Source: a virus. From it: DNA of 64,000 nucleotides. This document shows positions 1 through 64,000 of this stretch, piece by piece. Numbering within the stretch: position 1 is the stretch's first letter; the number at the start of each line of letters is the position of its first letter. Made by a program: the position numbers and the translations under genes. A model generated the notes under the pieces. It was not told the DNA's origin. It was given only the letters and a program-made list of their open reading frames with translations, and did not search any database. The stretch spans positions 1-64,000 of IMG/VR virus record IMGVR_UViG_3300046373_000136. One strand, given 5' to 3'.

Positions 1-926
1 ACTGTGCCCTTTGCCACCTGTTGCGCAAGGGAAGCAAGAACCATCAGAAGTGGAATCGGGCCTGTGACTTCTACATCAATCTGATGCTGACAGACCAAGG
101 CTTTGAGCGTATCCCTACCTGGCTCTGGAACGATGGTTATCGTGGACTCAGTTCGGAACAGATTTATGATGCACTCCCCGAGGAACCCGAGGACAACTTC
201 GATCCTGATCTGATGCCACCGGGTGAAAGCGATGAGCCAAGTCGGCCAGAAGAAGTCCAGTACACCATGGACAAGCTGGTGCTCCAAGCCACCATGCAGG
301 CACAGAAGGCAGGCTGCGCCACCGGTGTGCCATCGGACATCGCGTTCTACCTGCAAGCCTTGCTTAATCCAAAGCTGCCATGGGAGATCATCCTCAAGCG
401 TTGGTTCGGCAAGTACAACCGCAAGGGCTACTCATGGAAGAAACCCAACAAGCGGTTCAACGATGACTACATGCCCAGCCGTGGCAGGCCAGGCTTCGAG
501 CATGCAGCGTTTGCAACGGACATCTCTGGCTCAGTCAGTGATGACGATTACAACCGCATCGTGTCCGAAGTGGCAGGCTGCATGGATCGCATGAAGCCGA
601 CCTGGATTCACTACCTGCAATTCAGTGAAACCATCACATCCATCAGCAAGGTCAAGACCACCCGCGAGCTGAAGAAAATTAAGTTCGTGGGACGTGGGGG
701 TACCGATGTCCGTGAGCTGTTCGAGTGGGCCGACAAGAACAAGCCGAAGGTCTTAGTCATCCTGACCGATGGTGAGTTTTACTGGCCACGTGAAAATCAA
801 AATGACCCGTTCGATGAAGCCTCGCCTTACATACTGCCAAGCTGCGATGTAGTTTGGCTCATCCATGACAACCCTGACTTCGTATCCCATTACGGCAAAG
901 TCATTCACTACGAGATCAACAAATGA
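1..926 (+). CDS. VWA-domain / metallopeptidase-like protein (DUF2201 type), 5' end outside window
   Basis: The reading frame is open to the left edge, so the start is missing. The first visible residues, LCHLLRKG followed by WNRACDFYIN, resemble the end of the DUF2201 putative metallopeptidase domain (HExxH helix, then W-x2-A-x-D-x2-IN). The C-terminal half is a von Willebrand A-like fold with a MIDAS-type set: DISGS, a downstream GGTD threonine and LTDGEF. N4-like phages carry a similar VWA protein (gp25 in N4) next to a MoxR-like AAA ATPase, a pair thought to act as a chaperone-like machine. The partner would lie to the left of this window. The gene overlaps the next by 4 bases (ATGA), so the two are probably translationally coupled. 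The family assignment is good; the biochemical role is unknown. Confidence 0.8.
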   Translation, partial: CALCHLLRKGSKNHQKWNRACDFYINLMLTDQGFERIPTWLWNDGYRGLSSEQIYDALPEEPEDNFDPDLMPPGESDEPSRPEEVQYTMDKLVLQATMQAQKAGCATGVPSDIAFYLQALLNPKLPWEIILKRWFGKYNRKGYSWKKPNKRFNDDYMPSRGRPGFEHAAFATDISGSVSDDDYNRIVSEVAGCMDRMKPTWIHYLQFSETITSISKVKTTRELKKIKFVGRGGTDVRELFEWADKNKPKVLVILTDGEFYWPRENQNDPFDEASPYILPSCDVVWLIHDNPDFVSHYGKVIHYEINK

Positions 927-1288
927 AACCAGAAATCAAAGCTGAGTGGTTGGAAGAACTGACCAAACACAAGCAAGCCAAGGATGTGTTACGTAATGAA
1001 GAAGGCATGTGTTGCCTGGGTGTCCTCTGTGAAGTGGCATCCCGGCATACCATCGGCACATGGGAAAAACACGAAAAAGGATACGATCATCAATTTTCTT
1101 TTTCCTGTGAACTGGAAGATGTTGAATCACTCATTCTGCCTGATGCAGTCAGAACGTGGGCTGACATCGATACCAGTGGCTATATGCCATTTCAAGATAA
1201 ACAAAATCAACAAATGTCACTGGCTGTAGCCAACGACTTTGGCTGCACCTTTGCACAGATATCCGACCTAATCAAACATTTCTTTTAG
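923..1288 (+). CDS. Conserved phage protein of unknown function (121 aa)
   Basis: Starts inside the stop of the VWA gene (ATGA overlap). The pattern of a CCLGVLC segment near residue 30, a central LP-x2-V-x2-WA segment and a C-terminal NDFGCTFAQI-like segment resembles a small family found in many phages, whose function I do not know. It has no signal peptide or membrane helix and is probably cytoplasmic. It lies between the VWA gene and the helicase in one rightward run and is likely co-transcribed with them. Confidence 0.75.
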   Translation: MKPEIKAEWLEELTKHKQAKDVLRNEEGMCCLGVLCEVASRHTIGTWEKHEKGYDHQFSFSCELEDVESLILPDAVRTWADIDTSGYMPFQDKQNQQMSLAVANDFGCTFAQISDLIKHFF

Positions 1289-1298
1289 AAAGAAACCC

Positions 1299-2561
1299 AT
1301 GAGCACCGCAATCAACATTGAAGATATCGTCCTCTCCGACGATCAACAGAACGCACTCGATGCGATCTGTGACTTCGTGACTGACCCAGAGCAAGCTGTC
1401 TTCGTGTTGAGCGGATACGCAGGCACGGGGAAGTCCACGCTGGTCAAGAAAATCCTGGACCATCTGCCCAAGTTCCTCAAGACCATTCAATTGGTCCAGC
1501 CGGACTACGAGAAGATGGACATCGAACTTACAGCCACCACCAACAGTGCATGTGAAGCACTCTCCCACATGTCCGGTGAAGTCGTCTGCACCATTCATTC
1601 CCTATTGGGCCTCCGGCTCCATACGGACTACAAGACCGGAGAGAATACCCTGGTCGCAGATAAGGCCAAGACGGTGTACAACAAGCTCATCTTCATTGAT
1701 GAAGCCAGCTACATCGACAAAAACCTGCTGCGTCACATCTTCGACTTCACCGATGGTTGCAAGATCATCTTCATGGGTGACCCAGCACAACTGGCACCTG
1801 TGAAGTCAGCCGACACACCGGTCTTCAACATGAAGTACCCCGGAGCCAAGCTGGAAAAGATCATGCGTCAGGCCGATGGCAATCCCATCATTGATCTGGC
1901 CACAGCCTTCCGTCATGCTGTCAACACCGGCGTGTTTCCAGAAGATGTGAACATTGATGGTACGTACATCAAGCACATGGGCCGGGACGAGTTCAACGAA
2001 GCCGTCAAGGCCGAGTTCACCCGTGATGACTGGCGCTTTGCTGACAGCAAGGTACTGGCCTGGACCAACCGCCGTGTCATTGAATACAACCACTACATCC
2101 GTGAGCTGGCCAAGGGTGATCCGAACTTCGAAGTCGAAGACTACGCTGTGGTGAATCAGTATGTCCAAGCTGGCAAGATCAGCTTCAAGACAGACCAGAT
2201 GGTGCGTGTCACCGGCATGCGTCCGTATGAAATCTTCGACACACCCGGCACGATGTTCGAGCTGGATGAGAAGGCCGAGCTGTTCATGCCTGCTTCACTG
2301 GCTATCCGCACGGAAGCGTTCAAGCGTGCTCAGGCACAGGAGAACTACAACATGGTGGTTAACATCAAGAACCAGTGGCTCGATCTCCGGGCAGCGTACT
2401 CCTGCACCATCAACAAGAGCCAGGGCCGGACCTACGACAAGGCATACATCGATCTCGATGACATCGGTGCATGCCGTAACAAGAACACCCTGGCTCGCAT
2501 GTTGTATGTCGGCTTCAGCCGTGCCCGTCACCAGCTGATCCTGACCGGTGATCTGAAGTGA
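1299..2561 (+). CDS. SF1B DNA helicase, Dda/RecD-like
   Basis: A 420-residue ATP-dependent DNA helicase. Walker A is GYAGTGKST (residues 39-47), motif II is IDEAS (133-137) and motif III is GDPAQL (160-165). A motif V-like NKSQGRTYD and a motif VI-like VGFSRARHQL lie near the C-terminus. The order and spacing fit the Dda/RecD2/Pif1 group, which unwinds 5' to 3'. N4 encodes a Dda-like helicase needed for its replication, and this gene sits just upstream of the DNA polymerase, as expected for a replisome helicase. The ATG follows a purine-rich GAAAGAAA site. All core motifs are intact. Confidence 0.93.
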   Translation: MSTAINIEDIVLSDDQQNALDAICDFVTDPEQAVFVLSGYAGTGKSTLVKKILDHLPKFLKTIQLVQPDYEKMDIELTATTNSACEALSHMSGEVVCTIHSLLGLRLHTDYKTGENTLVADKAKTVYNKLIFIDEASYIDKNLLRHIFDFTDGCKIIFMGDPAQLAPVKSADTPVFNMKYPGAKLEKIMRQADGNPIIDLATAFRHAVNTGVFPEDVNIDGTYIKHMGRDEFNEAVKAEFTRDDWRFADSKVLAWTNRRVIEYNHYIRELAKGDPNFEVEDYAVVNQYVQAGKISFKTDQMVRVTGMRPYEIFDTPGTMFELDEKAELFMPASLAIRTEAFKRAQAQENYNMVVNIKNQWLDLRAAYSCTINKSQGRTYDKAYIDLDDIGACRNKNTLARMLYVGFSRARHQLILTGDLK

Positions 2562-2637
2562 TGGGTTTCCCAGAAAAGAAAGGCGGTGACAGCGCCTAAG
2601 TTTCCACACATAATCCTTCTCCCGAGGAAAGAATAAT

Positions 2638-3186
2638 ATGACTACGCCCAAACCCCGTTACAACCAGGCGCAAGCCTATACGGCCAGTGTGAACGAAGTT
2701 AAAGAGCATCTTAACAACGCGATCATCAGCCACATTTATCACAACGTGATGAACGAGTTGACGGATGCCCTGCTGGGTATTGCAGTGGACAACGCCCTGC
2801 TCACAAAAACACCTTATCGTTCTTTCATCTACCGGGGCAAGTTTTACAACCTGGAAAGCACGGCGTCTGAAAGCCCAGTGGAACTCATGCCCACGCTACA
2901 TGCACGCATGAATGATTACCTGACCGAACACAAACAGGTATTCGGATATGAGATTCCCTGTATCAAGGGCATCCTCAAGTCAATGATGATGGCTAGTGAT
3001 CGCATCAGCGATTACAAACAAATCCTCCCTGACCAGATACACGAAGTCTTCCTGCCCTACAACCTGGGCGAACCAAAGCGCATCATGCAGCCGGCCGAGA
3101 TTGTCCGGTTGCAGAAGCGCATCACGCCTTTCATCAGTGTGATGAAAGCCCGCATGCTGCAAAACTTCATTCAAGGTCAACCATGA
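2638..3186 (+). CDS. Hypothetical protein (182 aa) between helicase and DNA polymerase
   Basis: The ATG is preceded by CCGAGGAAAG, a good ribosome binding site. The protein looks soluble and mostly helical and has no motif I recognise. A 76-base gap holding CCTTCTCCCGAGG separates it from the helicase, so it may begin a new transcript. It overlaps the next small gene by 4 bases. A replication-accessory role can only be guessed from position. Confidence 0.7.
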   Translation: MTTPKPRYNQAQAYTASVNEVKEHLNNAIISHIYHNVMNELTDALLGIAVDNALLTKTPYRSFIYRGKFYNLESTASESPVELMPTLHARMNDYLTEHKQVFGYEIPCIKGILKSMMMASDRISDYKQILPDQIHEVFLPYNLGEPKRIMQPAEIVRLQKRITPFISVMKARMLQNFIQGQP

Positions 3187-3386
3187 GTATTTATACGACT
3201 TTACTAGTCTCCCGTGCCGCTGCTCTTGAGGTATTGGATAAAGACTATCCCTTCCTCTCCAATGAAGCATTAGGTGATCTGCTGGATGGATGGATTGACC
3301 ATGCTTGTTATAACGTCCTCGTTGTATGTGAAACACATGGCAAAGACGACGCGACGTTAATTACTTTTGCAGAAAAGCCACATTAA
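3183..3386 (+). CDS. Small hypothetical protein (67 aa)
   Basis: Starts with an ATGA overlap to the preceding stop, the usual translational coupling of this phage. It is a soluble 67-residue protein with no recognisable motif. It ends 11 bases before the DNA polymerase start. Codon use matches its neighbours. Confidence 0.65.
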   Translation: MSIYTTLLVSRAAALEVLDKDYPFLSNEALGDLLDGWIDHACYNVLVVCETHGKDDATLITFAEKPH

Positions 3387-3397
3387 AAGGAATCCAC

Positions 3398-6046
3398 ATG
3401 CAACATCACGTATTCTCTCCAACCCCTTCCGATGCATACCCGGTAGCTGTTCTCATTAAGCCTACCGCCTTCACCAAGCATGAGCTGGTCAAGGCGTACA
3501 TCAATCCGTTGGTGGAACGTGGTGTGGTACTTGAAGACATCATCGCCTTCACGTTGCAGTATGACGATCCGAAGAAGGTGTCCAACAAGACCGTCAAGGC
3601 ATACCTCGAGCAATTGTTACCCGAGCTGGATGCCCTGGGCACCAAAACCCTGTTCGTCATGGACGGCACCTATTTCAAGGTGCTTACCAACGAGAAGAAA
3701 GCCGAAGTCCACTTGGGCTACGTCCTGCCTTGCAAGATCAAAGGATATGAGCACATGAGCGTGGCACTGGGCATGAACTGGCAGTCCATGATCTACAACC
3801 TGGACTTCAAGGACAAGCTGGCTCTGGCCCTGCATGCGGTGGCATCCCACCAGAAAGACGAGTACGAGACCATTGGCAAGGACATCGTGCATTCGGAATA
3901 CTATCCAGGAAGCGTCCAGGAGATCGCAGAGGCGTTAAACGCCCTGCACCAATACCCTGAACTGTCTGCCGACATCGAAGCCTTCTCGCTGCGTTTTAAC
4001 GAGGCTGGCATCGGTTCCTGTGCATTTGCCTGGGATCAACACAATGGCATCGCCTTTGCCTGTGATTACCAAGACCTTGGGGAAAAGAATTCCGATGGGG
4101 AATATGGTCGATATGTCAAGAATCGAGCCATCAGGCAACTGCTGAAGCAATTCTTCACCGAGTACAAGGGCCGCATCAAGTGGCACCGGGCAGCGTATGA
4201 CTGCAAAGTCATCATCTACACCCTGTGGATGGATAACCTGCTGGACCAGCATGGCTGTCTGGATGGTCTGGACATCATGTATGCCCGATGTGACGACACC
4301 AAGCACATTGCCTACCTGGCCTTGAACAGTACCGCTGGCAACGAGCTGGGATTAAAGGTGCTGGCTCACCCGTTCGCTGGTAACTATGCCCAGGACGAGA
4401 TTAAGGATATCCGACGCATTCCGCTGCCACAGTTGCTTCGTTATAACTTAATCGATTGCCTGGCCACAAACTACGTGTGCGACACCTACTATCCCCGGAT
4501 GGTGCAGGACGAGCAGTTAGAGATTTATGAAACCCTGTTCATGCCGAGCCAAAAGCTGCAAACGCAAATGGAACTGGTGGGCATGCCGATGTCGGAGGCC
4601 AAGCTCCAAGAAGTAAAGATGAAGCTGATGGGAATCAGCGCCGGCCATACTGCGCACATGCGTAGTCAACCCCTCGTCAGGGAGATGGACCTGTGGGTCC
4701 AGAAGAAGCAACAGGCTGCGGCCAATGAAAAGCTGAAGACGTTCTCCAAGCTGCTGGTCTGCTTCCAGGATCACCGATTCAATCCCGGCAGTCCTCAACA
4801 GATGCAGGTGCTTCTGTACGAGAAGATGGGCCTACCCATCATCGACTTGACCGAGACCAAGCAACCTGCTGTGGGTGGTGAAACGCTGAAGAAGCTGATT
4901 CATCACTGCCAGTCCAATGACCATGTGCTGATCTTGGAAGCCCTAATCGGCTGGTCTGAAGCAGACAAGATACTGTCCACCTTCATCCCGGCATTCGAGC
5001 TGGGCATCAAGAAGACTACGGATGGCATCCTCTGGCTCCATGGCAACTTCAATCTGGGTGGCACAGTCTCCGGCCGGCTCAGCTCGTCGGACCCGAACAT
5101 GCAGAACATCCCTGCCAACTCCACCTTCGGGAAGTTGATCAAGAAAATCTTCATGGCTCCACCGGGCTGGATATTCTGTGGTGCTGACTTTAATTCTCTT
5201 GAGGATTACATCAGCGCCTTGACCAGCCGTGATCCGATGAAGCTCAAGGTCTATACCGATGGCTTCGATGGTCACTGTCTGCGAGCAGTCTTCTACTACC
5301 CCGAGGAACTGGGCTATATCGATGCCACTGATCCGGATCAAGTCAATGCGATTGCAGAGAAGACGCATCCGTTCGCCTATCTGCGGCAGGAGTCGAAGAC
5401 ACCGACCTTCGCACTCACCTATCAGGGCACGTATTACACCCTGATGCAGAACTTGGGCTGGCCAGAGGAAAAGGCCAAGCGTGTCGAGAAGGCGTATCAC
5501 GAACTGTACAAGGTGAGTGACGAATACATCCAGGGGCGTATTGAAAATGAAGCCTGCAAACTTGGGTACGTCACTGTGGCCTTCGGCCTCCGTGTCCGTA
5601 CCCCATTGCTGGGGCAGGTGGTGTATGGCAAGCGCATGCCGTACGAAGCCAAGGCTGAAGGCAGGACCGTGGGTAACGCCATGGGCCAGTCCTACTGCCT
5701 GCTCAACAATCGTGCTGCTGTGGACTTCTGGCTCAAGGTGTGGGCATCGGAATATCGTTATGAGATTCTGCCCTGCGCCATGATCCATGACGCAATCTAT
5801 GCCCTGATCGTGGACCATCCTGAAGTAGTTGAGTGGGCTAACCGCGAGCTGATCAAGTCGATGAGCTGGCAAGAACTGCCCGAGCTGCAACATGACACCG
5901 TGAAGATCGGTGCCGCACTGGATATCTTCTGGCCGAACTGGGCCAACGGTATCACCCTACCCATCAACGCCGACCAAGCAACGATCCTCGCCACCTGTGA
6001 AAAGGGACAAGCGAAGTATGAGACCAAGCTGAAGGAGGCAGCTTAA
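3398..6046 (+). CDS. DNA polymerase, family A (N4 gp39-like) with 3'-5' exonuclease domain
   Basis: An 882-residue replicative DNA polymerase. The N-terminal half has a DnaQ-like proofreading exonuclease: D192-I-E194 (Exo I), an AAYD segment (Exo II) and YNLIDCLATNY (Exo III). In the polymerase domain, motif A is CGADFNSLED (catalytic Asp near 597), motif B is RQESKTPTFALTYQG (Lys 667) and motif C is MIHDAIY (Asp 798). Motifs A and C differ from the E. coli Pol I forms (DYSQIE, VHDE) but keep the two metal-binding aspartates. Motif B has Phe at the sugar-selecting position, as in Pol I. The start follows AAAAGGAATCCAC. The gene is complete, and it is the replicase of the phage. Confidence 0.95.
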   Translation: MQHHVFSPTPSDAYPVAVLIKPTAFTKHELVKAYINPLVERGVVLEDIIAFTLQYDDPKKVSNKTVKAYLEQLLPELDALGTKTLFVMDGTYFKVLTNEKKAEVHLGYVLPCKIKGYEHMSVALGMNWQSMIYNLDFKDKLALALHAVASHQKDEYETIGKDIVHSEYYPGSVQEIAEALNALHQYPELSADIEAFSLRFNEAGIGSCAFAWDQHNGIAFACDYQDLGEKNSDGEYGRYVKNRAIRQLLKQFFTEYKGRIKWHRAAYDCKVIIYTLWMDNLLDQHGCLDGLDIMYARCDDTKHIAYLALNSTAGNELGLKVLAHPFAGNYAQDEIKDIRRIPLPQLLRYNLIDCLATNYVCDTYYPRMVQDEQLEIYETLFMPSQKLQTQMELVGMPMSEAKLQEVKMKLMGISAGHTAHMRSQPLVREMDLWVQKKQQAAANEKLKTFSKLLVCFQDHRFNPGSPQQMQVLLYEKMGLPIIDLTETKQPAVGGETLKKLIHHCQSNDHVLILEALIGWSEADKILSTFIPAFELGIKKTTDGILWLHGNFNLGGTVSGRLSSSDPNMQNIPANSTFGKLIKKIFMAPPGWIFCGADFNSLEDYISALTSRDPMKLKVYTDGFDGHCLRAVFYYPEELGYIDATDPDQVNAIAEKTHPFAYLRQESKTPTFALTYQGTYYTLMQNLGWPEEKAKRVEKAYHELYKVSDEYIQGRIENEACKLGYVTVAFGLRVRTPLLGQVVYGKRMPYEAKAEGRTVGNAMGQSYCLLNNRAAVDFWLKVWASEYRYEILPCAMIHDAIYALIVDHPEVVEWANRELIKSMSWQELPELQHDTVKIGAALDIFWPNWANGITLPINADQATILATCEKGQAKYETKLKEAA

Positions 6047-6059
6047 TTAAGGAAAAAAT

Positions 6060-6728
6060 ATGAGCCTGTTCATCTACAAGTGGGGCGAAGACGACAATGG
6101 GGAAACTGGCTGGATATCGAAGATGCATGACAACTTCGATGTCTCCTATGGTGACCTCATCGTCCATGATGTCATTGAACACTTCCCCCGTGGTCACAAG
6201 CACGGGGGTGCTGTTGATGAGCTGCTGGCACTTGGTGCTCGTGCATGGATACGCATAGAGAGTGGTTGGTTCTGGCGTGGTCCCTACACCAAGATTCAAC
6301 CCAAAGAAACCTGGGGCTACGAGATACGCCGCATTGCAGAGCATAACGACTTGGACAGCATCCCCCGAGCCAAGCCGATTGATGAGATCGAGTCAGATTG
6401 TGATTGTGATCTAGTCGCCTGCCTCCCTTTTGCCGCTAAGGAGATCAATGAATACCACATGGAAATCGAAAACGAGGACCATGTTGACCTAAAAGGTGAT
6501 GAACCTGATCTGGTGAACTGTCTTTATTGGTTCCGGCGTGGTGTTCTAGCTGCTCAGAAACGTTACAAGGGTAGAAGTGCTGACGAAGTAATGTGGTTGG
6601 CTGATCAGATGAAAGAAGAACTGACTAACCCACGATTCGCCAATGCTCAAGATGGTGACGAGCTGCATATCCGTGTGCATGAAAAAGACATGGAATTTAA
6701 AATTACCCACAAATCGCTTTACAATTAA
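6060..6728 (+). CDS. Hypothetical protein (222 aa) downstream of DNA polymerase
   Basis: Begins 14 bases after the polymerase stop, behind AAGGAAAAAAT. It is an acidic, soluble protein with an HDVIEHFPRGHKHGG segment near residue 41 and a DCDCD cluster near the middle. I do not recognise the family. The His/Asp/Cys content could bind a metal, but no complete catalytic motif is visible. It is probably co-transcribed with the polymerase. Confidence 0.7.
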   Translation: MSLFIYKWGEDDNGETGWISKMHDNFDVSYGDLIVHDVIEHFPRGHKHGGAVDELLALGARAWIRIESGWFWRGPYTKIQPKETWGYEIRRIAEHNDLDSIPRAKPIDEIESDCDCDLVACLPFAAKEINEYHMEIENEDHVDLKGDEPDLVNCLYWFRRGVLAAQKRYKGRSADEVMWLADQMKEELTNPRFANAQDGDELHIRVHEKDMEFKITHKSLYN

Positions 6729-6738
6729 GGAGCACCAA

Positions 6739-6930
6739 ATGGCAGCAAAGAAAATCAATGAAGCTAAGTTCACCGCTTGGACCAAGAGTGGTATGAAAAT
6801 GGAATGCAGCGGCATAATTGCTGGCTGCTCCCTGGAACTGTTCGGTGTGATCGATTCACCCGAACTACGTGTCAAGATCATGGAATCCATGAAGGCACGT
6901 CACGACAAGCTGGTGGAAGCCGGCGTCTGA
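6739..6930 (+). CDS. Small hypothetical protein (63 aa)
   Basis: I chose the ATG at 6739 because AAGGAGCACCAA lies directly upstream; the frame is open further upstream only inside the preceding gene. The product is a short soluble protein rich in Lys and Glu, with no known motif. It ends before an intergenic stretch containing CACCCTCTCCG, a motif seen in several gaps of this genome. Confidence 0.65.
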   Translation: MAAKKINEAKFTAWTKSGMKMECSGIIAGCSLELFGVIDSPELRVKIMESMKARHDKLVEAGV

Positions 6931-6971
6931 ACAAAGTAGCACCCTCTCCGTAATCTAACCAAGGAACCAAA

Positions 6972-7418
6972 ATGAAAAAACTGTACCGCTCCATGATCTT
7001 CGCAGCACTCTCCGCAACCTTCATCGCTGGCTGTGGCCAGAAAGAAGTCGCCTTCGATACGCTCGAAGATGCACGCGCTCAGGCACGGGCCAACGGCCTG
7101 TGGAATGCCAAGATGTATGTGGCAGAAAATCCCCGCTTCGACAATCACCAGATCGTCAGCCACGGTGACTCGTCCCAGACTCCAGCTTGTCCACAAGGTG
7201 ACGGTTGGGCATCGGTCTCGATCATGAAACTACTGGAACCGGCACCTGGTGAAAAGAAAGGTGTTATCGAGAAGTTCACCGCCAAGTGCAGCACCGTGTC
7301 CGGCACCGTAGGCTGCTACCTGGACGCCGACTTCAAGAAGAAGGCGTATGCCAATGAAGATGGCCAATGCCAGCCGACTTCCAAGGTGCCATTTCCACTG
7401 CCGAAGATCGCCAAGTAA
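6972..7418 (+). CDS. Predicted lipoprotein (148 aa)
   Basis: The N-terminus is a textbook lipoprotein signal: MKKLYR, a hydrophobic stretch, then the lipobox FIAGC with Cys near residue 21. The residue after the cysteine is Gly, which does not signal inner-membrane retention, so outer-membrane sorting is plausible. The mature part has four further cysteines that could pair in the periplasm. Phage lipoproteins expressed early often block superinfection by masking receptors or DNA entry; that role is an inference from topology and position. The start follows CCAAGGAACC. Confidence 0.8.
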   Translation: MKKLYRSMIFAALSATFIAGCGQKEVAFDTLEDARAQARANGLWNAKMYVAENPRFDNHQIVSHGDSSQTPACPQGDGWASVSIMKLLEPAPGEKKGVIEKFTAKCSTVSGTVGCYLDADFKKKAYANEDGQCQPTSKVPFPLPKIAK

Positions 7419-7422
7419 CAGC

Positions 7423-7785
7423 ATGGCTACTTACAACGTTCGGTGTCGCAACTCAAGTTGTCGGCATCGGCGGGTAAGTACGGTACACCCTGATGAATAC
7501 AAAGCCACACCGCGCTGCGCCGCCTGCGGCTTGCAGCGTGGGTGGCGGTTGGAACGAAGGCTGACAGACAGATCATTGCTCTGTCATTGCAACGGTCCTG
7601 ACATGGTGGCCGGCAGACACTACCCGCACAGCCCGACACACTACCTCTGTGATAAGCACCCACGGGGCTATTACAACCAGGCACGTCAAATGGGTATTCC
7701 CCACAAAGAGATACCTGTCGAGTTCGGCGGTGGTCTCACACCTGAACAGGAAGAAGAAATATGCCCCCCTATACCCTCACCGTGA
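7423..7785 (+). CDS. Zinc-ribbon-like protein (120 aa)
   Basis: The ATG at 7423 lies 5 bases after the lipoprotein stop. The first 45 residues hold a Cys/His arrangement (CRNSSCRH, then CAACG) typical of a zinc ribbon, and a second group (CHC, C-DKH) follows near the middle. Such small phage proteins often bind nucleic acid or host polymerase, but the function here is unknown. It overlaps the next gene by 25 bases in another frame. Confidence 0.7.
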   Translation: MATYNVRCRNSSCRHRRVSTVHPDEYKATPRCAACGLQRGWRLERRLTDRSLLCHCNGPDMVAGRHYPHSPTHYLCDKHPRGYYNQARQMGIPHKEIPVEFGGGLTPEQEEEICPPIPSP

Positions 7786-8102
7786 ACGATATTGAATCGA
7801 TCACCCCTGAAGAATTCACCCGTGGCACAGCTCGTCTGTTACCTGTCATGCGGGATATTCCCTTCTCGATCCGGAATGGTCATGGTCCCTACTATGCATT
7901 GGCTCAGGCCATGATGTATGGGGAACCCTTGCCTGATTCCGAAGTAACCAATAATCCAGGCTATCCGGAGTCATCCGAATTCATAGAAGCATTTCAACGC
8001 TGCTTGATTGCCCATTTATGCAACATCGATACGGATCATGATGACCGCATCAAAGGTGTGGCTGTCATGTTGTCCAAAGTCTTTACTCTCACGGAGGAAT
8101 AA
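7761..8102 (+). CDS. Hypothetical protein (113 aa)
   Basis: The ATG follows GGAAGAAGAAAT inside the 3' end of the zinc-ribbon gene. The product is an acidic soluble protein, mostly helical, with no motif I recognise. It shares one base with the start of the next gene (TAATG). Confidence 0.65.
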   Translation: MPPYTLTVNDIESITPEEFTRGTARLLPVMRDIPFSIRNGHGPYYALAQAMMYGEPLPDSEVTNNPGYPESSEFIEAFQRCLIAHLCNIDTDHDDRIKGVAVMLSKVFTLTEE

Positions 8103-8644
8103 TGTTTGATCTGACTAAGAAATTTCGTACCCGTAGTGGTGAGCCAGTTAGTAATTTAAAGCTCGTTGAAAACGGTAGCCTATGGAAGTACAGAGGCAAC
8201 ATTAATGATGGAAGACATATTTGGACTTTTGAAGGAAGATGGAGTGCTGACCAAAAACAGCATGACAATGACCTTGTTCAAGTTCCAGATGTAAATTTGG
8301 ATTTTACCAAACCAATACAAACCAAGGCTGGCTTGGAAGTCACCATTCTCAGTACCAAAGGCCGTGCACCTTACACCATCATCGGTTATAGGGGCGTAGA
8401 AACACACAGCACATCATGGACCCAAGAAGGTAAATGGGTCGATGGGGATGATAACCACCATGACCTGATGAACACGCCGCCTGTGAAAAAAGTCATGTAC
8501 CTGAATTTATATGACAGTAGAAAGGGCATACTCACCACCCGTGAAGAAGCAGACAGGTTGGCTGCAAGCGTTGAAGATAACACCTTCAAGCATCGTATTG
8601 CCTGTGTTCGTGTTGAATACACTGAAGGACAATTTGACAAATAA
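8102..8644 (+). CDS. Hypothetical protein with two tandem repeats (180 aa)
   Basis: Two copies of a domain of about 60 residues are visible. Each begins with a hydrophobic FDLTKK/LDFTKP-like strand, continues through TRSGEPV/TKAGLEV, then a W-T-x-EG-(R/K)-W turn, and ends in an HDNDLVQVP/HHDLMNTPP segment. A C-terminal unit of about 50 residues (VMYLNLYDSRKG onward) is added. The repeat pattern recurs in small beta-rich phage proteins of unknown function. It is likely a cytoplasmic protein. The start follows GGAGGAATA. Confidence 0.72.
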   Translation: MFDLTKKFRTRSGEPVSNLKLVENGSLWKYRGNINDGRHIWTFEGRWSADQKQHDNDLVQVPDVNLDFTKPIQTKAGLEVTILSTKGRAPYTIIGYRGVETHSTSWTQEGKWVDGDDNHHDLMNTPPVKKVMYLNLYDSRKGILTTREEADRLAASVEDNTFKHRIACVRVEYTEGQFDK

Positions 8645-8654
8645 GGAGCTTGCT

Positions 8655-8831
8655 GTGATCAACAAACAAGAAGCAAAACATCTCAAGACACTTATCACTC
8701 AGTTAGTTCAAGCGGAGCTTGATAACTCCTGGAAAGGGAGTGGTGACCCTGTTGCCATTCCTGAGATAGAGAAAAAGCTGATACTCAAGAAGCGTCGGCT
8801 TGATGAATATATCGAGCTTCTGAAAGGATGA
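8655..8831 (+). CDS. Small hypothetical protein, GTG start (58 aa)
   Basis: I place the start at GTG 8655 because AAGGAGCTTGCT sits directly upstream and the preceding gene ends at 8644. The product is a short, highly charged, helical peptide (Lys/Glu-rich C-terminus). It has no recognisable motif and may be a coiled-coil or DNA/protein-binding peptide. Confidence 0.6.
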   Translation: MINKQEAKHLKTLITQLVQAELDNSWKGSGDPVAIPEIEKKLILKKRRLDEYIELLKG

Positions 8832-8834
8832 GTC

Positions 8835-9095
8835 ATGATCTTCGACACCAAAGTGCACGGCATTCCATGCCAGTGTGAAGTGACCCACTACCGATCATAT
8901 AAGCCGGCCTTCATTGAAGGACCACCGGAGAATGCAGAACCGGCCATACCGTCTGAATTTGAATATAACATTCTGGACAAACGTGGTCGTCGTGCGCTTT
9001 GGCTTGAGAAGTATTTAACTCCAGCAGATAATGACCGGCTATTAAATGAATTCCAACTCGAAGTCCGAGCGGAAGATTACAACAACCACTATTAA
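8835..9095 (+). CDS. Small hypothetical protein (86 aa)
   Basis: Starts 4 bases after the preceding stop, with GAAAGGATGAGTC upstream. It is a soluble, acidic protein with no motif I recognise. Gene spacing suggests the same transcript as its neighbours. Confidence 0.62.
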   Translation: MIFDTKVHGIPCQCEVTHYRSYKPAFIEGPPENAEPAIPSEFEYNILDKRGRRALWLEKYLTPADNDRLLNEFQLEVRAEDYNNHY

Positions 9096-9103
9096 AGGCA
9101 AAC

Positions 9104-9547
9104 ATGAAACATCTCTGGTTCCACAAGTTGTTCAACACCGCAGCCTACAAGAATAAAATAAACGAGGAACAACAAGCCGCCAGTGCCAAACTGGTAGCAA
9201 ATGCACAAGAACGGGAAGCGCGTCGTAGGCGCATTACTGATCAGATCGCCAAAGACAATGCCGGCCGAAGCCGTATGGTGCAGGACTATCCTGTACAGCG
9301 TCGTACGGTTACCGAGCAATCTCCTGATCCCTACATGCCAACGCATCAAGGCTGGCCATACCCTGACTTCCGAACACCTGTTCCACAGGCTGAGCCATTC
9401 GAAGGCAAGGGTGGCACATTCGATGGTGCCGGTGCCAGTAGTGACTGGGACAGAAGCCCAGCGCCCAGTGCCGTCAGTGAAGCGCCATCGTCCAGCTCAT
9501 CGAGTACCGACAGTGGATCATCTTCTTCATCCAGCAATCCTGATTAA
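9104..9547 (+). CDS. Hypothetical protein with Ser-rich disordered tail (147 aa)
   Basis: The N-terminal 60 residues are charged and helical (many Arg, Lys, Gln). The middle is Pro-rich and the last 30 residues are almost entirely Ser, Ala, Asp and Pro, so the C-terminus should be disordered. No catalytic motif is visible. It could be a scaffold or binding adaptor, but nothing here defines a function. AAAGGCAAAC precedes the ATG. Confidence 0.6.
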   Translation: MKHLWFHKLFNTAAYKNKINEEQQAASAKLVANAQEREARRRRITDQIAKDNAGRSRMVQDYPVQRRTVTEQSPDPYMPTHQGWPYPDFRTPVPQAEPFEGKGGTFDGAGASSDWDRSPAPSAVSEAPSSSSSSTDSGSSSSSSNPD

Positions 9548-9556
9548 AGGAGCATC

Positions 9557-9799
9557 ATGAAACGAGTCTACAAGCGCAAGCTGACCCTGTGGTATTCATC
9601 AACAGTTCTACCACAGCGTCCTGGTGTCTATCAGGTCAGTGGCTACGATACACGGCATCGTCGTGGGGGAGCCATCCTGTATTGCTACTGGAATGGAGCC
9701 AAGTGGTCTGTAACATGCAGGACACTGGAACAGGCATACGCATGCCGTAACATACAACGCAATGCATCACGTCCTTGGCGTGGGCGTACTGAACCGTAA
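9557..9799 (+). CDS. Small conserved phage protein (80 aa)
   Basis: A basic, beta-rich protein with the pattern LP-x-RPGVYQV ... YWNGAKW, seen in small proteins of many phages whose function I do not know. The start follows AAAGGAGCATC, a strong ribosome binding site. Confidence 0.65.
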   Translation: MKRVYKRKLTLWYSSTVLPQRPGVYQVSGYDTRHRRGGAILYCYWNGAKWSVTCRTLEQAYACRNIQRNASRPWRGRTEP

Positions 9800-9802
9800 A
9801 TA

Positions 9803-10123
9803 ATGAAAATGCCAGAACAAAAACAAACTGATGCCCTGACCAAGCTGGCAGACAAGTACAACATGACGCAGGAAGACCGTACTGCATTATTCATGATGTA
9901 CCTGTCTACCCACAATCCCGAAGGTTACACCCTAGTCCCGAACGACATCCCTGATGAAATGATGCGTGCCCTGATTCAAGGGGATACCCGCAAAATCTCA
10001 TTGGGCTACTGGGAATACTTGAAGGATTCCATTCGCCGCAAGTGGAAAGATGCACTAGCCCTTGCTCCCAAACCCAAGCCCTACGACCCAGACAAATGGG
10101 GCGAAGACGGCTCCGTCTTTTAA
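9803..10123 (+). CDS. Hypothetical protein (106 aa)
   Basis: Starts 4 bases after the previous stop; a second in-frame Met lies at residue 3. It is soluble, largely helical, and rich in Lys and Asp with a Pro-rich end. No family recognised. It is followed directly by the alarmone hydrolase gene. Confidence 0.6.
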   Translation: MKMPEQKQTDALTKLADKYNMTQEDRTALFMMYLSTHNPEGYTLVPNDIPDEMMRALIQGDTRKISLGYWEYLKDSIRRKWKDALALAPKPKPYDPDKWGEDGSVF

Positions 10124-10132
10124 GGAAACACC

Positions 10133-10645
10133 ATGAGCAACCTAGTCTACCGGGCAATGATGTTTGCCCGTCATGCCCATCAAGGCCAAGTACGCAAGTA
10201 CACCGGGAACCCTTACACCGATCATCTGGCTGAAGTGGCCGGTATAGTCTCCACCGTCATTGATGGAAGCCTGTACAACAACACTCTCATGTTGGCTTGT
10301 GCATGGCTCCATGACTGTGTGGAAGATCAAGGTGTCACTGCAACCCAACTCGCTCTTAAGTTTGGTGGCACGATTGCTGAAGGTGTGTTGCTGCTCTCCG
10401 ATATGGAGACTGGTAACCGTGCTGAGCGTAAAGCACTGTCACGGGTACGACTCGCTGCGGCACCTGGATGGGTACAGACCATCAAGTGCGCTGACTTGAT
10501 CAGCAATACATCATCCATCGTCATGCATGATCCGGCATTTGCCAAGGTCTACCTGCAAGAGAAGATTGCGCTGCTTGATGTCATGGCACATGCCAATGCA
10601 GATTTGCGCCGGCTGGCCTACGCTCAGGCTGAGCAAAAAGCATGA
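10133..10645 (+). CDS. Small alarmone hydrolase-like HD protein (SpoT/MESH1 type)
   Basis: 170 residues, the length of a stand-alone hydrolase domain (MESH1-like). It has the full HD signature: an RKYTGNPYTDHL segment with His 31, LHD at 59-61, ED at 64-65, an LLSDME segment near 88-92 and the KCADLISN motif with Asp 117 and Asn 121. These match the manganese- and nucleotide-binding residues of RelA/SpoT hydrolase domains. No synthetase domain is present. The predicted reaction is removal of the 3'-pyrophosphate of (p)ppGpp, which would blunt the host stringent response during infection. A broader nucleotide pyrophosphohydrolase activity is the main alternative. It overlaps the HNH gene by 4 bases. 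Confidence 0.85.
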   Translation: MSNLVYRAMMFARHAHQGQVRKYTGNPYTDHLAEVAGIVSTVIDGSLYNNTLMLACAWLHDCVEDQGVTATQLALKFGGTIAEGVLLLSDMETGNRAERKALSRVRLAAAPGWVQTIKCADLISNTSSIVMHDPAFAKVYLQEKIALLDVMAHANADLRRLAYAQAEQKA

Positions 10646-10998
10646 AACTTGATCTCGATGGTGGCTATCACATCGGTCCACTGTTCGAGATCAGGAAGCA
10701 ACGCTCATTGGTTCGGCCGAAAGGCATGGAAGGACGAGTCCATCGTCATCAGACCAAGCGTGCCACACCTTCCTGGGCCGACATGAAGGCCATTAATACC
10801 GTCTATGCAGAAGCCCGTAGGAAGACGCAGGAGACCGGCGAACTTCATGTGGTAGACCATATAGTGCCCAAGATCAGTAAGCTCGTCTGTGGCCTCCATG
10901 TGCCCTGGAATCTTCAAGTACTGCACTGGCGAGAGAATGCCCAGAAGGGTGCTTACTGGTGGCCGGGTATGCCGAATGAACAACTCCCCCTATTTTAA
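10642..10998 (+). CDS. HNH endonuclease-like protein (118 aa)
   Basis: The C-terminal half carries a beta-beta-alpha metal pattern: VDHIVPKIS (D72, H73), GLHVPWNLQVL (N90) and HWRENAQKG (N99, K102). It lacks the CxxC zinc knuckles of larger HNH proteins. It may be a small DNA nicking or cutting enzyme, or a homing-type element. Position next to the alarmone hydrolase gives no further clue. The gene overlaps the preceding stop by 4 bases. Confidence 0.78.
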   Translation: MKLDLDGGYHIGPLFEIRKQRSLVRPKGMEGRVHRHQTKRATPSWADMKAINTVYAEARRKTQETGELHVVDHIVPKISKLVCGLHVPWNLQVLHWRENAQKGAYWWPGMPNEQLPLF

Positions 10999-11007
10999 GG
11001 AAGAACC

Positions 11008-11187
11008 ATGACAGTACGTGTACTCATCATCGAATCTGAACGTGGCTGGGGCCAGAAGATTGATGAAGTAAAAGAATTCCCCACCCGTGAAAAAGCTCTT
11101 GCATTCTGCAAAGAGTACAACAAGTCTAATGACCAAGTACATGTGCCTGACTGGTACATGGTGGCCCGTATTGAAGGAGAGATGTGA
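11008..11187 (+). CDS. Small hypothetical protein (59 aa)
   Basis: An intact 59-codon frame with a clear ribosome binding site (TTTAAGGAAGAACC) fills the gap between the HNH gene and the next gene. The product begins MTVRVLIIESERGWG and ends with a VPDWYMVARIEG segment; it looks like a small folded protein of alternating strand and helix. Its stop TGA shares one base with the next ATG. Function unknown. Confidence 0.65.
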   Translation: MTVRVLIIESERGWGQKIDEVKEFPTREKALAFCKEYNKSNDQVHVPDWYMVARIEGEM

Positions 11188-11831
11188 TGACCAAGCAAGA
11201 ATTCATGACGTATTTCATGGCTCACTATCCGGAAGGCACAGTGATCCACAATTCCGGCTGGCATGCAGCACGGTTATACCGAGCCATGGGTTCATCCCCT
11301 GCAATGGTGTATCCAGCAGATGCCGAACCGATAGCAACAAATGAACAGGCGAACTATGCCCAGGTATTAAAAGAACGTAATGAGTGTGCCCAACGAAATG
11401 TTGACTTGCTGATTACGGTAAATAATCTGGTTAAAGCACTGGGCATAAGCCCGGACCAGGTAGTCGATGTCATTGCTGCTCAGGGAAAGGTTACCGCACC
11501 AGTAGCAGCGCAGGAGCCTGTCCGTAATGCAACGCTAGAGGAAGCGGCGCTGGCGTGCGAGAAATTGACAACCGGGCCGAACGGCGAATATCGGCTAGAT
11601 ATGAGGGCGAAAGAAGACTTTCGCGCTTGTGCCGAAGCTATTCGAGCATTGAAGGCATCGCAGCCAGCGCAGGGCGAGCAGATGATTTCAGTTGAAGAAA
11701 TGAATCGACGGATAGCGCAGGGCGAGCGCCAGCCTACAGGTTTCCCTTATGCCGGTTGCAGCGACAGGCAATCATGCCGTGGTGCAGGATTCTGCATGGA
11801 TGGCCAGAAACTCTGCGACAGCCGCGCATAA
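11187..11831 (+). CDS. Hypothetical mosaic protein with Cys-rich C-terminus (214 aa)
   Basis: ATG 11187 overlaps the previous stop; a GTG one codon earlier is also possible. Residues 1-105 use the codon style of the rest of the phage. The remainder switches to frequent GCG, CGC and GGC codons (for example the EEAALACEKL and IRALKASQPAQGEQ segments), as though joined from another source. The C-terminus has four spaced cysteines (CSDRQSC, GFC, KLC) that could bind zinc or form a knot. I recognise no family. The composition switch continues through the next gene. Confidence 0.6.
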   Translation: MTKQEFMTYFMAHYPEGTVIHNSGWHAARLYRAMGSSPAMVYPADAEPIATNEQANYAQVLKERNECAQRNVDLLITVNNLVKALGISPDQVVDVIAAQGKVTAPVAAQEPVRNATLEEAALACEKLTTGPNGEYRLDMRAKEDFRACAEAIRALKASQPAQGEQMISVEEMNRRIAQGERQPTGFPYAGCSDRQSCRGAGFCMDGQKLCDSRA

Positions 11832-11904
11832 CGAAAAAATAGCTGAATTATGTAAAACCGCACACTTTATTTGAGTTTACAGACTACACCAAAAGGACAA
11901 TGAA

Positions 11905-12210
11905 ATGCATAAATCACAAATCGAAGCCGTTATCCTCGCAGTTGCCGAAATCCCCGACCGGGACAGCCCGGAAGATCAGCCAGAAATGATGCTGGTGAGC
12001 GATAAGGAATTAAGGAGCATTTTGGAAGAGCGCGCAGCTTGCACGCTGACCATTAAACCCGATGGCGACGAAGAAGTTCGCTACAAGTTGAATGATGTAG
12101 AAATGATAACTGCCAATCACGATGATGACGGGTGGGCCGGCATGGAGCGCATTGACAAACTTATGCGAAGGATCGCGTATGTGATCGGCGCGGAAGTGGT
12201 TGAAGAATAA
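11905..12210 (+). CDS. Hypothetical protein in a compositionally distinct segment (101 aa)
   Basis: The ATG follows AAAAGGACAATGAA. The protein is acidic (DGDEEVR, DDDGW) and largely helical with no known motif. GCG and CGC codons are common, unlike the flanking phage genes. After the stop come about 140 bases with no gene, containing the perfect palindrome GCGAATTCGC near 12285. It was probably acquired together with the 3' half of the preceding gene. Confidence 0.6.
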   Translation: MHKSQIEAVILAVAEIPDRDSPEDQPEMMLVSDKELRSILEERAACTLTIKPDGDEEVRYKLNDVEMITANHDDDGWAGMERIDKLMRRIAYVIGAEVVEE

Positions 12211-12352
12211 CAACAAAGACTTTCCATAATCCAAGTGGTGCGGCGCAAAAACGAAATCGGCTAATCAGCAAAGGCTGAAAACGCGAATTCGCCATAATCG
12301 GACATCGCGCACGGAACGAGCGTTATGACAAATATTAATTAAGGAGTAATGC

Positions 12353-12901
12353 ATGAACCCGAGAGACTTTAACCTGAAGAAGCTGCTCGCCATGGCGCAC
12401 AGTCCCGTCAAGAATTACATCATCCCCGGTTTGACCAGCAGCTTGATTGGTGGTCAACCGGGTATTGATGGCTGTGTGCGCCTGTTTCAGTGTGAGCGTG
12501 ATCATCAAGAGAACATCACACCGCACAGTCATCGCTTCAGCTTCCAGTGTTGGGTCATCGAAGGCACTGTCACCAACCGGATATGGCAACCCGCTTCTGC
12601 ACATGCTATGGAAGTGGATCAATACGCCATGACCACATTGAAATTCGATGGCATGGGCAACTATGAACGGGACATCACCACCAGACATCGCTTCCATTAC
12701 CAAGACTATGAGTATGTCTCTGGGGAATGCTATAGCATGACGGCAACACAAATCCATTCCATCCGGTTCTCCCGTGGTGCAGTGGTGTTGTTCTTCGAAG
12801 GTCCACAGGAACGGGAAAACTCTGTGATCCTGGAACCCATAGTGGACAACGAAGTGATACCCACCTTTAAAGTGGAACCCTGGATGTTCAAACGCAATTA
12901 A
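12353..12901 (+). CDS. Cupin-like protein (182 aa)
   Basis: A PHSHRFSFQ segment near residue 60 followed by WVIEGTVTNRIW, and later a TQIHSIRFSRGAVVLFFEGP segment, matches the two-motif cupin barrel (HxH, then H in the second motif). Cupins bind metal ions or small ligands, and some are dioxygenases. The substrate cannot be read from the sequence. There is no signal peptide. The ATG follows TTAAGGAGTAATGC. Confidence 0.55.
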   Translation: MNPRDFNLKKLLAMAHSPVKNYIIPGLTSSLIGGQPGIDGCVRLFQCERDHQENITPHSHRFSFQCWVIEGTVTNRIWQPASAHAMEVDQYAMTTLKFDGMGNYERDITTRHRFHYQDYEYVSGECYSMTATQIHSIRFSRGAVVLFFEGPQERENSVILEPIVDNEVIPTFKVEPWMFKRN

Positions 12902-12917
12902 ACCAAGGAGCAGAACC

Positions 12918-13247
12918 ATGAAACACAACAAGAAGATCGTACTCGCTACCATCATGGCTCTGTCCCTGTATGGTGCAGTCCGTGTGGCCCTGGCCACCAC
13001 TTACGAGAAGCCCAACCGTGCAGGTGGGCAGATCGTTCTCAGTGAGCGTCAAGGAAGCTGTGACAAAGGCATGCTGGCCGCTTACACCACCAGTAAAGAT
13101 GGTGATGTGCAGTTCGGTTGCTGGGGCTTTAACGATGGTCGAGTATTTCTGATCGTCAATGATCAGGTCGTCGTGCATGAACCATCGAGCTTCACCAAGA
13201 AGAATGAAACAGCCGCTTCCAAGCCAGCCACAGTGAAGGGGATGTAG
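12918..13247 (+). CDS. Predicted exported protein (109 aa)
   Basis: The N-terminus has Lys residues, a hydrophobic core (VLATIMALSLYGAV) and a likely signal peptidase I site near ALA-TT, so the mature protein of about 80 residues should reach the periplasm. It contains two cysteines (CDKG and GCWG) that could form one disulphide. Family unknown. Like the lipoprotein at 6972 it may act at the cell envelope, for instance against superinfection; this is inference. Start: CCAAGGAGCAGAACC. Confidence 0.68.
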   Translation: MKHNKKIVLATIMALSLYGAVRVALATTYEKPNRAGGQIVLSERQGSCDKGMLAAYTTSKDGDVQFGCWGFNDGRVFLIVNDQVVVHEPSSFTKKNETAASKPATVKGM

Positions 13248-13858
13248 TGAATCCCCTACGTGTTCTATTGAGCCAGATCAAAGAAGGGAACGCCTTCGCC
13301 AAATGGTGCTATACATGCAACTCCGTTGCCAGTCTGACACCAAGAGGTGAGATCATGAAATACCATGCTGGGGATCGAGTACGACTTGTAGGCTTCAACA
13401 AGGAAGGCGTCATCGAGAACACCGAGGGGAGCAAGCTGCATCCCTATTATGTGGTCAGCGATGACGGCACGGTGGAGGATTACTTTACTGAACTGGACAT
13501 GGAGCCTTCCAAGATTCCTGTTTTAAATGATGCAGCCATAGATCGTATCTTGGTTGGCTTGCATCTTCCAATGCACGACCCAGAACAAGTTAAAAAACTA
13601 CGTGAGGTGGTGCGTCAGGCAGTCTCCCTAGCGCCGGCTCTGCCGGAGCGACGGGAGCTGCCAGAGAGAGATACATTAATGAACCAGGATATTGCCAATG
13701 ATGCCAATATGTTCGAGGCTATCCTGGGCTTTAACCCTCTCCGCAGAAACAGCAGCGCCTATCCATGGGGCTGGTGCTATGTCTCTGAGACTGTGCAGCG
13801 TCAGTTCCAGGACTACTGTAGTGGGCCGAAGAATAAAGGGAACATTCCCCGTACTTAG
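13247..13858 (+). CDS. Hypothetical protein (203 aa; alternative start at 13355)
   Basis: GTG 13247 shares a base with the previous stop TAG. The ATG at 13355 (MKYHAGDRVRLVGF) is preceded by AAGAGGTGAGATC and may be the real start, giving 167 residues. The segment from 13355 begins like a small SH3-like barrel (GDRVRLVGF ... YYVVSDDGTVEDYF), followed by a helical region and a C-terminal domain containing WGWCYVSE. Function unknown. This is the last gene of the first rightward run; its end overlaps the converging minus-strand gene by 4 bases. Confidence 0.6.
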   Translation: MNPLRVLLSQIKEGNAFAKWCYTCNSVASLTPRGEIMKYHAGDRVRLVGFNKEGVIENTEGSKLHPYYVVSDDGTVEDYFTELDMEPSKIPVLNDAAIDRILVGLHLPMHDPEQVKKLREVVRQAVSLAPALPERRELPERDTLMNQDIANDANMFEAILGFNPLRRNSSAYPWGWCYVSETVQRQFQDYCSGPKNKGNIPRT

Positions 13859-14070
13859 TCATTAAGAGGAAGACTCAATGCATCTTCCATATCCCGGAGC
13901 AGGATACGCAAATCCCCGTTGGCCAAATGTTGGTTGTGCACCAAGCGACGAGCAACTTGTTCTATCTTCTCCCACTTGGTTCGTTGTTCCCCACTCACCA
14001 TTTCCAGTGGTCCCTTGTCCTTGGATGAGGACAAGGTGATGTTCAAGATATCGGTATCTTCTTCTGCCAT
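13855..14070 (-). CDS. Small hypothetical protein (71 aa), end of leftward lysis/tail block
   Basis: Starts right at the stop of the upstream 69-residue gene (ATGA-type junction). The product is an acidic helical peptide with no motif I recognise. An overlapping frame at 13862-14074 lacks such a start context, so I chose this one. It ends tail to tail with the rightward gene at 13858. Confidence 0.6.
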   Translation of the reverse strand: MAEEDTDILNITLSSSKDKGPLEMVSGEQRTKWEKIEQVARRLVHNQHLANGDLRILLRDMEDALSLPLND

Positions 14071-14280
14071 TCATCTTCCCGCTCGCTCACGTAAGCGGTC
14101 CTCCCTTTCAAAATCTACTCGACACTCTGTGTTGCAGAACAACTGCCCTACCTTGGGCAGTAGCTCATCACAGTAGTGACAACTCCCTGCCGGCACCAGC
14201 TTGCTGTGCTTGCGCACGCTGCGCTGAGCCGTCAGCATTTGTTCGGCCACATCATTAGCCTGGTCAATGATGTCAGCCAT
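14071..14280 (-). CDS. Small zinc-finger-like protein (69 aa)
   Basis: The second half holds CHYCDE ... LFCNTEC, a four-cysteine C-x2-C / C-x3-C zinc site like those of many short phage proteins of the DksA-like or C4-finger type. The N-terminal half is helical. It starts immediately after the Rz stop and is probably made from the same transcript as the spanins. Function unknown; regulation of transcription is a possibility, not shown. Confidence 0.7.
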   Translation of the reverse strand: MADIIDQANDVAEQMLTAQRSVRKHSKLVPAGSCHYCDELLPKVGQLFCNTECRVDFEREDRLRERAGR

Positions 14281-14281
14281 G

Positions 14282-14767
14282 TCAGTCCTTGAAGCAGTTG
14301 GATGATTCGACCCGTGCCCTTAGGGTGCGGTAGTCGGCAATGATGCTGTCGGCGTCGGTTGCAAGCTGTCGAAGATCGCCTGTAAACGACTCTGGAAGGT
14401 ACCCGGTGCGGGGATTGGTTTGCTCAGGACTTCCGGCCTTGGTGGCTTGGGTGGTTCCGGCAATTCCACAGAACTTCGTGGCATCGACTGGCACCCGCTT
14501 ACCAGCATTGTGAGCAGCAGTAGCCCGTACATCAGCCAGTTCTTTTTCATGGTTCGTGCTTTCCAGTTCTGCATTGACCCGGTAGGTATCGGCCAATGCA
14601 CTGTTTTCAGATACGCGAACGGACAGTCTTTGAATGGTCTCCGCTTGTACAGCGACGTTGACCGCATTCTGTCCGTACTTGTTGCCAGCCTCATACACGC
14701 CCCAGTAGCTACCAAGCAGGGCGAGTATGAGAGCCAGTGCAATTGCTGCCTTGGCTCCCATTCCCAT
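14282..14767 (-). CDS. Rz: Inner-membrane spanin subunit (Rz-like)
   Basis: 161 residues with an N-terminal signal anchor (AAIALALILALLGSYWGV) and a long periplasmic helical region rich in Glu, Ala and Arg. That is the layout of i-spanins, which join the inner membrane to the outer-membrane lipoprotein and fuse the two at the last step of lysis. The call is confirmed by the Rz1-type lipoprotein nested in another frame of the same DNA. Two starts (MGMG) are possible. The gene lies at the far end of the tail-spike block, 8.8 kb from the holins and endolysin. Confidence 0.88.
   Translation of the reverse strand: MGMGAKAAIALALILALLGSYWGVYEAGNKYGQNAVNVAVQAETIQRLSVRVSENSALADTYRVNAELESTNHEKELADVRATAAHNAGKRVPVDATKFCGIAGTTQATKAGSPEQTNPRTGYLPESFTGDLRQLATDADSIIADYRTLRARVESSNCFKD
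14320..14550 (-). CDS. Rz1: Outer-membrane spanin lipoprotein (Rz1-like), nested in Rz
   Basis: An alternative-frame gene wholly inside Rz. From the ATG at 14550 the product is 76 residues: MKKNWLMYG, a hydrophobic stretch and the lipobox LVSGC with Cys near residue 19, then a Pro-rich mature part (ELPEPPKPPRPE). This is the classic o-spanin design. The frame is open further upstream to 14742, but the lipoprotein signal fixes the start. With Rz it shows that the host has an outer membrane. Confidence 0.9.
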   Translation of the reverse strand: MKKNWLMYGLLLLTMLVSGCQSMPRSSVELPEPPKPPRPEVLSKPIPAPGTFQSRLQAIFDSLQPTPTASLPTTAP

Positions 14768-14769
14768 GA

Positions 14770-17700
14770 TTACGCTACCGGCAAGGTAAAGACAGAAGGC
14801 GTGATGCCCACCACCTTGAGTGCACCGGTCTGGATCGAGCTTGTTTGCCCGTTTGCCGTAACCACCACCCGCAGCTTCCAGGAGCCTTTAGGCAGCGTTG
14901 CCTGCTTCGAATACAAGCCACTGGCAACGGTAGCTGCACCGAGTGAGATCGCAGCACCAGAGGGCTGTGGATCAGCGAAAACCGCTACGCTGCCATTGAG
15001 ATCGCCCTGGAAGTCCACAGACCCGCTAATCGTGGCAGTTTTACCTGACAAGATTTGGCCATCTTGCGTTGAACGTGTGACCACCGGTGCGGCCGGAACC
15101 GGATCAGTTCCCCCTGTACCAGAAGCACCACTATCAAAGGTCAGACCACCGACACCTGCAATCTCGAAGGCCGGGGCACCTGTTGCACCGGAGACACCAC
15201 CTGCATTGAAGAAGCTGAACACAGGGATATGGCTACCTGGCTCAATCGTATCCAGCTCGACAGAGAAAGTACCATCACCCAACGTTACCGGGTAAGGCCC
15301 ACTGCGTGTGGTGTCCGGTGAGTTCGGAACCAGGCTCAGGAATGCCGAGGTTGGATTATTGGTAGTGGTACCACTCCACGTCACCGATTGACCATCAGGA
15401 CCGAGAACCGAGGTTACTCGAGCCACCGTCAATGGTGTCGCTGGCGTACGTTGCACAGGACCGATGTCTGGTGTCAGACCTCGGTTGTTACCTCGCAGAT
15501 CGTTTGTGGAACGTGCACGGAGATTGGCAGCACCAATCAATGCACCCGCAGCCGATGGCGTGTAATCACTGTTGGCATCCACCACGAAGTTGTTGGCCAG
15601 CACATAGCCGACTTGCGCCATGTCTTGATTGCCCACAGTCGAACCACCCGTGATTGCTGTATCGAACACGTTGTTGAGGAACCGGTTCCATGCACTGTCG
15701 CTGTTGGTGAGGCGGCTACCACAGTTGATGCCCCAGGAATTTTCCATGGCCACCAAGCTGACATCGTTGAAGATGCGGGTAGTGAACACCCCCTTACGTA
15801 CGATACCGCAGCCTTGCAAGTCCACTTGATCATTGAACAGAACTTGGTCCGGACCTTCCTGGATGATCAGGCAGCTCCGCATCCGAGCACGCACACCATA
15901 ACCACCGAAGCCAAGGCTACGATTGCTGTTGGCAGCACGGATACGGCAATTGGTGAATGTCGGCTGATAAGCACCACCCTGACCGTAGCCATTCGCAGCA
16001 GCACCCAGTGCAGCGTAGTAACTACGCCCAGCGGAAGATGGATCATCCGTCAGGTCCACATTCACACCAACCAGTTCACAGCCCTGGTTCACATTGAAAC
16101 CATTGGCAAAGCCGGAAGATAACGTCAGGCCGGTTACATTGAAATTCACTGGACCCAAGGCTGACATACCCAGTCCCGCCGCAGGACGGACGATGACATG
16201 GCAATCCTCATTCGAGGTTGCCGGCAGCAGGTTCACACCATCTGCACTCATGCTTTGGGTCAGCTCAGCGACCACCGACACACCCATGCCGACCACATCC
16301 AAGCCACGTACGTAATCCGAAAAGCTCCGGAATTCCGTATTGTTGGTGATGGTCCGGACGATGGCGTAATCAGCCCGGTAAGGCTGGTCAGCCGGCATGG
16401 CTACCGCAGAGGTGGAAGCAAAGTGCACCACGGAATCTGTTGGCTGTGTTGCGCTGATCGTGAAGTTACCACTGGCATAACCAGAACGGTTTGGTCCGAG
16501 AGTGATGCTGGATGGCGTGAAGGTAAGACCGGCACCCGACAGCTCAATCGTAACAGCGTCGTTCAGGATACCGTTAGCTGCCAGTCGATAGGAAGGCGAG
16601 TTACCCACTGGGCCACCATTGGTCATCGTAACCACGATGGCCGTTGCTGTAGGCACAGGCAGGAAAGCATCTGCATGCTTGCTGGCACCCGGTGCTGGAT
16701 CGGTGAAGGTCGCGTTGTTCACCGAGAAGGCACCCGACATCACTTTCGTGACATAGGCACCAGTAGCGCCGTAACGCACCAGGGTATTGGTTGGCACAGT
16801 GGCATTGGCGCCTTCACCCCCGAGATACACCCATTCGTACGGTGCAACGTTATTGGTGACTGGCGTCGAACCAAAGGAAGCAAGCTGGTTGCCTGCAATA
16901 TCCGTGATCGGATTGCTTCCTGGCTTGACGTAAGACACATCAGGCACATCCGAGATCGTGATTGCAGGTGTGATCCCCGACAAGGTGACCTTGTTGCTTG
17001 CAATGGCCAGAGCACTGGCCGTATGACCTGTCAGCGGAAAAGCGCTTAGTGCAGTTACCGTTACAGCCAGGGATTCACTGAACGTCAATTCCACACTGGT
17101 ACCGTCTGCCGAAGTAACGGCAGATACTAGGGTTGGTGGAGTGGTATCAGTAATAGCAGGGTTAACAATGTTGTTGACTGCCTGATTTGTAAAAGATGCT
17201 AGCGTGCCGCCATCCGTATCTTGAATGAAGTTCGAGACTGGCTTGGTGTAGCTAAATGCGATGGTTTCGCCTTGTGTGAAGTTCGGCGCAACTGCAATCA
17301 CAAGCTGCGTATCTACAGCGCCACCGGATACTGCCGTTACCGTATGTCCTGGCACACTAAAGGCAGCAACGGGATTGCCGATAGGTAATTTTAGTGAGGT
17401 GGTGAAGTTCAGTCGGATGGAACCACCTGCAATGCTAGTTGCTGCCGAACCAATCGCCATGTTTGCTGGTGCTGAAGCTGTCTTGACCATCTGTGCAGGA
17501 CTTGCAGTCAATGCATTCAGGTCAGCGGCGTTCTTGGCAACACCAGGATACACGGTGTACCACTTGAACTTGGCTGCTGCTCCGCCATTGAAGTCATCAT
17601 GTGCACCAAGTACCTCATCACCAAAAACAAAGCCATTGGTGAAAGTTGCCGAACCCGCTGCTACACCATTGACCGAGAACAGAATTGCACCATTGGCATC

Positions 17701-18660
17701 ACAGGAGATACCTACTGTATTTTCACCTGCATGCAGAATACCTGCCGCAGAAGTAAAAATGGCCGCTATGTTGTCTTTGTTGAGAAAGAAGGAACCATCT
17801 GGGATAGTTCCCATGTAGACCGCACCCCCCGAATACCCACCACCACTTCCGTTGTAGTTGGTATTGAACAAGTCAATTGCTGCACCTGCAAAGTCGAAGG
17901 TGATAACACGGGTAAATACCGGATTATTAAATGCAGCATGGATACCCAAACCAATTCTAGAAGTAGATCCAAATCCACCTGCTGTTGTGATGCCATCTGA
18001 ATTGGCAACAGGGGGAGTAGAACCAGCCAATGCAACAGGATAGGCACCTGCATCAAGCGATTGCAGATTTCCTGTTGCCAATGGGTAAATTACTGCACCA
18101 GCAGCAAAGGCATTAGTCGAGTCAATGCCCAACGGGCTAACTGGGCGATTTACACCAATACCTCCGGTACCTGCCAATTTTGATATGACAGTATTGAGTG
18201 TAGGAAATGCGACAAAATAAACAGCTTCGGCACTACGCCCAGTCAAGTCCCAAATTGTCGTAAAGGTTGCACCCGCATCTATCGAGTAAGCCACATTCAC
18301 TGTGGTACCGGTTCGAGTAAGGCGAATGAGTGCACCATTAACAATTGCAGGTGCCCCCCATCCTGCTTCACTACCATTGAACATGGGGTGATAATTATCA
18401 CCAAGTAACAGGGCAACACCTGTTTCAATATCTGCCAAACCTGTGGGATTTGGATTTGTGGTTAAGCCGTAAAATGATTTTTCCTGAAGATCCACTTTGA
18501 AAGTGAATGAACCATTTCCCCCTGCGGGGAGATGGTAGTCAGAAATACCATGACCACCAATGGTATTACCAGTGCCATTATTTGTTGCGGTATAAATCAG
18601 GGCATCGGGTGCCCCTGATTCAGTGATGGCTACCAGACTTTTTAAGCGAAGTTTTGTCAT
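14770..18660 (-). CDS. Large tail-fibre/spike protein with Ig-like (SwmB-type) repeats and beta-helix region
   Basis: 1296 residues, Gly/Thr/Asn/Ser-rich and beta-structured. Residues 1-385 contain two lectin-like segments (concanavalin/SPRY style, with FSVNGVAAGSATF). Residues about 390-605 hold two Ig-like SwmB-type repeats, one beginning DTTPPTLVSAV with LTFSESL and a YVKPGSNPITDIAGNQLASF end. From about 770 to 1120 short repeats typical of a right-handed parallel beta-helix appear. The C-terminus has more Ig-like domains. Such proteins are usually trimeric receptor-binding appendages. I see no catalytic motif. Third of three long spike-like genes read leftward after the lysis genes. Confidence 0.75.
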   Translation of the reverse strand: MTKLRLKSLVAITESGAPDALIYTATNNGTGNTIGGHGISDYHLPAGGNGSFTFKVDLQEKSFYGLTTNPNPTGLADIETGVALLLGDNYHPMFNGSEAGWGAPAIVNGALIRLTRTGTTVNVAYSIDAGATFTTIWDLTGRSAEAVYFVAFPTLNTVISKLAGTGGIGVNRPVSPLGIDSTNAFAAGAVIYPLATGNLQSLDAGAYPVALAGSTPPVANSDGITTAGGFGSTSRIGLGIHAAFNNPVFTRVITFDFAGAAIDLFNTNYNGSGGGYSGGAVYMGTIPDGSFFLNKDNIAAIFTSAAGILHAGENTVGISCDANGAILFSVNGVAAGSATFTNGFVFGDEVLGAHDDFNGGAAAKFKWYTVYPGVAKNAADLNALTASPAQMVKTASAPANMAIGSAATSIAGGSIRLNFTTSLKLPIGNPVAAFSVPGHTVTAVSGGAVDTQLVIAVAPNFTQGETIAFSYTKPVSNFIQDTDGGTLASFTNQAVNNIVNPAITDTTPPTLVSAVTSADGTSVELTFSESLAVTVTALSAFPLTGHTASALAIASNKVTLSGITPAITISDVPDVSYVKPGSNPITDIAGNQLASFGSTPVTNNVAPYEWVYLGGEGANATVPTNTLVRYGATGAYVTKVMSGAFSVNNATFTDPAPGASKHADAFLPVPTATAIVVTMTNGGPVGNSPSYRLAANGILNDAVTIELSGAGLTFTPSSITLGPNRSGYASGNFTISATQPTDSVVHFASTSAVAMPADQPYRADYAIVRTITNNTEFRSFSDYVRGLDVVGMGVSVVAELTQSMSADGVNLLPATSNEDCHVIVRPAAGLGMSALGPVNFNVTGLTLSSGFANGFNVNQGCELVGVNVDLTDDPSSAGRSYYAALGAAANGYGQGGAYQPTFTNCRIRAANSNRSLGFGGYGVRARMRSCLIIQEGPDQVLFNDQVDLQGCGIVRKGVFTTRIFNDVSLVAMENSWGINCGSRLTNSDSAWNRFLNNVFDTAITGGSTVGNQDMAQVGYVLANNFVVDANSDYTPSAAGALIGAANLRARSTNDLRGNNRGLTPDIGPVQRTPATPLTVARVTSVLGPDGQSVTWSGTTTNNPTSAFLSLVPNSPDTTRSGPYPVTLGDGTFSVELDTIEPGSHIPVFSFFNAGGVSGATGAPAFEIAGVGGLTFDSGASGTGGTDPVPAAPVVTRSTQDGQILSGKTATISGSVDFQGDLNGSVAVFADPQPSGAAISLGAATVASGLYSKQATLPKGSWKLRVVVTANGQTSSIQTGALKVVGITPSVFTLPVA

Positions 18661-18675
18661 TCTGTATTCCCCTGA

Positions 18676-21276
18676 TTAAGCTGGACCGAGTTCGGTAGGC
18701 GCTTTGATTGGTGCGAGAGCCGGGTAGCAATATGTGAAGTCCCGGCCTGTCTGGTTGAACGGATTGCTATCTGCTGCTACATACGCAGCCTTGTCTGCCA
18801 GGTATTGTTCAGCCTTGGCAACCGCTGCTGCAAGCCGTGGATGAGCCACTTCAGGAAAGTAATCCCGGCGTGCAAACAAATATTGCAAAGGTTGATAGAT
18901 GTTAACACCACGATCACCATTCATGACAGCACCACCAGCGTCCCGAATGAGATCGGAAGCATTACCTGTTGGGTTTTCCGACATGTACTGTGCCCAGCTT
19001 GATGGAATACGGCTGGTATAACCAAACACGTTCGGATCAACACCCTGATTCATCGGTGTATCGAGGATGTAGTTGATGATGAAGTGATCCATGTTGGCCA
19101 TGTGATAGTCCAGCATCTTGACAGCCATACCGCTGCGAGCACGCAGTGCAGACCACAGACCGAACTGCTTCATGAGCACCATCACGTGTGCCATGTAGTA
19201 GCCCAGACCGGTACCTTGCATCGCCCAGCCGTATTGGCTCATCACGATAGGCAGACCCAGGTTGCGCAAGCCTTCTGCAAAGTGACCAGTCTCACCGTCT
19301 TCCACTACAGGCTTGTAGATGAACTGGTACATACCTTCGAAGTACTTCAGGAATTGTTCTTCGATCTCTGCCTTGGTGAAACCCAGCGGGTGATCGGAGG
19401 CGACTTTCCAAGCCATTGTCCAGTGCATCCAGCGCCATGCCATGTCACGGACCATGTATTCACCGCGCATGTAATGACCAGGATCACCAGTCATCATGAC
19501 CGAGGTAATCACGTCGAACTTGCTACCGATAGCATGCATTGGCGAGCTGGACAGCAAAGCAATCCATGCCGCATTGGTGTAGCTGTGCAGCGAATCACGG
19601 CCCCAACCACCCCACCGATACAAATTTTCCTTGTCGAAGTGTTCAGAGTTTTCACCACTGCGCATGTCCGACTTGACATAGATACCATTAGGATCAGCAG
19701 GGTTTTCTACGCCGGCCGAGTAGTAGCCGAACAGTTGTTGAATGCTGCCATCCAGCAGTTTCTTATTTGGCCGCAGGGTCATACCCTTAACATCCGACAC
19801 CCAGTGGTTTGCATGGTTGAAGTAGCCCATGGAATAGCCATTGAACATGTCCTTGATCGGCACGTTGTCTTGGATACGCACATAGTTTGGATTGTCAGCC
19901 CACAGGGTAACCACTGATGGCATGGTCGAACGGTCATGACGTGGACCACCAGGACCGGTGTACCAGTTGTGCAGCGAGTAAGAACCTGGCTCGTAGTCCC
20001 AGCCTTTGGCCCAACCGGAATAACCAACTGATCCACCGTCTTTGTTTAAGTCCTGATAGCTCATGTACGGGTCAGCCGGCGATGGACCATAGCCTGCACG
20101 TGGTTGTGGCCAGCGCGGTGCACAGTAGATGTTGGCCAAGCCATTGACGCTGTTACCTTGGTAACCACCTGTGATGTTCGGTTCCACACCAATCGAGCTG
20201 GTATAGGCTTTGCCGATGGATGGACGGACCATGTTCGGGTTCATGCCGGCGTAAAACTTCGGCAGGTTGATCGAACGTTTTGGTTCCGTGTTCTGCCAAG
20301 GCAGCATCATGCCGCAGTTGGTGAATGGACGCAGTGGCTTTGTGCCAGTGCCATCGTTATAGAAGCTCTGTTGCAGCGCAGGATCATTGATCGCCAAGCC
20401 GTCATGCATTTCAAAGACATGTAGGACGTTACCGGCTGCATTCTTCAATATGCCCTTGAAAGGCTTCGGCCGGGTGACATGGTTGGCACGATCATAGGTA
20501 TCCGCAAACGGATAGGTAGTCCAGGTACCCCGGTGAGCCATGCAGCCAAGCACCTGATACAGCGGTTCCGTGTTGGCTACCGTGTTGCTCTTGTCAGCTA
20601 CCAGCATGGTCATACCGATTTCAAATTCCCCATGCATGATCGACTGGTTCGACTGGTAGACACCGATGTCACCATTGGCCAATGCTACTTCCCGGTCTTC
20701 ATACACGAAGTCCTTGGCACGAGTATTGAAGGCCAACGTACCAGCAAGCACCGGTGCAACAGGCACTTCCCAGTTCCAGATTTCCAACGTTGCCGGTGCA
20801 TTGGCAGTTAGTGCTGGTACAGCCGGACCTACCCCAGTAGGTAGGTTGTCACGGAAGGCAATTGCAAAGTTAGCTGCCAGTGCCAGGCCATTGTTTGAAG
20901 TGAAATTGACGTTAGTCGTGAAGTCAAAATTACCCGAACCAAGCAGGCCAATCGAGCCTTCAATCCAGCGGCCATTGCCTTCGATACGTAGGACCGATTT
21001 GCCTGTGGACAGGTCAGCCGAGCTTTGTACCAGGGTACCCTTGAGCTTACCGAACTTGCGGATACGTCCGGCAACCACGGTCAGTGCACCTGTGGCACCC
21101 ACATTGCGGCACTCCACACCAGTGGCCCATGGATCAGGTGCACTGGCATTTGCATCACGCTTGATCCGGACACGTTTATTCGGCCCGAGGGCCGTATCCA
21201 GAATCGTTGCCGCTTGCGTCATGGATGCCGCAGCATCCAATGCAGCACGGGTAACTTCATCGCATTTGAAAGTCAT
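18676..21276 (-). CDS. Tail-spike-like protein, possible polysaccharide-degrading enzyme (866 aa)
   Basis: The N-terminal 190 residues are beta-rich, probably an attachment domain. The rest is unusually rich in Trp, Tyr, His, Met and Asn, with many aromatic helical segments (GWGRDSLHSYTNAAW, MAWRWMHWTMAW, YGWAMQGTGLGYYMAHV). That pattern recalls alpha/alpha-toroid polysaccharide lyases and hydrolases, so it may degrade host capsule or exopolysaccharide. No named lyase family is identified and the catalytic residues are not assigned. The gene sits between two beta-helix-type spike genes, with 15- and 13-base gaps. Confidence 0.65.
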   Translation of the reverse strand: MTFKCDEVTRAALDAAASMTQAATILDTALGPNKRVRIKRDANASAPDPWATGVECRNVGATGALTVVAGRIRKFGKLKGTLVQSSADLSTGKSVLRIEGNGRWIEGSIGLLGSGNFDFTTNVNFTSNNGLALAANFAIAFRDNLPTGVGPAVPALTANAPATLEIWNWEVPVAPVLAGTLAFNTRAKDFVYEDREVALANGDIGVYQSNQSIMHGEFEIGMTMLVADKSNTVANTEPLYQVLGCMAHRGTWTTYPFADTYDRANHVTRPKPFKGILKNAAGNVLHVFEMHDGLAINDPALQQSFYNDGTGTKPLRPFTNCGMMLPWQNTEPKRSINLPKFYAGMNPNMVRPSIGKAYTSSIGVEPNITGGYQGNSVNGLANIYCAPRWPQPRAGYGPSPADPYMSYQDLNKDGGSVGYSGWAKGWDYEPGSYSLHNWYTGPGGPRHDRSTMPSVVTLWADNPNYVRIQDNVPIKDMFNGYSMGYFNHANHWVSDVKGMTLRPNKKLLDGSIQQLFGYYSAGVENPADPNGIYVKSDMRSGENSEHFDKENLYRWGGWGRDSLHSYTNAAWIALLSSSPMHAIGSKFDVITSVMMTGDPGHYMRGEYMVRDMAWRWMHWTMAWKVASDHPLGFTKAEIEEQFLKYFEGMYQFIYKPVVEDGETGHFAEGLRNLGLPIVMSQYGWAMQGTGLGYYMAHVMVLMKQFGLWSALRARSGMAVKMLDYHMANMDHFIINYILDTPMNQGVDPNVFGYTSRIPSSWAQYMSENPTGNASDLIRDAGGAVMNGDRGVNIYQPLQYLFARRDYFPEVAHPRLAAAVAKAEQYLADKAAYVAADSNPFNQTGRDFTYCYPALAPIKAPTELGPA

Positions 21277-21289
21277 CTTGTTTCCTTGA

Positions 21290-23323
21290 TTAAGCAGCAG
21301 GAGTCATTGGAACATTGGCAGGTTTGCCAACAGGAGCAATTGGGCCAAGCGGTCCACCGGTATAGGTGAAGATTGGCGGTACACCAGGCATGTGATAGAT
21401 ACCGTTGGTCATGACCATACCGTAGTAGTTCGGATCACCTGCTGTCAGCGGCGTGGTGACATTTTTTGCCAGGGTACCGGCACCCACGAAATCGCAGTCA
21501 ACAAAGTGCATCTGCACACTGGTGTCCTTGGAGGCCACGAACGAGGTATCACGTGCTGCATCAACATCGTTGATAAAGCGATCATTGGTGAACAGGTATT
21601 CCCGTGGACGGGTACCATCGATCATCTCGCCATTGGCACTTGGATTGGTCGTGACACCGAACAGGTTACCGATAGCCACCAGGTTGTTCTGCACCGCATT
21701 CGATTTCTTGTGATAGATGTTGCCAGTCGAACGGCAGATGCCACCGTTTGGCAAATCCAGTTCACGTGCATCGATTGCACCTTCCATCAAGGAGTTCTTG
21801 ATGACCACCACGGCACAGCGAGCCTTCACATCATGGCCCGTAACCGAGTTCACGATGGACGATTGCTCGATGGTCAAGGTTTGGTTGTTATGGCCGGCGT
21901 AGATGTTGTGGACATAACCAGTGGAGTTGTTGCCTTGGTTCGCATTGTTGTTCGGCGTACCGACACCGTTACCATCCAGTAGACAGTTACGGATCGTCAG
22001 TGGGGTATTGGTTGCATTGTCCGTCAAGATACCGTTGTTGCAATCCGTGATGTCCACGTTTTGTATCAACAGAGCAGCTTGGCCATTCTGACCAATACCG
22101 CGGCAGTCACCGTCATCATTGCGGCCACCGGTAATACGCAGATCACGTATTTCCATGAACAGACCGGCACCACCATTGAAACCTGCACCACCTTCAGCAC
22201 CCAGGACTTGCTTGCCGAACGATGGACGGTTGGCACCACGTGGTGGGCCTTCCGAATAGTCGGTCTTCATCATCTGAAGCAGAGGACGCAGTTCCGTGGT
22301 GCCATTGGTCAGCACGTCACCAGCAATGGTCACATGCAGTCCGGCTTCACTGAAGATGGTACCGGTGGCTTCGGCTGCTTTACCACTACGAGTAATGCTC
22401 ACCGTGTCATTGTTGACCACGTGGTTGAAGGCACCTGTACCGGCTGCATTGCCCAGCATGCCATAGCGTGTTGCACCGATACGTGCAATCGGGCTGATCT
22501 TACCGAAGCCGGCCAAACTGGTTTTGACTGGAGCTACTTGCGTAATCCAGGTAACCGAACCATCCGTTTCATAGGTAGGCGTCAGTGTGAACAGGTTCAT
22601 GCCTCCGACGACTGAGGACAGGCCAGGAGGCTGTTGATCATCAAAGGCATACGATGGACCCCAGTTACCCATAGGGAAAGGTCCAAGTGGCCCCTGGATG
22701 ACTACCAGCGTAGGCTTGGTATCACCAACGAAGTTGACAGGATCGAGCACCTTGACATTGGCTTGGTTCAGCACCAGACGGAAGGACTTGCCCACCGCAC
22801 CATCAAGGGTAACTTCCCCGTTGACCGGTGTAACCAGCACTTCATTCATGACACCACTACCACCCGAGCCGCCAGCACCCATCAGATCAGGCAACCAGCC
22901 GACTGCAAAGTTACCGGAGCCAATCTTCTTGAGGGCATAGCCGAGTGCCCCACCAGGAGGCAGCAAACGATTCAGGATGGCCTGGATCGTGGCATCAGAG
23001 ATCACATCCACCGGTGTACCGCCTACACCCAGTGCAGCAAACAGATTATGTTCTGTCAGCACCCAGGTTGTGCGATAGGGGTCATAGGTGAAGATCGCAA
23101 ACAGACCAGCCTTACCACCCATGGTGAAAGAGTTGGCCACATTACCATTGACGAAGAACTTGTGCGTCGAAGTCAGCGTGTAGTCTTTAGCATCTTCGGT
23201 ATAGAAGTGCACGTTAAACGCATTGTCTGGTGGCGTGAAGTCGAGGTTAGCCCCCGTCATGTCACCGCGCAACGGGAACTTCCTGTTGCGATCAGCAAGC
23301 GTGATGATCTTGGTATTAGCCAT
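21290..23323 (-). CDS. Tail-spike protein with right-handed beta-helix domain (677 aa)
   Basis: I start at ATG 23323 (MANTKIITLADRN); a GTG three codons upstream is possible. An N-terminal domain of about 250 residues is followed from about 370 to 600 by short Asn/Gly/Ile-rich repeats (LTIRNCLLDGNG, LTIEQSSIVNS, VVIKNSLMEG, FVDCDFVGAG). These are the rungs of a pectate-lyase-like parallel beta-helix. This fold is common in phage spikes that bind or cleave surface glycans. Catalytic residues are not identified. The start abuts the stop of the upstream fibre gene. Confidence 0.75.
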   Translation of the reverse strand: MANTKIITLADRNRKFPLRGDMTGANLDFTPPDNAFNVHFYTEDAKDYTLTSTHKFFVNGNVANSFTMGGKAGLFAIFTYDPYRTTWVLTEHNLFAALGVGGTPVDVISDATIQAILNRLLPPGGALGYALKKIGSGNFAVGWLPDLMGAGGSGGSGVMNEVLVTPVNGEVTLDGAVGKSFRLVLNQANVKVLDPVNFVGDTKPTLVVIQGPLGPFPMGNWGPSYAFDDQQPPGLSSVVGGMNLFTLTPTYETDGSVTWITQVAPVKTSLAGFGKISPIARIGATRYGMLGNAAGTGAFNHVVNNDTVSITRSGKAAEATGTIFSEAGLHVTIAGDVLTNGTTELRPLLQMMKTDYSEGPPRGANRPSFGKQVLGAEGGAGFNGGAGLFMEIRDLRITGGRNDDGDCRGIGQNGQAALLIQNVDITDCNNGILTDNATNTPLTIRNCLLDGNGVGTPNNNANQGNNSTGYVHNIYAGHNNQTLTIEQSSIVNSVTGHDVKARCAVVVIKNSLMEGAIDARELDLPNGGICRSTGNIYHKKSNAVQNNLVAIGNLFGVTTNPSANGEMIDGTRPREYLFTNDRFINDVDAARDTSFVASKDTSVQMHFVDCDFVGAGTLAKNVTTPLTAGDPNYYGMVMTNGIYHMPGVPPIFTYTGGPLGPIAPVGKPANVPMTPAA

Positions 23324-23324
23324 A

Positions 23325-24344
23325 TTAAACACCGTCCAGTGAACGTGGGATGATCAACGTGATCGGACCCGGATTGAAACCGTCACCAATTGCCGTTGCC
23401 ACATTGAAGGCAGCAGGCAAAGTGATCGTGCGAGCAAAGTTGGTACCACCAGAAATTTCCATGGTCCAGACACCCGTGGCAGGATCAGCCACCACAATAG
23501 GTGAGACCGTAGTCATGTTGACGAGCACCACAGTGATGTCGATACCAGAAGTGCTCTGCGTCATGGAGCCGGCATAGTCAGCCGTCAGGATGACCACACC
23601 ATCTTTCTTCAACTTGAGCTTTTGCGCTGTACCGAAGGCCGTGATGATTGCGTTGGCACCAGCAACCCGTTTAGCTCCGACTACCGCAGCAGCCACCGCA
23701 GCCTGATATGCCGTGAAGCTCGTGGTATCAAATACCGTCTGTGGTGTTGGCGTTGGATCAACCGGAGGAATAACCACACCACCGGATTCCCAGGCATAAG
23801 CACCTTGGATCGAGTCCGTGTTGTTGACGATGGTCGTGTTATTGATCGTCGTGCCGCCTCCGGTACCGGTACCAGAACCATTCGGGATAGGTACCCAGCG
23901 ATAGGCACCAGCCCGATAGGCCAGCATCGTTTCATCCGTAGCACCAGGAGGCAGCGTGGATTCCGTTGCAGGACCGGGAGGTCCAGGCGGCAGGAAGAAA
24001 CGCAGTTTGGTATGACCCACAGTCCCTACATCAACCACTGCCGGAGCCTGACCGTAGGGAATGGCCACAGCTTCTACTGCTTCGACCGAACCAATACCAT
24101 CAAGTCCTTTTGGACCTGTTGGAATAAAGAAGTTGAATCTTTGGGCAGTATCCGTGGCATCCGGGTCTTCTTCGACACGGGCATTGCTACCGGCCGGCAG
24201 AGTAGTCGTGGAACCTGCATGCACTGTCAGCTTCGGATACTGGACCAGGCCCAATGCATCTCGAAGCAGTTGCTTTTCTTGTTCGGTAATCTGGCGACCG
24301 TTGATGGTCACCCCCTTATTACCGGGTGGTTCATAGTTATTCAT
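23325..24344 (-). CDS. Tail fibre / adaptor protein with collagen-like segments (339 aa)
   Basis: Start placed at ATG 24344 (MNNYEPPGNKG), which follows TGGAGTTAAAG; a TTG four codons earlier is possible. Two copies of an attachment motif are visible: RFNFFIPTGPKGLDG and KLRFFLPPGPPGP, each ending in a short collagen-like Gly-x-y run, then a Gly/Thr/Asn-rich linker (GTGTGGGTTINNTT). The C-terminal 140 residues look beta-structured. The motif is common near the N-terminus of phage fibres, so this may be the adaptor that carries the three spike proteins encoded downstream. Confidence 0.7.
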   Translation of the reverse strand: MNNYEPPGNKGVTINGRQITEQEKQLLRDALGLVQYPKLTVHAGSTTTLPAGSNARVEEDPDATDTAQRFNFFIPTGPKGLDGIGSVEAVEAVAIPYGQAPAVVDVGTVGHTKLRFFLPPGPPGPATESTLPPGATDETMLAYRAGAYRWVPIPNGSGTGTGGGTTINNTTIVNNTDSIQGAYAWESGGVVIPPVDPTPTPQTVFDTTSFTAYQAAVAAAVVGAKRVAGANAIITAFGTAQKLKLKKDGVVILTADYAGSMTQSTSGIDITVVLVNMTTVSPIVVADPATGVWTMEISGGTNFARTITLPAAFNVATAIGDGFNPGPITLIIPRSLDGV

Positions 24345-24438
24345 CTTTAACTCCAATGACAGGTGGTGAGGGCTTGTGCTGTAGCGGCATCAAGGCTTGC
24401 CACCATTGAGCCAACATGTAAAACGCGATAGGGTTCAT
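24337..24438 (-). CDS. Small ORF (33 aa) between exported HNH gene and fibre gene
   Basis: ATG 24438 overlaps the stop of the upstream gene (ATGA), and its end overlaps the fibre gene start by 8 bases. The peptide begins MNPIAFYMLAQWWQAL, is hydrophobic at first, then Pro-rich and charged. The perfect start/stop coupling on both sides argues that it is translated. It has no recognisable family and could equally be a coupling device. Confidence 0.4.
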   Translation of the reverse strand: MNPIAFYMLAQWWQALMPLQHKPSPPVIGVKDE

Positions 24439-24758
24439 TTGCGTGGGCCTTTGTAATAACGCCAGCATTGGGCTTCTTGTAAGTCCTTCAGAGCTGCTTC
24501 TGTTTTGGTCATCCACCACAGGTTTTCAGGAACATCCTTGCCACCACAGCGAAGGGCTTCCAGATGGTCCATGATCCATCCAGGACAAGCACCAGTGAAC
24601 TTCTTGGTTGATGGGCAGGCGTTGTACTTCCTGAACTCCTTGGGAGCCGCAGTGCCGCGCAGCGTAGCTGCTCCGGCACAAGCGGCATGCCATGTAATGA
24701 AAATCACCACCCAGAGAGTGATGACTGTTCGAGCAATCCGGTAGACCACAGGGTTCAT
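24435..24758 (-). CDS. Exported HNH-type nuclease-like protein (107 aa)
   Basis: An N-terminal hydrophobic stretch (VITLWVVIFITWHAACAGA) ends in a likely signal-peptidase site near AGA-AT. The mature part has EFRKYNACPSTKKFTGACPGW, then MDHLEALRCGGKD (D64, H65) and ENLWWMTKTEAALKD (N79), a compact HNH fold. Cysteines at 48, 58, 71 and 98 could form two disulphides, fitting a periplasmic protein. Related exported HNH proteins occur beside endolysins in other phages. A role in degrading DNA in the periplasm or lysate, or in excluding other phages, is inference. It overlaps the endolysin gene by 4 bases. Confidence 0.75.
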   Translation of the reverse strand: MNPVVYRIARTVITLWVVIFITWHAACAGAATLRGTAAPKEFRKYNACPSTKKFTGACPGWIMDHLEALRCGGKDVPENLWWMTKTEAALKDLQEAQCWRYYKGPRK

Positions 24759-25228
24759 GCTTCATGTACTCCTGAGGTGGTACCACCAGCCGTGATTGTG
24801 ATCACCCGATTAGCCGACTTCACCTGACGACGAGTCGATACGTGAACCCATCCAGCAGCACCCTTCTCCGGGTACTCGTTGATGAGCTGGCCAATCTTCA
24901 GCTCGTCCACATAACGGGACAGTTCTTTGGCGATTTCGTATGGTGTGCCGAAGGCAGGAGCACGGAAGTCCACTGCACAGGCAACTGCATGATCCGAATT
25001 GGCAGCACCACCTACAGCCTTGTTCAGACGGGCAGAACGCCAGCCGGACGTGATCGTGATAGGCACATCACGTCCCTTAATGGCTGACAGATGGTCCCGA
25101 ATCCACTGCATCATTTCCAGGGTATTCAGGGCTGTATCTTCCAGTTGATCCGGCAACGAGTTATCGATGCCCATGGATTTGGCGGTAGTAGAAGTGACAA
25201 ATTCAGACAGAGAAAAATTACGCAGCAT
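24755..25228 (-). CDS. Endolysin: peptidase M15-type L-alanyl-D-glutamate endopeptidase-like
   Basis: Start at ATG 25228 (the second of two adjacent ATGs), 7 bases after AAGGGAGCG. The longer frame upstream lies inside the holin-like gene. The 157 residues contain the M15A zinc site: SDHAVACAVDF (H80, D87) and WVHVS (H129), with ITSGWRSARLN upstream, as in phage endopeptidases that cut peptidoglycan cross-bridges. There is no signal peptide, so release through holin pores is expected. It lies directly after two holin-like genes, forming a normal lysis cassette. Confidence 0.9.
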   Translation of the reverse strand: MLRNFSLSEFVTSTTAKSMGIDNSLPDQLEDTALNTLEMMQWIRDHLSAIKGRDVPITITSGWRSARLNKAVGGAANSDHAVACAVDFRAPAFGTPYEIAKELSRYVDELKIGQLINEYPEKGAAGWVHVSTRRQVKSANRVITITAGGTTSGVHEA

Positions 25229-25613
25229 CATCGCTCCCTTTAATGAAGGCGGCTTCTTCCGCATCTTCAGCAAGCTGTTGCTTCTTGATGCGTGGTTGTT
25301 CATTGATCGTGTGCTTGAATAGCACGTACAGCGTCTTGTAGAACTCCGCACCAAACACCAATGTCAAGCCAAGCTGCGATAGCACTGGGATAGGGATATC
25401 CCCGAACTTGACCATCAAGTAAAACCACCAGCCACCTGTCAGGAAGTAGCCGGTGATCTTGATGCGCCGCATTGCTTCACCGATAAAGGTCTCCGGAATA
25501 TCCGGGGTGCGAAGGATGGCGAAATGAGTGAAACCGCACAACAGGATGATGGCGGTCAGGAACCAATCAGCGACCAGGTTCGTGATCAGCATGAGTGAGT
25601 AAGGAGATGTCAT
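25218..25613 (-). CDS. Holin-like membrane protein with three predicted helices (131 aa)
   Basis: Hydrophobic segments near residues 5-30 (LITNLVADWFLTAIILLCGF), 50-70 (ITGYFLTGGWWFYLMV) and 75-97 (PVLSQLGLTLVFGAEFYKTL), then a charged tail of about 35 residues. It lies between another holin-like gene and the endolysin and overlaps both. It may be a second holin, an antiholin or a membrane-bound partner; the sequence does not decide. Confidence 0.65.
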   Translation of the reverse strand: MTSPYSLMLITNLVADWFLTAIILLCGFTHFAILRTPDIPETFIGEAMRRIKITGYFLTGGWWFYLMVKFGDIPIPVLSQLGLTLVFGAEFYKTLYVLFKHTINEQPRIKKQQLAEDAEEAAFIKGSDDAA

Positions 25614-25999
25614 TTATTAGGTTCCAAGTCGTCTTTAGCCGGAGGTGGCTGAACTTGTGCTGACTGCCCACGGTATGCGGCCAGCAGACGGGAGAGAAAT
25701 CCCAGAGGGTCTTTACCAATCAAGGCACCCAGGCTCAGTAAGCCGAGCAGGATGTCATCAGCGATGAATGCACAGACACCGACGATGACGCCTTTGGTGG
25801 TCACCGTTAGGCCAGCATCGGTGATGCCCCAGGACACCAGGATGGCAACGAATACGGACGCGACAACACCACGGAAAAAGGCTCCGAAGGAGCCATGTTT
25901 CTGTTGGATGATGCCGCGTGCGATGCCTACGAATAGGCCCAGGATTCCCGAGACATAAACGTAAGCAAGCAGAGTGTTCCAGTCGTCTTTCTCATGCAT
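25610..25999 (-). CDS. Holin (lambdoid Phage_holin_3-like, 129 aa)
   Basis: Three hydrophobic segments (YVSGILGLFVGIARGII, GVVASVFVAILVSWGI, GVIVGVCAFIADDILLGLLSLG) and a charged Pro-rich tail. The SWGITD ... VGVCAFIADDIL arrangement resembles the Phage_holin_3 family. Expected to form inner-membrane lesions that time lysis and release the M15 endolysin. First membrane gene of the cassette; it shares one base with the upstream gene and overlaps the next by 4. Confidence 0.72.
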   Translation of the reverse strand: MHEKDDWNTLLAYVYVSGILGLFVGIARGIIQQKHGSFGAFFRGVVASVFVAILVSWGITDAGLTVTTKGVIVGVCAFIADDILLGLLSLGALIGKDPLGFLSRLLAAYRGQSAQVQPPPAKDDLEPNK

Positions 26000-26430
26000 T
26001 AGAGGCTCGCAGTTTTGGCTTCGAGCGCAGCGATCCGAGGTAGCAGAACGGTGGTGAGCTGGTTGTAAGCAGCCAGCACAGCGACCTTGGCATCGATCAG
26101 CGCAGCCAGTGATGCGTCGTTCTTCAGACGCAGATGGGTACCCAGATCAACGAACAGGACTTCCGCTGCCAATGGCAGGGTTGATGCAGGAACGAAGAAT
26201 TTGAATGCCACGGGATAGTCATCACCTTTGTGGCTCTTGGTGATGAAATACGGGTTCACGGTAGCGATCAGGACCACGGAGGCTTCACCATTGCTATCAG
26301 TGACGAACTCCACAGGCTTGGGCTGCTCACCTTGAACGACAGAATCCTGGTAACCGGGTTCGATACGGAACCACGTACCAGTGATGGGCACACCTTCAGG
26401 GGTGCGCAATTTGAATTGCACGGTAGTCAT
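25999..26430 (-). CDS. Hypothetical structural-like protein with Ig-like N-terminus (143 aa)
   Basis: The first 90 residues look beta-sandwich (VQFKLRTPEGVPITGTWFRI, NGEASVVLIATVNPYF), and the last 35 form an Ala/Leu-rich coiled coil (AALIDAKVAVLAAYNQL). Small fibre-like or appendage-chaperone proteins have this layout. It is the first gene of the leftward lysis/tail block, reading away from the 26431-26561 control region, with GAGG eight bases before the ATG. Function unproven. Confidence 0.6.
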   Translation of the reverse strand: MTTVQFKLRTPEGVPITGTWFRIEPGYQDSVVQGEQPKPVEFVTDSNGEASVVLIATVNPYFITKSHKGDDYPVAFKFFVPASTLPLAAEVLFVDLGTHLRLKNDASLAALIDAKVAVLAAYNQLTTVLLPRIAALEAKTASL

Positions 26431-26561
26431 TTAACGGGCCTCGCCAGTAATTAGTAGTTAATGGCATGCAGTAACCACCAAGGTGGAATGGCTGTATTGG
26501 CCCGTTATTGCGCTATCGTATCATTACTTTTATCAATATTTATCCCTAGAAAGGAATTTGT
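26431..26561. promoter_or_regulatory. Divergent intergenic control region with long inverted repeat
   Basis: These 131 bases separate the leftward lysis/tail block from the rightward ThyX-RNR run, so both promoters should lie here. The 9-base arms TAACGGGCC (26432-26440) and GGCCCGTTA (26499-26507) are perfectly complementary. Inside them GCCA/TGGC and CCAC/GTGG can pair further, giving one long stem in DNA or RNA. The stretch after the second arm is AT-rich and ends in AGAAAGGAATTTGT, the ThyX ribosome binding site. No consensus promoter can be assigned with confidence. Confidence 0.6.
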
Positions 26562-27299
26562 ATGCAAGCAACTTACGTAAACCACTACCTCACTGATCGA
26601 GATATTGCTAATTTTGCAAGACAATCGTTCGCCACTGTTGCTGATCAGTTCACCGAACAGCAGAACAACAACCTGATTCGTTTCCTGGCCCGAGGCATGA
26701 CATCGGGTGATTGGGAAAAGACGATTGGGCAGATGCATACCCTTCCAAGTGAAAAGGCTGCTCACAATCTGGCGGTATACATGCGGTCTATCCCTGAACA
26801 CTGGGTACCGTTCGGTCATCCACAGATCACCTTGCGCATGAAAGCCCCTGTACCAATTCGGACACAGTGCTTCAAGCACAAGATCGGCTTCGTGGAGTCG
26901 GAGGAATCCCGCCGCTACATCAAGTCAACGCCGGAGCTATATATCCCCGATGCCTTCCGCTCCGCTGCGGCATCGGTGAAACAAGGATCAGGGGATGAAC
27001 ACCCACACAGTGAAGGTTGGAAAACCCTATATATCGCTATGTGTGAATCAGCTATTGGCGTCTATGGAGACATGTTGGCTGATGGTGTTTGCCCAGAACA
27101 GGCACGTTTCGTCCTTCCGCAAGGTACCGAAGTCAACTGGGTGTGGACAGGCTCCTTGTACGCATTTGCACAGGCATACAACAAGCGTTCGGATTCCCAT
27201 GCTCAAAAGGAAGTTCAGGGTTTGTTTGCGGAAATAGACGCTATAATTTCTCCCCTGTATCCGGTTGCCTGGGCAGCATTAACCCGAGGCGAATACTAA
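26562..27299 (+). CDS. thyX: Flavin-dependent thymidylate synthase
   Basis: 245 residues. ThyX makes dTMP from dUMP using FAD, NADPH and methylene-tetrahydrofolate. The signature region reads LRMKAPVPIRTQCFKHKIGFVESEESRRY. KHK (105-107), eight residues, then Ser 116-RRY is the variant form of the RHR-x7-S motif, like the KHQ-type sites of other phage ThyX proteins. The C-terminal GVCPEQARFVLP and SHAQKEVQGLF segments match ThyX substrate- and FAD-binding elements. It is first in the rightward run and followed by ribonucleotide reductase; with the dUTPase at 62636 this completes a dTTP route. Confidence 0.88.
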   Translation: MQATYVNHYLTDRDIANFARQSFATVADQFTEQQNNNLIRFLARGMTSGDWEKTIGQMHTLPSEKAAHNLAVYMRSIPEHWVPFGHPQITLRMKAPVPIRTQCFKHKIGFVESEESRRYIKSTPELYIPDAFRSAAASVKQGSGDEHPHSEGWKTLYIAMCESAIGVYGDMLADGVCPEQARFVLPQGTEVNWVWTGSLYAFAQAYNKRSDSHAQKEVQGLFAEIDAIISPLYPVAWAALTRGEY

Positions 27300-27309
27300 G
27301 AAGAACGAG

Positions 27310-27324
27310 GCACCCTCCGGGTGC
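27310..27324 (+). other. Small GC-rich hairpin after thyX (GCACCC-TCC-GGGTGC)
   Basis: A perfect 6-bp stem with a TCC loop 11 bases after the thyX stop, followed only by TTT. It belongs to a set of similar mini-hairpins in rightward gaps (29918, 34025). It may be a weak terminator or a transcript-end stabiliser. Confidence 0.6.
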
Positions 27325-27357
27325 TTTAGCGAAGCAATACCCCTGTTGTATATCGTG

Positions 27358-27398
27358 AGCCAGTTCTTTCGTTGTTCCTGGGAAAGACTGGCTTTTTT
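27358..27398 (+). terminator. Rho-independent terminator between thyX and nrdJ
   Basis: AGCCAGTTCTTTC pairs with GAAAGACTGGCT (one bulged T) and is followed by a run of six T. It should end or attenuate transcripts from thyX before the reductase gene. Confidence 0.78.
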
Positions 27399-27422
27399 GC
27401 CCCCAGGAAATGAAAGATAAGA

Positions 27423-29366
27423 ATGACATCACCCTCAGTCGCCCTTCCCACACCCCTCCAAGAGTATGTCCACAAGAGCCGGTACGCACGCTGGATTGAC
27501 AGCAAGCAACGCCGTGAAAACTGGGATGAAACCGTCGCCCGGTATGTTGACTACTTCACAAGCAAGTTCCCCGGCTATCCCCGTCAGCGCATCTATGACA
27601 GCATCGTCAGTCTCAAGACGATGCCGTCTATGCGTGCACTGATGACCGCTGGTCCAGCACTCGAACGTGATCCGATGGCAGGCTTCAACTGCGCCTTTGT
27701 TGCTATCGATGATGTCCGGGCCTTCGATGAAATCCTGTACGTTTTGATGTGCGGCACAGGCATGGGCTTCTCCGTTGAACGTCAGTTCATCGCCAAGTTG
27801 CCCATCATCGGAGCCAAGCCGGTCATGGATGCTGATGGCCTCATGTCCATCGCTACCATTGATGAGCTGACCCCGGTCAGCACCGTCATTCAGGTACGTG
27901 ACTCCAAAGGTGGATGGGCCGATGCCTTCCGCAAACTGATCCAGTCCCTCTATGCGGGGAAGATCCCAACCTGGGATATGTCCAAGATCAGGAAAGCCGG
28001 CGAGAAGCTGAAAGTCTTCGGTGGCCGTGCCAGTGGTCCTCAACCACTGATCGACCTGTTCCAGTTCACCGTGGACACGTTTAAAGGTGCTGTGGGCAGG
28101 AAGCTCAACAGCGTGGAGTGTCACGATCTGGTTTGCAAGATCGCTGACATCGTAGTCGTCGGTGGTGTGCGCCGCTCAGCACTAATAAGTCTGTCGAACC
28201 TGTCAGATGATCGCATGCGTGGAGCCAAGACCGGACAGTGGTGGATCGACAATCCGCAACGTGGCCTGGCCAATAACTCCGCAGCCTACACTGAGCGTCC
28301 ATCAGCCGAACTGTTCATGAAAGAATGGCTCAGCCTGGTGGAATCGAAGTCGGGTGAACGCGGAATCTTCAATCGCCAAGCAGCAATACGCAAGGCACTC
28401 GAAGGTGGACGCCGTGATGCTACCCAGCTCGTCGGCACCAACCCGTGTGCAGAAATTACCCTGCGCTCTGCTGGCCTGTGCAACCTGTCTGAAGTTGTCG
28501 TTCGTGCTGGTGACACACTGGAAGACCTGATGGACAAGATTGAAGTGGCTGTCATCACTGGTACCTACCAGTCGATGCTGACCAACTTCCGTCATGTACG
28601 TGCCATCTGGAAGAACAACCAGGAAGAAGAACGCCTTCTGGGTGTATCCCTGACCGGCATCATGGACCATGAAGTCCTGTCCATCACAGGACTGGAAGCA
28701 GCTTCCTGGCTCCAAAGCCTGAAGCGCCATGCCATTGAAGTCAACAAGGTCTGGGCTGACAAGCTGGGCATCAACCAATCGGTTGCAGTTACCACGGTGA
28801 AGCCATCCGGTACCGTATCCCAACTGGTCGATTCGGCCTCCGGCATCCACCCACGGTATTCGGAGTTCTATATCCGGACTGTGCGTGCAGACAAGAAAGA
28901 CCCGCTGGCTCAGCTCATGCGTAGTCAAGGCTTCCCCGTCGAAGACTGCGTGACCAAACCTGATACCACGGACATCTTCAGCTTCCCAGTGCAAGGTCCA
29001 GCACATGCGGTGTTCCGCAATGACCGGACTGCCATCGAACAGCTCGAACATTACCTGATGGTGCTGGACAATTTTGTCGAGCACAATGTCTCCATCACGG
29101 TGTATGTGAAAGATGAAGAATGGCTGGAAGTCGGTGCGTGGGTGTACAAGCACTTCGACAAGCTGGCCGGTGTTTCTTTCCTGCCGCACAGCGATCACAG
29201 CTATCGCCAAGCACCCTACACCGAATGCGACAAGGCAACCTATGAAGCCCTGCTGGCAAAGATGCCTGTAATGGACTGGGAAGCCCTGGCCAACTTCGAG
29301 AAGGATGATGCGACAGTTAATACGAAAGAGCTGGCTTGCTCTGGCGGCGTCTGCGAGATTCTGTAA
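27423..29366 (+). CDS. nrdJ: Class II (B12-dependent) ribonucleoside-triphosphate reductase
   Basis: 647 residues, similar to monomeric adenosylcobalamin-dependent reductases such as the Lactobacillus leichmannii enzyme (739 aa). NPCAEI gives the thiyl-radical Cys 342 and Glu 344. Cys 353 in AGLCNLS lies 11 residues on, the same spacing as C408/C419 of that enzyme, and Cys 90 in GFNCAF is the other redox partner. The C-terminal CSGGVC (639, 644) matches the shuttle pair C731/C736. It reduces NTPs to dNTPs without oxygen dependence but needs host cobalamin. The start follows GGAAATGAAAGATAAGA. Confidence 0.93.
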   Translation: MTSPSVALPTPLQEYVHKSRYARWIDSKQRRENWDETVARYVDYFTSKFPGYPRQRIYDSIVSLKTMPSMRALMTAGPALERDPMAGFNCAFVAIDDVRAFDEILYVLMCGTGMGFSVERQFIAKLPIIGAKPVMDADGLMSIATIDELTPVSTVIQVRDSKGGWADAFRKLIQSLYAGKIPTWDMSKIRKAGEKLKVFGGRASGPQPLIDLFQFTVDTFKGAVGRKLNSVECHDLVCKIADIVVVGGVRRSALISLSNLSDDRMRGAKTGQWWIDNPQRGLANNSAAYTERPSAELFMKEWLSLVESKSGERGIFNRQAAIRKALEGGRRDATQLVGTNPCAEITLRSAGLCNLSEVVVRAGDTLEDLMDKIEVAVITGTYQSMLTNFRHVRAIWKNNQEEERLLGVSLTGIMDHEVLSITGLEAASWLQSLKRHAIEVNKVWADKLGINQSVAVTTVKPSGTVSQLVDSASGIHPRYSEFYIRTVRADKKDPLAQLMRSQGFPVEDCVTKPDTTDIFSFPVQGPAHAVFRNDRTAIEQLEHYLMVLDNFVEHNVSITVYVKDEEWLEVGAWVYKHFDKLAGVSFLPHSDHSYRQAPYTECDKATYEALLAKMPVMDWEALANFEKDDATVNTKELACSGGVCEIL

Positions 29367-29387
29367 GCAGGTATTTTCACTTCACAG

Positions 29388-29409
29388 GCGCCCTCCGGGG
29401 CGCTTTTTT
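29388..29409 (+). terminator. Rho-independent terminator after nrdJ
   Basis: The stem GCGCCC/GGGCGC with loop TCCG (a UNCG-type tetraloop) is followed by TTTTTT, 21 bases after the nrdJ stop. Confidence 0.88.
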
Positions 29410-29424
29410 ACCCTTGGAGATCAC

Positions 29425-29910
29425 ATGCATCAATGTAATCATCGTGGCTGTATTGATCAGGCGATCAAAGGCAGTCCTTATTGTGCTGGCCATGCATCAG
29501 CACAAGAAAAACGTGAGCTGGAAGCTGTTGTTGGTAAAGGTCCACATCCTGAAAATACTAATAGTGGATGGGTCAGTCCTGAAGCGGTTGCCGCATTTAA
29601 TAAGCAAACACAGAGCACCTGTATCGTCATGACTGAGCCAAAGAAAGAATCCTCCGGTGGTGACAACGACTACTGGGTAGCCAATATCACTGAACCGAAA
29701 CGCCTTGCTCCCTACAAGGCCGAAGCCGAAGACCTGATTGAACTGTTCCAGTTCAGCTTTGCAGAAGGCAATGCATTCAAAGCACTCTGGCGTATGGGCA
29801 TGGATCGTGTCGCTACGGGCAAGCCCGGCGACACTCCCCTGCGCAATGCCGAGAAGGTGGCCTACTACGGTAGCCGCATGGTTAAAGCAGAACAAAAGAA
29901 ACTGAAGTAA
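29425..29910 (+). CDS. Zinc-finger N-terminal hypothetical protein (161 aa)
   Basis: Start at ATG 29425 behind CTTGGAGATCAC and after the nrdJ terminator. The longer frame upstream runs inside nrdJ and is not used. Residues 4-23 (CNHRGC ... YCAGH) form a C-x4-C-x10-C-x3-H finger. From residue 69 a second part begins MTEPKKESSGG and continues with a helical domain (LIELFQFSFAEGNAFKALWRMGMDRV). The start of that part at 29629 could give a shorter isoform. Function unknown; it is upstream of the RecB-like nuclease. Confidence 0.68.
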   Translation: MHQCNHRGCIDQAIKGSPYCAGHASAQEKRELEAVVGKGPHPENTNSGWVSPEAVAAFNKQTQSTCIVMTEPKKESSGGDNDYWVANITEPKRLAPYKAEAEDLIELFQFSFAEGNAFKALWRMGMDRVATGKPGDTPLRNAEKVAYYGSRMVKAEQKKLK

Positions 29911-29917
29911 TCCCCAG

Positions 29918-29932
29918 GGAGCCTCCGGCTCC
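29918..29932 (+). other. Mini-hairpin GGAGCC-TCC-GGCTCC
   Basis: A 6-bp perfect stem with TCC loop in the gap before the nuclease gene, followed by TTCTCCGA, a short motif also found near 33160 and 39735. Termination, RNA stabilisation or a DNA hairpin signal are all possible. Confidence 0.6.
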
Positions 29933-29961
29933 TTCTCCGAATATCTCATTAAGGAATCCCC

Positions 29962-30948
29962 ATGACTGCTCGCTATTCCAACGTATCCGATGTGCCTCTG
30001 GCCATGGGTGTATTTCTCGCCACTGACACGTACGATCATGATGAACGTCCGTTCGTGATCAGTGCTACCAGCCTGATGAAACCACTGCGTCAGATCATCC
30101 TGCCGACACGCATTCCACCAGGACTGGCCTTGCCGAAACTGGCAGACCAGATCAGGACACAGATCGGCCGATCCGTTCACGATGCCATTGAACGTGCATG
30201 GCTGTACAACTATGCTCAGGCTATGACTGACATGGGTTATCCAGATCACGTCATAGCACGGGTCAGGCTCAACCCGACAGCAAAAGAATTAGACGATTGC
30301 CCAGACTGCATCCCCGTCTACGTGGAACAGCGTGCCGAGAAGAAGGTAGGCAAGTGGATCGTCACAGGCAAGTACGACATCATCGCTGATGGTCGTGTGC
30401 AGGATTATAAGACCGCTTCCATCTGGTCCTACATGAACCAGGTGAACAAAGAGAAGCAGGCCCAACAGGGCAGCATCTACAAGTGGCTCAACCCCGATAT
30501 CGTCTATGACGATCAGATCGACATTCACCATATCTTCCTGGATTGGTCAGCGGCCAAGACCAGTGATGTGAACTACCCACAGCGTGCCTTCATCATGCAA
30601 AGCATCGACCTGATGAGCGTGAACCAGACAGACCAGTTCGTCAAACGCAAGCTCGCCTTGCTGGAACGTTACTGGGATGCAGATGAAGCAAGCATCCCCG
30701 TCTGCACGGATGAAGAACTCTGGCGTTCGGACCCGGTGTTCAAGTACTACGGCAACGACACCAACGTCAAAGCCTCCAAGAATTTCAGTGACAAGTCCGA
30801 GGCGTACACCTACGTCGCAGACAAGGGCAAGGGCCACATCAAGGAAGTCCCTGGCACTGTCACCGCCTGCAAATACTGCAATGCCTTCCAGGCTTGCTCC
30901 CAGAAAGATGCCCTGATTGCAGGTGGCTTTCTCACATTCACCAGATAA
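29962..30948 (+). CDS. RecB-like PD-(D/E)XK exonuclease (Cas4/AddB type)
   Basis: 328 residues. GRSVHDAIE (His 73), then GKYDIIADGRVQDYKTAS (Asp 139, Asp 148, Lys 150) is the H ... D ... (D/E)xK core of RecB-family nucleases. The C-terminus has CKYCNAFQAC (C303, C306, C312), a C-x2-C-x5-C group like the iron-sulphur cluster of Cas4 and AddB; the fourth ligand could be Cys 113 or 116. N4-like phages carry a comparable nuclease upstream of the primase. It probably processes DNA ends in replication or recombination. The start follows TTAAGGAATCCCC. Confidence 0.82.
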   Translation: MTARYSNVSDVPLAMGVFLATDTYDHDERPFVISATSLMKPLRQIILPTRIPPGLALPKLADQIRTQIGRSVHDAIERAWLYNYAQAMTDMGYPDHVIARVRLNPTAKELDDCPDCIPVYVEQRAEKKVGKWIVTGKYDIIADGRVQDYKTASIWSYMNQVNKEKQAQQGSIYKWLNPDIVYDDQIDIHHIFLDWSAAKTSDVNYPQRAFIMQSIDLMSVNQTDQFVKRKLALLERYWDADEASIPVCTDEELWRSDPVFKYYGNDTNVKASKNFSDKSEAYTYVADKGKGHIKEVPGTVTACKYCNAFQACSQKDALIAGGFLTFTR

Positions 30949-30956
30949 GGAACCCC

Positions 30957-33131
30957 ATGAAACCCTACGAGGAAATGGAATACAACGAGTCATCCGAAGA
31001 ATTGGTGCAGATTCTCTGCGCCAAGACTCAGAACAGCAACCCGCTGTTCTTCCGCATCCTGGTCGGCTACTACTTCAGCATGATGGCCTCCATGATGCGT
31101 TGTAAGATCGCTACCCATGACACCGGAGATATCCCGGTCAACATGTATGCCCTGAACCTGTCACCTTCCGGTACCGGTAAAGGCAAGTCCACCAACATCA
31201 TTGAAGGCACCGTCCTGAAAGCTTTCAGGACACGCTTTCTGGAAGAAACCTTCCCACTGCTGGCCAAGCAAAATCTGCCAGTGCTGGCGACTCGTCGTGC
31301 AGCCAAGAAGAATATCGATCCCGATGCCGAGCTGGAACGAGTCGAGAAGGAATTCGAAGGCTTGGGCGAGCTGTTGTTTAGCTTCAGCGAAGCCACCAGC
31401 CCAGCAATCAAGCAGGCCCGTGACAAGCTGCTCATGGCCGATGCAGGTTCCCTGAACTTGCAGATCGATGAGATTGGTTCCAATCTCTCAGGTGCTATTG
31501 AAGCCCTGAACACCTACCTTGAACTGTATGACGTGGGTCTGGTGAAGCGCAAGCTGACCAAGAACACGGCCGACAGCAAGCGTGGTGAAGAAATCATCGG
31601 CATGACACCAGCGAACCTGCTGATGTTCGGTACCCCAAGCAAGCTGCTGGACGGTGGCAAGAACGAGGAAGAATTTTATTCCCTGCTCGATACCGGTTAT
31701 GCACGACGCTGCATCATCGGCTATACCCGTGAATCGAACAAGCTCCTGGACCTCACTCCCGAGGAAATCTATGAGCTGACCGCGAGCACCGACACCGACC
31801 TGCTGCTGGAAGACATGGGCAAGCGGTTCGAAAACCTGGCTGACATCCAAGGCGTCAACAAGAAGCTGATCATCCAACGGGATACGGTCATCACCATGAT
31901 CGCGTACCGTCAGGCGTGCGAACGGCAAGCGTCAGCGTTGCCGGAGCACGATGAGATCAAGAAGACTGAAATGGCACACCGCTATTTCAAAGCACTCAAG
32001 CTGGCGGGTGCCTATGCCTTCATTGACGACTCACCCGAGTTGACCGAGGACCATCTGTACCAGGCCATTAAAGTGGTCGAAGACAGTGGCGAAGCATTCG
32101 GCCGACTGCTATCCCGTGATCGTCCTTACGTCAAGCTGGCCAAGTATCTGGCTGAGATTGGCAAGGAAGTCACACAAGCTGACCTGACGCAAGACCTCCC
32201 GTTCTACCGTGGTGCTGTCGCCATGAAACAGGAAATGATCAGCTTGGCGATTGCCTGGGCTTACAAGCACAACATCATCATCAAGAAAGCCTTCAGCGAT
32301 GGGATCGAGTTCTTGCGTGGGGAAGCATTGCAACCCACACAGACGGATGAGTTGATCATCAGCTACAGCGAAGACATGACCGAAGGCTACGAGAACGGCA
32401 CCGCTGCGTTCGAGGAACTGGGTCCGAACCTGATGGTGCTGCCCGATATGCATTGGGTCTCACATCATCTGGCCGGCGGTTATCGCAATGAGGATAACTG
32501 TCTCCCTGGCTTCAACATGATCGTGCTGGACGTAGATGGTGGCACCAAAATAGACGTGGTGCGTCAAGTGCTTAAGCCGTACAAGTACCTGCTGTACACC
32601 ACCAAGCGGCACACGGATGCAGAGCATCGCTTCCGGGTCATCATGCCGATGAGTTACACGCTGAAAATGGATTCCAAGGAATACAAGGAATTCATGAGCA
32701 ACGTGTGTGAATGGCTTCCCTTTGATTCTGATGAAGAAGCCTATCAACGTGGCCGCAAGTGGCTCACCAATGATGTCGCCGGGCAACCTGATGGTGTGGC
32801 TGAGTACAACGACAACCCGGATGCCGTGTTGTTCGATGTGCTGCCATTCATCCCGAAGACCAGCAAGAACGAAGACCGCAAGGACTTAATTAAGTCCCAA
32901 CAGTCGATGGACAAGCTGGAACGCTGGGTAATGAACAACATCGGTGACGGCAATCGTAATAACATGCTGCTCCGTTACGGCATGATGCTGGTCGATTCCG
33001 GTCTTGACCTGAGTTCAGTCCAGCAAAAGATCGTGGCATTAAACGAGAAGATCAGGGACAAGCTCAGTGAAATTGAGCTGGCCTCCACCATCTTTATCAG
33101 TGTCGCCAAAGCAATAGCCAAGCGGCCATAA
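30957..33131 (+). CDS. DNA primase with N-terminal ATPase domain (N4 gp43-like)
   Basis: ATG 30957 follows AAGGAACCCC; the frame extends back into the nuclease gene, but the start context decides for 724 residues. The N-terminal part has Walker A PSGTGKGKST (70-79) and an LQIDEIGSN segment as in DUF3987-type helicase-like ATPases. The C-terminal part has an archaeo-eukaryotic primase pattern: VLDVDGG (D525, D527) and HRFRVIMP (H557, R558, R560). A combined unwinding and priming enzyme is likely. It sits between the RecB-like nuclease and the ParB-like gene, in the N4-type replication cluster. Confidence 0.75.
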   Translation: MKPYEEMEYNESSEELVQILCAKTQNSNPLFFRILVGYYFSMMASMMRCKIATHDTGDIPVNMYALNLSPSGTGKGKSTNIIEGTVLKAFRTRFLEETFPLLAKQNLPVLATRRAAKKNIDPDAELERVEKEFEGLGELLFSFSEATSPAIKQARDKLLMADAGSLNLQIDEIGSNLSGAIEALNTYLELYDVGLVKRKLTKNTADSKRGEEIIGMTPANLLMFGTPSKLLDGGKNEEEFYSLLDTGYARRCIIGYTRESNKLLDLTPEEIYELTASTDTDLLLEDMGKRFENLADIQGVNKKLIIQRDTVITMIAYRQACERQASALPEHDEIKKTEMAHRYFKALKLAGAYAFIDDSPELTEDHLYQAIKVVEDSGEAFGRLLSRDRPYVKLAKYLAEIGKEVTQADLTQDLPFYRGAVAMKQEMISLAIAWAYKHNIIIKKAFSDGIEFLRGEALQPTQTDELIISYSEDMTEGYENGTAAFEELGPNLMVLPDMHWVSHHLAGGYRNEDNCLPGFNMIVLDVDGGTKIDVVRQVLKPYKYLLYTTKRHTDAEHRFRVIMPMSYTLKMDSKEYKEFMSNVCEWLPFDSDEEAYQRGRKWLTNDVAGQPDGVAEYNDNPDAVLFDVLPFIPKTSKNEDRKDLIKSQQSMDKLERWVMNNIGDGNRNNMLLRYGMMLVDSGLDLSSVQQKIVALNEKIRDKLSEIELASTIFISVAKAIAKRP

Positions 33132-33135
33132 CCAC

Positions 33136-33153
33136 AGGGGGCTACGGCCCCCT
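33136..33153 (+). terminator. Hairpin AGGGGGC-TACG-GCCCCCT after the primase gene
   Basis: A 7-bp stem capped by TACG, a UNCG-family tetraloop closed by C-G, 5 bases after the primase stop and followed by CTCCTTTCTCCG. It may be a weak terminator or an RNA end protector. Confidence 0.6.
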
Positions 33154-33173
33154 CTCCTTTCTCCGAGGAAATA

Positions 33174-34016
33174 ATGGAAGACTTCTCCCAAGAATTTACG
33201 CAAGGCAAGATCAAGGATGCAATGAAACTAGCGAATGCTGGTTCCAGTGATCTGTGGATGGTTCCACCCCATCAAATTTGCATCAAGGATGGATTCAACA
33301 TCCGGACACGCAACCAAGCCTACGAGGACAAGGTTCTCTGGCTCATGGAGCAGATCAGCGTCAACGGCTTCGACCGTACCAAGCCGATCCCTGGTTTCGT
33401 GGCACTCGAAGACGGCAACAATGTCATCTACGCCATTGGCGGTCACAGACGCATGGAAGCGGTCCAGAGGCTCATCGAAGATGGGATGGAGATCGATGCT
33501 ATACCCATGGTCATGAAACCCCGTGGCACCTCCATGGAAGACCTCACAGTCGATCTGTACACGGACAACGAAAGTGATCCGGTGGACATGCTAGGCCAGG
33601 CTACTGCCGCCAAGCGCATGATCGGCTTCGGCACACCTGAGAAACGGATTGCCGAGCGCATGGGATGGTCACTTGAAAAGGTGAATGATTTACTCTCGCT
33701 GGCCTCCGCACCTTCGGCGCTACGCCAGCTCGTAGCCGAGGAAAAGGTAGCCGCAACTGTAGCTATCGACACCATCAAGAAGCATGGTGACAAGGCACTG
33801 GACAAGCTGCATGCAGCGTTGGCCAAGTCCAATGGCAAGGTGACTGCCAAGCACCTGGATACACCTGAAATTCTGTTCAAGAAGTATGTCAAGAAGCAGG
33901 CCCCTGTTCTGTTCAACACCTTGATTAAGGTACAGGCTGATCCTGGCTTCCAACATCTGTCAGAAGAAATGCAGATATTGGTTCTGGACTTGGTACACAA
34001 CGTCAAGCAGAAGTAG
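33174..34016 (+). CDS. ParB-like nuclease-domain / DNA-binding protein
   Basis: 280 residues. Residues 60-125 form the ParB N-terminal fold with the nucleotide-binding AIGGHRRMEA motif (GGHRR at 89-93). A helix-turn-helix-like region (KRIAERMGWSLEKVNDLLSLA) follows near 160-180. Phage ParB-like proteins serve in replication or transcription control. N4 has a ParB-domain gene in the same cluster. GAGGAAATA precedes the ATG. Confidence 0.85.
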   Translation: MEDFSQEFTQGKIKDAMKLANAGSSDLWMVPPHQICIKDGFNIRTRNQAYEDKVLWLMEQISVNGFDRTKPIPGFVALEDGNNVIYAIGGHRRMEAVQRLIEDGMEIDAIPMVMKPRGTSMEDLTVDLYTDNESDPVDMLGQATAAKRMIGFGTPEKRIAERMGWSLEKVNDLLSLASAPSALRQLVAEEKVAATVAIDTIKKHGDKALDKLHAALAKSNGKVTAKHLDTPEILFKKYVKKQAPVLFNTLIKVQADPGFQHLSEEMQILVLDLVHNVKQK

Positions 34017-34024
34017 ATGAACAG

Positions 34025-34039
34025 GGACGCTCCGCGTCC
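34025..34039 (+). other. Mini-hairpin GGACGC-TCC-GCGTCC
   Basis: A perfect 6-bp stem and TCC loop just after the ParB-like gene stop, same design as 27310 and 29918. A second, weaker stem GGACC-ATTC-GGTCC follows at about 34057-34070. Confidence 0.6.
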
Positions 34040-34097
34040 TTGTGCGAAAAATATAGGGACCATTCGGTCCAAACCCGAGAAGAAGGAAACTGAACCA

Positions 34098-34394
34098 ATG
34101 AGACAGTACCCCCGGCAATGTTTCGTCCTCACTCCTACGTTCCAGCTCAAGGAAATCACCATCACCAATGGTTATTCCTCACATGCCTATCCTGACTACG
34201 ATCAGGTACAGGATGGAAAGATTTTCCACGTCGATGAGCTGTACGCATCCAAGCAGGAAGCACTGGATGCTGGCGAACGCAAGGTCAATGAGCGCCAAAC
34301 CAAGCTGACCAAAATGCAAACCCGCCTCAATAAATGCGCTGACAACATCGCGTTGGCTCAAGCCAAACTCAACCAGGAGAAACCCAGTGTTTGA
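34098..34394 (+). CDS. Hypothetical coiled-coil protein (98 aa)
   Basis: ATG 34098 has GAAGGAAACTGAACC upstream, so I reject the longer frame from 34017, which would run through the hairpins. The second half (QTKLTKMQTRLNKCADNIAL) is a coiled coil. No known function. Confidence 0.62.
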   Translation: MRQYPRQCFVLTPTFQLKEITITNGYSSHAYPDYDQVQDGKIFHVDELYASKQEALDAGERKVNERQTKLTKMQTRLNKCADNIALAQAKLNQEKPSV

Positions 34395-34491
34395 TGATGA
34401 TGTGCCCAACACACAGCAACTTGTAAAAGACTGTTTTGAAATCATGGTCAACCGTGCCGCAGAAGACGGCTTCGTTGTAACCGTCGAGTAG
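34387..34491 (+). CDS. Small ORF, GTG start (34 aa)
   Basis: GTG 34387 overlaps the end of the previous gene by 8 bases and follows CAGGAGAAACCCA, a good ribosome binding site. The acidic peptide begins with MFDDDVPNTQQL and ends in VVTVE. Codon use is phage-like. Too short for family recognition. Confidence 0.45.
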   Translation: MFDDDVPNTQQLVKDCFEIMVNRAAEDGFVVTVE

Positions 34492-34567
34492 CAACCCCTT
34501 CAACCTCTCGCCATGGGCAACTACGCAACCGTAGTCTCCGTGCGCCCTAAACGCTAAAGGAAACATC

Positions 34568-35296
34568 GTGTCCGAAGGAAATAAGAACGTCGTGCTGGTC
34601 ATCGGACCACCGAACACTGGCAAGTCCACCTCACTGATGAAGCTGTCGAACCAAGACGAATTCGTCTACATGAATACGGACCTGAAGGAACTCCCATTCA
34701 AGCACAGCTTCATGGCCAGCGTCGAAGTCTCCGATCCCATTGATGTGCTCACGTACATTGACGAGATCGAGACCAACGATGCAGCCAAAGGCGGCGTGCT
34801 TGATACCATCACCTTCCTGATGGGCATGTACGAGCGCATGTACGTGAAGACCAGCGCCGATACCCAGAAAGCCTGGGGCGGCTATGGTGACTTTTACCGT
34901 GACTTCATCCACCGTATCAAGTCCGGCACCAAGGACTACGCCATCATGGGTCACACCGACACCGTGTATGACGAAGTGGCCTTGCAGAACGTCACCAAGG
35001 TGCCTATCAAGGGTGCAGTCGGCAAGATCGGTGTGGAAGCAGACTTCACCACCATCCTGTCCACCAAGCAGGTGCCCATCAAGTTGCTGGAAAAGCTGAA
35101 GATCGAAAACGATCTGCTGCACATCACGGACAACGAACGTGAAGACGGTTTCAAGTATGTCTTCTGCACCCGCGTCACCAAGGAATCGCTGGGCGAGAAG
35201 ATGCGCTCTGCCATGGGCCTCTGGAACCGCAACGAGCTGTACATCGACAACGATCTGGATCAGGTCTTTGCTCGTTTGAAAAAGTATTACGCCTGA
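34568..35296 (+). CDS. RecA/AAA-like NTPase, GTG start (242 aa)
   Basis: GTG start behind AAAGGAAACATC. Walker A is IGPPNTGKST (12-21). A Walker B-like VLTYIDEIE lies near 60, and a sensor-like YAIMGHTDTVYDE near 138. This resembles the P-loop NTPase (RecA-like, AAA_24 type) often found directly upstream of the SSB in N4-like and other phages. It probably helps load or remodel recombination or replication proteins on DNA; its exact partner is unknown. Confidence 0.78.
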   Translation: MSEGNKNVVLVIGPPNTGKSTSLMKLSNQDEFVYMNTDLKELPFKHSFMASVEVSDPIDVLTYIDEIETNDAAKGGVLDTITFLMGMYERMYVKTSADTQKAWGGYGDFYRDFIHRIKSGTKDYAIMGHTDTVYDEVALQNVTKVPIKGAVGKIGVEADFTTILSTKQVPIKLLEKLKIENDLLHITDNEREDGFKYVFCTRVTKESLGEKMRSAMGLWNRNELYIDNDLDQVFARLKKYYA

Positions 35297-35340
35297 TCCA
35301 ACTGCATTACTATCTCACTCCCAACACAAGGAAATAAATC

Positions 35341-36081
35341 ATGTCCCTCCTCAAAAAACTCGCTACCTCCGACAAAGTTACCGTTGAAAAAGACCGCATT
35401 GGCGGTGGTGGATTCGTCCTCGATATGGACCTGTATCTGCTGAAGATCGTCCACGCTTACATCAGCACATCGGAATCCGAAGCCATGGCCCTGAACGTCA
35501 AGTTCGAGACCGAAGACGGCAAGACCCTGCGGTCCCAGTTCTGGATGACCAGCGGCAAAGAAAAGGGTGGCAAGAACACCTACATTGACAAGAAAGGCAC
35601 CGAGCACTATCTGCCAGGTTTCAACCAGGCCAACAGCCTGTGCATGCTGACCGTCGAGCAGGAAATCGGCACGATGGATACCGAAGACAAGCTGCTGGAA
35701 ATCTACAACGCCGAAGCCAAAGGCGAAGCACCAACCAACGTGCCATGCCTGGTGGACCTGTTCGGCACTCAAGTCTGGGCCGGCGTCCAGAAGCAAATCG
35801 TGGACAAGACCAGCAAGGAAAGCGGCTACCAGCCAACCGGCGAAACCCGCGAGCAGAACGAAATCGACAAGTTCTTCCATGCTGAAACCAAGCAAACCCT
35901 GTCGGAAGCACTGGCCGGCAGCGAAGCCGTCTTCTTTGAAACCTGGAAGAAGGAATTCGCTGGCAAGCCAGCCATCAACAAGGCCAAGGGTGCAGGTGTA
36001 GCCGGTGCCCCAGCCAAAGGTGGTGCTCCAGGTGCAGCCGCATCGGGCAAGACCACCAAGCCGCTGTTCGGCAAGAAGTAA
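35341..36081 (+). CDS. Single-stranded DNA-binding protein (N4 gp45-like)
   Basis: 246 residues, close to N4 SSB (265). A central OB-fold-like region (LDMDLYLLKIVHAYIST onward) is followed by an Ala/Gly-rich linker and a basic tail ending KPLFGKK. In N4 the SSB is used for replication and recombination, and also activates late transcription by host polymerase through its C-terminus. The tail motif recurs in the protein at 38069. The start follows CACAAGGAAATAAATC. Assignment rests on position, size and overall pattern. Confidence 0.8.
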   Translation: MSLLKKLATSDKVTVEKDRIGGGGFVLDMDLYLLKIVHAYISTSESEAMALNVKFETEDGKTLRSQFWMTSGKEKGGKNTYIDKKGTEHYLPGFNQANSLCMLTVEQEIGTMDTEDKLLEIYNAEAKGEAPTNVPCLVDLFGTQVWAGVQKQIVDKTSKESGYQPTGETREQNEIDKFFHAETKQTLSEALAGSEAVFFETWKKEFAGKPAINKAKGAGVAGAPAKGGAPGAAASGKTTKPLFGKK

Positions 36082-36093
36082 CAGGGGAAAAGT

Positions 36094-36108
36094 CTCAGCA
36101 TTGCTGAG
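36094..36108 (+). other. Hairpin CTCAGC-ATT-GCTGAG after the SSB gene
   Basis: A 6-bp perfect stem with a 3-base loop, 12 bases downstream of the SSB stop. No T-run follows, so it is more likely an RNA stabiliser or regulatory stem than a terminator. Confidence 0.5.
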
Positions 36109-36187
36109 CAGAGGGATCACGAAAAAGCTAAGTGCGTGCAGTTCGTCATAGCCCAAGTTTGATCCTGCATCGGGAGGATACCCCGTC

Positions 36188-36214
36188 ATGTCAACCCACC
36201 AAGGAACTACATGA
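36188..36214 (+). other. Possible 8-codon leader ORF coupled to the gp49-family gene
   Basis: ATG 36188 follows GGGAGGATACCCC and reads MSTHQGTT, ending TGA that overlaps the next ATG (ATGA). It may couple translation to the downstream gene. Very short, so chance cannot be excluded. Confidence 0.3.
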
Positions 36215-36531
36215 ACAATGATCAAGCCATCGAAAAGATGGTAGTGGAGCAGAAGGCTACCGCTCCCCGTGTCGCTGCGGCGCACATCGAAGACATGATG
36301 AGCAAGGTGTCGTACATCACCATCGTACCGCCTGGTTCGACTTCGACCTTCGTCCACAGCTACTTCGAGAAGCGTTTTCACTTGGCCACCGGCCACAGTG
36401 GATGCGTGTCACCGGAAAACTTCCGTGCCGAGATCGGCCGTAAGGTTGCCATGGACAAGTGCATTGAACTGACCCGTGACAAGCTGTGGGAACTCGAAGG
36501 CTGGGCACTATTCCGGAGCATGAATCCATGA
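36211..36531 (+). CDS. Phage N4 gp49 / Sf6 gene 66 family protein (106 aa)
   Basis: The pattern from SYITIVPPGSTSTFVHSYF through GHSGCVSPENF and EIGRKVAMD to KLWELEGWALF fits the N4 gp49/Sf6 gene 66 family, found in many phages, with unknown function. In N4 this gene lies next to the vRNAP gene; here several small genes lie between them. It overlaps the next gene by 4 bases. Confidence 0.82.
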   Translation: MNNDQAIEKMVVEQKATAPRVAAAHIEDMMSKVSYITIVPPGSTSTFVHSYFEKRFHLATGHSGCVSPENFRAEIGRKVAMDKCIELTRDKLWELEGWALFRSMNP

Positions 36532-36998
36532 TCACCGCTGACATGCAGCAATATATCGGAACCAAGTTACTCAAGGCATTCCCTTTGAGCCGTGGTTCGT
36601 ACAATCTGTATCGTGGCTGGATTATACCCAAAGGGGAAAACCCAGATGATGAGGGCTATCTCGTTCAGTACCAAGATGGTTATGAATCATGGTCACCAAA
36701 AGACCAATTTGAAATGGCTTATCGAACGACTGAGGCTATGACCTTTGGTCTTGCAGTCGAAGCCATGAAGATGGGTATGCCCGTCAGCCGTCAAGGATGG
36801 AATGGCAATGGCCAGTTCGTTTATCTGGTTCCTGCTGCATCCTATCCAGCTCAGACTGGTGTGGCCAAGCATTACTTCGGTGAAGGCTCCATGGTGCCCT
36901 ACAACGCTTACTTTGCACTGAAGACCGTGCAAGGCAACGTAAGCACCTGGGTTCCTTCGATCAATGACTGCCTTGCAGAAGATTGGATGATCGTATGA
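36528..36998 (+). CDS. DUF2829 protein, Tad2-like anti-Thoeris candidate (156 aa)
   Basis: ATG 36528 overlaps the gp49-family stop. Residues 1-65 form the domain often fused to DUF2829 (IGTKLLKAFPLSRGSYN ... GYESWSPKDQF). Residues 68-156 are DUF2829: MTFGLAVEAMKMGMPVSRQGWNG, QFVYLVPA, and the C-terminal INDCLAEDWMIV. Tad2 proteins of this family bind and sequester the cyclic ADP-ribose signal of the Thoeris system. Family membership is clear; activity against Thoeris is inferred. Confidence 0.82.
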   Translation: MITADMQQYIGTKLLKAFPLSRGSYNLYRGWIIPKGENPDDEGYLVQYQDGYESWSPKDQFEMAYRTTEAMTFGLAVEAMKMGMPVSRQGWNGNGQFVYLVPAASYPAQTGVAKHYFGEGSMVPYNAYFALKTVQGNVSTWVPSINDCLAEDWMIV

Positions 36999-37228
36999 CC
37001 GACAAGCAACTGGATACCTTGCTGCCCCACCAACAACGTGTGGTGCAGGAGAAGAAGGAGCTGGACGAGAAAGTTGTAGCCCTGGCCAAGTTTTTTACCA
37101 CGGATACCTTCCACAACCTGTCGGCTAATGAACAGACCATGTTGCATCGACAGATCATCGTCATGGGTAAGTATTCACAAATCCTGGGTGATCGCATTGC
37201 CCTGTTCCTGAAAGAAGTCAATGGATAA
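36995..37228 (+). CDS. Small conserved phage protein (77 aa)
   Basis: Start at ATG 36995, overlapping the DUF2829 stop; ATG 36983 is possible. An all-helical protein with the pattern LLPHQQRVVQEKKELDEK ... MLHRQIIVMGKYSQILGDRI, seen in a small helical family in many phages. Function unknown. Confidence 0.7.
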   Translation: MTDKQLDTLLPHQQRVVQEKKELDEKVVALAKFFTTDTFHNLSANEQTMLHRQIIVMGKYSQILGDRIALFLKEVNG

Positions 37229-37511
37229 TCAACCAGAACCAGTGCAGCCGAAACCCGAGCTGATCCCCATGGATGACATGGGTGTCTTCATCGGTCTGGT
37301 GGAAGCCTGGCATGCTGCCAATATCGGCATGCTCAAACAGATGCAACACATCCCGAATGACGGCAGTATCTCTGTCGAATACGAAGGTGTGCGTGTACCC
37401 GTTCAAGGCGACATCTACAAGGGCATGATGATGGGCCTGATTGCTGCCATCGGCATGTTCGGCCAGCTTCCATTTGCCGAGATCGAAGATGAGCCAGCCA
37501 AGGCTGATTAA
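37221..37511 (+). CDS. Hypothetical protein (96 aa)
   Basis: Starts inside the end of the previous gene (8-base overlap). Acidic, with a Pro-rich start and a helical centre (MGVFIGLVEAWHAANIGMLK). No recognised domain. Its end overlaps the RuvC-like gene start by 23 bases. Confidence 0.62.
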   Translation: MDNQPEPVQPKPELIPMDDMGVFIGLVEAWHAANIGMLKQMQHIPNDGSISVEYEGVRVPVQGDIYKGMMMGLIAAIGMFGQLPFAEIEDEPAKAD

Positions 37512-38079
37512 CGTCTGTGGTATGGACCCCAGCATGCGTAGCTGGGGAATCGCCTGTGGCACATACAATCTGGACACGCACGAAGTGGTGATTACCCATG
37601 TTGAAGTGGTCAATACCGAGTCAACGAAAAGTAAGCAGGTACGGACCAACAGCCTGGACATTGCCCGTGCTGTCTTGTTGTATGAAGGTGCGGAAGACTT
37701 CTTCCGCGTAGCACAGTTCACCTTTGTCGAAGTGCCTGTGGGATCACAGAGCGCCAACGGGATGAAGGCTTACGGTATGTGCGTTGGCATTCTTGGATCA
37801 GTTCGTGCCAGTGGTTCGCAGTTCATTGAAGTGACACCAACCGAAGTAAAGGTTGCTGCCACAGGCAATAAGAATGCGACCAAGGACGATATGATCGAAT
37901 GGGCCACTACCAAGCACCCCGAAGCGCCATGGTCTAAACATCATGGCAAGCTCAACACCTCCAAGGTCGAACATCAAGCTGATGCAGTCGGTGCCATCCA
38001 TGCCGGCATCAAATCCAACGCATTCAAACAATTATTGCCATATCTGGCAGCCAATAAAGGAGTAGCACATGCAAGTTAA
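37489..38079 (+). CDS. RuvC-like Holliday-junction resolvase (196 aa)
   Basis: I start at ATG 37489 (MSQPRLINVCGMDPS), as the frame before it lies within another gene. RNase H-fold catalytic acids are visible: D13 in GMDPSMRSWG, E81 in FVEVPVGSQ and the C-terminal VEHQADAVGAI (E161, H162, D165). The layout matches RuvC-type resolvases, which cut branched DNA before packaging. It is in the recombination/replication run downstream of SSB. Confidence 0.85.
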   Translation: MSQPRLINVCGMDPSMRSWGIACGTYNLDTHEVVITHVEVVNTESTKSKQVRTNSLDIARAVLLYEGAEDFFRVAQFTFVEVPVGSQSANGMKAYGMCVGILGSVRASGSQFIEVTPTEVKVAATGNKNATKDDMIEWATTKHPEAPWSKHHGKLNTSKVEHQADAVGAIHAGIKSNAFKQLLPYLAANKGVAHAS

Positions 38080-38821
38080 TCTGAAAGAAAGCGAAATCGC
38101 CAAGGCGGTTGAACTGTACCTGAACGGTCATGGCATCAAGACCCTCGGACGTGATGTCACCATCCAGTTCTCGATGGGCAAAGGCGTCAATGGCCTGAAG
38201 GCTGAAGTCGAGATCGAAGGCATCGATCAACCGGAAATCCCCGGCTTCCGCACCACTGATCCTGTGGTCCTGGAAACCAAGGCTGAAGAACCTGAAGTCA
38301 AGCCGACCAAGGTCGCCGCACTGATCCAGCATCACACGGAAGAAGTGCAGCAGAAGATCGCTGCGGCTACGGCAGAAGTCCAGGCAGAGCATGTTGCTGC
38401 CATGGCTCAGGTTTCCCCGGTTGCTGAACACACCGAAGTCCTGGCCGTGCTCAGCAAGGCAGACATCGAAGCGGAAGCTGCCTTGGCAGAAGCCGAAGCG
38501 GCCGAAGCAGCTCAGGCTGACAAAGGCCCACCGTTCGAAGCAGATCAACCTGCCGCTGTAGCCGAGCCAGTAGCCGAAGCTGCACCGAAGGCCAAGCGCA
38601 CGCCGATCTTCGGCAAGAAAGCAGCAGCCATGGTCGAGCCTGAACCGGCCGCAGCACCAACGACTGAGCCGGACCTGGACGAAGCCGGCGACGACAATGG
38701 ATCGTTCGATCTGCCAACGGAAGGTGATGCACCAGCCGAAGCACCGGAGCCAGTGGCAGAAGTTAAGCCAACGCCGATCCGTCGCAACACGTCGAGCCTG
38801 TTCAAGAAGCCAGCGCCTTAA
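38069..38821 (+). CDS. Acidic Ala/Glu-rich protein with repeated SSB-tail-like motifs (250 aa)
   Basis: ATG follows AAAGGAGTAGCAC. The first 75 residues may form a small folded domain. The rest is Ala/Glu/Pro-rich and probably disordered. It contains RTPIFGKKAA near residue 180 and ends RNTSSLFKKPAP, both like the KPLFGKK tail of the SSB at 35341. It may bind the same partner as SSB, but no known family is recognised. Confidence 0.62.
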   Translation: MQVNLKESEIAKAVELYLNGHGIKTLGRDVTIQFSMGKGVNGLKAEVEIEGIDQPEIPGFRTTDPVVLETKAEEPEVKPTKVAALIQHHTEEVQQKIAAATAEVQAEHVAAMAQVSPVAEHTEVLAVLSKADIEAEAALAEAEAAEAAQADKGPPFEADQPAAVAEPVAEAAPKAKRTPIFGKKAAAMVEPEPAAAPTTEPDLDEAGDDNGSFDLPTEGDAPAEAPEPVAEVKPTPIRRNTSSLFKKPAP

Positions 38822-39010
38822 ATGCGTATCTTGAAAGCGATAGGAGCTATCCTGTTGTGGATCATCGTCATATTCATTGTGGCGTTGATCGGCTTGATAG
38901 GCTGGTTCCTATCCACTATCGCTGGTTTTGTTGTAACCGGTGTACTGGTGATCTTGGGCATCATGATCCTCTGTTCGGGGAACAAGCCCAAGAAACCTAA
39001 CCCACCATAG
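38822..39010 (+). CDS. Small membrane protein (62 aa)
   Basis: Begins right at the previous stop. Two hydrophobic helices (IGAILLWIIVIFIVALIGLI and TIAGFVVTGVLVILGIMIL) and a short basic Pro-rich tail. An inner-membrane protein of unknown role, perhaps affecting the host envelope or superinfection. Confidence 0.65.
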   Translation: MRILKAIGAILLWIIVIFIVALIGLIGWFLSTIAGFVVTGVLVILGIMILCSGNKPKKPNPP

Positions 39011-39014
39011 GCAA

Positions 39015-39044
39015 TAGAAAGGCTCCTTCAGGGGAGCCTTTCTA
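39015..39044 (+). terminator. Terminator-like hairpin after the small membrane protein
   Basis: TAGAAAGGCTCC pairs perfectly with GGAGCCTTTCTA (12 bp) around loop TTCAGG. The A-side and T-side lie within the stem, as in two-way terminators. Confidence 0.75.
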
Positions 39045-39071
39045 TGACTTATCCCACATGGAGACTTACCG

Positions 39072-39299
39072 ATGAAAAATATGAAGCGCGTGAAATTACA
39101 TGAAGCCAGTATCGGCAAACATGTTGTGGTCAGCGATGCACTCGATGCCACGATCTACACCGTCAAGGAAGTGACCAACTACACCTTGCGCCTGGCCTAT
39201 TATGAGAATGGCCGGGAGTACGGCGGTGGACAGATGGATGTAGGTGGTTGCTACCACCCTACCGAAGAACAACTCAACCATGAGCTGACCCGCAAATGA
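39072..39299 (+). CDS. Small hypothetical protein (75 aa)
   Basis: Follows the 39015 hairpin. Begins MKNMKRVKLHEASIGKHVVV; basic, beta-rich, with a possible small barrel fold. No family recognised. It overlaps the next start by 4 bases. Confidence 0.6.
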   Translation: MKNMKRVKLHEASIGKHVVVSDALDATIYTVKEVTNYTLRLAYYENGREYGGGQMDVGGCYHPTEEQLNHELTRK

Positions 39300-39538
39300 G
39301 CAACAAACATTATGTGCTGGTTCCTGGTTACGTCATCAGCGAGACCGATGATGATGAGCACTACATCACATGGCAAATGCTGCAACGCCTGTACCAACTG
39401 GAACGGGGAGAATTTTCCATTAGCCGCGGTCATAAACGTGGTTGCACAAGAGAAATCTTCGAACCTCCTGTTCCACCAGATCGGGAAATCGTATGGCTCC
39501 GACCCAGCAGCAAAGGCAAGTACGGACGGCCAGAATGA
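39296..39538 (+). CDS. Small hypothetical protein (80 aa)
   Basis: ATGA overlaps on both sides with its neighbours. The product starts MSNKHYVLVPGYVISE and has a Pro-rich, basic C-terminus. Soluble, function unknown. Confidence 0.58.
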   Translation: MSNKHYVLVPGYVISETDDDEHYITWQMLQRLYQLERGEFSISRGHKRGCTREIFEPPVPPDREIVWLRPSSKGKYGRPE

Positions 39539-39693
39539 TCTGGCCAATTCTGGCAGCTTTAGCTGCTTTACTTTCTTTCTTTGGTTTGCTGTATCAAAAA
39601 CACAAAGATATAAATGATATCTGGACCATGAATATATGGGCAAATGCAATATGGTTTATTCCATATCTTCTATTGGCTATAGGAAAGAAGTAA
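39535..39693 (+). CDS. Small membrane protein (52 aa)
   Basis: Start at ATG 39535 overlapping the previous stop (ATGA); an upstream extension in this frame would run within that gene. Two hydrophobic segments (PILAALAALLSFFGLLY and ANAIWFIPYLLLAIG). Last gene of the rightward run; it meets the leftward vRNAP transcript. Confidence 0.58.
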   Translation: MIWPILAALAALLSFFGLLYQKHKDINDIWTMNIWANAIWFIPYLLLAIGKK

Positions 39694-39727
39694 CAAAAAG
39701 ATGGCCGGTGATTTTACTCACCGGCCA
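39693..39727 (-). terminator. Rho-independent terminator of the late leftward transcript
   Basis: TGGCCGGTGA pairs with TCACCGGCCA (10 bp, loop TTTTAC). On the minus strand the stem is followed by TCTTTTTG. It lies 27 bases past the vRNAP stop and separates it from the converging rightward genes. Confidence 0.88.
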
Positions 39728-39753
39728 CTAGCCCTTCTCCGTTACCTCACAGC

Positions 39754-42700
39754 CTACTTGAAGACGGACATCGCACCATTCACCGTTGCCAGTTGATCCA
39801 ACGTACTGAAATACCGGAACGCTCCTGTTGTGAGTGGGTTGTTGCCTACCTTCCTTAATGCAGAGCTGTCCAATACAGTTTCACCCAGTTCCCAGATATT
39901 GTCCAGAATGATCGTACCCAACACCCGTGCCGGATTCTCCCGCACCAATCGGATCAGCACCTTCTGGATGCGCAGGAAGTACTTCATGAACGGGATGATG
40001 CCCATGTCATCCACGTATTGTAAAAGTGGATGCATCGGAATGTCATAGTTCACGAAGGCTTCACTGGCTTGCTGGATCGCTTCCTTCTTGCTCAGCGGAT
40101 TCTTTTTCCGCGTCGTCAGGTGTTGATACAGCGCATACCGAGCCACGAAGTCAGACAGTTGCGTTACCCGTGAGAGACCTTGATACAGCTTCGTATCGTG
40201 GGTCATGTAGACGTTCTTCAGCCCACGCTGAATGACCGGATGCAGGTATTGATCCATCTTCTCATCCACGTCCCGAGCAAACTTGCTCCGGTACGAATAA
40301 ATGTCATCGGCTGCGGCCACATCCTCCACAATCGTTGGCATCAGGCCAGCGTCTATCAGCTCCTTGACCGGGTTCCGGGCAATGCTGTCTTCCAGACGGG
40401 TGATTTCATCATCCAGTTCTTTCACACTCCCCTTGATGTAATCAGCACTCCGTGCCAGTTGTAGCCGTGCCAGCTTCTCGCTGTCTTTGCGGTACGCTGT
40501 CGCTCCCCGCAAAGCCACCAGATGACTGTTCAAGTTTTGCCGGAATGGCACACCGGACAAGGCCAGCAACCACATATTCGACTTGATGTTGCCGATCATC
40601 ACCGTACCAGTCTTGACCACCACGATGTCCTTGATCTCCGACACCACAGCGAGCCAGCGACGTTCAAACTGACGCACACGGTGTTCAGCCTTGGCACCGA
40701 AGATTTGCGTGGTCAACTGGATCATCGCCTTGTCCATGAAGCCTTTGTCTTCCTTGTTGAAGGCATCAGCCATGGACAGCTTGCGATAGCCGAACAGGAT
40801 GTTCAGGCTGTCCTTGCGTACCATCATGGCATCCTGCCCCCACACTTTACGGATATCCGCTTGGGTCTGGGCCGGCAGAAGATTCCAGATTTCACGCAAC
40901 GAGGCATCGGCCGAACCAGCACCGATCTTGATGAAGTCGTCTGGATTGTCTGCGAAGGATTTGTTGTATTCCTCCCGCAGCACTTCCACGGCTTTCTTGT
41001 TCTGCACCGGTGTGGCTTGCTTGTCATAGACCGAACCGGCCATCTTGCCCATCAGGTGCTCGAAGCGGTTATCCCGTTCGAGGATCGAGTCCTTCGTGGA
41101 CTCAGCCATCAGGTAACGCCAGTCGGTGATCCGGCCAGCTTCATTGAAGATCGGCGCAGCATGGTTATCCGAACGGTTCGACATCAGCTTCCAGGAGCTA
41201 CCCTTGGTCTGCCGATCCCAGGCCGACATCGCCATGGTGGAGAACTCATTCGGGTTCTCAATCTCCAAACGGCTACCCTTGGCTCCGGTATCGGACAGCG
41301 AGAACGCACCCGTTACACGGCGGCTCAGGCCACCATCCTTCTGCACGTAGATGTGCTTGACGCCACCGTTCGGGTCCAGATTGTCTGGGTTCACACGTGG
41401 TCCTTTGCTATAGCCTTGAGCCACCAGTAGATCACCCAGCTCATTGTTGACCACTTGAATATCAGTGTTCGGGTTGTACACCTCCGGTGTGTAGCCGTGC
41501 ATCATCAATGTTGGATTACCCTTGAACAGCTTTTCCAGGGACTCCGCTTCCATGTGCTTGTGCAGCTTGAGCATGAACTCCACACCGTTCTCCGTGCCCC
41601 GGCCGTTCTCTGCCGACAGCACCGAGTTGGCCGCAGCCTTGTCTGCATCCGAGCTGTAGCCGATGCTGTACAGCGTCACCAGGGCATTGATCGTGGCTTC
41701 GCTTCGGTATGCCTGAATGTGATCGACATTGCCTTCGTACTTGGTGCCCAGCAACCGGCTGATGTTATGGCCATTGGCATGCAGCAGACCACGAACATAT
41801 CCCGTTGCCTTGTAGTAACCCAGTACTTGTGCCTGCTCGATCACGGCATCCTTCAGGCCACGATAGTTGCCCAGCTTGGCTTCCATCTCTCCAATGTGCT
41901 TGTCCAGTACAGCCGGATCAGCCAGCATCGCTTCGATCTGCTTCAGGTCGAAGTGATCCAGCAGGTGATGGGCACCCGAGCGCATGAAGATGCGGGTCAC
42001 ACCGGTCTTCTGTGCTTCGGTCAGCTTTTCACTATCCTTGAACCCGGCCAGGACTGCCGCTGCACCCTGTGTGATGATGTCCTTGCGTTCACCTTCCCGA
42101 ATCTTGGCTTCACGCAAGATTTCCTGGAAGACAACCAAGTGTCCACGCACCTCAGTCACCAGCGAGGCCATCACGCCTTCGCTGCTCTTGAACTCCTTGT
42201 TCCGGATGGTCTTCATACCGTCCAGGAAGTCTTCCACGCGATCATCGGCATAGATTTTGGCAACCACACCGGCTGTCCGGATGAATTGATTCTTGCTACC
42301 GGTGAACAGCTTGGAACCAGCCGCCTTGCTCACAGCAGCACGGCCTTTCTCAGCCAAAGACTTAGCCATGTCTTCGACTGGTTCCAGCATCGCCGTGGTC
42401 ACCGCATTACGTGCCAGCACTTGCTTGCTCTTAGCTTCAATGCTCACCAGTTGCTTGACCAGTTGTTCGAGCTTGGCATCAGCCCGTTGACCAGCGTAGG
42501 TACCGGTGATCTTGTCGGTCAGCAGTTCCAACATCTTCTCGAAGAAACGTTGCAGCTTATCGGCAAAGGAACCACCCGAGGCCATGGTACCGGTGTCGGT
42601 CGAGACCTTCATCAGCTCATTCACCTCAGGGTGGACCAGCGCCATGGCTGCAAAGCGTGCCAGATAATCCGACTGGTTCCCGTTGTCCTTGGTAGGCGTG

Positions 42701-45700
42701 AACAGGAAGTCATGCTGATCCTGTGGCAGCTTGCCTTGCAACAGCGTCTTGGCTTCGGTGTACAGCTTGCCCAGTTGCGCATATGCGCTCTTGGCCGCTG
42801 CATCGTGGCTGTCGAGTGCGGTCTTGATCGTCACTTCCACCTGTTCCAGTGCGAACGCCAACTGGCTCGATACCCGGAACGGCGAAGCAATCGTAGCCGA
42901 GGCAAACGGTACGGCACCCTCTGCTTCAGCGGTGATGAACGCATCCAGTGGTGTCCCGGCCTGACTGTTCATGATCGCTTGACGCAGCGAGCCGAACTTG
43001 CCATGCAACTTCTCCACGATCCCGGTTAGCAGACCGGTGATCCGGCTCTTGTCGGCATCCGACAGGCGACCATCTTCCAGCGCATTGAAGACATCCTGCG
43101 TGCTGTATTCGGTGATGCGCTGTACTGCCATCGACAACACCGTGGCAACCTGGGACTGTGGTCCCTGTTTCTGCTCCGCTGCATGCTTGAACAAGCCGGA
43201 AGCATTGGCAATGAGCATGCCCAGACCGTTGGTCTGCATGTCCGTTGGCGACTTGAACAGATATTTGCTGATCGTGTTGATGAACTTCTGCATGCCAGCC
43301 ACCAGACGATTCTTCGTCGTGCGGCTCTCGTCCAGTTGTATCTTGCTCAGCACTTCCGTTTGGAAGTCCCGGTTGGTCAAGCCCCATGCCAGCAGCTCGT
43401 TGACTTCGGTGACGGCACCGTCGAACTTTGTCAATCCCTTGTCTTCAACATAACCCCGTGCCACGGACAGGATTTCTTCCAGTTCCGAGACCAGTGCCTT
43501 GGCATCCCCGGTTGGATTGATCACAGCCCGTGCCAGCACACTGTGGATCAGCTCATGGATGACCAGTTCAGGCGTCAGGCCCGAGTCCACGAAGTCGGGT
43601 GACAGTAGGTTGACTTCCTGCTTGCTGCCCTTGGCCACATACCAGCCACGGCTGGCTTCAGTAGGCATGGCCAGCACATCCCCTGCCTTGGTCTCCGGCG
43701 TGATGTAACGCACCGTCAGATCGGCCGGGGCCAGTTTGTACAGCACTCGCAGCATGTCGGCTTGCAGCTTGCTGCTCCACCCGCCATCCTTGCGCAACAT
43801 CCCGACCAGTTGCTTGATCAAGTCCTTGACCTGGGGATTCGGATTCGCTTGCAGATAGGAAACTAATTCTGCATTCGATTCGACCACCGGGGAACCAAGC
43901 TGACCAAAGGGGGTGAATACCCCTTGGTTCAAGCTGTCAGCAGCCTGCACAAGCGATTCCACTACCGCATCCTTGTCAGCACCTTCAGGCATGGCGTTAA
44001 TCGCTTCTGCGACGTTCTGGCCAGCCTCAACGGCCTTCTGCAAGTCCCGTGCTTCCTTGGTGTCGAGTTCCGCAGCGACCTGGCCCACTGCCCATGCAGC
44101 GGTTGCCGGTGTGGTCTGCGTCTGTTCGGCGGTGATGACCGGTGCTACTTGCTTCGCGGTGGCGGGTTGTACCCCCTTGACGAACAGTTTGCCCAGCGCA
44201 TCAGCACTTGCTTCCATCGCTTCGGTGAGTGGTGCACCTTCGGCTTCGAGTTCAGCCAGCAGCTTCCGGGCTTCGGCCCGGTCTGCTTCGGTGACATCGT
44301 ACTGCCCGTCTTCCCAGGTGTACTGGTCAATGGCGGTCATCTCTGCCATGGCTTCGAGCCGCACCTTGTTGGCCTTGAATTGCTGACCACGCAGACGCGA
44401 CAGGATATGTACCGGCAGATCAGCCGGCGCTACTTCTTCATCCTGGTACAACAGGGCTTCGAACGATGCCTGAATCTGCTTGAGCACAGCCGGGGAGACA
44501 TCCCCATCCTCTGCCATTTGCAGCACATTCGTCACCGAGCGTTCGAGCATCTGGAACGCTTCCGTTGCTGGGGAGAAAGTCAGCAGGGTTTTCCAGGTGG
44601 CACCATTAATCGCCTTGGCAGTTTCCCGCACCTTGTCGGCACCATTGCCAATCTCGTCATGCACGTTCATCGCTTCGATGAATTGAGCCAATGCCCGATG
44701 CATGATGGCCGAGTCAGACGAGTGCATGAAGTACGGCAGTCCAGCCGCACCGGGACCGACTTCACGTCGTTCCATGGAGCTGGCCTTCATCGCTGTGACT
44801 GGCTTGCCTTCGGCATTAAGCACTGGTGTAGCGAACTGGGTCTTGGCATATCCATACGGCTGTGTGCTACGACCATTGCTGGTCTTGGCCATATACAGAC
44901 CGGCATTCAGATCCCCTTCGGCTTGGCTGTAGGCGGTATGTGCTTGTGGCAACACGTGCGCTACCTTGGCATCCAGCGCCGCTTTCTGTGTGGCGTTCAT
45001 GCCATGCACCGGGACACGATCAGTCGTACCGTCCTTGCGCTTAACATCACGGTAATCGATTTCACCGGCTTCCATCAGCCGGGTCATTTCCTTGGCTTCC
45101 AGATCACGATACAGCGCATCGTAGATTTCAAAGGAAGTCTGGATTGCCTTGTTCACTGCCGAACGCCGGGACGAGAACACTTTGAAGTAGTTGTTCATGG
45201 TCTCCGTGACCGCTGCACCCATGGTGTTATCAAAGGCATCGTTCATGCTGTCCAGACGTGCCTTGTTCTCCTTGGCATCCAGGTCCAGCACCATCAGTTG
45301 TTCGATGGTCGTGTCTGCACTGAAGGCGTTCTTCCTGCCTACCAGTTGGTTGAGACTGTCGATCAACTGACCACGGCTTGTACTCTTGTCCGAACCATCA
45401 GCAACCGCTTCAATCTTGTCGTAGACCGACTGGATGAAGGCTTCCCGCATGGACAGGACAGATTTCTCCACGGCTGAGCCAAAGGTAAAAGCAGTCAGCG
45501 GTGTCTTGACAATCTTTCGGCCTGCACTGGTGACCTTGTTACCACTCATCAGTTCCTTGGTGAAGGTCTGGATTGCCGTCATGGTGGCCGAGTTCGGCAA
45601 GCCTTTGAGCACATGACTGGCCAGGTCTTCGTACAGGTCCAGGCTGGCATCGTTTTCGTACCAGAGGTTGTAATTCTTCACACCGTCTTCGGCACGATAC

Positions 45701-48700
45701 ATCCCACCCCGATTCAAGCGTGAGAACAGGGCTTTGATCGAGCCGGCCGCACCGAGTGCCAACTGGGACAGGATCGGGCCATTGGTCTTACCGTCCACAC
45801 CGACGAGCATATGTGACTCGAACGTGGCATCGCCCTTGTCCTTGGCATGCAAGTAGGTGCCGTAAGCAACGAGTGCTTGCAAGGTCTGCATCCCTTCGTT
45901 ACCTGCGGCCAAGTCGGCTATCGCCTCCTTGTCCTGGGTACTCAGGGATGCCGTTTCGGGAGAAAGGGTGGCGTCATATAGCTTGGTTGCCAGCGCATCG
46001 ATTCCCTTGGCCTGGACCTTCTTGTTGAAGATGTCCATGCTCTTGCTGTTGCGTTGCTGGTCCACCTTCACGCCCATGGCTTGAGCCACACCGATCAGGA
46101 ATTGTTCCGCATCAGCGGTCTTGATGGTGGCCTTCCACTCCGGACGATAGATCATGAACCGGTGAATCTTCGAGGTCTGTGGGTTCAGATCACGGGTGCT
46201 GATACCAACACGGAAGTTACGCCACACTTCGTAGTTCAGGAAGAATGGTTGTTCCAGCTTCTCTGTACTGTTGGTCAGCGCATTCGTGATCAGTCCCTTC
46301 AGGCTGAGCAACTGGTTTTCCAGGTTCAGGTTTTGGGCTTCGACGCTATCCCGATTCTTCGCATGAATCTTGTCGTCATTGGCTTCCTTCCAGCCGGCCG
46401 CTTTCAGGATCACGTCATCCCCGAGCACGCTCAAGGCATGCCACATGGATGGAATGATCCGGTGCGGTACCTTCTGGGCTTTCTTCAGGGTGGCAGTCTG
46501 TTCCTTGCTCACCTGTTGACCGGTGCGCTTGGCGAACTCCTGCTTGAACGGGATCGGTGTCCAGCTCGCTTCGGTGGGTGTCTTCTCGCTGTCGAACAGC
46601 TTGTCCACCACGCCTTGCGTGTCGGCGTTGGCATCACGGATGGCACGGCTGTCATTCGGCAGTTCCTTGCCGTCACGGACCAAGCTCACATAGGTGATCG
46701 ACTTGTTGGCTTCCATGCTGAATTCCGGCATAAAGTTGGTCAGCACATTGCCCTTGAAGGTCTCGGTCTTGACCAGTTCATTCTTGCGCAACACCTGCAA
46801 GGCATGGATACCAAACGCTGTTGCCAGTCCTGGCAGGTAGTCAAGCGGGGCATCCGGCGTAGCCGAGAGGCCCAGCGCCTTGACGATACGGTCACCCAAA
46901 TCATTAATGACTGCGGTCTCCATTGCCGCCACATTGCGCAAGATGGCTACACCTGCCTTGGTCATCGTATTGGCTTCACCATCCAGACCATGCATCTCCA
47001 ACAGGTCAGCAGCATCTTTGCTCATCGGTGCATGGATGGTGTCGTTGATCCAGCTATACGCCCCATAGGCGATAGCCGTCACCACGTTCTCATCCATGGT
47101 GCCATCAGCATTGAAGAAGTCCTGAAGCGGGTCTTCATAGACGAACTCAGGGTTGACCTGATTGCCTTGGCTGTTCTTGATGCTGCCCTTGATCAAGAGC
47201 GCCTTGATGTCAGCCGACCACTTGGTTGCGAACTTCTGGAAGGTCGTGATCGCCGTGCGCTGCTCATCGGTCAGCCCACCGGGAAACAGGCTGTCTGGTT
47301 CCACGGTTCCGTCATTCATCAGGGTGAGCAGGTTGTTGACTGCGACCAGGGGTTTATCCCGGCCGATGTCTTCATCCTTTTCCACCTTGGCACCCTTCTG
47401 TTTGAGAAATGTTGCTGCCCTATTAATTTTTCGGTACACGGCTCCACGCTCGCCTGGCGGCAGCGTGTTCGCCTTGTCCTGGCCTTGTTGTAATACCGTC
47501 AACCCTGGCTTGGACTGAGAGTCACTTTCAGTGGAATTCTTAGTCGATAAGGGTGCCTCCGGCACCATTGGCGAGATGGATGCGGTAGACTCCGTTCCCT
47601 CAGTAGAATGCAGTGGATTTTTAGTCTTCTCAGTTTCCTGAGTTGACTTTAGTGGATTCTCAGTAGAGCTGCCGGAGGCAGCCTGAGTTAACTGAGTAGT
47701 CACAGCCGGCTGTGCAGCGGTGGACACTGCACTTGGTGAAACACCTACCGGACTTGGCGAGACTGCAACCGGTTGTGCAGGTACCGTAGGTGCTGCTTGA
47801 CCAGACGTTGCAGATGCCGGAGCCGGTTGAACCGCTCCAACAGATGAGTTTCCGCTAGATACTGCTTGTGCCGATGGTAGGTTCTGGACATTCTTGGCTC
47901 CATTGAAACGCAAGTCGATAGCCGCAGCCAACTCTGCCTTGGTTGCAGCAATGGCATCAGCTTCTTTCTGGATCGAGCTGACCAGTTTTTGTGACGCGGC
48001 ATTGACCGTTACCGCACCATTGATCTTTGCTTCCTTGCCTTCGAGGAAATTCGAGTAGCGAATTTCCCATTGCTTAGTGGCATCATTCTTCACCACCTGC
48101 ACCGGTTTGCCCGTGTCTTGATAATCCTGGAAGGCTTCAGCCGTTAGGGTTGCCTTCTGGCTATGTGAAGTTTCGAAGTTGGTCAGCAGATCGAGACTGG
48201 CATTGGCCTTCTTGATTGAGCCAGCACCAATCGCACTAGCTACCTGTTCCCGATACTGGGTCAGGCCCAGGTTGGTCTTGGAACCGTCCACGATTTCCTT
48301 GGACACATCACCCAGACCGCGCAGCTCGTTTTCTGCTACTCGCGTTGCTGCGAACTTGCGCAGGTAATCCTTCTGCGTTTCCGTGGTGGCAGGACTGTTG
48401 ATCAGGGTATTGGCATCGTCTTCCGTGACACGCTTTGGCGACACCATGGAGAGATTGATGATGTTCTCCGCTGCTTGGGCCGCTTCCGGTGCGACGGAGG
48501 CTTCGCCACCGTCTTCCGGCGCTGCCTTAGCTTCGAGTTTGGCGAGCTGGTCTTGCACATCCATGGCGGTGAAGTAGTCGGTCTGGAACCGGTCCATCAC
48601 ACGTTGGGCCTTCTCCACGGACTTCTTGGTACCGGACAGTTCCTTTGCCATGGCCTTTGCTTCCGGCGTGGTTTTGTCTTCCAGTGCGTCATACGCATCG

Positions 48701-50202
48701 GACTTGGCCACATAGTCACCGTTGAACTTGGCCATGATGTCGAACGCTTCCCGGATGTTCTTTTCCTGCACATCCGGTGTGCCATTCTCACGGGAATGCG
48801 TCATGAGTGCCTGGACGGCCTTATCCGGGGCGTAGGCAGGCGATTGCGGGTCAGTCAAGGCCGATACATCACCTGTCTCTTTCGCCGCCGTGTAGGTCTC
48901 CTGAACAGCTTGTGGCACGGGAGCCGGAGCGTCAGCGGCAGGCGACGTGCCAGGTACATGGCTAGGACTGGCCAGATGTACACCGGCTGAGAGTCCACCA
49001 CCGGCTACCGCACCCAGCGTACCGCCGACATAGTTTTCTTCACCGGAGTAGGGCTTGCCCTCGATGTTGCGCTCCATGCCGGTCTGGTAGAACTCGGTAC
49101 CGAATTCACCGACTGCACCTTCACCCACGGCAGCACCAGCACGACCAATCGCGGTCTTCTCAACAGCACCGGCTACCTTACCCGAGCCAGGAATCACCTT
49201 GGCACCGAGCATGAACTTGTCACCCAGTGTTTCAGCCACAGCCAGGGAACCTGCTTTTGCTGCCATGGTAGCCAGCTCATCCCCGGAAGGAATCTGACCG
49301 TTATGGGTCTTCTGGTATTCCTGTACGCCCTTGCTATAGGCTTCCATGGCATATGCCACGTTGGTTGTCGTCATCGCACCACCGGACAGTGCAGCAGCAG
49401 CCAGTTGTGGGGTATTGGATACCACCAACTCCATTGCCGCAGTCGGGTTCTTCCAGGCAGCTTCGCCCACCGTACCGATGAGACCAGCGATCCCTGAAGC
49501 TACATCCATGGCACCGGTTGCACCACCTTTATCCCAGCCAGAGGTGATCTTGGCCATGCCATCTTTATAGCCGGCCTTGGCCGTATTCGTGATGTCGGTC
49601 TGGTTACCCTTGTGAACGATGGACGAGATGTCCGTCTGTGAACGCAGGTCTTCCCCGAACTTCAAAGCTTCATCAACCTTGGCCATGCGTTCCATGTTGG
49701 TCTGCAAGCGGCCGGTCTTGCGTGCTTCAGCCCGAGCCACTGCCTGATATTTGGACAGGGGCCGGTTTTCCGAGATGTCACCATCTGGCAGACTGAGCAG
49801 CTTCATGTCCTCATCAGTCTGCGAGCCGTTCTTGTAACGAGCATGGGCCAGTTTCACTTCTTCTGGCACACCCTGCATTTCGGCTGCTGCCTTCAATGTC
49901 GGTACCATGTTGATGATCTGTGTACCCACCTTGGCTGTTCCATCGGCCAGTGTTGCTGCCATGTTCACCGCTTCACCGGGAATCCCATCGGGATTCAGGC
50001 CCAGCTTGCTAGTCCAGGAATCCTTATTGGCCAGGTCTTCTGCCTGCTGTGCTACCTGATTGCCTGACGTACCATCCACCACGGATTGTAGATCAGCAAC
50101 TTTCTTGTTGGCAGCACGGCCCAGATCACCGAGCTTGTCGCCTTCAGTAATGCTGCTGCCGTATTTATTGGTCAGGTAAGCGTCAAGGTTGAATTCAGAC
50201 AT
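39754..50202 (-). CDS. Virion RNA polymerase (N4 gp50-like giant ejected protein)
   Basis: 3482 residues, the size of N4 vRNAP (about 3500), which is packaged and injected to transcribe early genes. T7-type motifs lie in the middle third. A D/TxxGR-like region (WRNFRVGIST ... LNPQ) is near 1327. Motif A is VGVDGKTNGP (D1470), motif B is RKIVKTPLTAFTFG (R1562, K1566, F1574) and motif C is NVHDEIG (D1849). The K-to-D distance is 283, against 281 in N4. Phe replaces the motif B Tyr. The first 450 residues hold an amphipathic Ala/Gly-rich region that may aid membrane passage. HELIH at 2216-2220 with NELLAW (E2269) suggests a zincin-like domain. Linker 810-900 is Ser/Thr-rich. Last gene of the late block. 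Confidence 0.92.
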   Translation of the reverse strand: MSEFNLDAYLTNKYGSSITEGDKLGDLGRAANKKVADLQSVVDGTSGNQVAQQAEDLANKDSWTSKLGLNPDGIPGEAVNMAATLADGTAKVGTQIINMVPTLKAAAEMQGVPEEVKLAHARYKNGSQTDEDMKLLSLPDGDISENRPLSKYQAVARAEARKTGRLQTNMERMAKVDEALKFGEDLRSQTDISSIVHKGNQTDITNTAKAGYKDGMAKITSGWDKGGATGAMDVASGIAGLIGTVGEAAWKNPTAAMELVVSNTPQLAAAALSGGAMTTTNVAYAMEAYSKGVQEYQKTHNGQIPSGDELATMAAKAGSLAVAETLGDKFMLGAKVIPGSGKVAGAVEKTAIGRAGAAVGEGAVGEFGTEFYQTGMERNIEGKPYSGEENYVGGTLGAVAGGGLSAGVHLASPSHVPGTSPAADAPAPVPQAVQETYTAAKETGDVSALTDPQSPAYAPDKAVQALMTHSRENGTPDVQEKNIREAFDIMAKFNGDYVAKSDAYDALEDKTTPEAKAMAKELSGTKKSVEKAQRVMDRFQTDYFTAMDVQDQLAKLEAKAAPEDGGEASVAPEAAQAAENIINLSMVSPKRVTEDDANTLINSPATTETQKDYLRKFAATRVAENELRGLGDVSKEIVDGSKTNLGLTQYREQVASAIGAGSIKKANASLDLLTNFETSHSQKATLTAEAFQDYQDTGKPVQVVKNDATKQWEIRYSNFLEGKEAKINGAVTVNAASQKLVSSIQKEADAIAATKAELAAAIDLRFNGAKNVQNLPSAQAVSSGNSSVGAVQPAPASATSGQAAPTVPAQPVAVSPSPVGVSPSAVSTAAQPAVTTQLTQAASGSSTENPLKSTQETEKTKNPLHSTEGTESTASISPMVPEAPLSTKNSTESDSQSKPGLTVLQQGQDKANTLPPGERGAVYRKINRAATFLKQKGAKVEKDEDIGRDKPLVAVNNLLTLMNDGTVEPDSLFPGGLTDEQRTAITTFQKFATKWSADIKALLIKGSIKNSQGNQVNPEFVYEDPLQDFFNADGTMDENVVTAIAYGAYSWINDTIHAPMSKDAADLLEMHGLDGEANTMTKAGVAILRNVAAMETAVINDLGDRIVKALGLSATPDAPLDYLPGLATAFGIHALQVLRKNELVKTETFKGNVLTNFMPEFSMEANKSITYVSLVRDGKELPNDSRAIRDANADTQGVVDKLFDSEKTPTEASWTPIPFKQEFAKRTGQQVSKEQTATLKKAQKVPHRIIPSMWHALSVLGDDVILKAAGWKEANDDKIHAKNRDSVEAQNLNLENQLLSLKGLITNALTNSTEKLEQPFFLNYEVWRNFRVGISTRDLNPQTSKIHRFMIYRPEWKATIKTADAEQFLIGVAQAMGVKVDQQRNSKSMDIFNKKVQAKGIDALATKLYDATLSPETASLSTQDKEAIADLAAGNEGMQTLQALVAYGTYLHAKDKGDATFESHMLVGVDGKTNGPILSQLALGAAGSIKALFSRLNRGGMYRAEDGVKNYNLWYENDASLDLYEDLASHVLKGLPNSATMTAIQTFTKELMSGNKVTSAGRKIVKTPLTAFTFGSAVEKSVLSMREAFIQSVYDKIEAVADGSDKSTSRGQLIDSLNQLVGRKNAFSADTTIEQLMVLDLDAKENKARLDSMNDAFDNTMGAAVTETMNNYFKVFSSRRSAVNKAIQTSFEIYDALYRDLEAKEMTRLMEAGEIDYRDVKRKDGTTDRVPVHGMNATQKAALDAKVAHVLPQAHTAYSQAEGDLNAGLYMAKTSNGRSTQPYGYAKTQFATPVLNAEGKPVTAMKASSMERREVGPGAAGLPYFMHSSDSAIMHRALAQFIEAMNVHDEIGNGADKVRETAKAINGATWKTLLTFSPATEAFQMLERSVTNVLQMAEDGDVSPAVLKQIQASFEALLYQDEEVAPADLPVHILSRLRGQQFKANKVRLEAMAEMTAIDQYTWEDGQYDVTEADRAEARKLLAELEAEGAPLTEAMEASADALGKLFVKGVQPATAKQVAPVITAEQTQTTPATAAWAVGQVAAELDTKEARDLQKAVEAGQNVAEAINAMPEGADKDAVVESLVQAADSLNQGVFTPFGQLGSPVVESNAELVSYLQANPNPQVKDLIKQLVGMLRKDGGWSSKLQADMLRVLYKLAPADLTVRYITPETKAGDVLAMPTEASRGWYVAKGSKQEVNLLSPDFVDSGLTPELVIHELIHSVLARAVINPTGDAKALVSELEEILSVARGYVEDKGLTKFDGAVTEVNELLAWGLTNRDFQTEVLSKIQLDESRTTKNRLVAGMQKFINTISKYLFKSPTDMQTNGLGMLIANASGLFKHAAEQKQGPQSQVATVLSMAVQRITEYSTQDVFNALEDGRLSDADKSRITGLLTGIVEKLHGKFGSLRQAIMNSQAGTPLDAFITAEAEGAVPFASATIASPFRVSSQLAFALEQVEVTIKTALDSHDAAAKSAYAQLGKLYTEAKTLLQGKLPQDQHDFLFTPTKDNGNQSDYLARFAAMALVHPEVNELMKVSTDTGTMASGGSFADKLQRFFEKMLELLTDKITGTYAGQRADAKLEQLVKQLVSIEAKSKQVLARNAVTTAMLEPVEDMAKSLAEKGRAAVSKAAGSKLFTGSKNQFIRTAGVVAKIYADDRVEDFLDGMKTIRNKEFKSSEGVMASLVTEVRGHLVVFQEILREAKIREGERKDIITQGAAAVLAGFKDSEKLTEAQKTGVTRIFMRSGAHHLLDHFDLKQIEAMLADPAVLDKHIGEMEAKLGNYRGLKDAVIEQAQVLGYYKATGYVRGLLHANGHNISRLLGTKYEGNVDHIQAYRSEATINALVTLYSIGYSSDADKAAANSVLSAENGRGTENGVEFMLKLHKHMEAESLEKLFKGNPTLMMHGYTPEVYNPNTDIQVVNNELGDLLVAQGYSKGPRVNPDNLDPNGGVKHIYVQKDGGLSRRVTGAFSLSDTGAKGSRLEIENPNEFSTMAMSAWDRQTKGSSWKLMSNRSDNHAAPIFNEAGRITDWRYLMAESTKDSILERDNRFEHLMGKMAGSVYDKQATPVQNKKAVEVLREEYNKSFADNPDDFIKIGAGSADASLREIWNLLPAQTQADIRKVWGQDAMMVRKDSLNILFGYRKLSMADAFNKEDKGFMDKAMIQLTTQIFGAKAEHRVRQFERRWLAVVSEIKDIVVVKTGTVMIGNIKSNMWLLALSGVPFRQNLNSHLVALRGATAYRKDSEKLARLQLARSADYIKGSVKELDDEITRLEDSIARNPVKELIDAGLMPTIVEDVAAADDIYSYRSKFARDVDEKMDQYLHPVIQRGLKNVYMTHDTKLYQGLSRVTQLSDFVARYALYQHLTTRKKNPLSKKEAIQQASEAFVNYDIPMHPLLQYVDDMGIIPFMKYFLRIQKVLIRLVRENPARVLGTIILDNIWELGETVLDSSALRKVGNNPLTTGAFRYFSTLDQLATVNGAMSVFK

Positions 50203-50258
50203 GTTATTTCCTGTGAGAAGTGTTGCAGCATTCTAATGGATTGATAGCAACAGAAGTG

Positions 50259-50287
50259 CAACAGGCCAGTATTTAGCTGGCCTGTTG
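50259..50287 (-). other. Strong hairpin between the glucosaminidase-nuclease gene and vRNAP
   Basis: CAACAGGCCAG pairs with CTGGCCTGTTG (11 bp, 7-base loop) in the 92-base gap upstream of vRNAP. No T-run follows on the minus strand, so it may be an attenuator, a processing site or a stabiliser that sets vRNAP level. Confidence 0.7.
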
Positions 50288-50294
50288 TGGTGAT

Positions 50295-52718
50295 TTACCG
50301 GCTAGTGCCGGGATTCTGTCGCCGGAAGTCTTCCGGGTACTGGGCATTCGGGTCTTCCCAGATGCCTACCTTTTTCGCCTTGGCACCGGCTTCTGCTTCA
50401 GCCAGTTTGGGATCATTCGAGTACCGTCGATACAACCAGGCTGCACCCTTTTCCAGCATCTTCTGATCCACGCCGACACCTTCGACTTCGATCTGGCAAT
50501 AGGACCGGGAGTCCTTGCCTTCACTCGATGATGGTGCCCGTGTGACACGCACGGTGACTTCCTTATTCTCGATCATGTCCTTGAGTATCTTCTTGGACTG
50601 TTCACCGAAGTTCTGGCTGGGCTTGCCGTATTGCATGTGCGCCACTTCCGGTGCATCGATACTGTCGATCCGGCAGTTCAACTTGTTGCCATCCTTGGTG
50701 GTCAGATTGGCGCCATCACCGTCACCGACATAGGTCACCATCGCCCGTTGTCCACCCGGCTTGGCTGCTTGAACAGCCGTAACCGGAGGAGACCAATTCA
50801 CATCCTTGGGAATCTCCACTGGGGAATTCGACTTTGAAGGGGCACTGGAACCAGAGATACTGACAAAGCTCGTTTCCTTTACCGTGGCAGCGTCATCACC
50901 TGGACGAGACAAGGCCGGAGCCACCTGATCCAGTGTGGGATTAACAGTGCCTCGGCCCCCTTCGACACTGGGGTTGGCCGGCAAGCTGTTACGCCGAGCC
51001 ATGGACACCATGTTGGCTGCACGGGTACCCGATTGCACATAGTTTGGGTCTTCGGCATAGCCACCTGCCTTCAGGCCGGAGAAATAAGCCTGGGCATCCT
51101 GGGTATTGAGGGCACCGGCATAGCGTCGATTGCCGAGTAGGGTACTGAAGTCATTGGCGAAACCATCGGCATCATTGTATTTCCGGTACTTGTCTACCGA
51201 GCCGTTCATGTTGTCCTTGGCTGCGACACCATTCCCGTTCTTGGAGAAGTCCTTGATATTGCCGAAGTTATTGGTGCCAGGGATGACGGACTTACCCCAG
51301 CCAGTTTCCAGGCCCCATTGACCGATGACGGCATCCACAGGCACGCCGAGCTGCTGCGCAACTCGCTCAGCCTGTGGTCCCACCTGTTTCATGAAGGCCG
51401 ATACCCGTTCTTGCTGGGTACCGGAAATGGGTGCAGTAGGTGTGCCTGAAGGCACATTACTTATTTCACTACTTTTTTTTTGAGCCTCCGTTAGCGCCGG
51501 TCCTGCGAAACTCGAACTTAATGGAGATAGTCGATCCGTGGTTGCCCGCAGCACTGCTTTGACTTCCTCAATTCGCTGCTTGTCCTGGTTCGATGTATTG
51601 TCTTGGCCGGTAACGGCTGACTTGTGGCCAAAGCGATTTTGCAGGATGTTGGCGAAGTCATCACCACGCCGGCTGAAACCGATAGCCAGTGGGTTATCCG
51701 TGGATTGTTCCACAGCCTTCAGTGCATCCGTGACGGAGATCGGCATCTTGATGGGCTTACCATCCTTATCCGTACCCACTTCGATACCACCATCACGGAA
51801 GTACTTGTTCAGGTTGTACAGGATGTCGCTCTGCTGCTTCTCATCGATACCCCGAGCTTTTAGCCCTTTCATCAGGGCTTCTTTACCTGCTTCGGTATCA
51901 AGTGTACCCGAAGCCATACCCGAGTTTTCAAGTAGTTGCTTGTAGGCTTCTTTCTTGCCCAGTTCCAGCTTGTCGTTCTGGGCCTTACGCAGAGCGGCAG
52001 CTTTCTCATCAGACTGTGCTTGATAGTGCAGTTTTTCTGCATCAGCACGGGTTTGTGCCACACCCAGTTGACCACGACTGATATCCACGTTGGCCGCAGA
52101 GTTTGCAATCTCGCCTTTGAGTTTATCCACCATCAATGGACGATCTGCTGTTTTCCAGTCGAACTCAGTATTAATCCGTTGATCCGAAGTGTTCTGACGG
52201 GTCAGATCACGCTTGAATGCAGCGATCTCATTGGCCTGTGGCATGGAGGGGAAGTTAGCCAGGATTTGATCTCCGGCCGCTGTATCACCCCGTAGATAGG
52301 CGGCTTTGGCTTGATCAGCCAGTGGTTGATGGGCCACCACATCCTGTTGGACACCAAACTGCTGTTCTTTGGTCAAGTTGTCACGCAGGATGCCAGGACG
52401 GGCATCTTCCGCAGCGTTGACTGCATTGCGGTCAAACTGGGCACCGAAGCCTGCCTTCATCTCAGCCAGTGCACCGGACTGTTGCAGAGCTGCCATTTCC
52501 TCTGGCGACTTCGCTCCCCGCAGTGCATCCATCAATGCCTGAGTATTGTTGACCTTCTGGTTCTGCCAGTTGGCATCCTGATTGTCAGTGACCATGCCCA
52601 GCGTCTTCTGTAGAGCAGCGAAGCCGGCATTAAGATCGGCACTAGCAAAGCGCATGGGTTGGGCAGCTTCAGCCGGCGTAGGGCCGGTGACATTGCGCCA
52701 GGTAATTGGCTCAGCCAT
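50295..52718 (-). CDS. Virion protein: GH73 glucosaminidase fused to staphylococcal-nuclease domain
   Basis: 807 residues. Residues 1-430 are a helical, Gln/Ala-rich structural part. Residues 439-575 resemble FlgJ-type beta-N-acetylglucosaminidases (GLETGWGKS, catalytic Glu 471; NNFGNIK; FSTLLGNRRY). Residues 659-800 are an SNase fold keeping every catalytic residue: D668 in GDGDG, R683, D688 and E691 in RIDSIDAPE, and R738, with the GAAWLYRRY and KKVGIW ends. It lies between internal-virion-type genes and vRNAP, so it is probably in the particle and ejected: the glucosaminidase would open peptidoglycan. The nuclease role is open. An A9 run lies in the linker at residues 413-416. Confidence 0.85.
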   Translation of the reverse strand: MAEPITWRNVTGPTPAEAAQPMRFASADLNAGFAALQKTLGMVTDNQDANWQNQKVNNTQALMDALRGAKSPEEMAALQQSGALAEMKAGFGAQFDRNAVNAAEDARPGILRDNLTKEQQFGVQQDVVAHQPLADQAKAAYLRGDTAAGDQILANFPSMPQANEIAAFKRDLTRQNTSDQRINTEFDWKTADRPLMVDKLKGEIANSAANVDISRGQLGVAQTRADAEKLHYQAQSDEKAAALRKAQNDKLELGKKEAYKQLLENSGMASGTLDTEAGKEALMKGLKARGIDEKQQSDILYNLNKYFRDGGIEVGTDKDGKPIKMPISVTDALKAVEQSTDNPLAIGFSRRGDDFANILQNRFGHKSAVTGQDNTSNQDKQRIEEVKAVLRATTDRLSPLSSSFAGPALTEAQKKSSEISNVPSGTPTAPISGTQQERVSAFMKQVGPQAERVAQQLGVPVDAVIGQWGLETGWGKSVIPGTNNFGNIKDFSKNGNGVAAKDNMNGSVDKYRKYNDADGFANDFSTLLGNRRYAGALNTQDAQAYFSGLKAGGYAEDPNYVQSGTRAANMVSMARRNSLPANPSVEGGRGTVNPTLDQVAPALSRPGDDAATVKETSFVSISGSSAPSKSNSPVEIPKDVNWSPPVTAVQAAKPGGQRAMVTYVGDGDGANLTTKDGNKLNCRIDSIDAPEVAHMQYGKPSQNFGEQSKKILKDMIENKEVTVRVTRAPSSSEGKDSRSYCQIEVEGVGVDQKMLEKGAAWLYRRYSNDPKLAEAEAGAKAKKVGIWEDPNAQYPEDFRRQNPGTSR

Positions 52719-53293
52719 TATTTGACTCCGTTCTTATCCATGTACGAACCCACCGATTCGTAGGCATTTGGATTGGCAGCAACCCGAGCACGCTGACGGT
52801 CTTCCAGTCGGGTGTTCGTGGTCTGCTTCTGGGCACCGTAGTTCAGGTCGAACTGGCGTTGGCCTTCAGCGAGCTGCTTCTTGGCCAAGCCGTACTGCTG
52901 CATGCCCATGAACAAGGAAGCAGCACCCTGGAGAGCACCCAGTCCAAGCCCACCAGCACCCAGTGTCTTGGAACCATCCGCATTGGTGCCACCCAGGATC
53001 ATTTTCATCCAGTCGGTACCACCACCTGCACCACCTGCCGGTGCAGCGAATTGGCTGGCAATGTCCGTACCCACAGGCGACATCCCATAGTTCATCTGAC
53101 CCAGGTTGGAGCCAGAGAGATCGAATCCTTTGCCGTTGTCACCCATGTAATTGACAGATGGCAATAGCGAATTGGGGTCTGTCGGAATCGACATGTTCGG
53201 GTCCACTGGAGCGGCACCGTAATTCATTAGGCCGGACAGGTAACCGTTATTGCCAAAGCTGCCCGAAGGCATTGGCGAAGATGGGTAACTCAT
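52718..53293 (-). CDS. Small internal virion/structural protein (191 aa)
   Basis: The N-terminal 110 residues are Gly/Ser/Pro/Asn-rich and flexible. The C-terminus (ALQGAASLFMGMQQYGLAKKQLAEG ... RLEDRQRARVAANP) is a helical segment of a type common in short-tailed-phage internal or ejection proteins. It overlaps both neighbours by 1-4 bases and sits between structural genes. Probably a minor virion component. Confidence 0.68.
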   Translation of the reverse strand: MSYPSSPMPSGSFGNNGYLSGLMNYGAAPVDPNMSIPTDPNSLLPSVNYMGDNGKGFDLSGSNLGQMNYGMSPVGTDIASQFAAPAGGAGGGTDWMKMILGGTNADGSKTLGAGGLGLGALQGAASLFMGMQQYGLAKKQLAEGQRQFDLNYGAQKQTTNTRLEDRQRARVAANPNAYESVGSYMDKNGVK

Positions 53294-55554
53294 TTTTGTT
53301 CTCCGATGGTGTCAGATAAAGTAGGGAGGGATAACGACCTTTCGACATAATTGCCCACCGCGTCAATTCCTATCATACCAATGTTTCCGGCATGAATAGT
53401 TCTGTTGAAGTAATCTTCTGGTGGCTCACCGAAGATGATGAACGGGGCGAACTTGTTATCGTCGTCAAGTAGCTTGTTAGCAACAGCAAGTTGGGCATCG
53501 AGTGCCTTGGCTTGACCAGACAGGTCTGACATTTCCTCTTGAATCTTGGTCATGTCGCTTTTCAGGGTTTCCGTAATGGCCTTGCTCAGTCCTTGTCCGA
53601 CTTGCAAAAGGTCTTTGGCAAACGGCATTTGCTGTGACAGGTTGGCTCCCAACTCATCCCCGAACTTGGCGCTAATACCGTAGGCTATGGCAATGATGGC
53701 CACCAGGAAGGCAACCTTGACACCTGCAACCTTGATGAACAGCTTGAATGCCACAGCCGTGACAAGGTATTCAAGACCGGTCATGACCACAGCAAGCAGA
53801 ATTTGTTCGGCTGTCAGGGTAGCGGTAGCCGCTACAAACGCTTCCAGCGTGGCACCACCGTCATACACTGCAATTGCCAGAGCCACCACCAGGATAAAGA
53901 ACTGGAAGAAGCTGGACTGGTACCAGGACAGATGGACGGTCACCCGTGCATTGAAGATGAAATGCAGGCTGCGGCTATACAGTTCTTCCCGCTTGCGCAG
54001 GGAGAAGTGCTTGGTCACATTCAGATCGAGCGGGATCAACAGCACATCACTGCGATCTTCCGGGGTATCCCCGTCAGCCGTGACACCGTAATCCCCATAG
54101 ATGAAGTAGCGCACCGACAGGCCGAAGACGAAGATTTCTTCGTAGTAGCCGGGTTGCACTTGCTTGCGGTAGTAGTGCGATGGCACCGGGTAGAACTGGT
54201 CAAACGTGTAAGCACCGCCTTCGGTTTCCTGTGTCACGCTGTACTTGAAGCTCAGGGCCATTTCACCCGAGCTGTAGGTACCGACAGGTCCAATCGTACC
54301 CACATAAGCACGTTTGTAGATGCCCATGTTCGACAAAGAGAGTTTGAAACGAGCATCCTGAATTATCAGAGCCGAGTTCGTGATAAGTGGACCTACCGTA
54401 TCCGGATTTAGGTCTTCATGGTTCACGTCCCACACCTGACCACCACTGTCGATGAAGGTGCTGTCGAAATACTCGTACAGGTACCGCTGTTCCAGCGGGT
54501 TAGTGCTGTCGGCTTCCACTGACCACATCAGCATCGCCTGTTCGACGTTTTCAATGTCCGGGCTTTGATGGATGCTGTCGCAAATGGCGTCATAGTCCAT
54601 GTGGATTTTCTTCAGCATCTTCTTCGCAGTCTTGTAGCCGGGATCATTCTTGTCCTCGTTGCCCTTGACCTTGTTGTAACGGAAGTACACCCACGGGAAG
54701 TAGGAACCGGCCTGATTGAAGGCAGGATTGAACACGTTGTCCAGCGTGGGCCAGGTACCAGAGCCGACCTTGTAACGCCACCAGCCGTAGTTGGTGTTTC
54801 CCTGGTTGCGGTAGAGCGTCTGGAAGTACTGGTCAGCCGAATTCAAGCCAGGAAACCCGATGTCCTGATCCATGATGACCATTTCGCTGCTGTAGTCGAT
54901 CACAGTGACCGGGTTACCGTTGTCACCACCACCTTCGAGATGCGAACCACTGGGCCAGGAATAGTACAGCCAGATTTTGATGCTGTTGTTTGCTGCCCCG
55001 TTGTCGATCTGGACCGTGAAACGTTCCGGGTTGACCAGCACCGAATGGTTCACCAGCGAGTCCTGTGGCAGCGAATCGTAGGTGGTCTGATTCATTATCA
55101 GGTACACCACGGCCAACGATACATCTACACCTTTTTCCAATGATGGATTGATGAGCTTTAGCGTAATCGGATTGAGGTTGTAGCGCAGATCAATTAGGTT
55201 GAAGGCTTCGAACCAGAAGTTGTACTGGGCCACGGAGTTGCGGATAACCGTCATCTCCTGTCCATAGATATCGAGCAGCACTGCCTTGACCAGATTGCCG
55301 CCACCGGTCTGAGATACACCGGAACCATGTGGCAGACCATAGGTGTACTTGTCCCGGCCATACTTGAAGAAGGGACGGGCCGTGAAGCCGATCCCATTCA
55401 CCATGTCTTCGAGGATGTAATCCGAGGTCTCACCGTGCGCAAAGATCGACTTGATCGTGCCGGACTTGACTGAGGAAATGAACTTGTTGTCGGCCACCAC
55501 CCGGTTTGCTGTGGTGCTGACGTATGTCTCATCGCTTCCGCTGAATAAACCCAT
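53290..55554 (-). CDS. Large virion protein with C-terminal membrane-like helices (754 aa)
   Basis: The N-terminal 550 residues are Tyr/Phe/Asp-rich and beta-structured. About residues 555-645 contain three hydrophobic segments (FFQFFILVVALAIAVYD, QILLAVVMTGLEYLV, VAFLVAIIAIAYGI), followed by a coiled coil. This suits a virion protein that inserts in the host membrane during DNA delivery. It occupies an N4 gp52-gp53-like position. No enzymatic motif seen. Confidence 0.68.
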   Translation of the reverse strand: MGLFSGSDETYVSTTANRVVADNKFISSVKSGTIKSIFAHGETSDYILEDMVNGIGFTARPFFKYGRDKYTYGLPHGSGVSQTGGGNLVKAVLLDIYGQEMTVIRNSVAQYNFWFEAFNLIDLRYNLNPITLKLINPSLEKGVDVSLAVVYLIMNQTTYDSLPQDSLVNHSVLVNPERFTVQIDNGAANNSIKIWLYYSWPSGSHLEGGGDNGNPVTVIDYSSEMVIMDQDIGFPGLNSADQYFQTLYRNQGNTNYGWWRYKVGSGTWPTLDNVFNPAFNQAGSYFPWVYFRYNKVKGNEDKNDPGYKTAKKMLKKIHMDYDAICDSIHQSPDIENVEQAMLMWSVEADSTNPLEQRYLYEYFDSTFIDSGGQVWDVNHEDLNPDTVGPLITNSALIIQDARFKLSLSNMGIYKRAYVGTIGPVGTYSSGEMALSFKYSVTQETEGGAYTFDQFYPVPSHYYRKQVQPGYYEEIFVFGLSVRYFIYGDYGVTADGDTPEDRSDVLLIPLDLNVTKHFSLRKREELYSRSLHFIFNARVTVHLSWYQSSFFQFFILVVALAIAVYDGGATLEAFVAATATLTAEQILLAVVMTGLEYLVTAVAFKLFIKVAGVKVAFLVAIIAIAYGISAKFGDELGANLSQQMPFAKDLLQVGQGLSKAITETLKSDMTKIQEEMSDLSGQAKALDAQLAVANKLLDDDNKFAPFIIFGEPPEDYFNRTIHAGNIGMIGIDAVGNYVERSLSLPTLSDTIGEQK

Positions 55555-55565
55555 GGCCTACCTTT

Positions 55566-55593
55566 AATAAAAAGGGGAGCACGCAGCTCCCCT
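55566..55593 (-). terminator. Rho-independent terminator inside the late block
   Basis: On the minus strand AGGGGAGC pairs with GCTCCCCT (loop 5) and is followed by TTTTTAT. It lies between the coiled-coil gene and the 754-residue gene and may lower expression of the downstream ejection proteins relative to capsid genes. Confidence 0.82.
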
Positions 55594-55615
55594 ATTCCTG
55601 CTCAATAACGGCTAC

Positions 55616-56731
55616 TTAGACGCCTGTTACACCAGCTTGACGGAGCATTTGCAGCACAACTGAACCAATGACCGGATCGGACAGGCCATTCGTACTGTCA
55701 GCCACCGTGGCTTCGTCTGTAGTACGGCGTACCTTCCAGGTATCAGTCATGATCTGTGCTGCCTTCTGCAAGGCATCACTTTCAAATCCTTTGGCCTGGG
55801 CTGCATAGAGCGTCATTTGTCGGCCGAGGACTGAAAGGCTACCTGCCACGTTATCAATGGTCTGTGCCCGTTCCGTTTCACGTTTCTGGGCAATCAGCAA
55901 GACTTCTGCTTCAATCCGGGTACGTGTCACGATCTCAGTCTGAATCTCAGCTTGCATCTTCAGGATTTGCTGATCAATCAACTGGCCCTGTTTCACTGCT
56001 TGTTGCACCTGTGCCGTAATCAAAGGCAACTGCGCTGACAGATTCAGGACTTCCTGGATGATCTTCTTACGTTGCTCGATGCTGGTCAGCAGTTCATCCC
56101 GTGCGTTCAGGATTTGCTGATCAATGAGTTCACCACGCTTCTGCATTTCCACAACTTGTGCTTGGATCAGCGGCAGTTGGGCTTGCAGGTTCAGGATTTC
56201 CTGGGTCAGCTTTTCTCGTTGCTTGGCCGAGGTCAGCAGTTCGTCAATCAGGTTGGTGCGTTGCTGATTGATGAGCAGGGTTTGCGCTTCGATCTGCAAT
56301 TTCTGTGCAGCGAGGTTCGCAATTTCTTGGTCCAGCTTCAGGCGTTGCTTGGCACTGGTTAGGAGATCATCTACGAGGTTTGCCTTTTGTTGGATGACCA
56401 GGGCAGTCTGGGCTTCGGTCTGTAGGATCGAGGCTTCGGCTTGCCGTTGCTGGATGATAGCCAGCTTGATCTGTTCTTCCTTCAGCTCGTTTTCGAGCGT
56501 GACGCTACGTTGTTGCAGGGTGAACTGTAACGAGGTATTGAGCACAGCTTGCAGGCCACCTAGATAGACCTGGGCGTATTCCGGTCCCTTGATGCGGTTC
56601 TTGTCATACTCCCCATCAATGTGAACCTTGAAGGCACGCATGAGGGTATCGAACGTGCCATCCCCGTCCAGCGTAGCTTGGGTCAAGCTCGCTGTTCGAA
56701 CGGATGGATCAATGGGTTGCATGTCAATCAT
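55616..56731 (-). CDS. Coiled-coil structural protein with internal repeats (371 aa; N4 gp54-like)
   Basis: From about residue 85 to 280 a unit of about 36 residues recurs four to five times: LLTSAKQRxKLxQEIxNLxAQ followed by a Q-rich helix and LI(D/N)QQ. This gives one long coiled coil rich in Gln, Leu and Ile. It resembles the N4-like structural proteins encoded between the capsid and the ejection proteins. Probably an elongated virion or scaffold-like component. Confidence 0.75.
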   Translation of the reverse strand: MIDMQPIDPSVRTASLTQATLDGDGTFDTLMRAFKVHIDGEYDKNRIKGPEYAQVYLGGLQAVLNTSLQFTLQQRSVTLENELKEEQIKLAIIQQRQAEASILQTEAQTALVIQQKANLVDDLLTSAKQRLKLDQEIANLAAQKLQIEAQTLLINQQRTNLIDELLTSAKQREKLTQEILNLQAQLPLIQAQVVEMQKRGELIDQQILNARDELLTSIEQRKKIIQEVLNLSAQLPLITAQVQQAVKQGQLIDQQILKMQAEIQTEIVTRTRIEAEVLLIAQKRETERAQTIDNVAGSLSVLGRQMTLYAAQAKGFESDALQKAAQIMTDTWKVRRTTDEATVADSTNGLSDPVIGSVVLQMLRQAGVTGV

Positions 56732-56747
56732 GGTGGTCCTGGTCTAA

Positions 56748-57338
56748 TTAATCGTCAGTTGCACGGGACAGTGCTTGGCGCTGGGCCAGTTCAGCAATTT
56801 CAGCCTTGGTCAGTGGGGGCAGGACTTCGATACCGAATTCCTTGATGAGCTTGGCCTTGCGTACCTTGTTGCCGCGTTCGTCCTTCTTCGTGATGAAGAC
56901 TTGGCATTCACGGGCACGGAGCTGGTTGAGCAGGATTTGTGGTACGTGGTAGCCATCGTCGCCGGTATTGAACGGGACATACTTGGTCACGGAACCAATG
57001 AGGGAATTACCTACGGTGAAGATTTCGCCTTCCCATTCCTTCTTGGCCGGGTTGAGGCAGGAGACACGGATACGCACCAGGGCCAGGGCTTCATCTTTGA
57101 TGCGCCGGCGCTTCTGAGCGATGGTTTCTTCAACTGCTTCCTTGGGCTGAGCATTGTCATCGTCTGCTTCCGTGGTGTCATGCTTGACACCAGCCAGCCG
57201 ATCATTCACCTTGGTCTTCAGCGATTCCAGCTTGATGTTGGGGTGGTACTTGATGCCAAGTACGTCAGCACGCTGTTTCAGGTTTTCGAGTTCGTCTTCG
57301 ACTAATTCAACGGTGTCATCGTTTTCGATTATGGACAT
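56748..57338 (-). CDS. Structural/assembly protein (196 aa; N4 gp55-like position)
   Basis: Acidic N-terminal 90 residues with a coiled coil, then a compact domain (RVSCLNPAKKEWEGEIFTVGNSLIGSVTKYVPF) and a Lys-rich end. It is encoded directly downstream of the capsid gene, as in N4-like phages. Exact role unknown; perhaps a head decoration or assembly factor. Confidence 0.68.
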   Translation of the reverse strand: MSIIENDDTVELVEDELENLKQRADVLGIKYHPNIKLESLKTKVNDRLAGVKHDTTEADDDNAQPKEAVEETIAQKRRRIKDEALALVRIRVSCLNPAKKEWEGEIFTVGNSLIGSVTKYVPFNTGDDGYHVPQILLNQLRARECQVFITKKDERGNKVRKAKLIKEFGIEVLPPLTKAEIAELAQRQALSRATDD

Positions 57339-57368
57339 TGCGTATTCTCTTTGGGTTGGATAAGGAAC

Positions 57369-57398
57369 GGGGAGTTGGTCCGTAGGACCACACTCCCC
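57369..57398 (-). terminator. Hairpin downstream of the capsid gene
   Basis: GGGGAG pairs with CTCCCC, and within it TGGTCC pairs with GGACCA (loop 3). No long T-run follows on the minus strand. It may partly terminate or protect the abundant capsid mRNA. Confidence 0.6.
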
Positions 57399-57406
57399 TG
57401 GCCTAA

Positions 57407-58573
57407 TTACAGGCGTGCGACGGTCTTGATCAGGGCGATACGCTCAGGGCGCAGAGCCATGAAGCCGTAGTACCACTTGATCGACATGAAGCCGGTTTCA
57501 CCGTATGGGTCCAGACGGTCAGCCGTTTCACGACCAGGCTTCTTGTGGGTGATGGTGAACTTCACCGTCTTGCCATCGGTTTGGAAGCCGATGGTGGTGA
57601 ACGATTCGTCACCGACAACCAGCATCGGGAAGATGTCGAACTTGTTGGCGGTCTCGTAGTTCGCGCTGTCGGCCGAAGCGTCAGCACCGGCACCAGCCCA
57701 CTTCATCATTTCCGGCACAACGACCAGACGGAACTTGCCGACCGTGCCTTCTTCGCCACGCAGCGGCTCACCACCGGCTACATAGTGTTGAACGGGGATG
57801 AAGGCTGCATTGTCATGCAGGTCTTTCATGCGTTCGAAGGTTGGGAGCAGTTCGCTGCCGATGTACATCACGCGGCAAGCCGGGATGGTCTTGGTGTCCA
57901 CCATGCGCGAACCGGTGATGACCTTGGTGTGTTTCGGCGTACGGTTCTGATCCAGATCGATCGACAGATGCATCAGATCGCTGTAGGTGACCAGATCGTC
58001 GGCACCCATGGTGACGTTCGAGGTTGCGTTACCCGCAAACTTGATGATGCCAGCACTGTTGATCAGATCGATTTGCAGGCAGTCTTCGGTGATCTCGTTC
58101 GCGCCACGCAGCATTTCGCGGTTGACGTGCATTTCCAGCTCGGCATCCGAATCGAAGTCCAGGGATTCCTGGGTGTATTCATCGAAGAAACCGAACTTCT
58201 CGAAGGTGCCTTCGAGTTCGACGCGCTTGAAGCCGACACGGTTCACACGACCACCGGTCTCGGACAGCACTGGCAGCTTGCCGGAAATGGTGCCGATGTC
58301 TTTGCTCGAACCGTACAGGTTGCCGTTGGCGATAGTCACGCCGGCTGCATTGATACCCTGGTCATTGATGTTGCGATCGTCCAGCAGGGGCAGGTAGTGG
58401 TAACGCTTGATCTTCTTGCCCATGTTCTTTGGCATGGAAGTCACGTCAGCCAGTTGGCCGAAGTACTGTTCCTTCGCCAGCTCGATGAGAGCTTTCTTGA
58501 TGAAAAAGTGCGGGTTGAGCTGGGTTGCACCGATGGTCGATGGGACCGTTTCGGGAGCGTTATATTGGCGCAT
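57407..58573 (-). CDS. Major capsid protein (N4 gp56-like)
   Basis: 388 residues, near N4 gp56 (401). The N-terminus ([21 protein letters not shown]) and the following [20 protein letters not shown] segment match the N4-type HK97-fold capsid family. It is encoded after portal, a small protein and the scaffold, the usual order. Forms the head shell. Confidence 0.9.
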
Positions 58574-58607
58574 GATGTGCTTTCAAAAGTAGGGGCAGGA
58601 TATGTGT

Positions 58608-59843
58608 TCAAATGCCCAGCTTGGCGAAGTCAGCATCGGACATGTTCAGGGGATCGAAATCCTTGCCTGGTCCGGTCTTGCTGTTGTTCGTCACGACTGG
58701 ACGGTTGGAGCTTGCAGCTCGCCTTTTTGCATTCAACGTGTCGTCATTGGCCTTCGGAGATTTTGGTGGCTCGACTACCTTCGGCGCAGCAGGGATTTCC
58801 TTCTTCTCCTGGGTGCTACCCTGGAACAGATGGTTGAATCCACCGCGCTCTTGTATCGCGTCACCAATTTGCTTGTAGGCTTTCAACATCGGCACATTCT
58901 TCAAGCGACCCAGAGTGACCTCGTTCTGGAGTTCGGCCATGATCACGCCATAGACACCACTGTTCATGTGGCTGTCCAGGACGCGCAGGATGCCTGGCTC
59001 CTTCTGGATTTCACTCTTGCTTGCATGGTCCAACTCTTTAGTGACGAGAGTGATCAGCTCTCCTACTTTCGGGGAATCTTTGAGGTCTTCCATGACCTCA
59101 TCCAAATCCATTTCGGCGTCACTAACGTCGTAGGTTGCCTGCTTGTATTCGCCTGCTTTTTCAGCATCCAGATCCATGGGATCGATGCCGCTTTCTTTGA
59201 TCAGCTTGTTGACTGCACCGGGGGCATTGCCCATTAGGTCAATCATGTAGCTAATCTTTTCCTGGCTGAGCAGACCGGCTGATTCCAGGGTCTTCAACAG
59301 CTTCAGATTCGGTTTCAGTGCTTGCATCTTCTTGCTGTAGTTCGCACCCATTTGCATCAGGGCTTTGGCGTCATCTACAGACTTGACCGTGAAGTCACGG
59401 CCATTGGCTTTGAAGGGTGCCAGCAGTTTTTCGTATTCAACTTTGTAATCGATGACGGGTTCAGTTCCAGCAGGCTTGGCTTCTTCCTTGCCAGCCTTGT
59501 CATCGGTTACAGCGGGAGAGGTTGTTTTCTCTGTTCCCGTTTTCTGTTCTTTGCCTTCGGGCGACTTCCCAGTCGCTGTGCCAGCGCCCGGTTCGTCGGC
59601 CTCGGCCAGTGGATTCGTGGTATCGGTGGAAGCTGGGTCACCTTTGGCAGCAGCGGGATCGGCTGCTTCATCAGGGTCAGTACCCGTTGCAGCATCATTG
59701 TCACCGTCATTTTGATCATCGGTAGCATCGTGTTGGCTTTCATCTTCCACTTCGGCAACTTGGGCTACGGCCGGTGCATCGGTAGGCATCGGGGCATTCA
59801 GGAAGTCCTCATCGGACATTTCCAGGGCGTCGAGATCAGCCAT
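58608..59843 (-). CDS. Probable scaffolding / head assembly protein (411 aa; N4 gp57-like)
   Basis: The first 150 residues are very acidic and low-complexity (DEDFLNAPM, many Asp/Glu/Ala/Pro), then a helical middle and a basic C-terminal tail. That layout and the place just upstream of the capsid gene are typical of scaffolding proteins. No protease motif is visible. Confidence 0.72.
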   Translation of the reverse strand: MADLDALEMSDEDFLNAPMPTDAPAVAQVAEVEDESQHDATDDQNDGDNDAATGTDPDEAADPAAAKGDPASTDTTNPLAEADEPGAGTATGKSPEGKEQKTGTEKTTSPAVTDDKAGKEEAKPAGTEPVIDYKVEYEKLLAPFKANGRDFTVKSVDDAKALMQMGANYSKKMQALKPNLKLLKTLESAGLLSQEKISYMIDLMGNAPGAVNKLIKESGIDPMDLDAEKAGEYKQATYDVSDAEMDLDEVMEDLKDSPKVGELITLVTKELDHASKSEIQKEPGILRVLDSHMNSGVYGVIMAELQNEVTLGRLKNVPMLKAYKQIGDAIQERGGFNHLFQGSTQEKKEIPAAPKVVEPPKSPKANDDTLNAKRRAASSNRPVVTNNSKTGPGKDFDPLNMSDADFAKLGI

Positions 59844-60211
59844 TATTCAGCTCCCTTGTCTTCGAGTGCTTCAGCATTGATGGCATCCAGAGTTTCTTCA
59901 TCGTCAGAGATGGAATCGGAAGCAATCTCAGCGTTACTTTCGATGAGTCGGAAATATCGTTGCAGGGAACCGATTGCGTCGATGTCACGGATGATGGAGG
60001 CTTGACGCTCAGGCGTCTGCATATCCGGGTCTCCCTTGACACTGACCAGACGGACAGCTTCGGTTTGAAAGAAGCCTTCCATCACAACCTTCTTGAAGTC
60101 CTTGTTGTTCTTCAGGCGTTCAAGAGCGTTGTTCAGTGCTACTTGGGCTTTCTTGCCCTCAATCTGGCGTTCGAGTTGTGCTATTTGCAGGTTAGACATG
60201 GGTTCTATCAT
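59843..60211 (-). CDS. Small structural/assembly protein (122 aa; N4 gp58-like position)
   Basis: Helical, acidic at its end (SISDDEETLDAI). Start at ATG 60211 or ATG 60199 (MSNLQIAQLERQ). Lies between portal and scaffold and shares a base with the scaffold start. No known motif. Confidence 0.62.
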   Translation of the reverse strand: MIEPMSNLQIAQLERQIEGKKAQVALNNALERLKNNKDFKKVVMEGFFQTEAVRLVSVKGDPDMQTPERQASIIRDIDAIGSLQRYFRLIESNAEIASDSISDDEETLDAINAEALEDKGAE

Positions 60212-60230
60212 TGCTTCTACGAGTTAATAG

Positions 60231-60254
60231 GGGTGTTGACGGAGGCCAACACCC
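60231..60254 (-). other. Hairpin between portal and small structural gene
   Basis: GGGTGTTG pairs with CAACACCC (8 bp, 8-base loop). There is no T-run on the minus strand. Probably an RNA stem that modulates read-through or stability. Confidence 0.55.
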
Positions 60255-60265
60255 GGACTATACAA

Positions 60266-62602
60266 CTACTTCTTGCTAGGTTTCAACTTATATTGGTGAA
60301 TTAGCTTGAATTTGTCCTGTTCGACCTTGTTGATGTGGTCCACAGTCTTCTCTTGCATCTTCATCTGATGATCAGCTACACGCATCTGCGTGTTGCTCCT
60401 AGCCTGCTCTCCGATCTTCTGGATATCGCGTTCCTGCTTGGTGCCCGACTCCTGTTCCACGAAGTCCAGGTTCTTGATATCGGTATCCGATGCCAGGTTG
60501 GCAGCCTTGGCCTGCTCTGTACCGATCTTGGCTTGGTTCAGTTGGGCAGTAGCTTGGAAGCCCACAGTTCGACCCTGAATCTCCGCGATTTCTGCTTGGA
60601 GTTTCTGCATTTGCAACTGCGCAATTTGTTGCTGCATGGGATCAGGTGGTGGTGGTTGATACGTCTTGAGCTTGTGTTCTAGCTCGGGCATCTTTGACAG
60701 CCGTGCAATCTCCATCAGGATGATCTTGGTAAAGTCTGGTGCTGCACTCGGTCCCAGGGTTTGCAGCATGAAGGCCAGCCGCTCAGACTTCTTCTCGTCT
60801 TCCTCGGCCGTAGTGATGCCCAGCTTCAGATCGAAGCTACCAGGCAGATCGTCACGTTTGACGGTAACGAACTCGTCATTGGTAACCCGGATGACTTCTT
60901 CATCCGATAGCATCTCGGCGTTCATGGCAATGAAGCGCCGGCCGACTGCCACGATGCCTTCCTTCATTCGACGCAGGATGGACAGCTCACGCTTGGAAGC
61001 TGCATCCAGTGCACCACGGATACCAGCAGCGACATCACCCAGACTGGACCCAGACACACCTTGGCTGAAGGACTTCACACCGGTCAGCGACTCGGCTTCG
61101 AAGTTCTGCAATTGCAACATGTACTGGGCCGACTGTGGAATCTCGGGATAGGTGTGGTGAAACACACCTTGCCGTGGATCAACACCACCGTTGAAGAAGT
61201 AGTCTTCGCCACGTTGGAAGCGCCGCTTGTTAGTTTCGTCCAGCATGTCCTTGCGCATACCGGTCTGACCGGCAGCAGAGCGACCCATCGAGTCGATGAG
61301 ACCACGCATGACTGCACCCGATACCAACTGGTTGTCTTCGAGCAGAGCAGCATCCGGTTCACCGGTGTTCTCATCGTCACCGGGCATGTACTGCACGATC
61401 TCGAAGGGCAGGGAGCCATCAGCGAAGGGAAGTTCTTCCATCCGGATGCAGGTGAGTCCTACCCATGCCACGATGATCGGCTTGACGATACCGGTGCCGT
61501 CGATGTCCCACATGCCGTAGTACTCATGCACGACGATGATCTTGCGGGGATCATCCAGGAATTGAAACCCGGAGTAGCCACCAGCCGGATCATGGTCAGC
61601 CTGAGACAGTGGAGCATTCTCGTTGAGCTGTATCTTGTTCAGGTTCTTGTAGCTGCCATGGCTTTTCAATTTGGACAGGTTCGAGTCGTAGGACGTGACA
61701 ACGAACTGGGCCTTCTTGATGTCGCCCATGGCAGTCGGATCAACTACCGTGTTGCGGAATTTGCACACTTCTACAGTTGGATGGTTCCGGACCACCTTGG
61801 TGACTTCGACTTCTTCCATCTCACCGGTAGACTCGGGTCGAATGGGTACACCCCCATCAATCGTCATTTGGTGAGCGATCTTGAGTTCTTCTTCGACCGC
61901 TTGCCAGTCAGAAGGGGATTCCTCCTTCATCTGCGCCAGTTGCTCATGCATTGGCGCATATTCTGGGTCTTCCAGATATCGAATCTTCGGGCGCTTTTCC
62001 TTGACCTTCTTTTCCTCATAGCACCAGCCGGTCTTAAGGATTGCCGTGCCCTGGTTCACCAGTGTTCGGACGAACTTGTCGATGAACCGTACCCGGTCGA
62101 TCTTGGTGTTGAACTGGTTGTTCAGCAGCAACTCATTCTGGACTGCGGCCGGACCATCTTCCCAGGTTACCGGGGAGACCTTAAACAGATCAGGCATCGA
62201 CAGGAATGGTTCAGACAGAGCGGGATAACGCCACTCTGCCTGCTTGCGAATCAACTTCGGCTGGATCGATGAGCGACCTTCCACCTTTTTCGGTTTGGCC
62301 TTCCCGGTCACCTTCAGGTTTTCCAGGTAGACCTCAACCTTCTGAACTTCCGTGTTGTGGGAAGGTAGTGCGTCCTGATAGTTCTGTTGCAGGTCGCGTA
62401 GTTCCGGTGGATTTTTCCAGTCCACCATCTTAGATTCATCGTTGTCCGGATCATCAACGTCATCGTCGTCATCAACGCCGTTGACCTCATCATTATCGGT
62501 ATCGTTGTGCCGATCTTTGGTGATGGTTTCGTCTTGATCTTCGTCGTAAGTAGATTTTTTCATTGCTGGCGCTGCTCCGTTTGTATTATCCGCTAGAATC
62601 AT
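60266..62602 (-). CDS. Portal protein (N4 gp59-like)
   Basis: 778 residues (N4 gp59: 763). The acidic N-terminus, the central YYGMWDIDG segment and the C-terminal helical GVSGSSLGDVAAGIRGALDAA region followed by a long coiled coil and basic tail fit N4-type portals. Forms the 12-fold ring for DNA packaging. ATG 62602 has AAGGGAA very close; MKKSTYDED at 62563 is an alternative start. First gene of the leftward late block. Confidence 0.88.
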   Translation of the reverse strand: MILADNTNGAAPAMKKSTYDEDQDETITKDRHNDTDNDEVNGVDDDDDVDDPDNDESKMVDWKNPPELRDLQQNYQDALPSHNTEVQKVEVYLENLKVTGKAKPKKVEGRSSIQPKLIRKQAEWRYPALSEPFLSMPDLFKVSPVTWEDGPAAVQNELLLNNQFNTKIDRVRFIDKFVRTLVNQGTAILKTGWCYEEKKVKEKRPKIRYLEDPEYAPMHEQLAQMKEESPSDWQAVEEELKIAHQMTIDGGVPIRPESTGEMEEVEVTKVVRNHPTVEVCKFRNTVVDPTAMGDIKKAQFVVTSYDSNLSKLKSHGSYKNLNKIQLNENAPLSQADHDPAGGYSGFQFLDDPRKIIVVHEYYGMWDIDGTGIVKPIIVAWVGLTCIRMEELPFADGSLPFEIVQYMPGDDENTGEPDAALLEDNQLVSGAVMRGLIDSMGRSAAGQTGMRKDMLDETNKRRFQRGEDYFFNGGVDPRQGVFHHTYPEIPQSAQYMLQLQNFEAESLTGVKSFSQGVSGSSLGDVAAGIRGALDAASKRELSILRRMKEGIVAVGRRFIAMNAEMLSDEEVIRVTNDEFVTVKRDDLPGSFDLKLGITTAEEDEKKSERLAFMLQTLGPSAAPDFTKIILMEIARLSKMPELEHKLKTYQPPPPDPMQQQIAQLQMQKLQAEIAEIQGRTVGFQATAQLNQAKIGTEQAKAANLASDTDIKNLDFVEQESGTKQERDIQKIGEQARSNTQMRVADHQMKMQEKTVDHINKVEQDKFKLIHQYKLKPSKK

Positions 62603-62635
62603 TTCCCTTAATCATTATCCACGAAAGAAACAAAA

Positions 62636-63058
62636 ATGCACATCGTTAAGATTAATCCGTCCGTCATCACCCCAGTTCGAGGTACTGAGTTCTCTGCTGG
62701 CTACGACATCTTCATGCCCGAAGACGGCATTGCTTACGCGAACCAAGAGACCAAGGTGAGCCTCGGGTTCAAGCTCGCCATACCAACTGGATCGGTGGCA
62801 CTTATCCTTCCGCGCTCGGGTATGGGTGTGAAGTACGGCCTTGAACTGAATAACACCTGTGGTGTGATCGATTCGGATTACCGGGGTGAGTGGATGTGCA
62901 GCCTGAAGCTCAAGCGCATTGAAGAACTGCGCTGGTCTAAGGGTGATCGGCTACTGCAATTCGTCGTGGTGCCTTGCCTACGTACCGAAATCACCGAAGT
63001 AGATGAGCTGCCTTTGACGGCACGCGGTGAAGGTGGCTGGGGTTCGACAGGGAAATAA
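62636..63058 (+). CDS. dut: dUTPase (dUTP pyrophosphatase)
   Basis: 140 residues with all five trimeric dUTPase motifs: SAGYDIFM, PRSGMGVKYGL, NTCGVIDSDYRGE, GDRLLQFV and RGEGGWGSTG (Trp in place of the usual Phe). Hydrolyses dUTP to dUMP and pyrophosphate, keeping uracil out of DNA and feeding ThyX. Divergent from the portal gene, 33 bases apart. Confidence 0.93.
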   Translation: MHIVKINPSVITPVRGTEFSAGYDIFMPEDGIAYANQETKVSLGFKLAIPTGSVALILPRSGMGVKYGLELNNTCGVIDSDYRGEWMCSLKLKRIEELRWSKGDRLLQFVVVPCLRTEITEVDELPLTARGEGGWGSTGK

Positions 63059-63103
63059 GGTACAGTGTTATTTCTTTAACCAAACTTTACTCGAAAGAAA
63101 ATC

Positions 63104-63433
63104 ATGGACAAAGTTACTGCACCTGAAGCCGAAAGCAAGGAAGTCAAAGTTCTGAAAGCTGACACCAAGGAAGTCGCAGTCCTCACCGATGGCAAGCGCG
63201 AAAACACCCTGAATGAACTGCGCGAAGCCGGCCACATTTCCCCGAATGACCGCCGTATTGCCCTGGCTGCAAAGGGTGGACCGGATGGCAAGGATATCGT
63301 GAACCTGCCAGTGGTGCCCATTACCAAGGACACCGAGAAAGAAGCGGAAGTTGTGGACGCAGTGAAGAAGGAAGACGCTGAAGCCGAGTCCGAGAAGGAA
63401 CCGGTCGTCAAGAAGCGTGTTGCTACGAAGTAA
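63104..63433 (+). CDS. Small charged protein (109 aa)
   Basis: Lys/Glu/Ala/Val-rich, probably flanked by disordered ends, with a central segment (NELREAGHISPNDRRIALAAKGG) that may fold. ATG follows CGAAAGAAAATC. Likely co-transcribed with dut. Function unknown. Confidence 0.65.
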   Translation: MDKVTAPEAESKEVKVLKADTKEVAVLTDGKRENTLNELREAGHISPNDRRIALAAKGGPDGKDIVNLPVVPITKDTEKEAEVVDAVKKEDAEAESEKEPVVKKRVATK

Positions 63434-63448
63434 TCTCTGCACACCACG

Positions 63449-63475
63449 AAAAATGGGGGCGAAGCCCCCATTTTT
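63449..63475. terminator. Two-way terminator between converging genes
   Basis: AAAAATGGGGGC pairs perfectly with GCCCCCATTTTT (12 bp, loop GAA). The A and T ends let it work on both strands: for the dut run and for the leftward gene ending at 63496. Confidence 0.92.
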
Positions 63476-63495
63476 CTTAGGTGCAATGTTGTAAA

Positions 63496-64000
63496 TTAAA
63501 CAAAACCCCTCGCATTAAATTTGGTCTGGTCATCGGTCTGATCGATGTACATACCCTGCTCTGTCAAGTCCTGGCATTCTTTCAAGAATTTCCCGTAGTA
63601 AATGTTGCCAGCGTTGAATTCCTGGCCCATGCCGATGGGATTCATGACACGGGATGCAATGAAATACAGGAGTGCCTGACGATGGGTCTCCGGCAAGTCA
63701 ATCTCCACCCGATTCGCGTCAAACTGCCCTGCTCCCGGCTGTATCCGGGGATGCCCCTGCCGGTAGTGGACGAATACCCGGTCTGTGGCCATGAAATGTG
63801 GCACATCCGTATGGCCATCCACGATTCGACGCGGGACTTCCAGCACATTCGCCTTGGGCGTCATGAAGGACCAGGGATTACCGATCTTGTTGAGCGGCAA
63901 TTCGTAGTCTTTCGTTGTCTCTACCCGCGTGATGAGCAGGATATCGTCCTGGAACTCAGCATACGGCTGGTCCCGGATGTATTCCGGGTCAGCATTCTCC
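63496..64000 (-). CDS. Probable head-tail connector/adaptor or other structural protein, 5' end outside window
   Basis: The frame is open to the window edge (…DDILLITRVETTKDYE before residue LPLNKIG), so the TTG-like start at 63900 is not real. The visible 168 residues contain an ALLYFIASRVMNPIGMGQEF segment and an FLKECQDLTEQG helix, like phage head-to-tail connector proteins. An N4 gp67-like role is possible, but only the C-terminus is seen. Confidence 0.6.
   Translation of the reverse strand, partial: ENADPEYIRDQPYAEFQDDILLITRVETTKDYELPLNKIGNPWSFMTPKANVLEVPRRIVDGHTDVPHFMATDRVFVHYRQGHPRIQPGAGQFDANRVEIDLPETHRQALLYFIASRVMNPIGMGQEFNAGNIYYGKFLKECQDLTEQGMYIDQTDDQTKFNARGFV

Follow-up and report, generated by a model that had tools for sequence, protein, structure and literature searches.

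The stretch of DNA that we analyzed (hereafter the window) comprises the first 64,000 nucleotides of the 78,154-base virus record IMGVR_UViG_3300046373_000136 and encodes a giant virion RNA polymerase (vRNAP) of the N4 gp50 type (Table 1). The polymerase domain occupies the middle third of this 10.4 kb ORF and matches the virion RNA polymerase family phrog_2206 (E 4.5e-171), and a phmmer comparison of the vRNAP with the N4 vRNAP structures gives E 6e-13. The AlphaFold2 (AF2) model of the domain (mean pLDDT 87.2, pTM 0.83) has as its closest PDB structure the N4 vRNAP 2po4 (Z 29.7, 920 aligned residues, rmsd 4.6); N4 vRNAP entries head its structural matches, followed by the T7 and mitochondrial RNA polymerases. 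The counterparts of the N4 catalytic residues R424, K437, D559, R666, K670 and D951 are all present (R1331, K1345, D1470, R1562, K1566 and D1849, respectively). Three features by which the Schitoviridae gp50 family is recognized are thus found here, namely the sequence-family match, the polymerase-domain fold and a single ORF of about 2,800-3,800 aa, the reference vRNAPs of Schitoviridae being 2,842-3,820 aa long (PMC10654107). The phage further possesses the Schitoviridae gene set of DNA pol A, portal, major head protein and an N4-type RNAPII subunit. The vRNAPs of the phages LUZ7 and LIT1/PEV2 are likewise cysteine-free (Ceyssens et al. 2010, PMC3715699).

Several other genes of the window deserve mention. 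The ORF adjoining the vRNAP gene (50295-52718, minus strand) displays an endolysin-like stretch (phrog_3513) in the middle of its product, which may be an ejection protein carrying a part that cuts the cell wall. A ribonucleotide reductase (27423-29366, plus strand; phrog_367, E 2.3e-175) shows a Pfam match to the insertion domain of the B12-dependent (class II) enzymes, and the replication region codes for a ParB-like protein (33174-34016, plus strand; phrog_1033) and a Sak4-like annealing protein (34568-35296, plus strand; phrog_124). Four consecutive large ORFs of 1,296, 866, 680 and 343 aa lie at 14770-24356 on the minus strand: neither Pfam nor PHROG gives a match for the first two, the third weakly matches a PHROG of unknown function and nothing else, and the fourth is unmatched in PHROG.

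Table 1. Features of the virion RNA polymerase and of the second RNA polymerase of the same phage (positions are those of the window unless stated otherwise)
Feature	Position	Strand	Basis or remark
Giant virion RNA polymerase (vRNAP, N4 gp50 type)	39754..50202	-	3,482 aa, no cysteine; ORF read
Polymerase (mini-vRNAP) domain, residues 930-2010	44173..47415	-	AF2 model and best PDB match
G1468, motif A, replaces N4 E557	45799..45801	-	alignment
D1470, motif A catalytic Asp, = N4 D559	45793..45795	-	alignment
G1475, Gly giving 2′-OH room, = N4 G564, T7 G542	45778..45780	-	alignment; role from PMC11617373
R1562, motif B, = N4 R666	45517..45519	-	alignment
K1566, motif B, = N4 K670	45505..45507	-	alignment
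F1574 (TTT), motif B, = N4 Y678, T7 Y639	45481..45483	-	phmmer, MAFFT, hhalign
G1575, motif B, directly after F1574	45478-45480	-	codon positions
H1827 of HSxD, = T7 H784 (2′-OH contact); Gly in N4	44722..44724	-	motif and alignment
D1849, motif C catalytic Asp, = N4 D951; H1848 just before	44656..44658	-	alignment
N4 RNAPII-type subunit, outside the window	record 73950-75257 (L355:11351-12658)		N4 RNAP2 6dt7, E 4.7e-44

The motif B Phe and its partners in the sugar-reading site

The preliminary description of this locus had reported a Phe where the motif B Tyr is expected, and this is borne out by several lines of evidence. The phmmer alignment sets the window RKIVKTPLTAFTFGS opposite N4 RGIAKNPLTITIYGS, and F1574 hence corresponds to N4 Y678; the column is identical in a MAFFT alignment of the window vRNAP with 23 annotated relatives. 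A comparison with T7-type RNAPs using hhalign, whose match is weak and local (E 0.085) and takes in motif B but leaves out the His region, puts F1574 on T7 Y639. Moreover, F1574 is residue 645 of the AF2 model, immediately past a helix spanning 630-644, where the O helix is expected to end. The alignment with N4-like and T7 enzymes that had been suggested as a check thus places the residue in the Y678/Y639 column, and the coordinates first assigned to R1562, K1566, F1574 and G1575 are all correct.

No matches were returned when the whole vRNAP was searched as a single protein against viral contigs, but alignment-based searches did yield relatives, from which we assembled 271 polymerase domains of Schitoviridae-type vRNAPs that fall into 157 clusters at 85% identity. 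One of these clusters unites Pseudomonas Litunavirus vRNAPs with that of the Photobacterium phage TEMp-D2 (PP852688.1), a record marked UNVERIFIED whose host is possibly mislabelled or which possibly reflects contamination. Across the non-redundant clusters the Y678 position is occupied by Phe in 47, by Tyr in 110 and by no other residue. Among the 23 annotated relatives, Phe is seen in Luzseptimavirus, Litunavirus, Littlefixvirus and Shizishanvirus phages, and Tyr in N4, G7C, roseophages and others. The Phe is therefore clade-wide rather than an oddity of this phage alone, and the rarity implied at the outset is mistaken. Indeed, “Y678F” was already in print for LUZ7/LIT1/PEV2 (Ceyssens et al. 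2010, PMC3715699), the sole paper with this term in the literature searched; the direction given there is the opposite of that of the laboratory Y-to-F mutants, in which discrimination is weakened (PMC6511863, PMC9624206). The codon is TTT in 30 of the Phe clusters and TTC in 17, which looks like the pattern of a conserved Phe under selection. Since so many independent clusters share the residue through two codons, and it has been published since 2010, the 46 clusters besides that of the window rule out a sequencing error at this codon; an error of alignment is likewise discounted by the agreement of phmmer, MAFFT, hhalign and the AF2 model, and we accord the two together a negligible probability.

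In T7 RNAP the choice of ribose depends on G542, which clears space for the 2′-OH, H784, which hydrogen-bonds the 2′-OH, and Y639, which contacts it (PMC11617373). The equivalent of G542 is Gly in every one of the 157 clusters. H1827 appears to be equivalent to H784 by alignment and by the HSxD...HD motif; the equivalence rests on this motif because the hhalign match to the T7-type RNAPs missed the His region. We found that this position is His in 47/47 Phe clusters, whereas the 110 Tyr clusters have Gly in 66 (the N4 type, IGTGD), Gln in 18, His in 16 and other residues in 10. Phe without His was not encountered in any of the 157 clusters, and in several Tyr lineages nested inside the mostly Phe/His clade (e.g., L207, L069 and L076) a Gln replaces the His. 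This companionship of His with Phe is an association found in the present analysis. With F1574 at the Y678 position and H1827 at the H784 position, the window enzyme shows both residues seen in the Phe-type vRNAPs. In T7-type RNAPs, sampled as T7 relatives at ≥55% identity, Tyr and His occur together in 76/76 loci, one extra pattern match being spurious for motif B.

The second RNA polymerase of the same phage, the RNAPII-type subunit, has Tyr and His (RKDAKNALMTSFYG, VVHSMD), unlike the virion enzyme. The phage therefore does have a Tyr-type polymerase, and the change to Phe is specific to the lineage of the virion enzyme.

A further peculiarity is seen in motif A, which reads GVDGKTNG in the window, with G1468 two positions before the catalytic Asp. 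The Glu at this position in N4, E557, contacts the phosphates of the starting NTP and takes them over (PMC4496689). Gly is found here in the window and six other clusters, these seven forming one fully supported clade; outside this subclade Glu is present in 149/150 clusters. A natural guess is that the Gly alters initiation. In a survey of N4-like viruses published in 2023, candidate polymerases had to pass a filter for ExDGxxxG (PMC10654107). Because Gly stands in place of the motif-A Glu, the vRNAPs of the window and its subclade lack this pattern, which is a survey filter and not a biological definition; a whole phage subclade without the motif-A Glu would accordingly be dropped by the published filter.

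The Phe–His association and shared ancestry

We evaluated the association of Phe with His against trees built minus the Phe and His columns and minus column 1468. The Phe clusters are all confined to a single half of the tree, which comprises 82 rows and has 98% support. Within the tree the Phe/Tyr label changes nine times, at least four to five of these on well-supported branches; Phe hence does not trace to one founder event, given at least four to five well-supported gains or losses. Pagel's test for correlated evolution of Phe and His gave a likelihood ratio (LRT) of 24.1 on an 84-tip IQ-TREE tree and 31.6 on a 157-tip FastTree tree. As this test is known to be liberal, we calibrated it with empirical control columns, none of which matched the Phe–His value: 0/123 on the IQ-TREE tree (maximum 17.5; 123 of 209 possible columns tried) and 0/58 on the FastTree tree (maximum 16.7; 58 of 154 tried). 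In the fitted model the rate of Phe gain is approximately 65-fold higher in the presence of His than in its absence, and the rate of Phe loss without His stands at its upper bound.

In background-corrected covariation with F1574, H1827 ranks 4th of 547 columns and the pair falls in the top 0.4% of all pairs, with three columns ranking above H1827 as partners. Covariation with F1574 is also seen for its neighbors A1571 and T1570 and, farther away, for V1531 and M1438. A stricter test, that of independent pairs, recovered four to five well-supported Phe–His pairs and none in the opposite direction, a number too small to reach significance. These results suggest that the Phe–His link goes beyond shared ancestry and is likely real, though not proven.

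Ribose selection by the Phe/His enzymes

In our estimation this protein is probably an ordinary N4-type RNA polymerase of the Phe/His kind, in which the reading of the sugar has moved from Tyr to His. The vRNAP would go into the cell along with the phage DNA and transcribe the early genes from rNTPs. The ribose would fit because Gly1475 leaves room for the 2′-OH; His1827 would be the main ribose reader in place of the hydroxyl of the O helix tyrosine, and the ring of Phe1574 would retain the role in stacking, insertion and translocation. The retention of G1475 and of every catalytic residue is consistent with this proposal. We infer that the His might be sufficient alone, with the preference for rNTPs in the cell normal or just modestly reduced. 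Two observations on T7 enzymes count against such a reliance on His: their Tyr and His invariably go together, and the T7 Y639F mutant shows relaxed sugar discrimination with H784 present (PMC4551944, PMC6511863). Since Y639F is relaxed despite this His, His alone gives incomplete selectivity in T7; for the same reason the selectivity of the window enzyme, too, may be below that of N4, and the use of dNTPs is biochemically possible.

The preliminary description had proposed that a natural Phe signals the use of dNTPs or mixed substrates, or else that the enzyme selects sugars another way. The latter part is favored by the presence of Gly and His in all Phe enzymes and by the Phe–His statistics, while for the former the laboratory Y-to-F mutants are the sole support and the sequence adds none. 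In its fuller form, the former holds that the natural Phe relaxes sugar discrimination, such that dNMPs or mixed nucleotides enter early transcripts or primers, perhaps aiding genome entry or replication. It draws on the better acceptance of 2′-modified or deoxy nucleotides by Tyr-to-Phe versions of the T7, Syn5, KP34 and VSW-3 RNAPs, and on the ribonucleotide reductase encoded in the same genome, which would raise dNTPs. However, the reductase would probably be made too late, the virion enzyme having done its work by then, every Phe enzyme retains the Gly at G1475 and the 2′-OH-bonding His, the second RNAP of the phage keeps its Tyr, and we found no report of this type of vRNAP making DNA; we accordingly consider relaxed discrimination unlikely. 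It is also conceivable that the Phe owes its selection to an effect other than sugar choice, such as one on translocation of the O helix, the kinetics of initiation, metal use or fidelity, or that it is nearly neutral, with the His link reflecting packing shared across the clade. The covariation of A1571, T1570, V1531 and M1438 with F1574 would suit such an explanation, as would the concentration of much of the Phe signal in one 56-row clade. However, Phe and Tyr have switched repeatedly without ever yielding a Phe that lacks the His, and the Pagel LRT exceeds that of all controls, which makes this explanation quite unlikely in our judgment. Finally, the natural Phe/His class might read ribose by His with some members, helped by the loss of the motif-A Glu as in the window's subclade, placing deoxynucleotides in early transcripts or genome-entry primers; this combination strikes us as improbable.

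Replacing the sugar-reading residue by Phe is the classic way to engineer RNA polymerases for the synthesis of 2′-modified RNA. The dozens of natural clusters in which this Phe has long been kept, always with His, thus offer a panel for studying the choice between ribose and deoxyribose, and the Phe-type vRNAPs are a source of natural polymerases to try for modified-RNA synthesis.

Comparison with known systems

The window enzyme has in common with the N4 vRNAP gp50 (2PO4, 3C2P, 9PNQ) the fold, the catalytic Asp, Arg and Lys residues, and the ribose-clearing Gly; N4 differs in having Tyr678, a Gly at the H784 position, FD in motif C where the window has HD, and E557. With T7 RNAP, which is very distant in sequence, it shares the motifs; natural T7-type enzymes combine Tyr with His, unlike the window enzyme, whose pairing of Phe with His is that of the laboratory single mutant Y639F. 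Among named phages, LUZ7, LIT1, PEV2, DEV and their relatives (Pseudomonas phages; Schitoviridae, Migulavirinae) likewise have a giant vRNAP with Phe at Y678 and His at H784. These show ~30% identity to the window across the polymerase domain and retain the motif-A Glu (E557), in contrast to the Gly of the window. That Gly, along with the Phe and the His, is shared by the members of the window's own subclade, the uncultured phages L025, L026, L028, L030, L032 and L245, which are represented by metagenome contigs and are ≤54% identical to the window.
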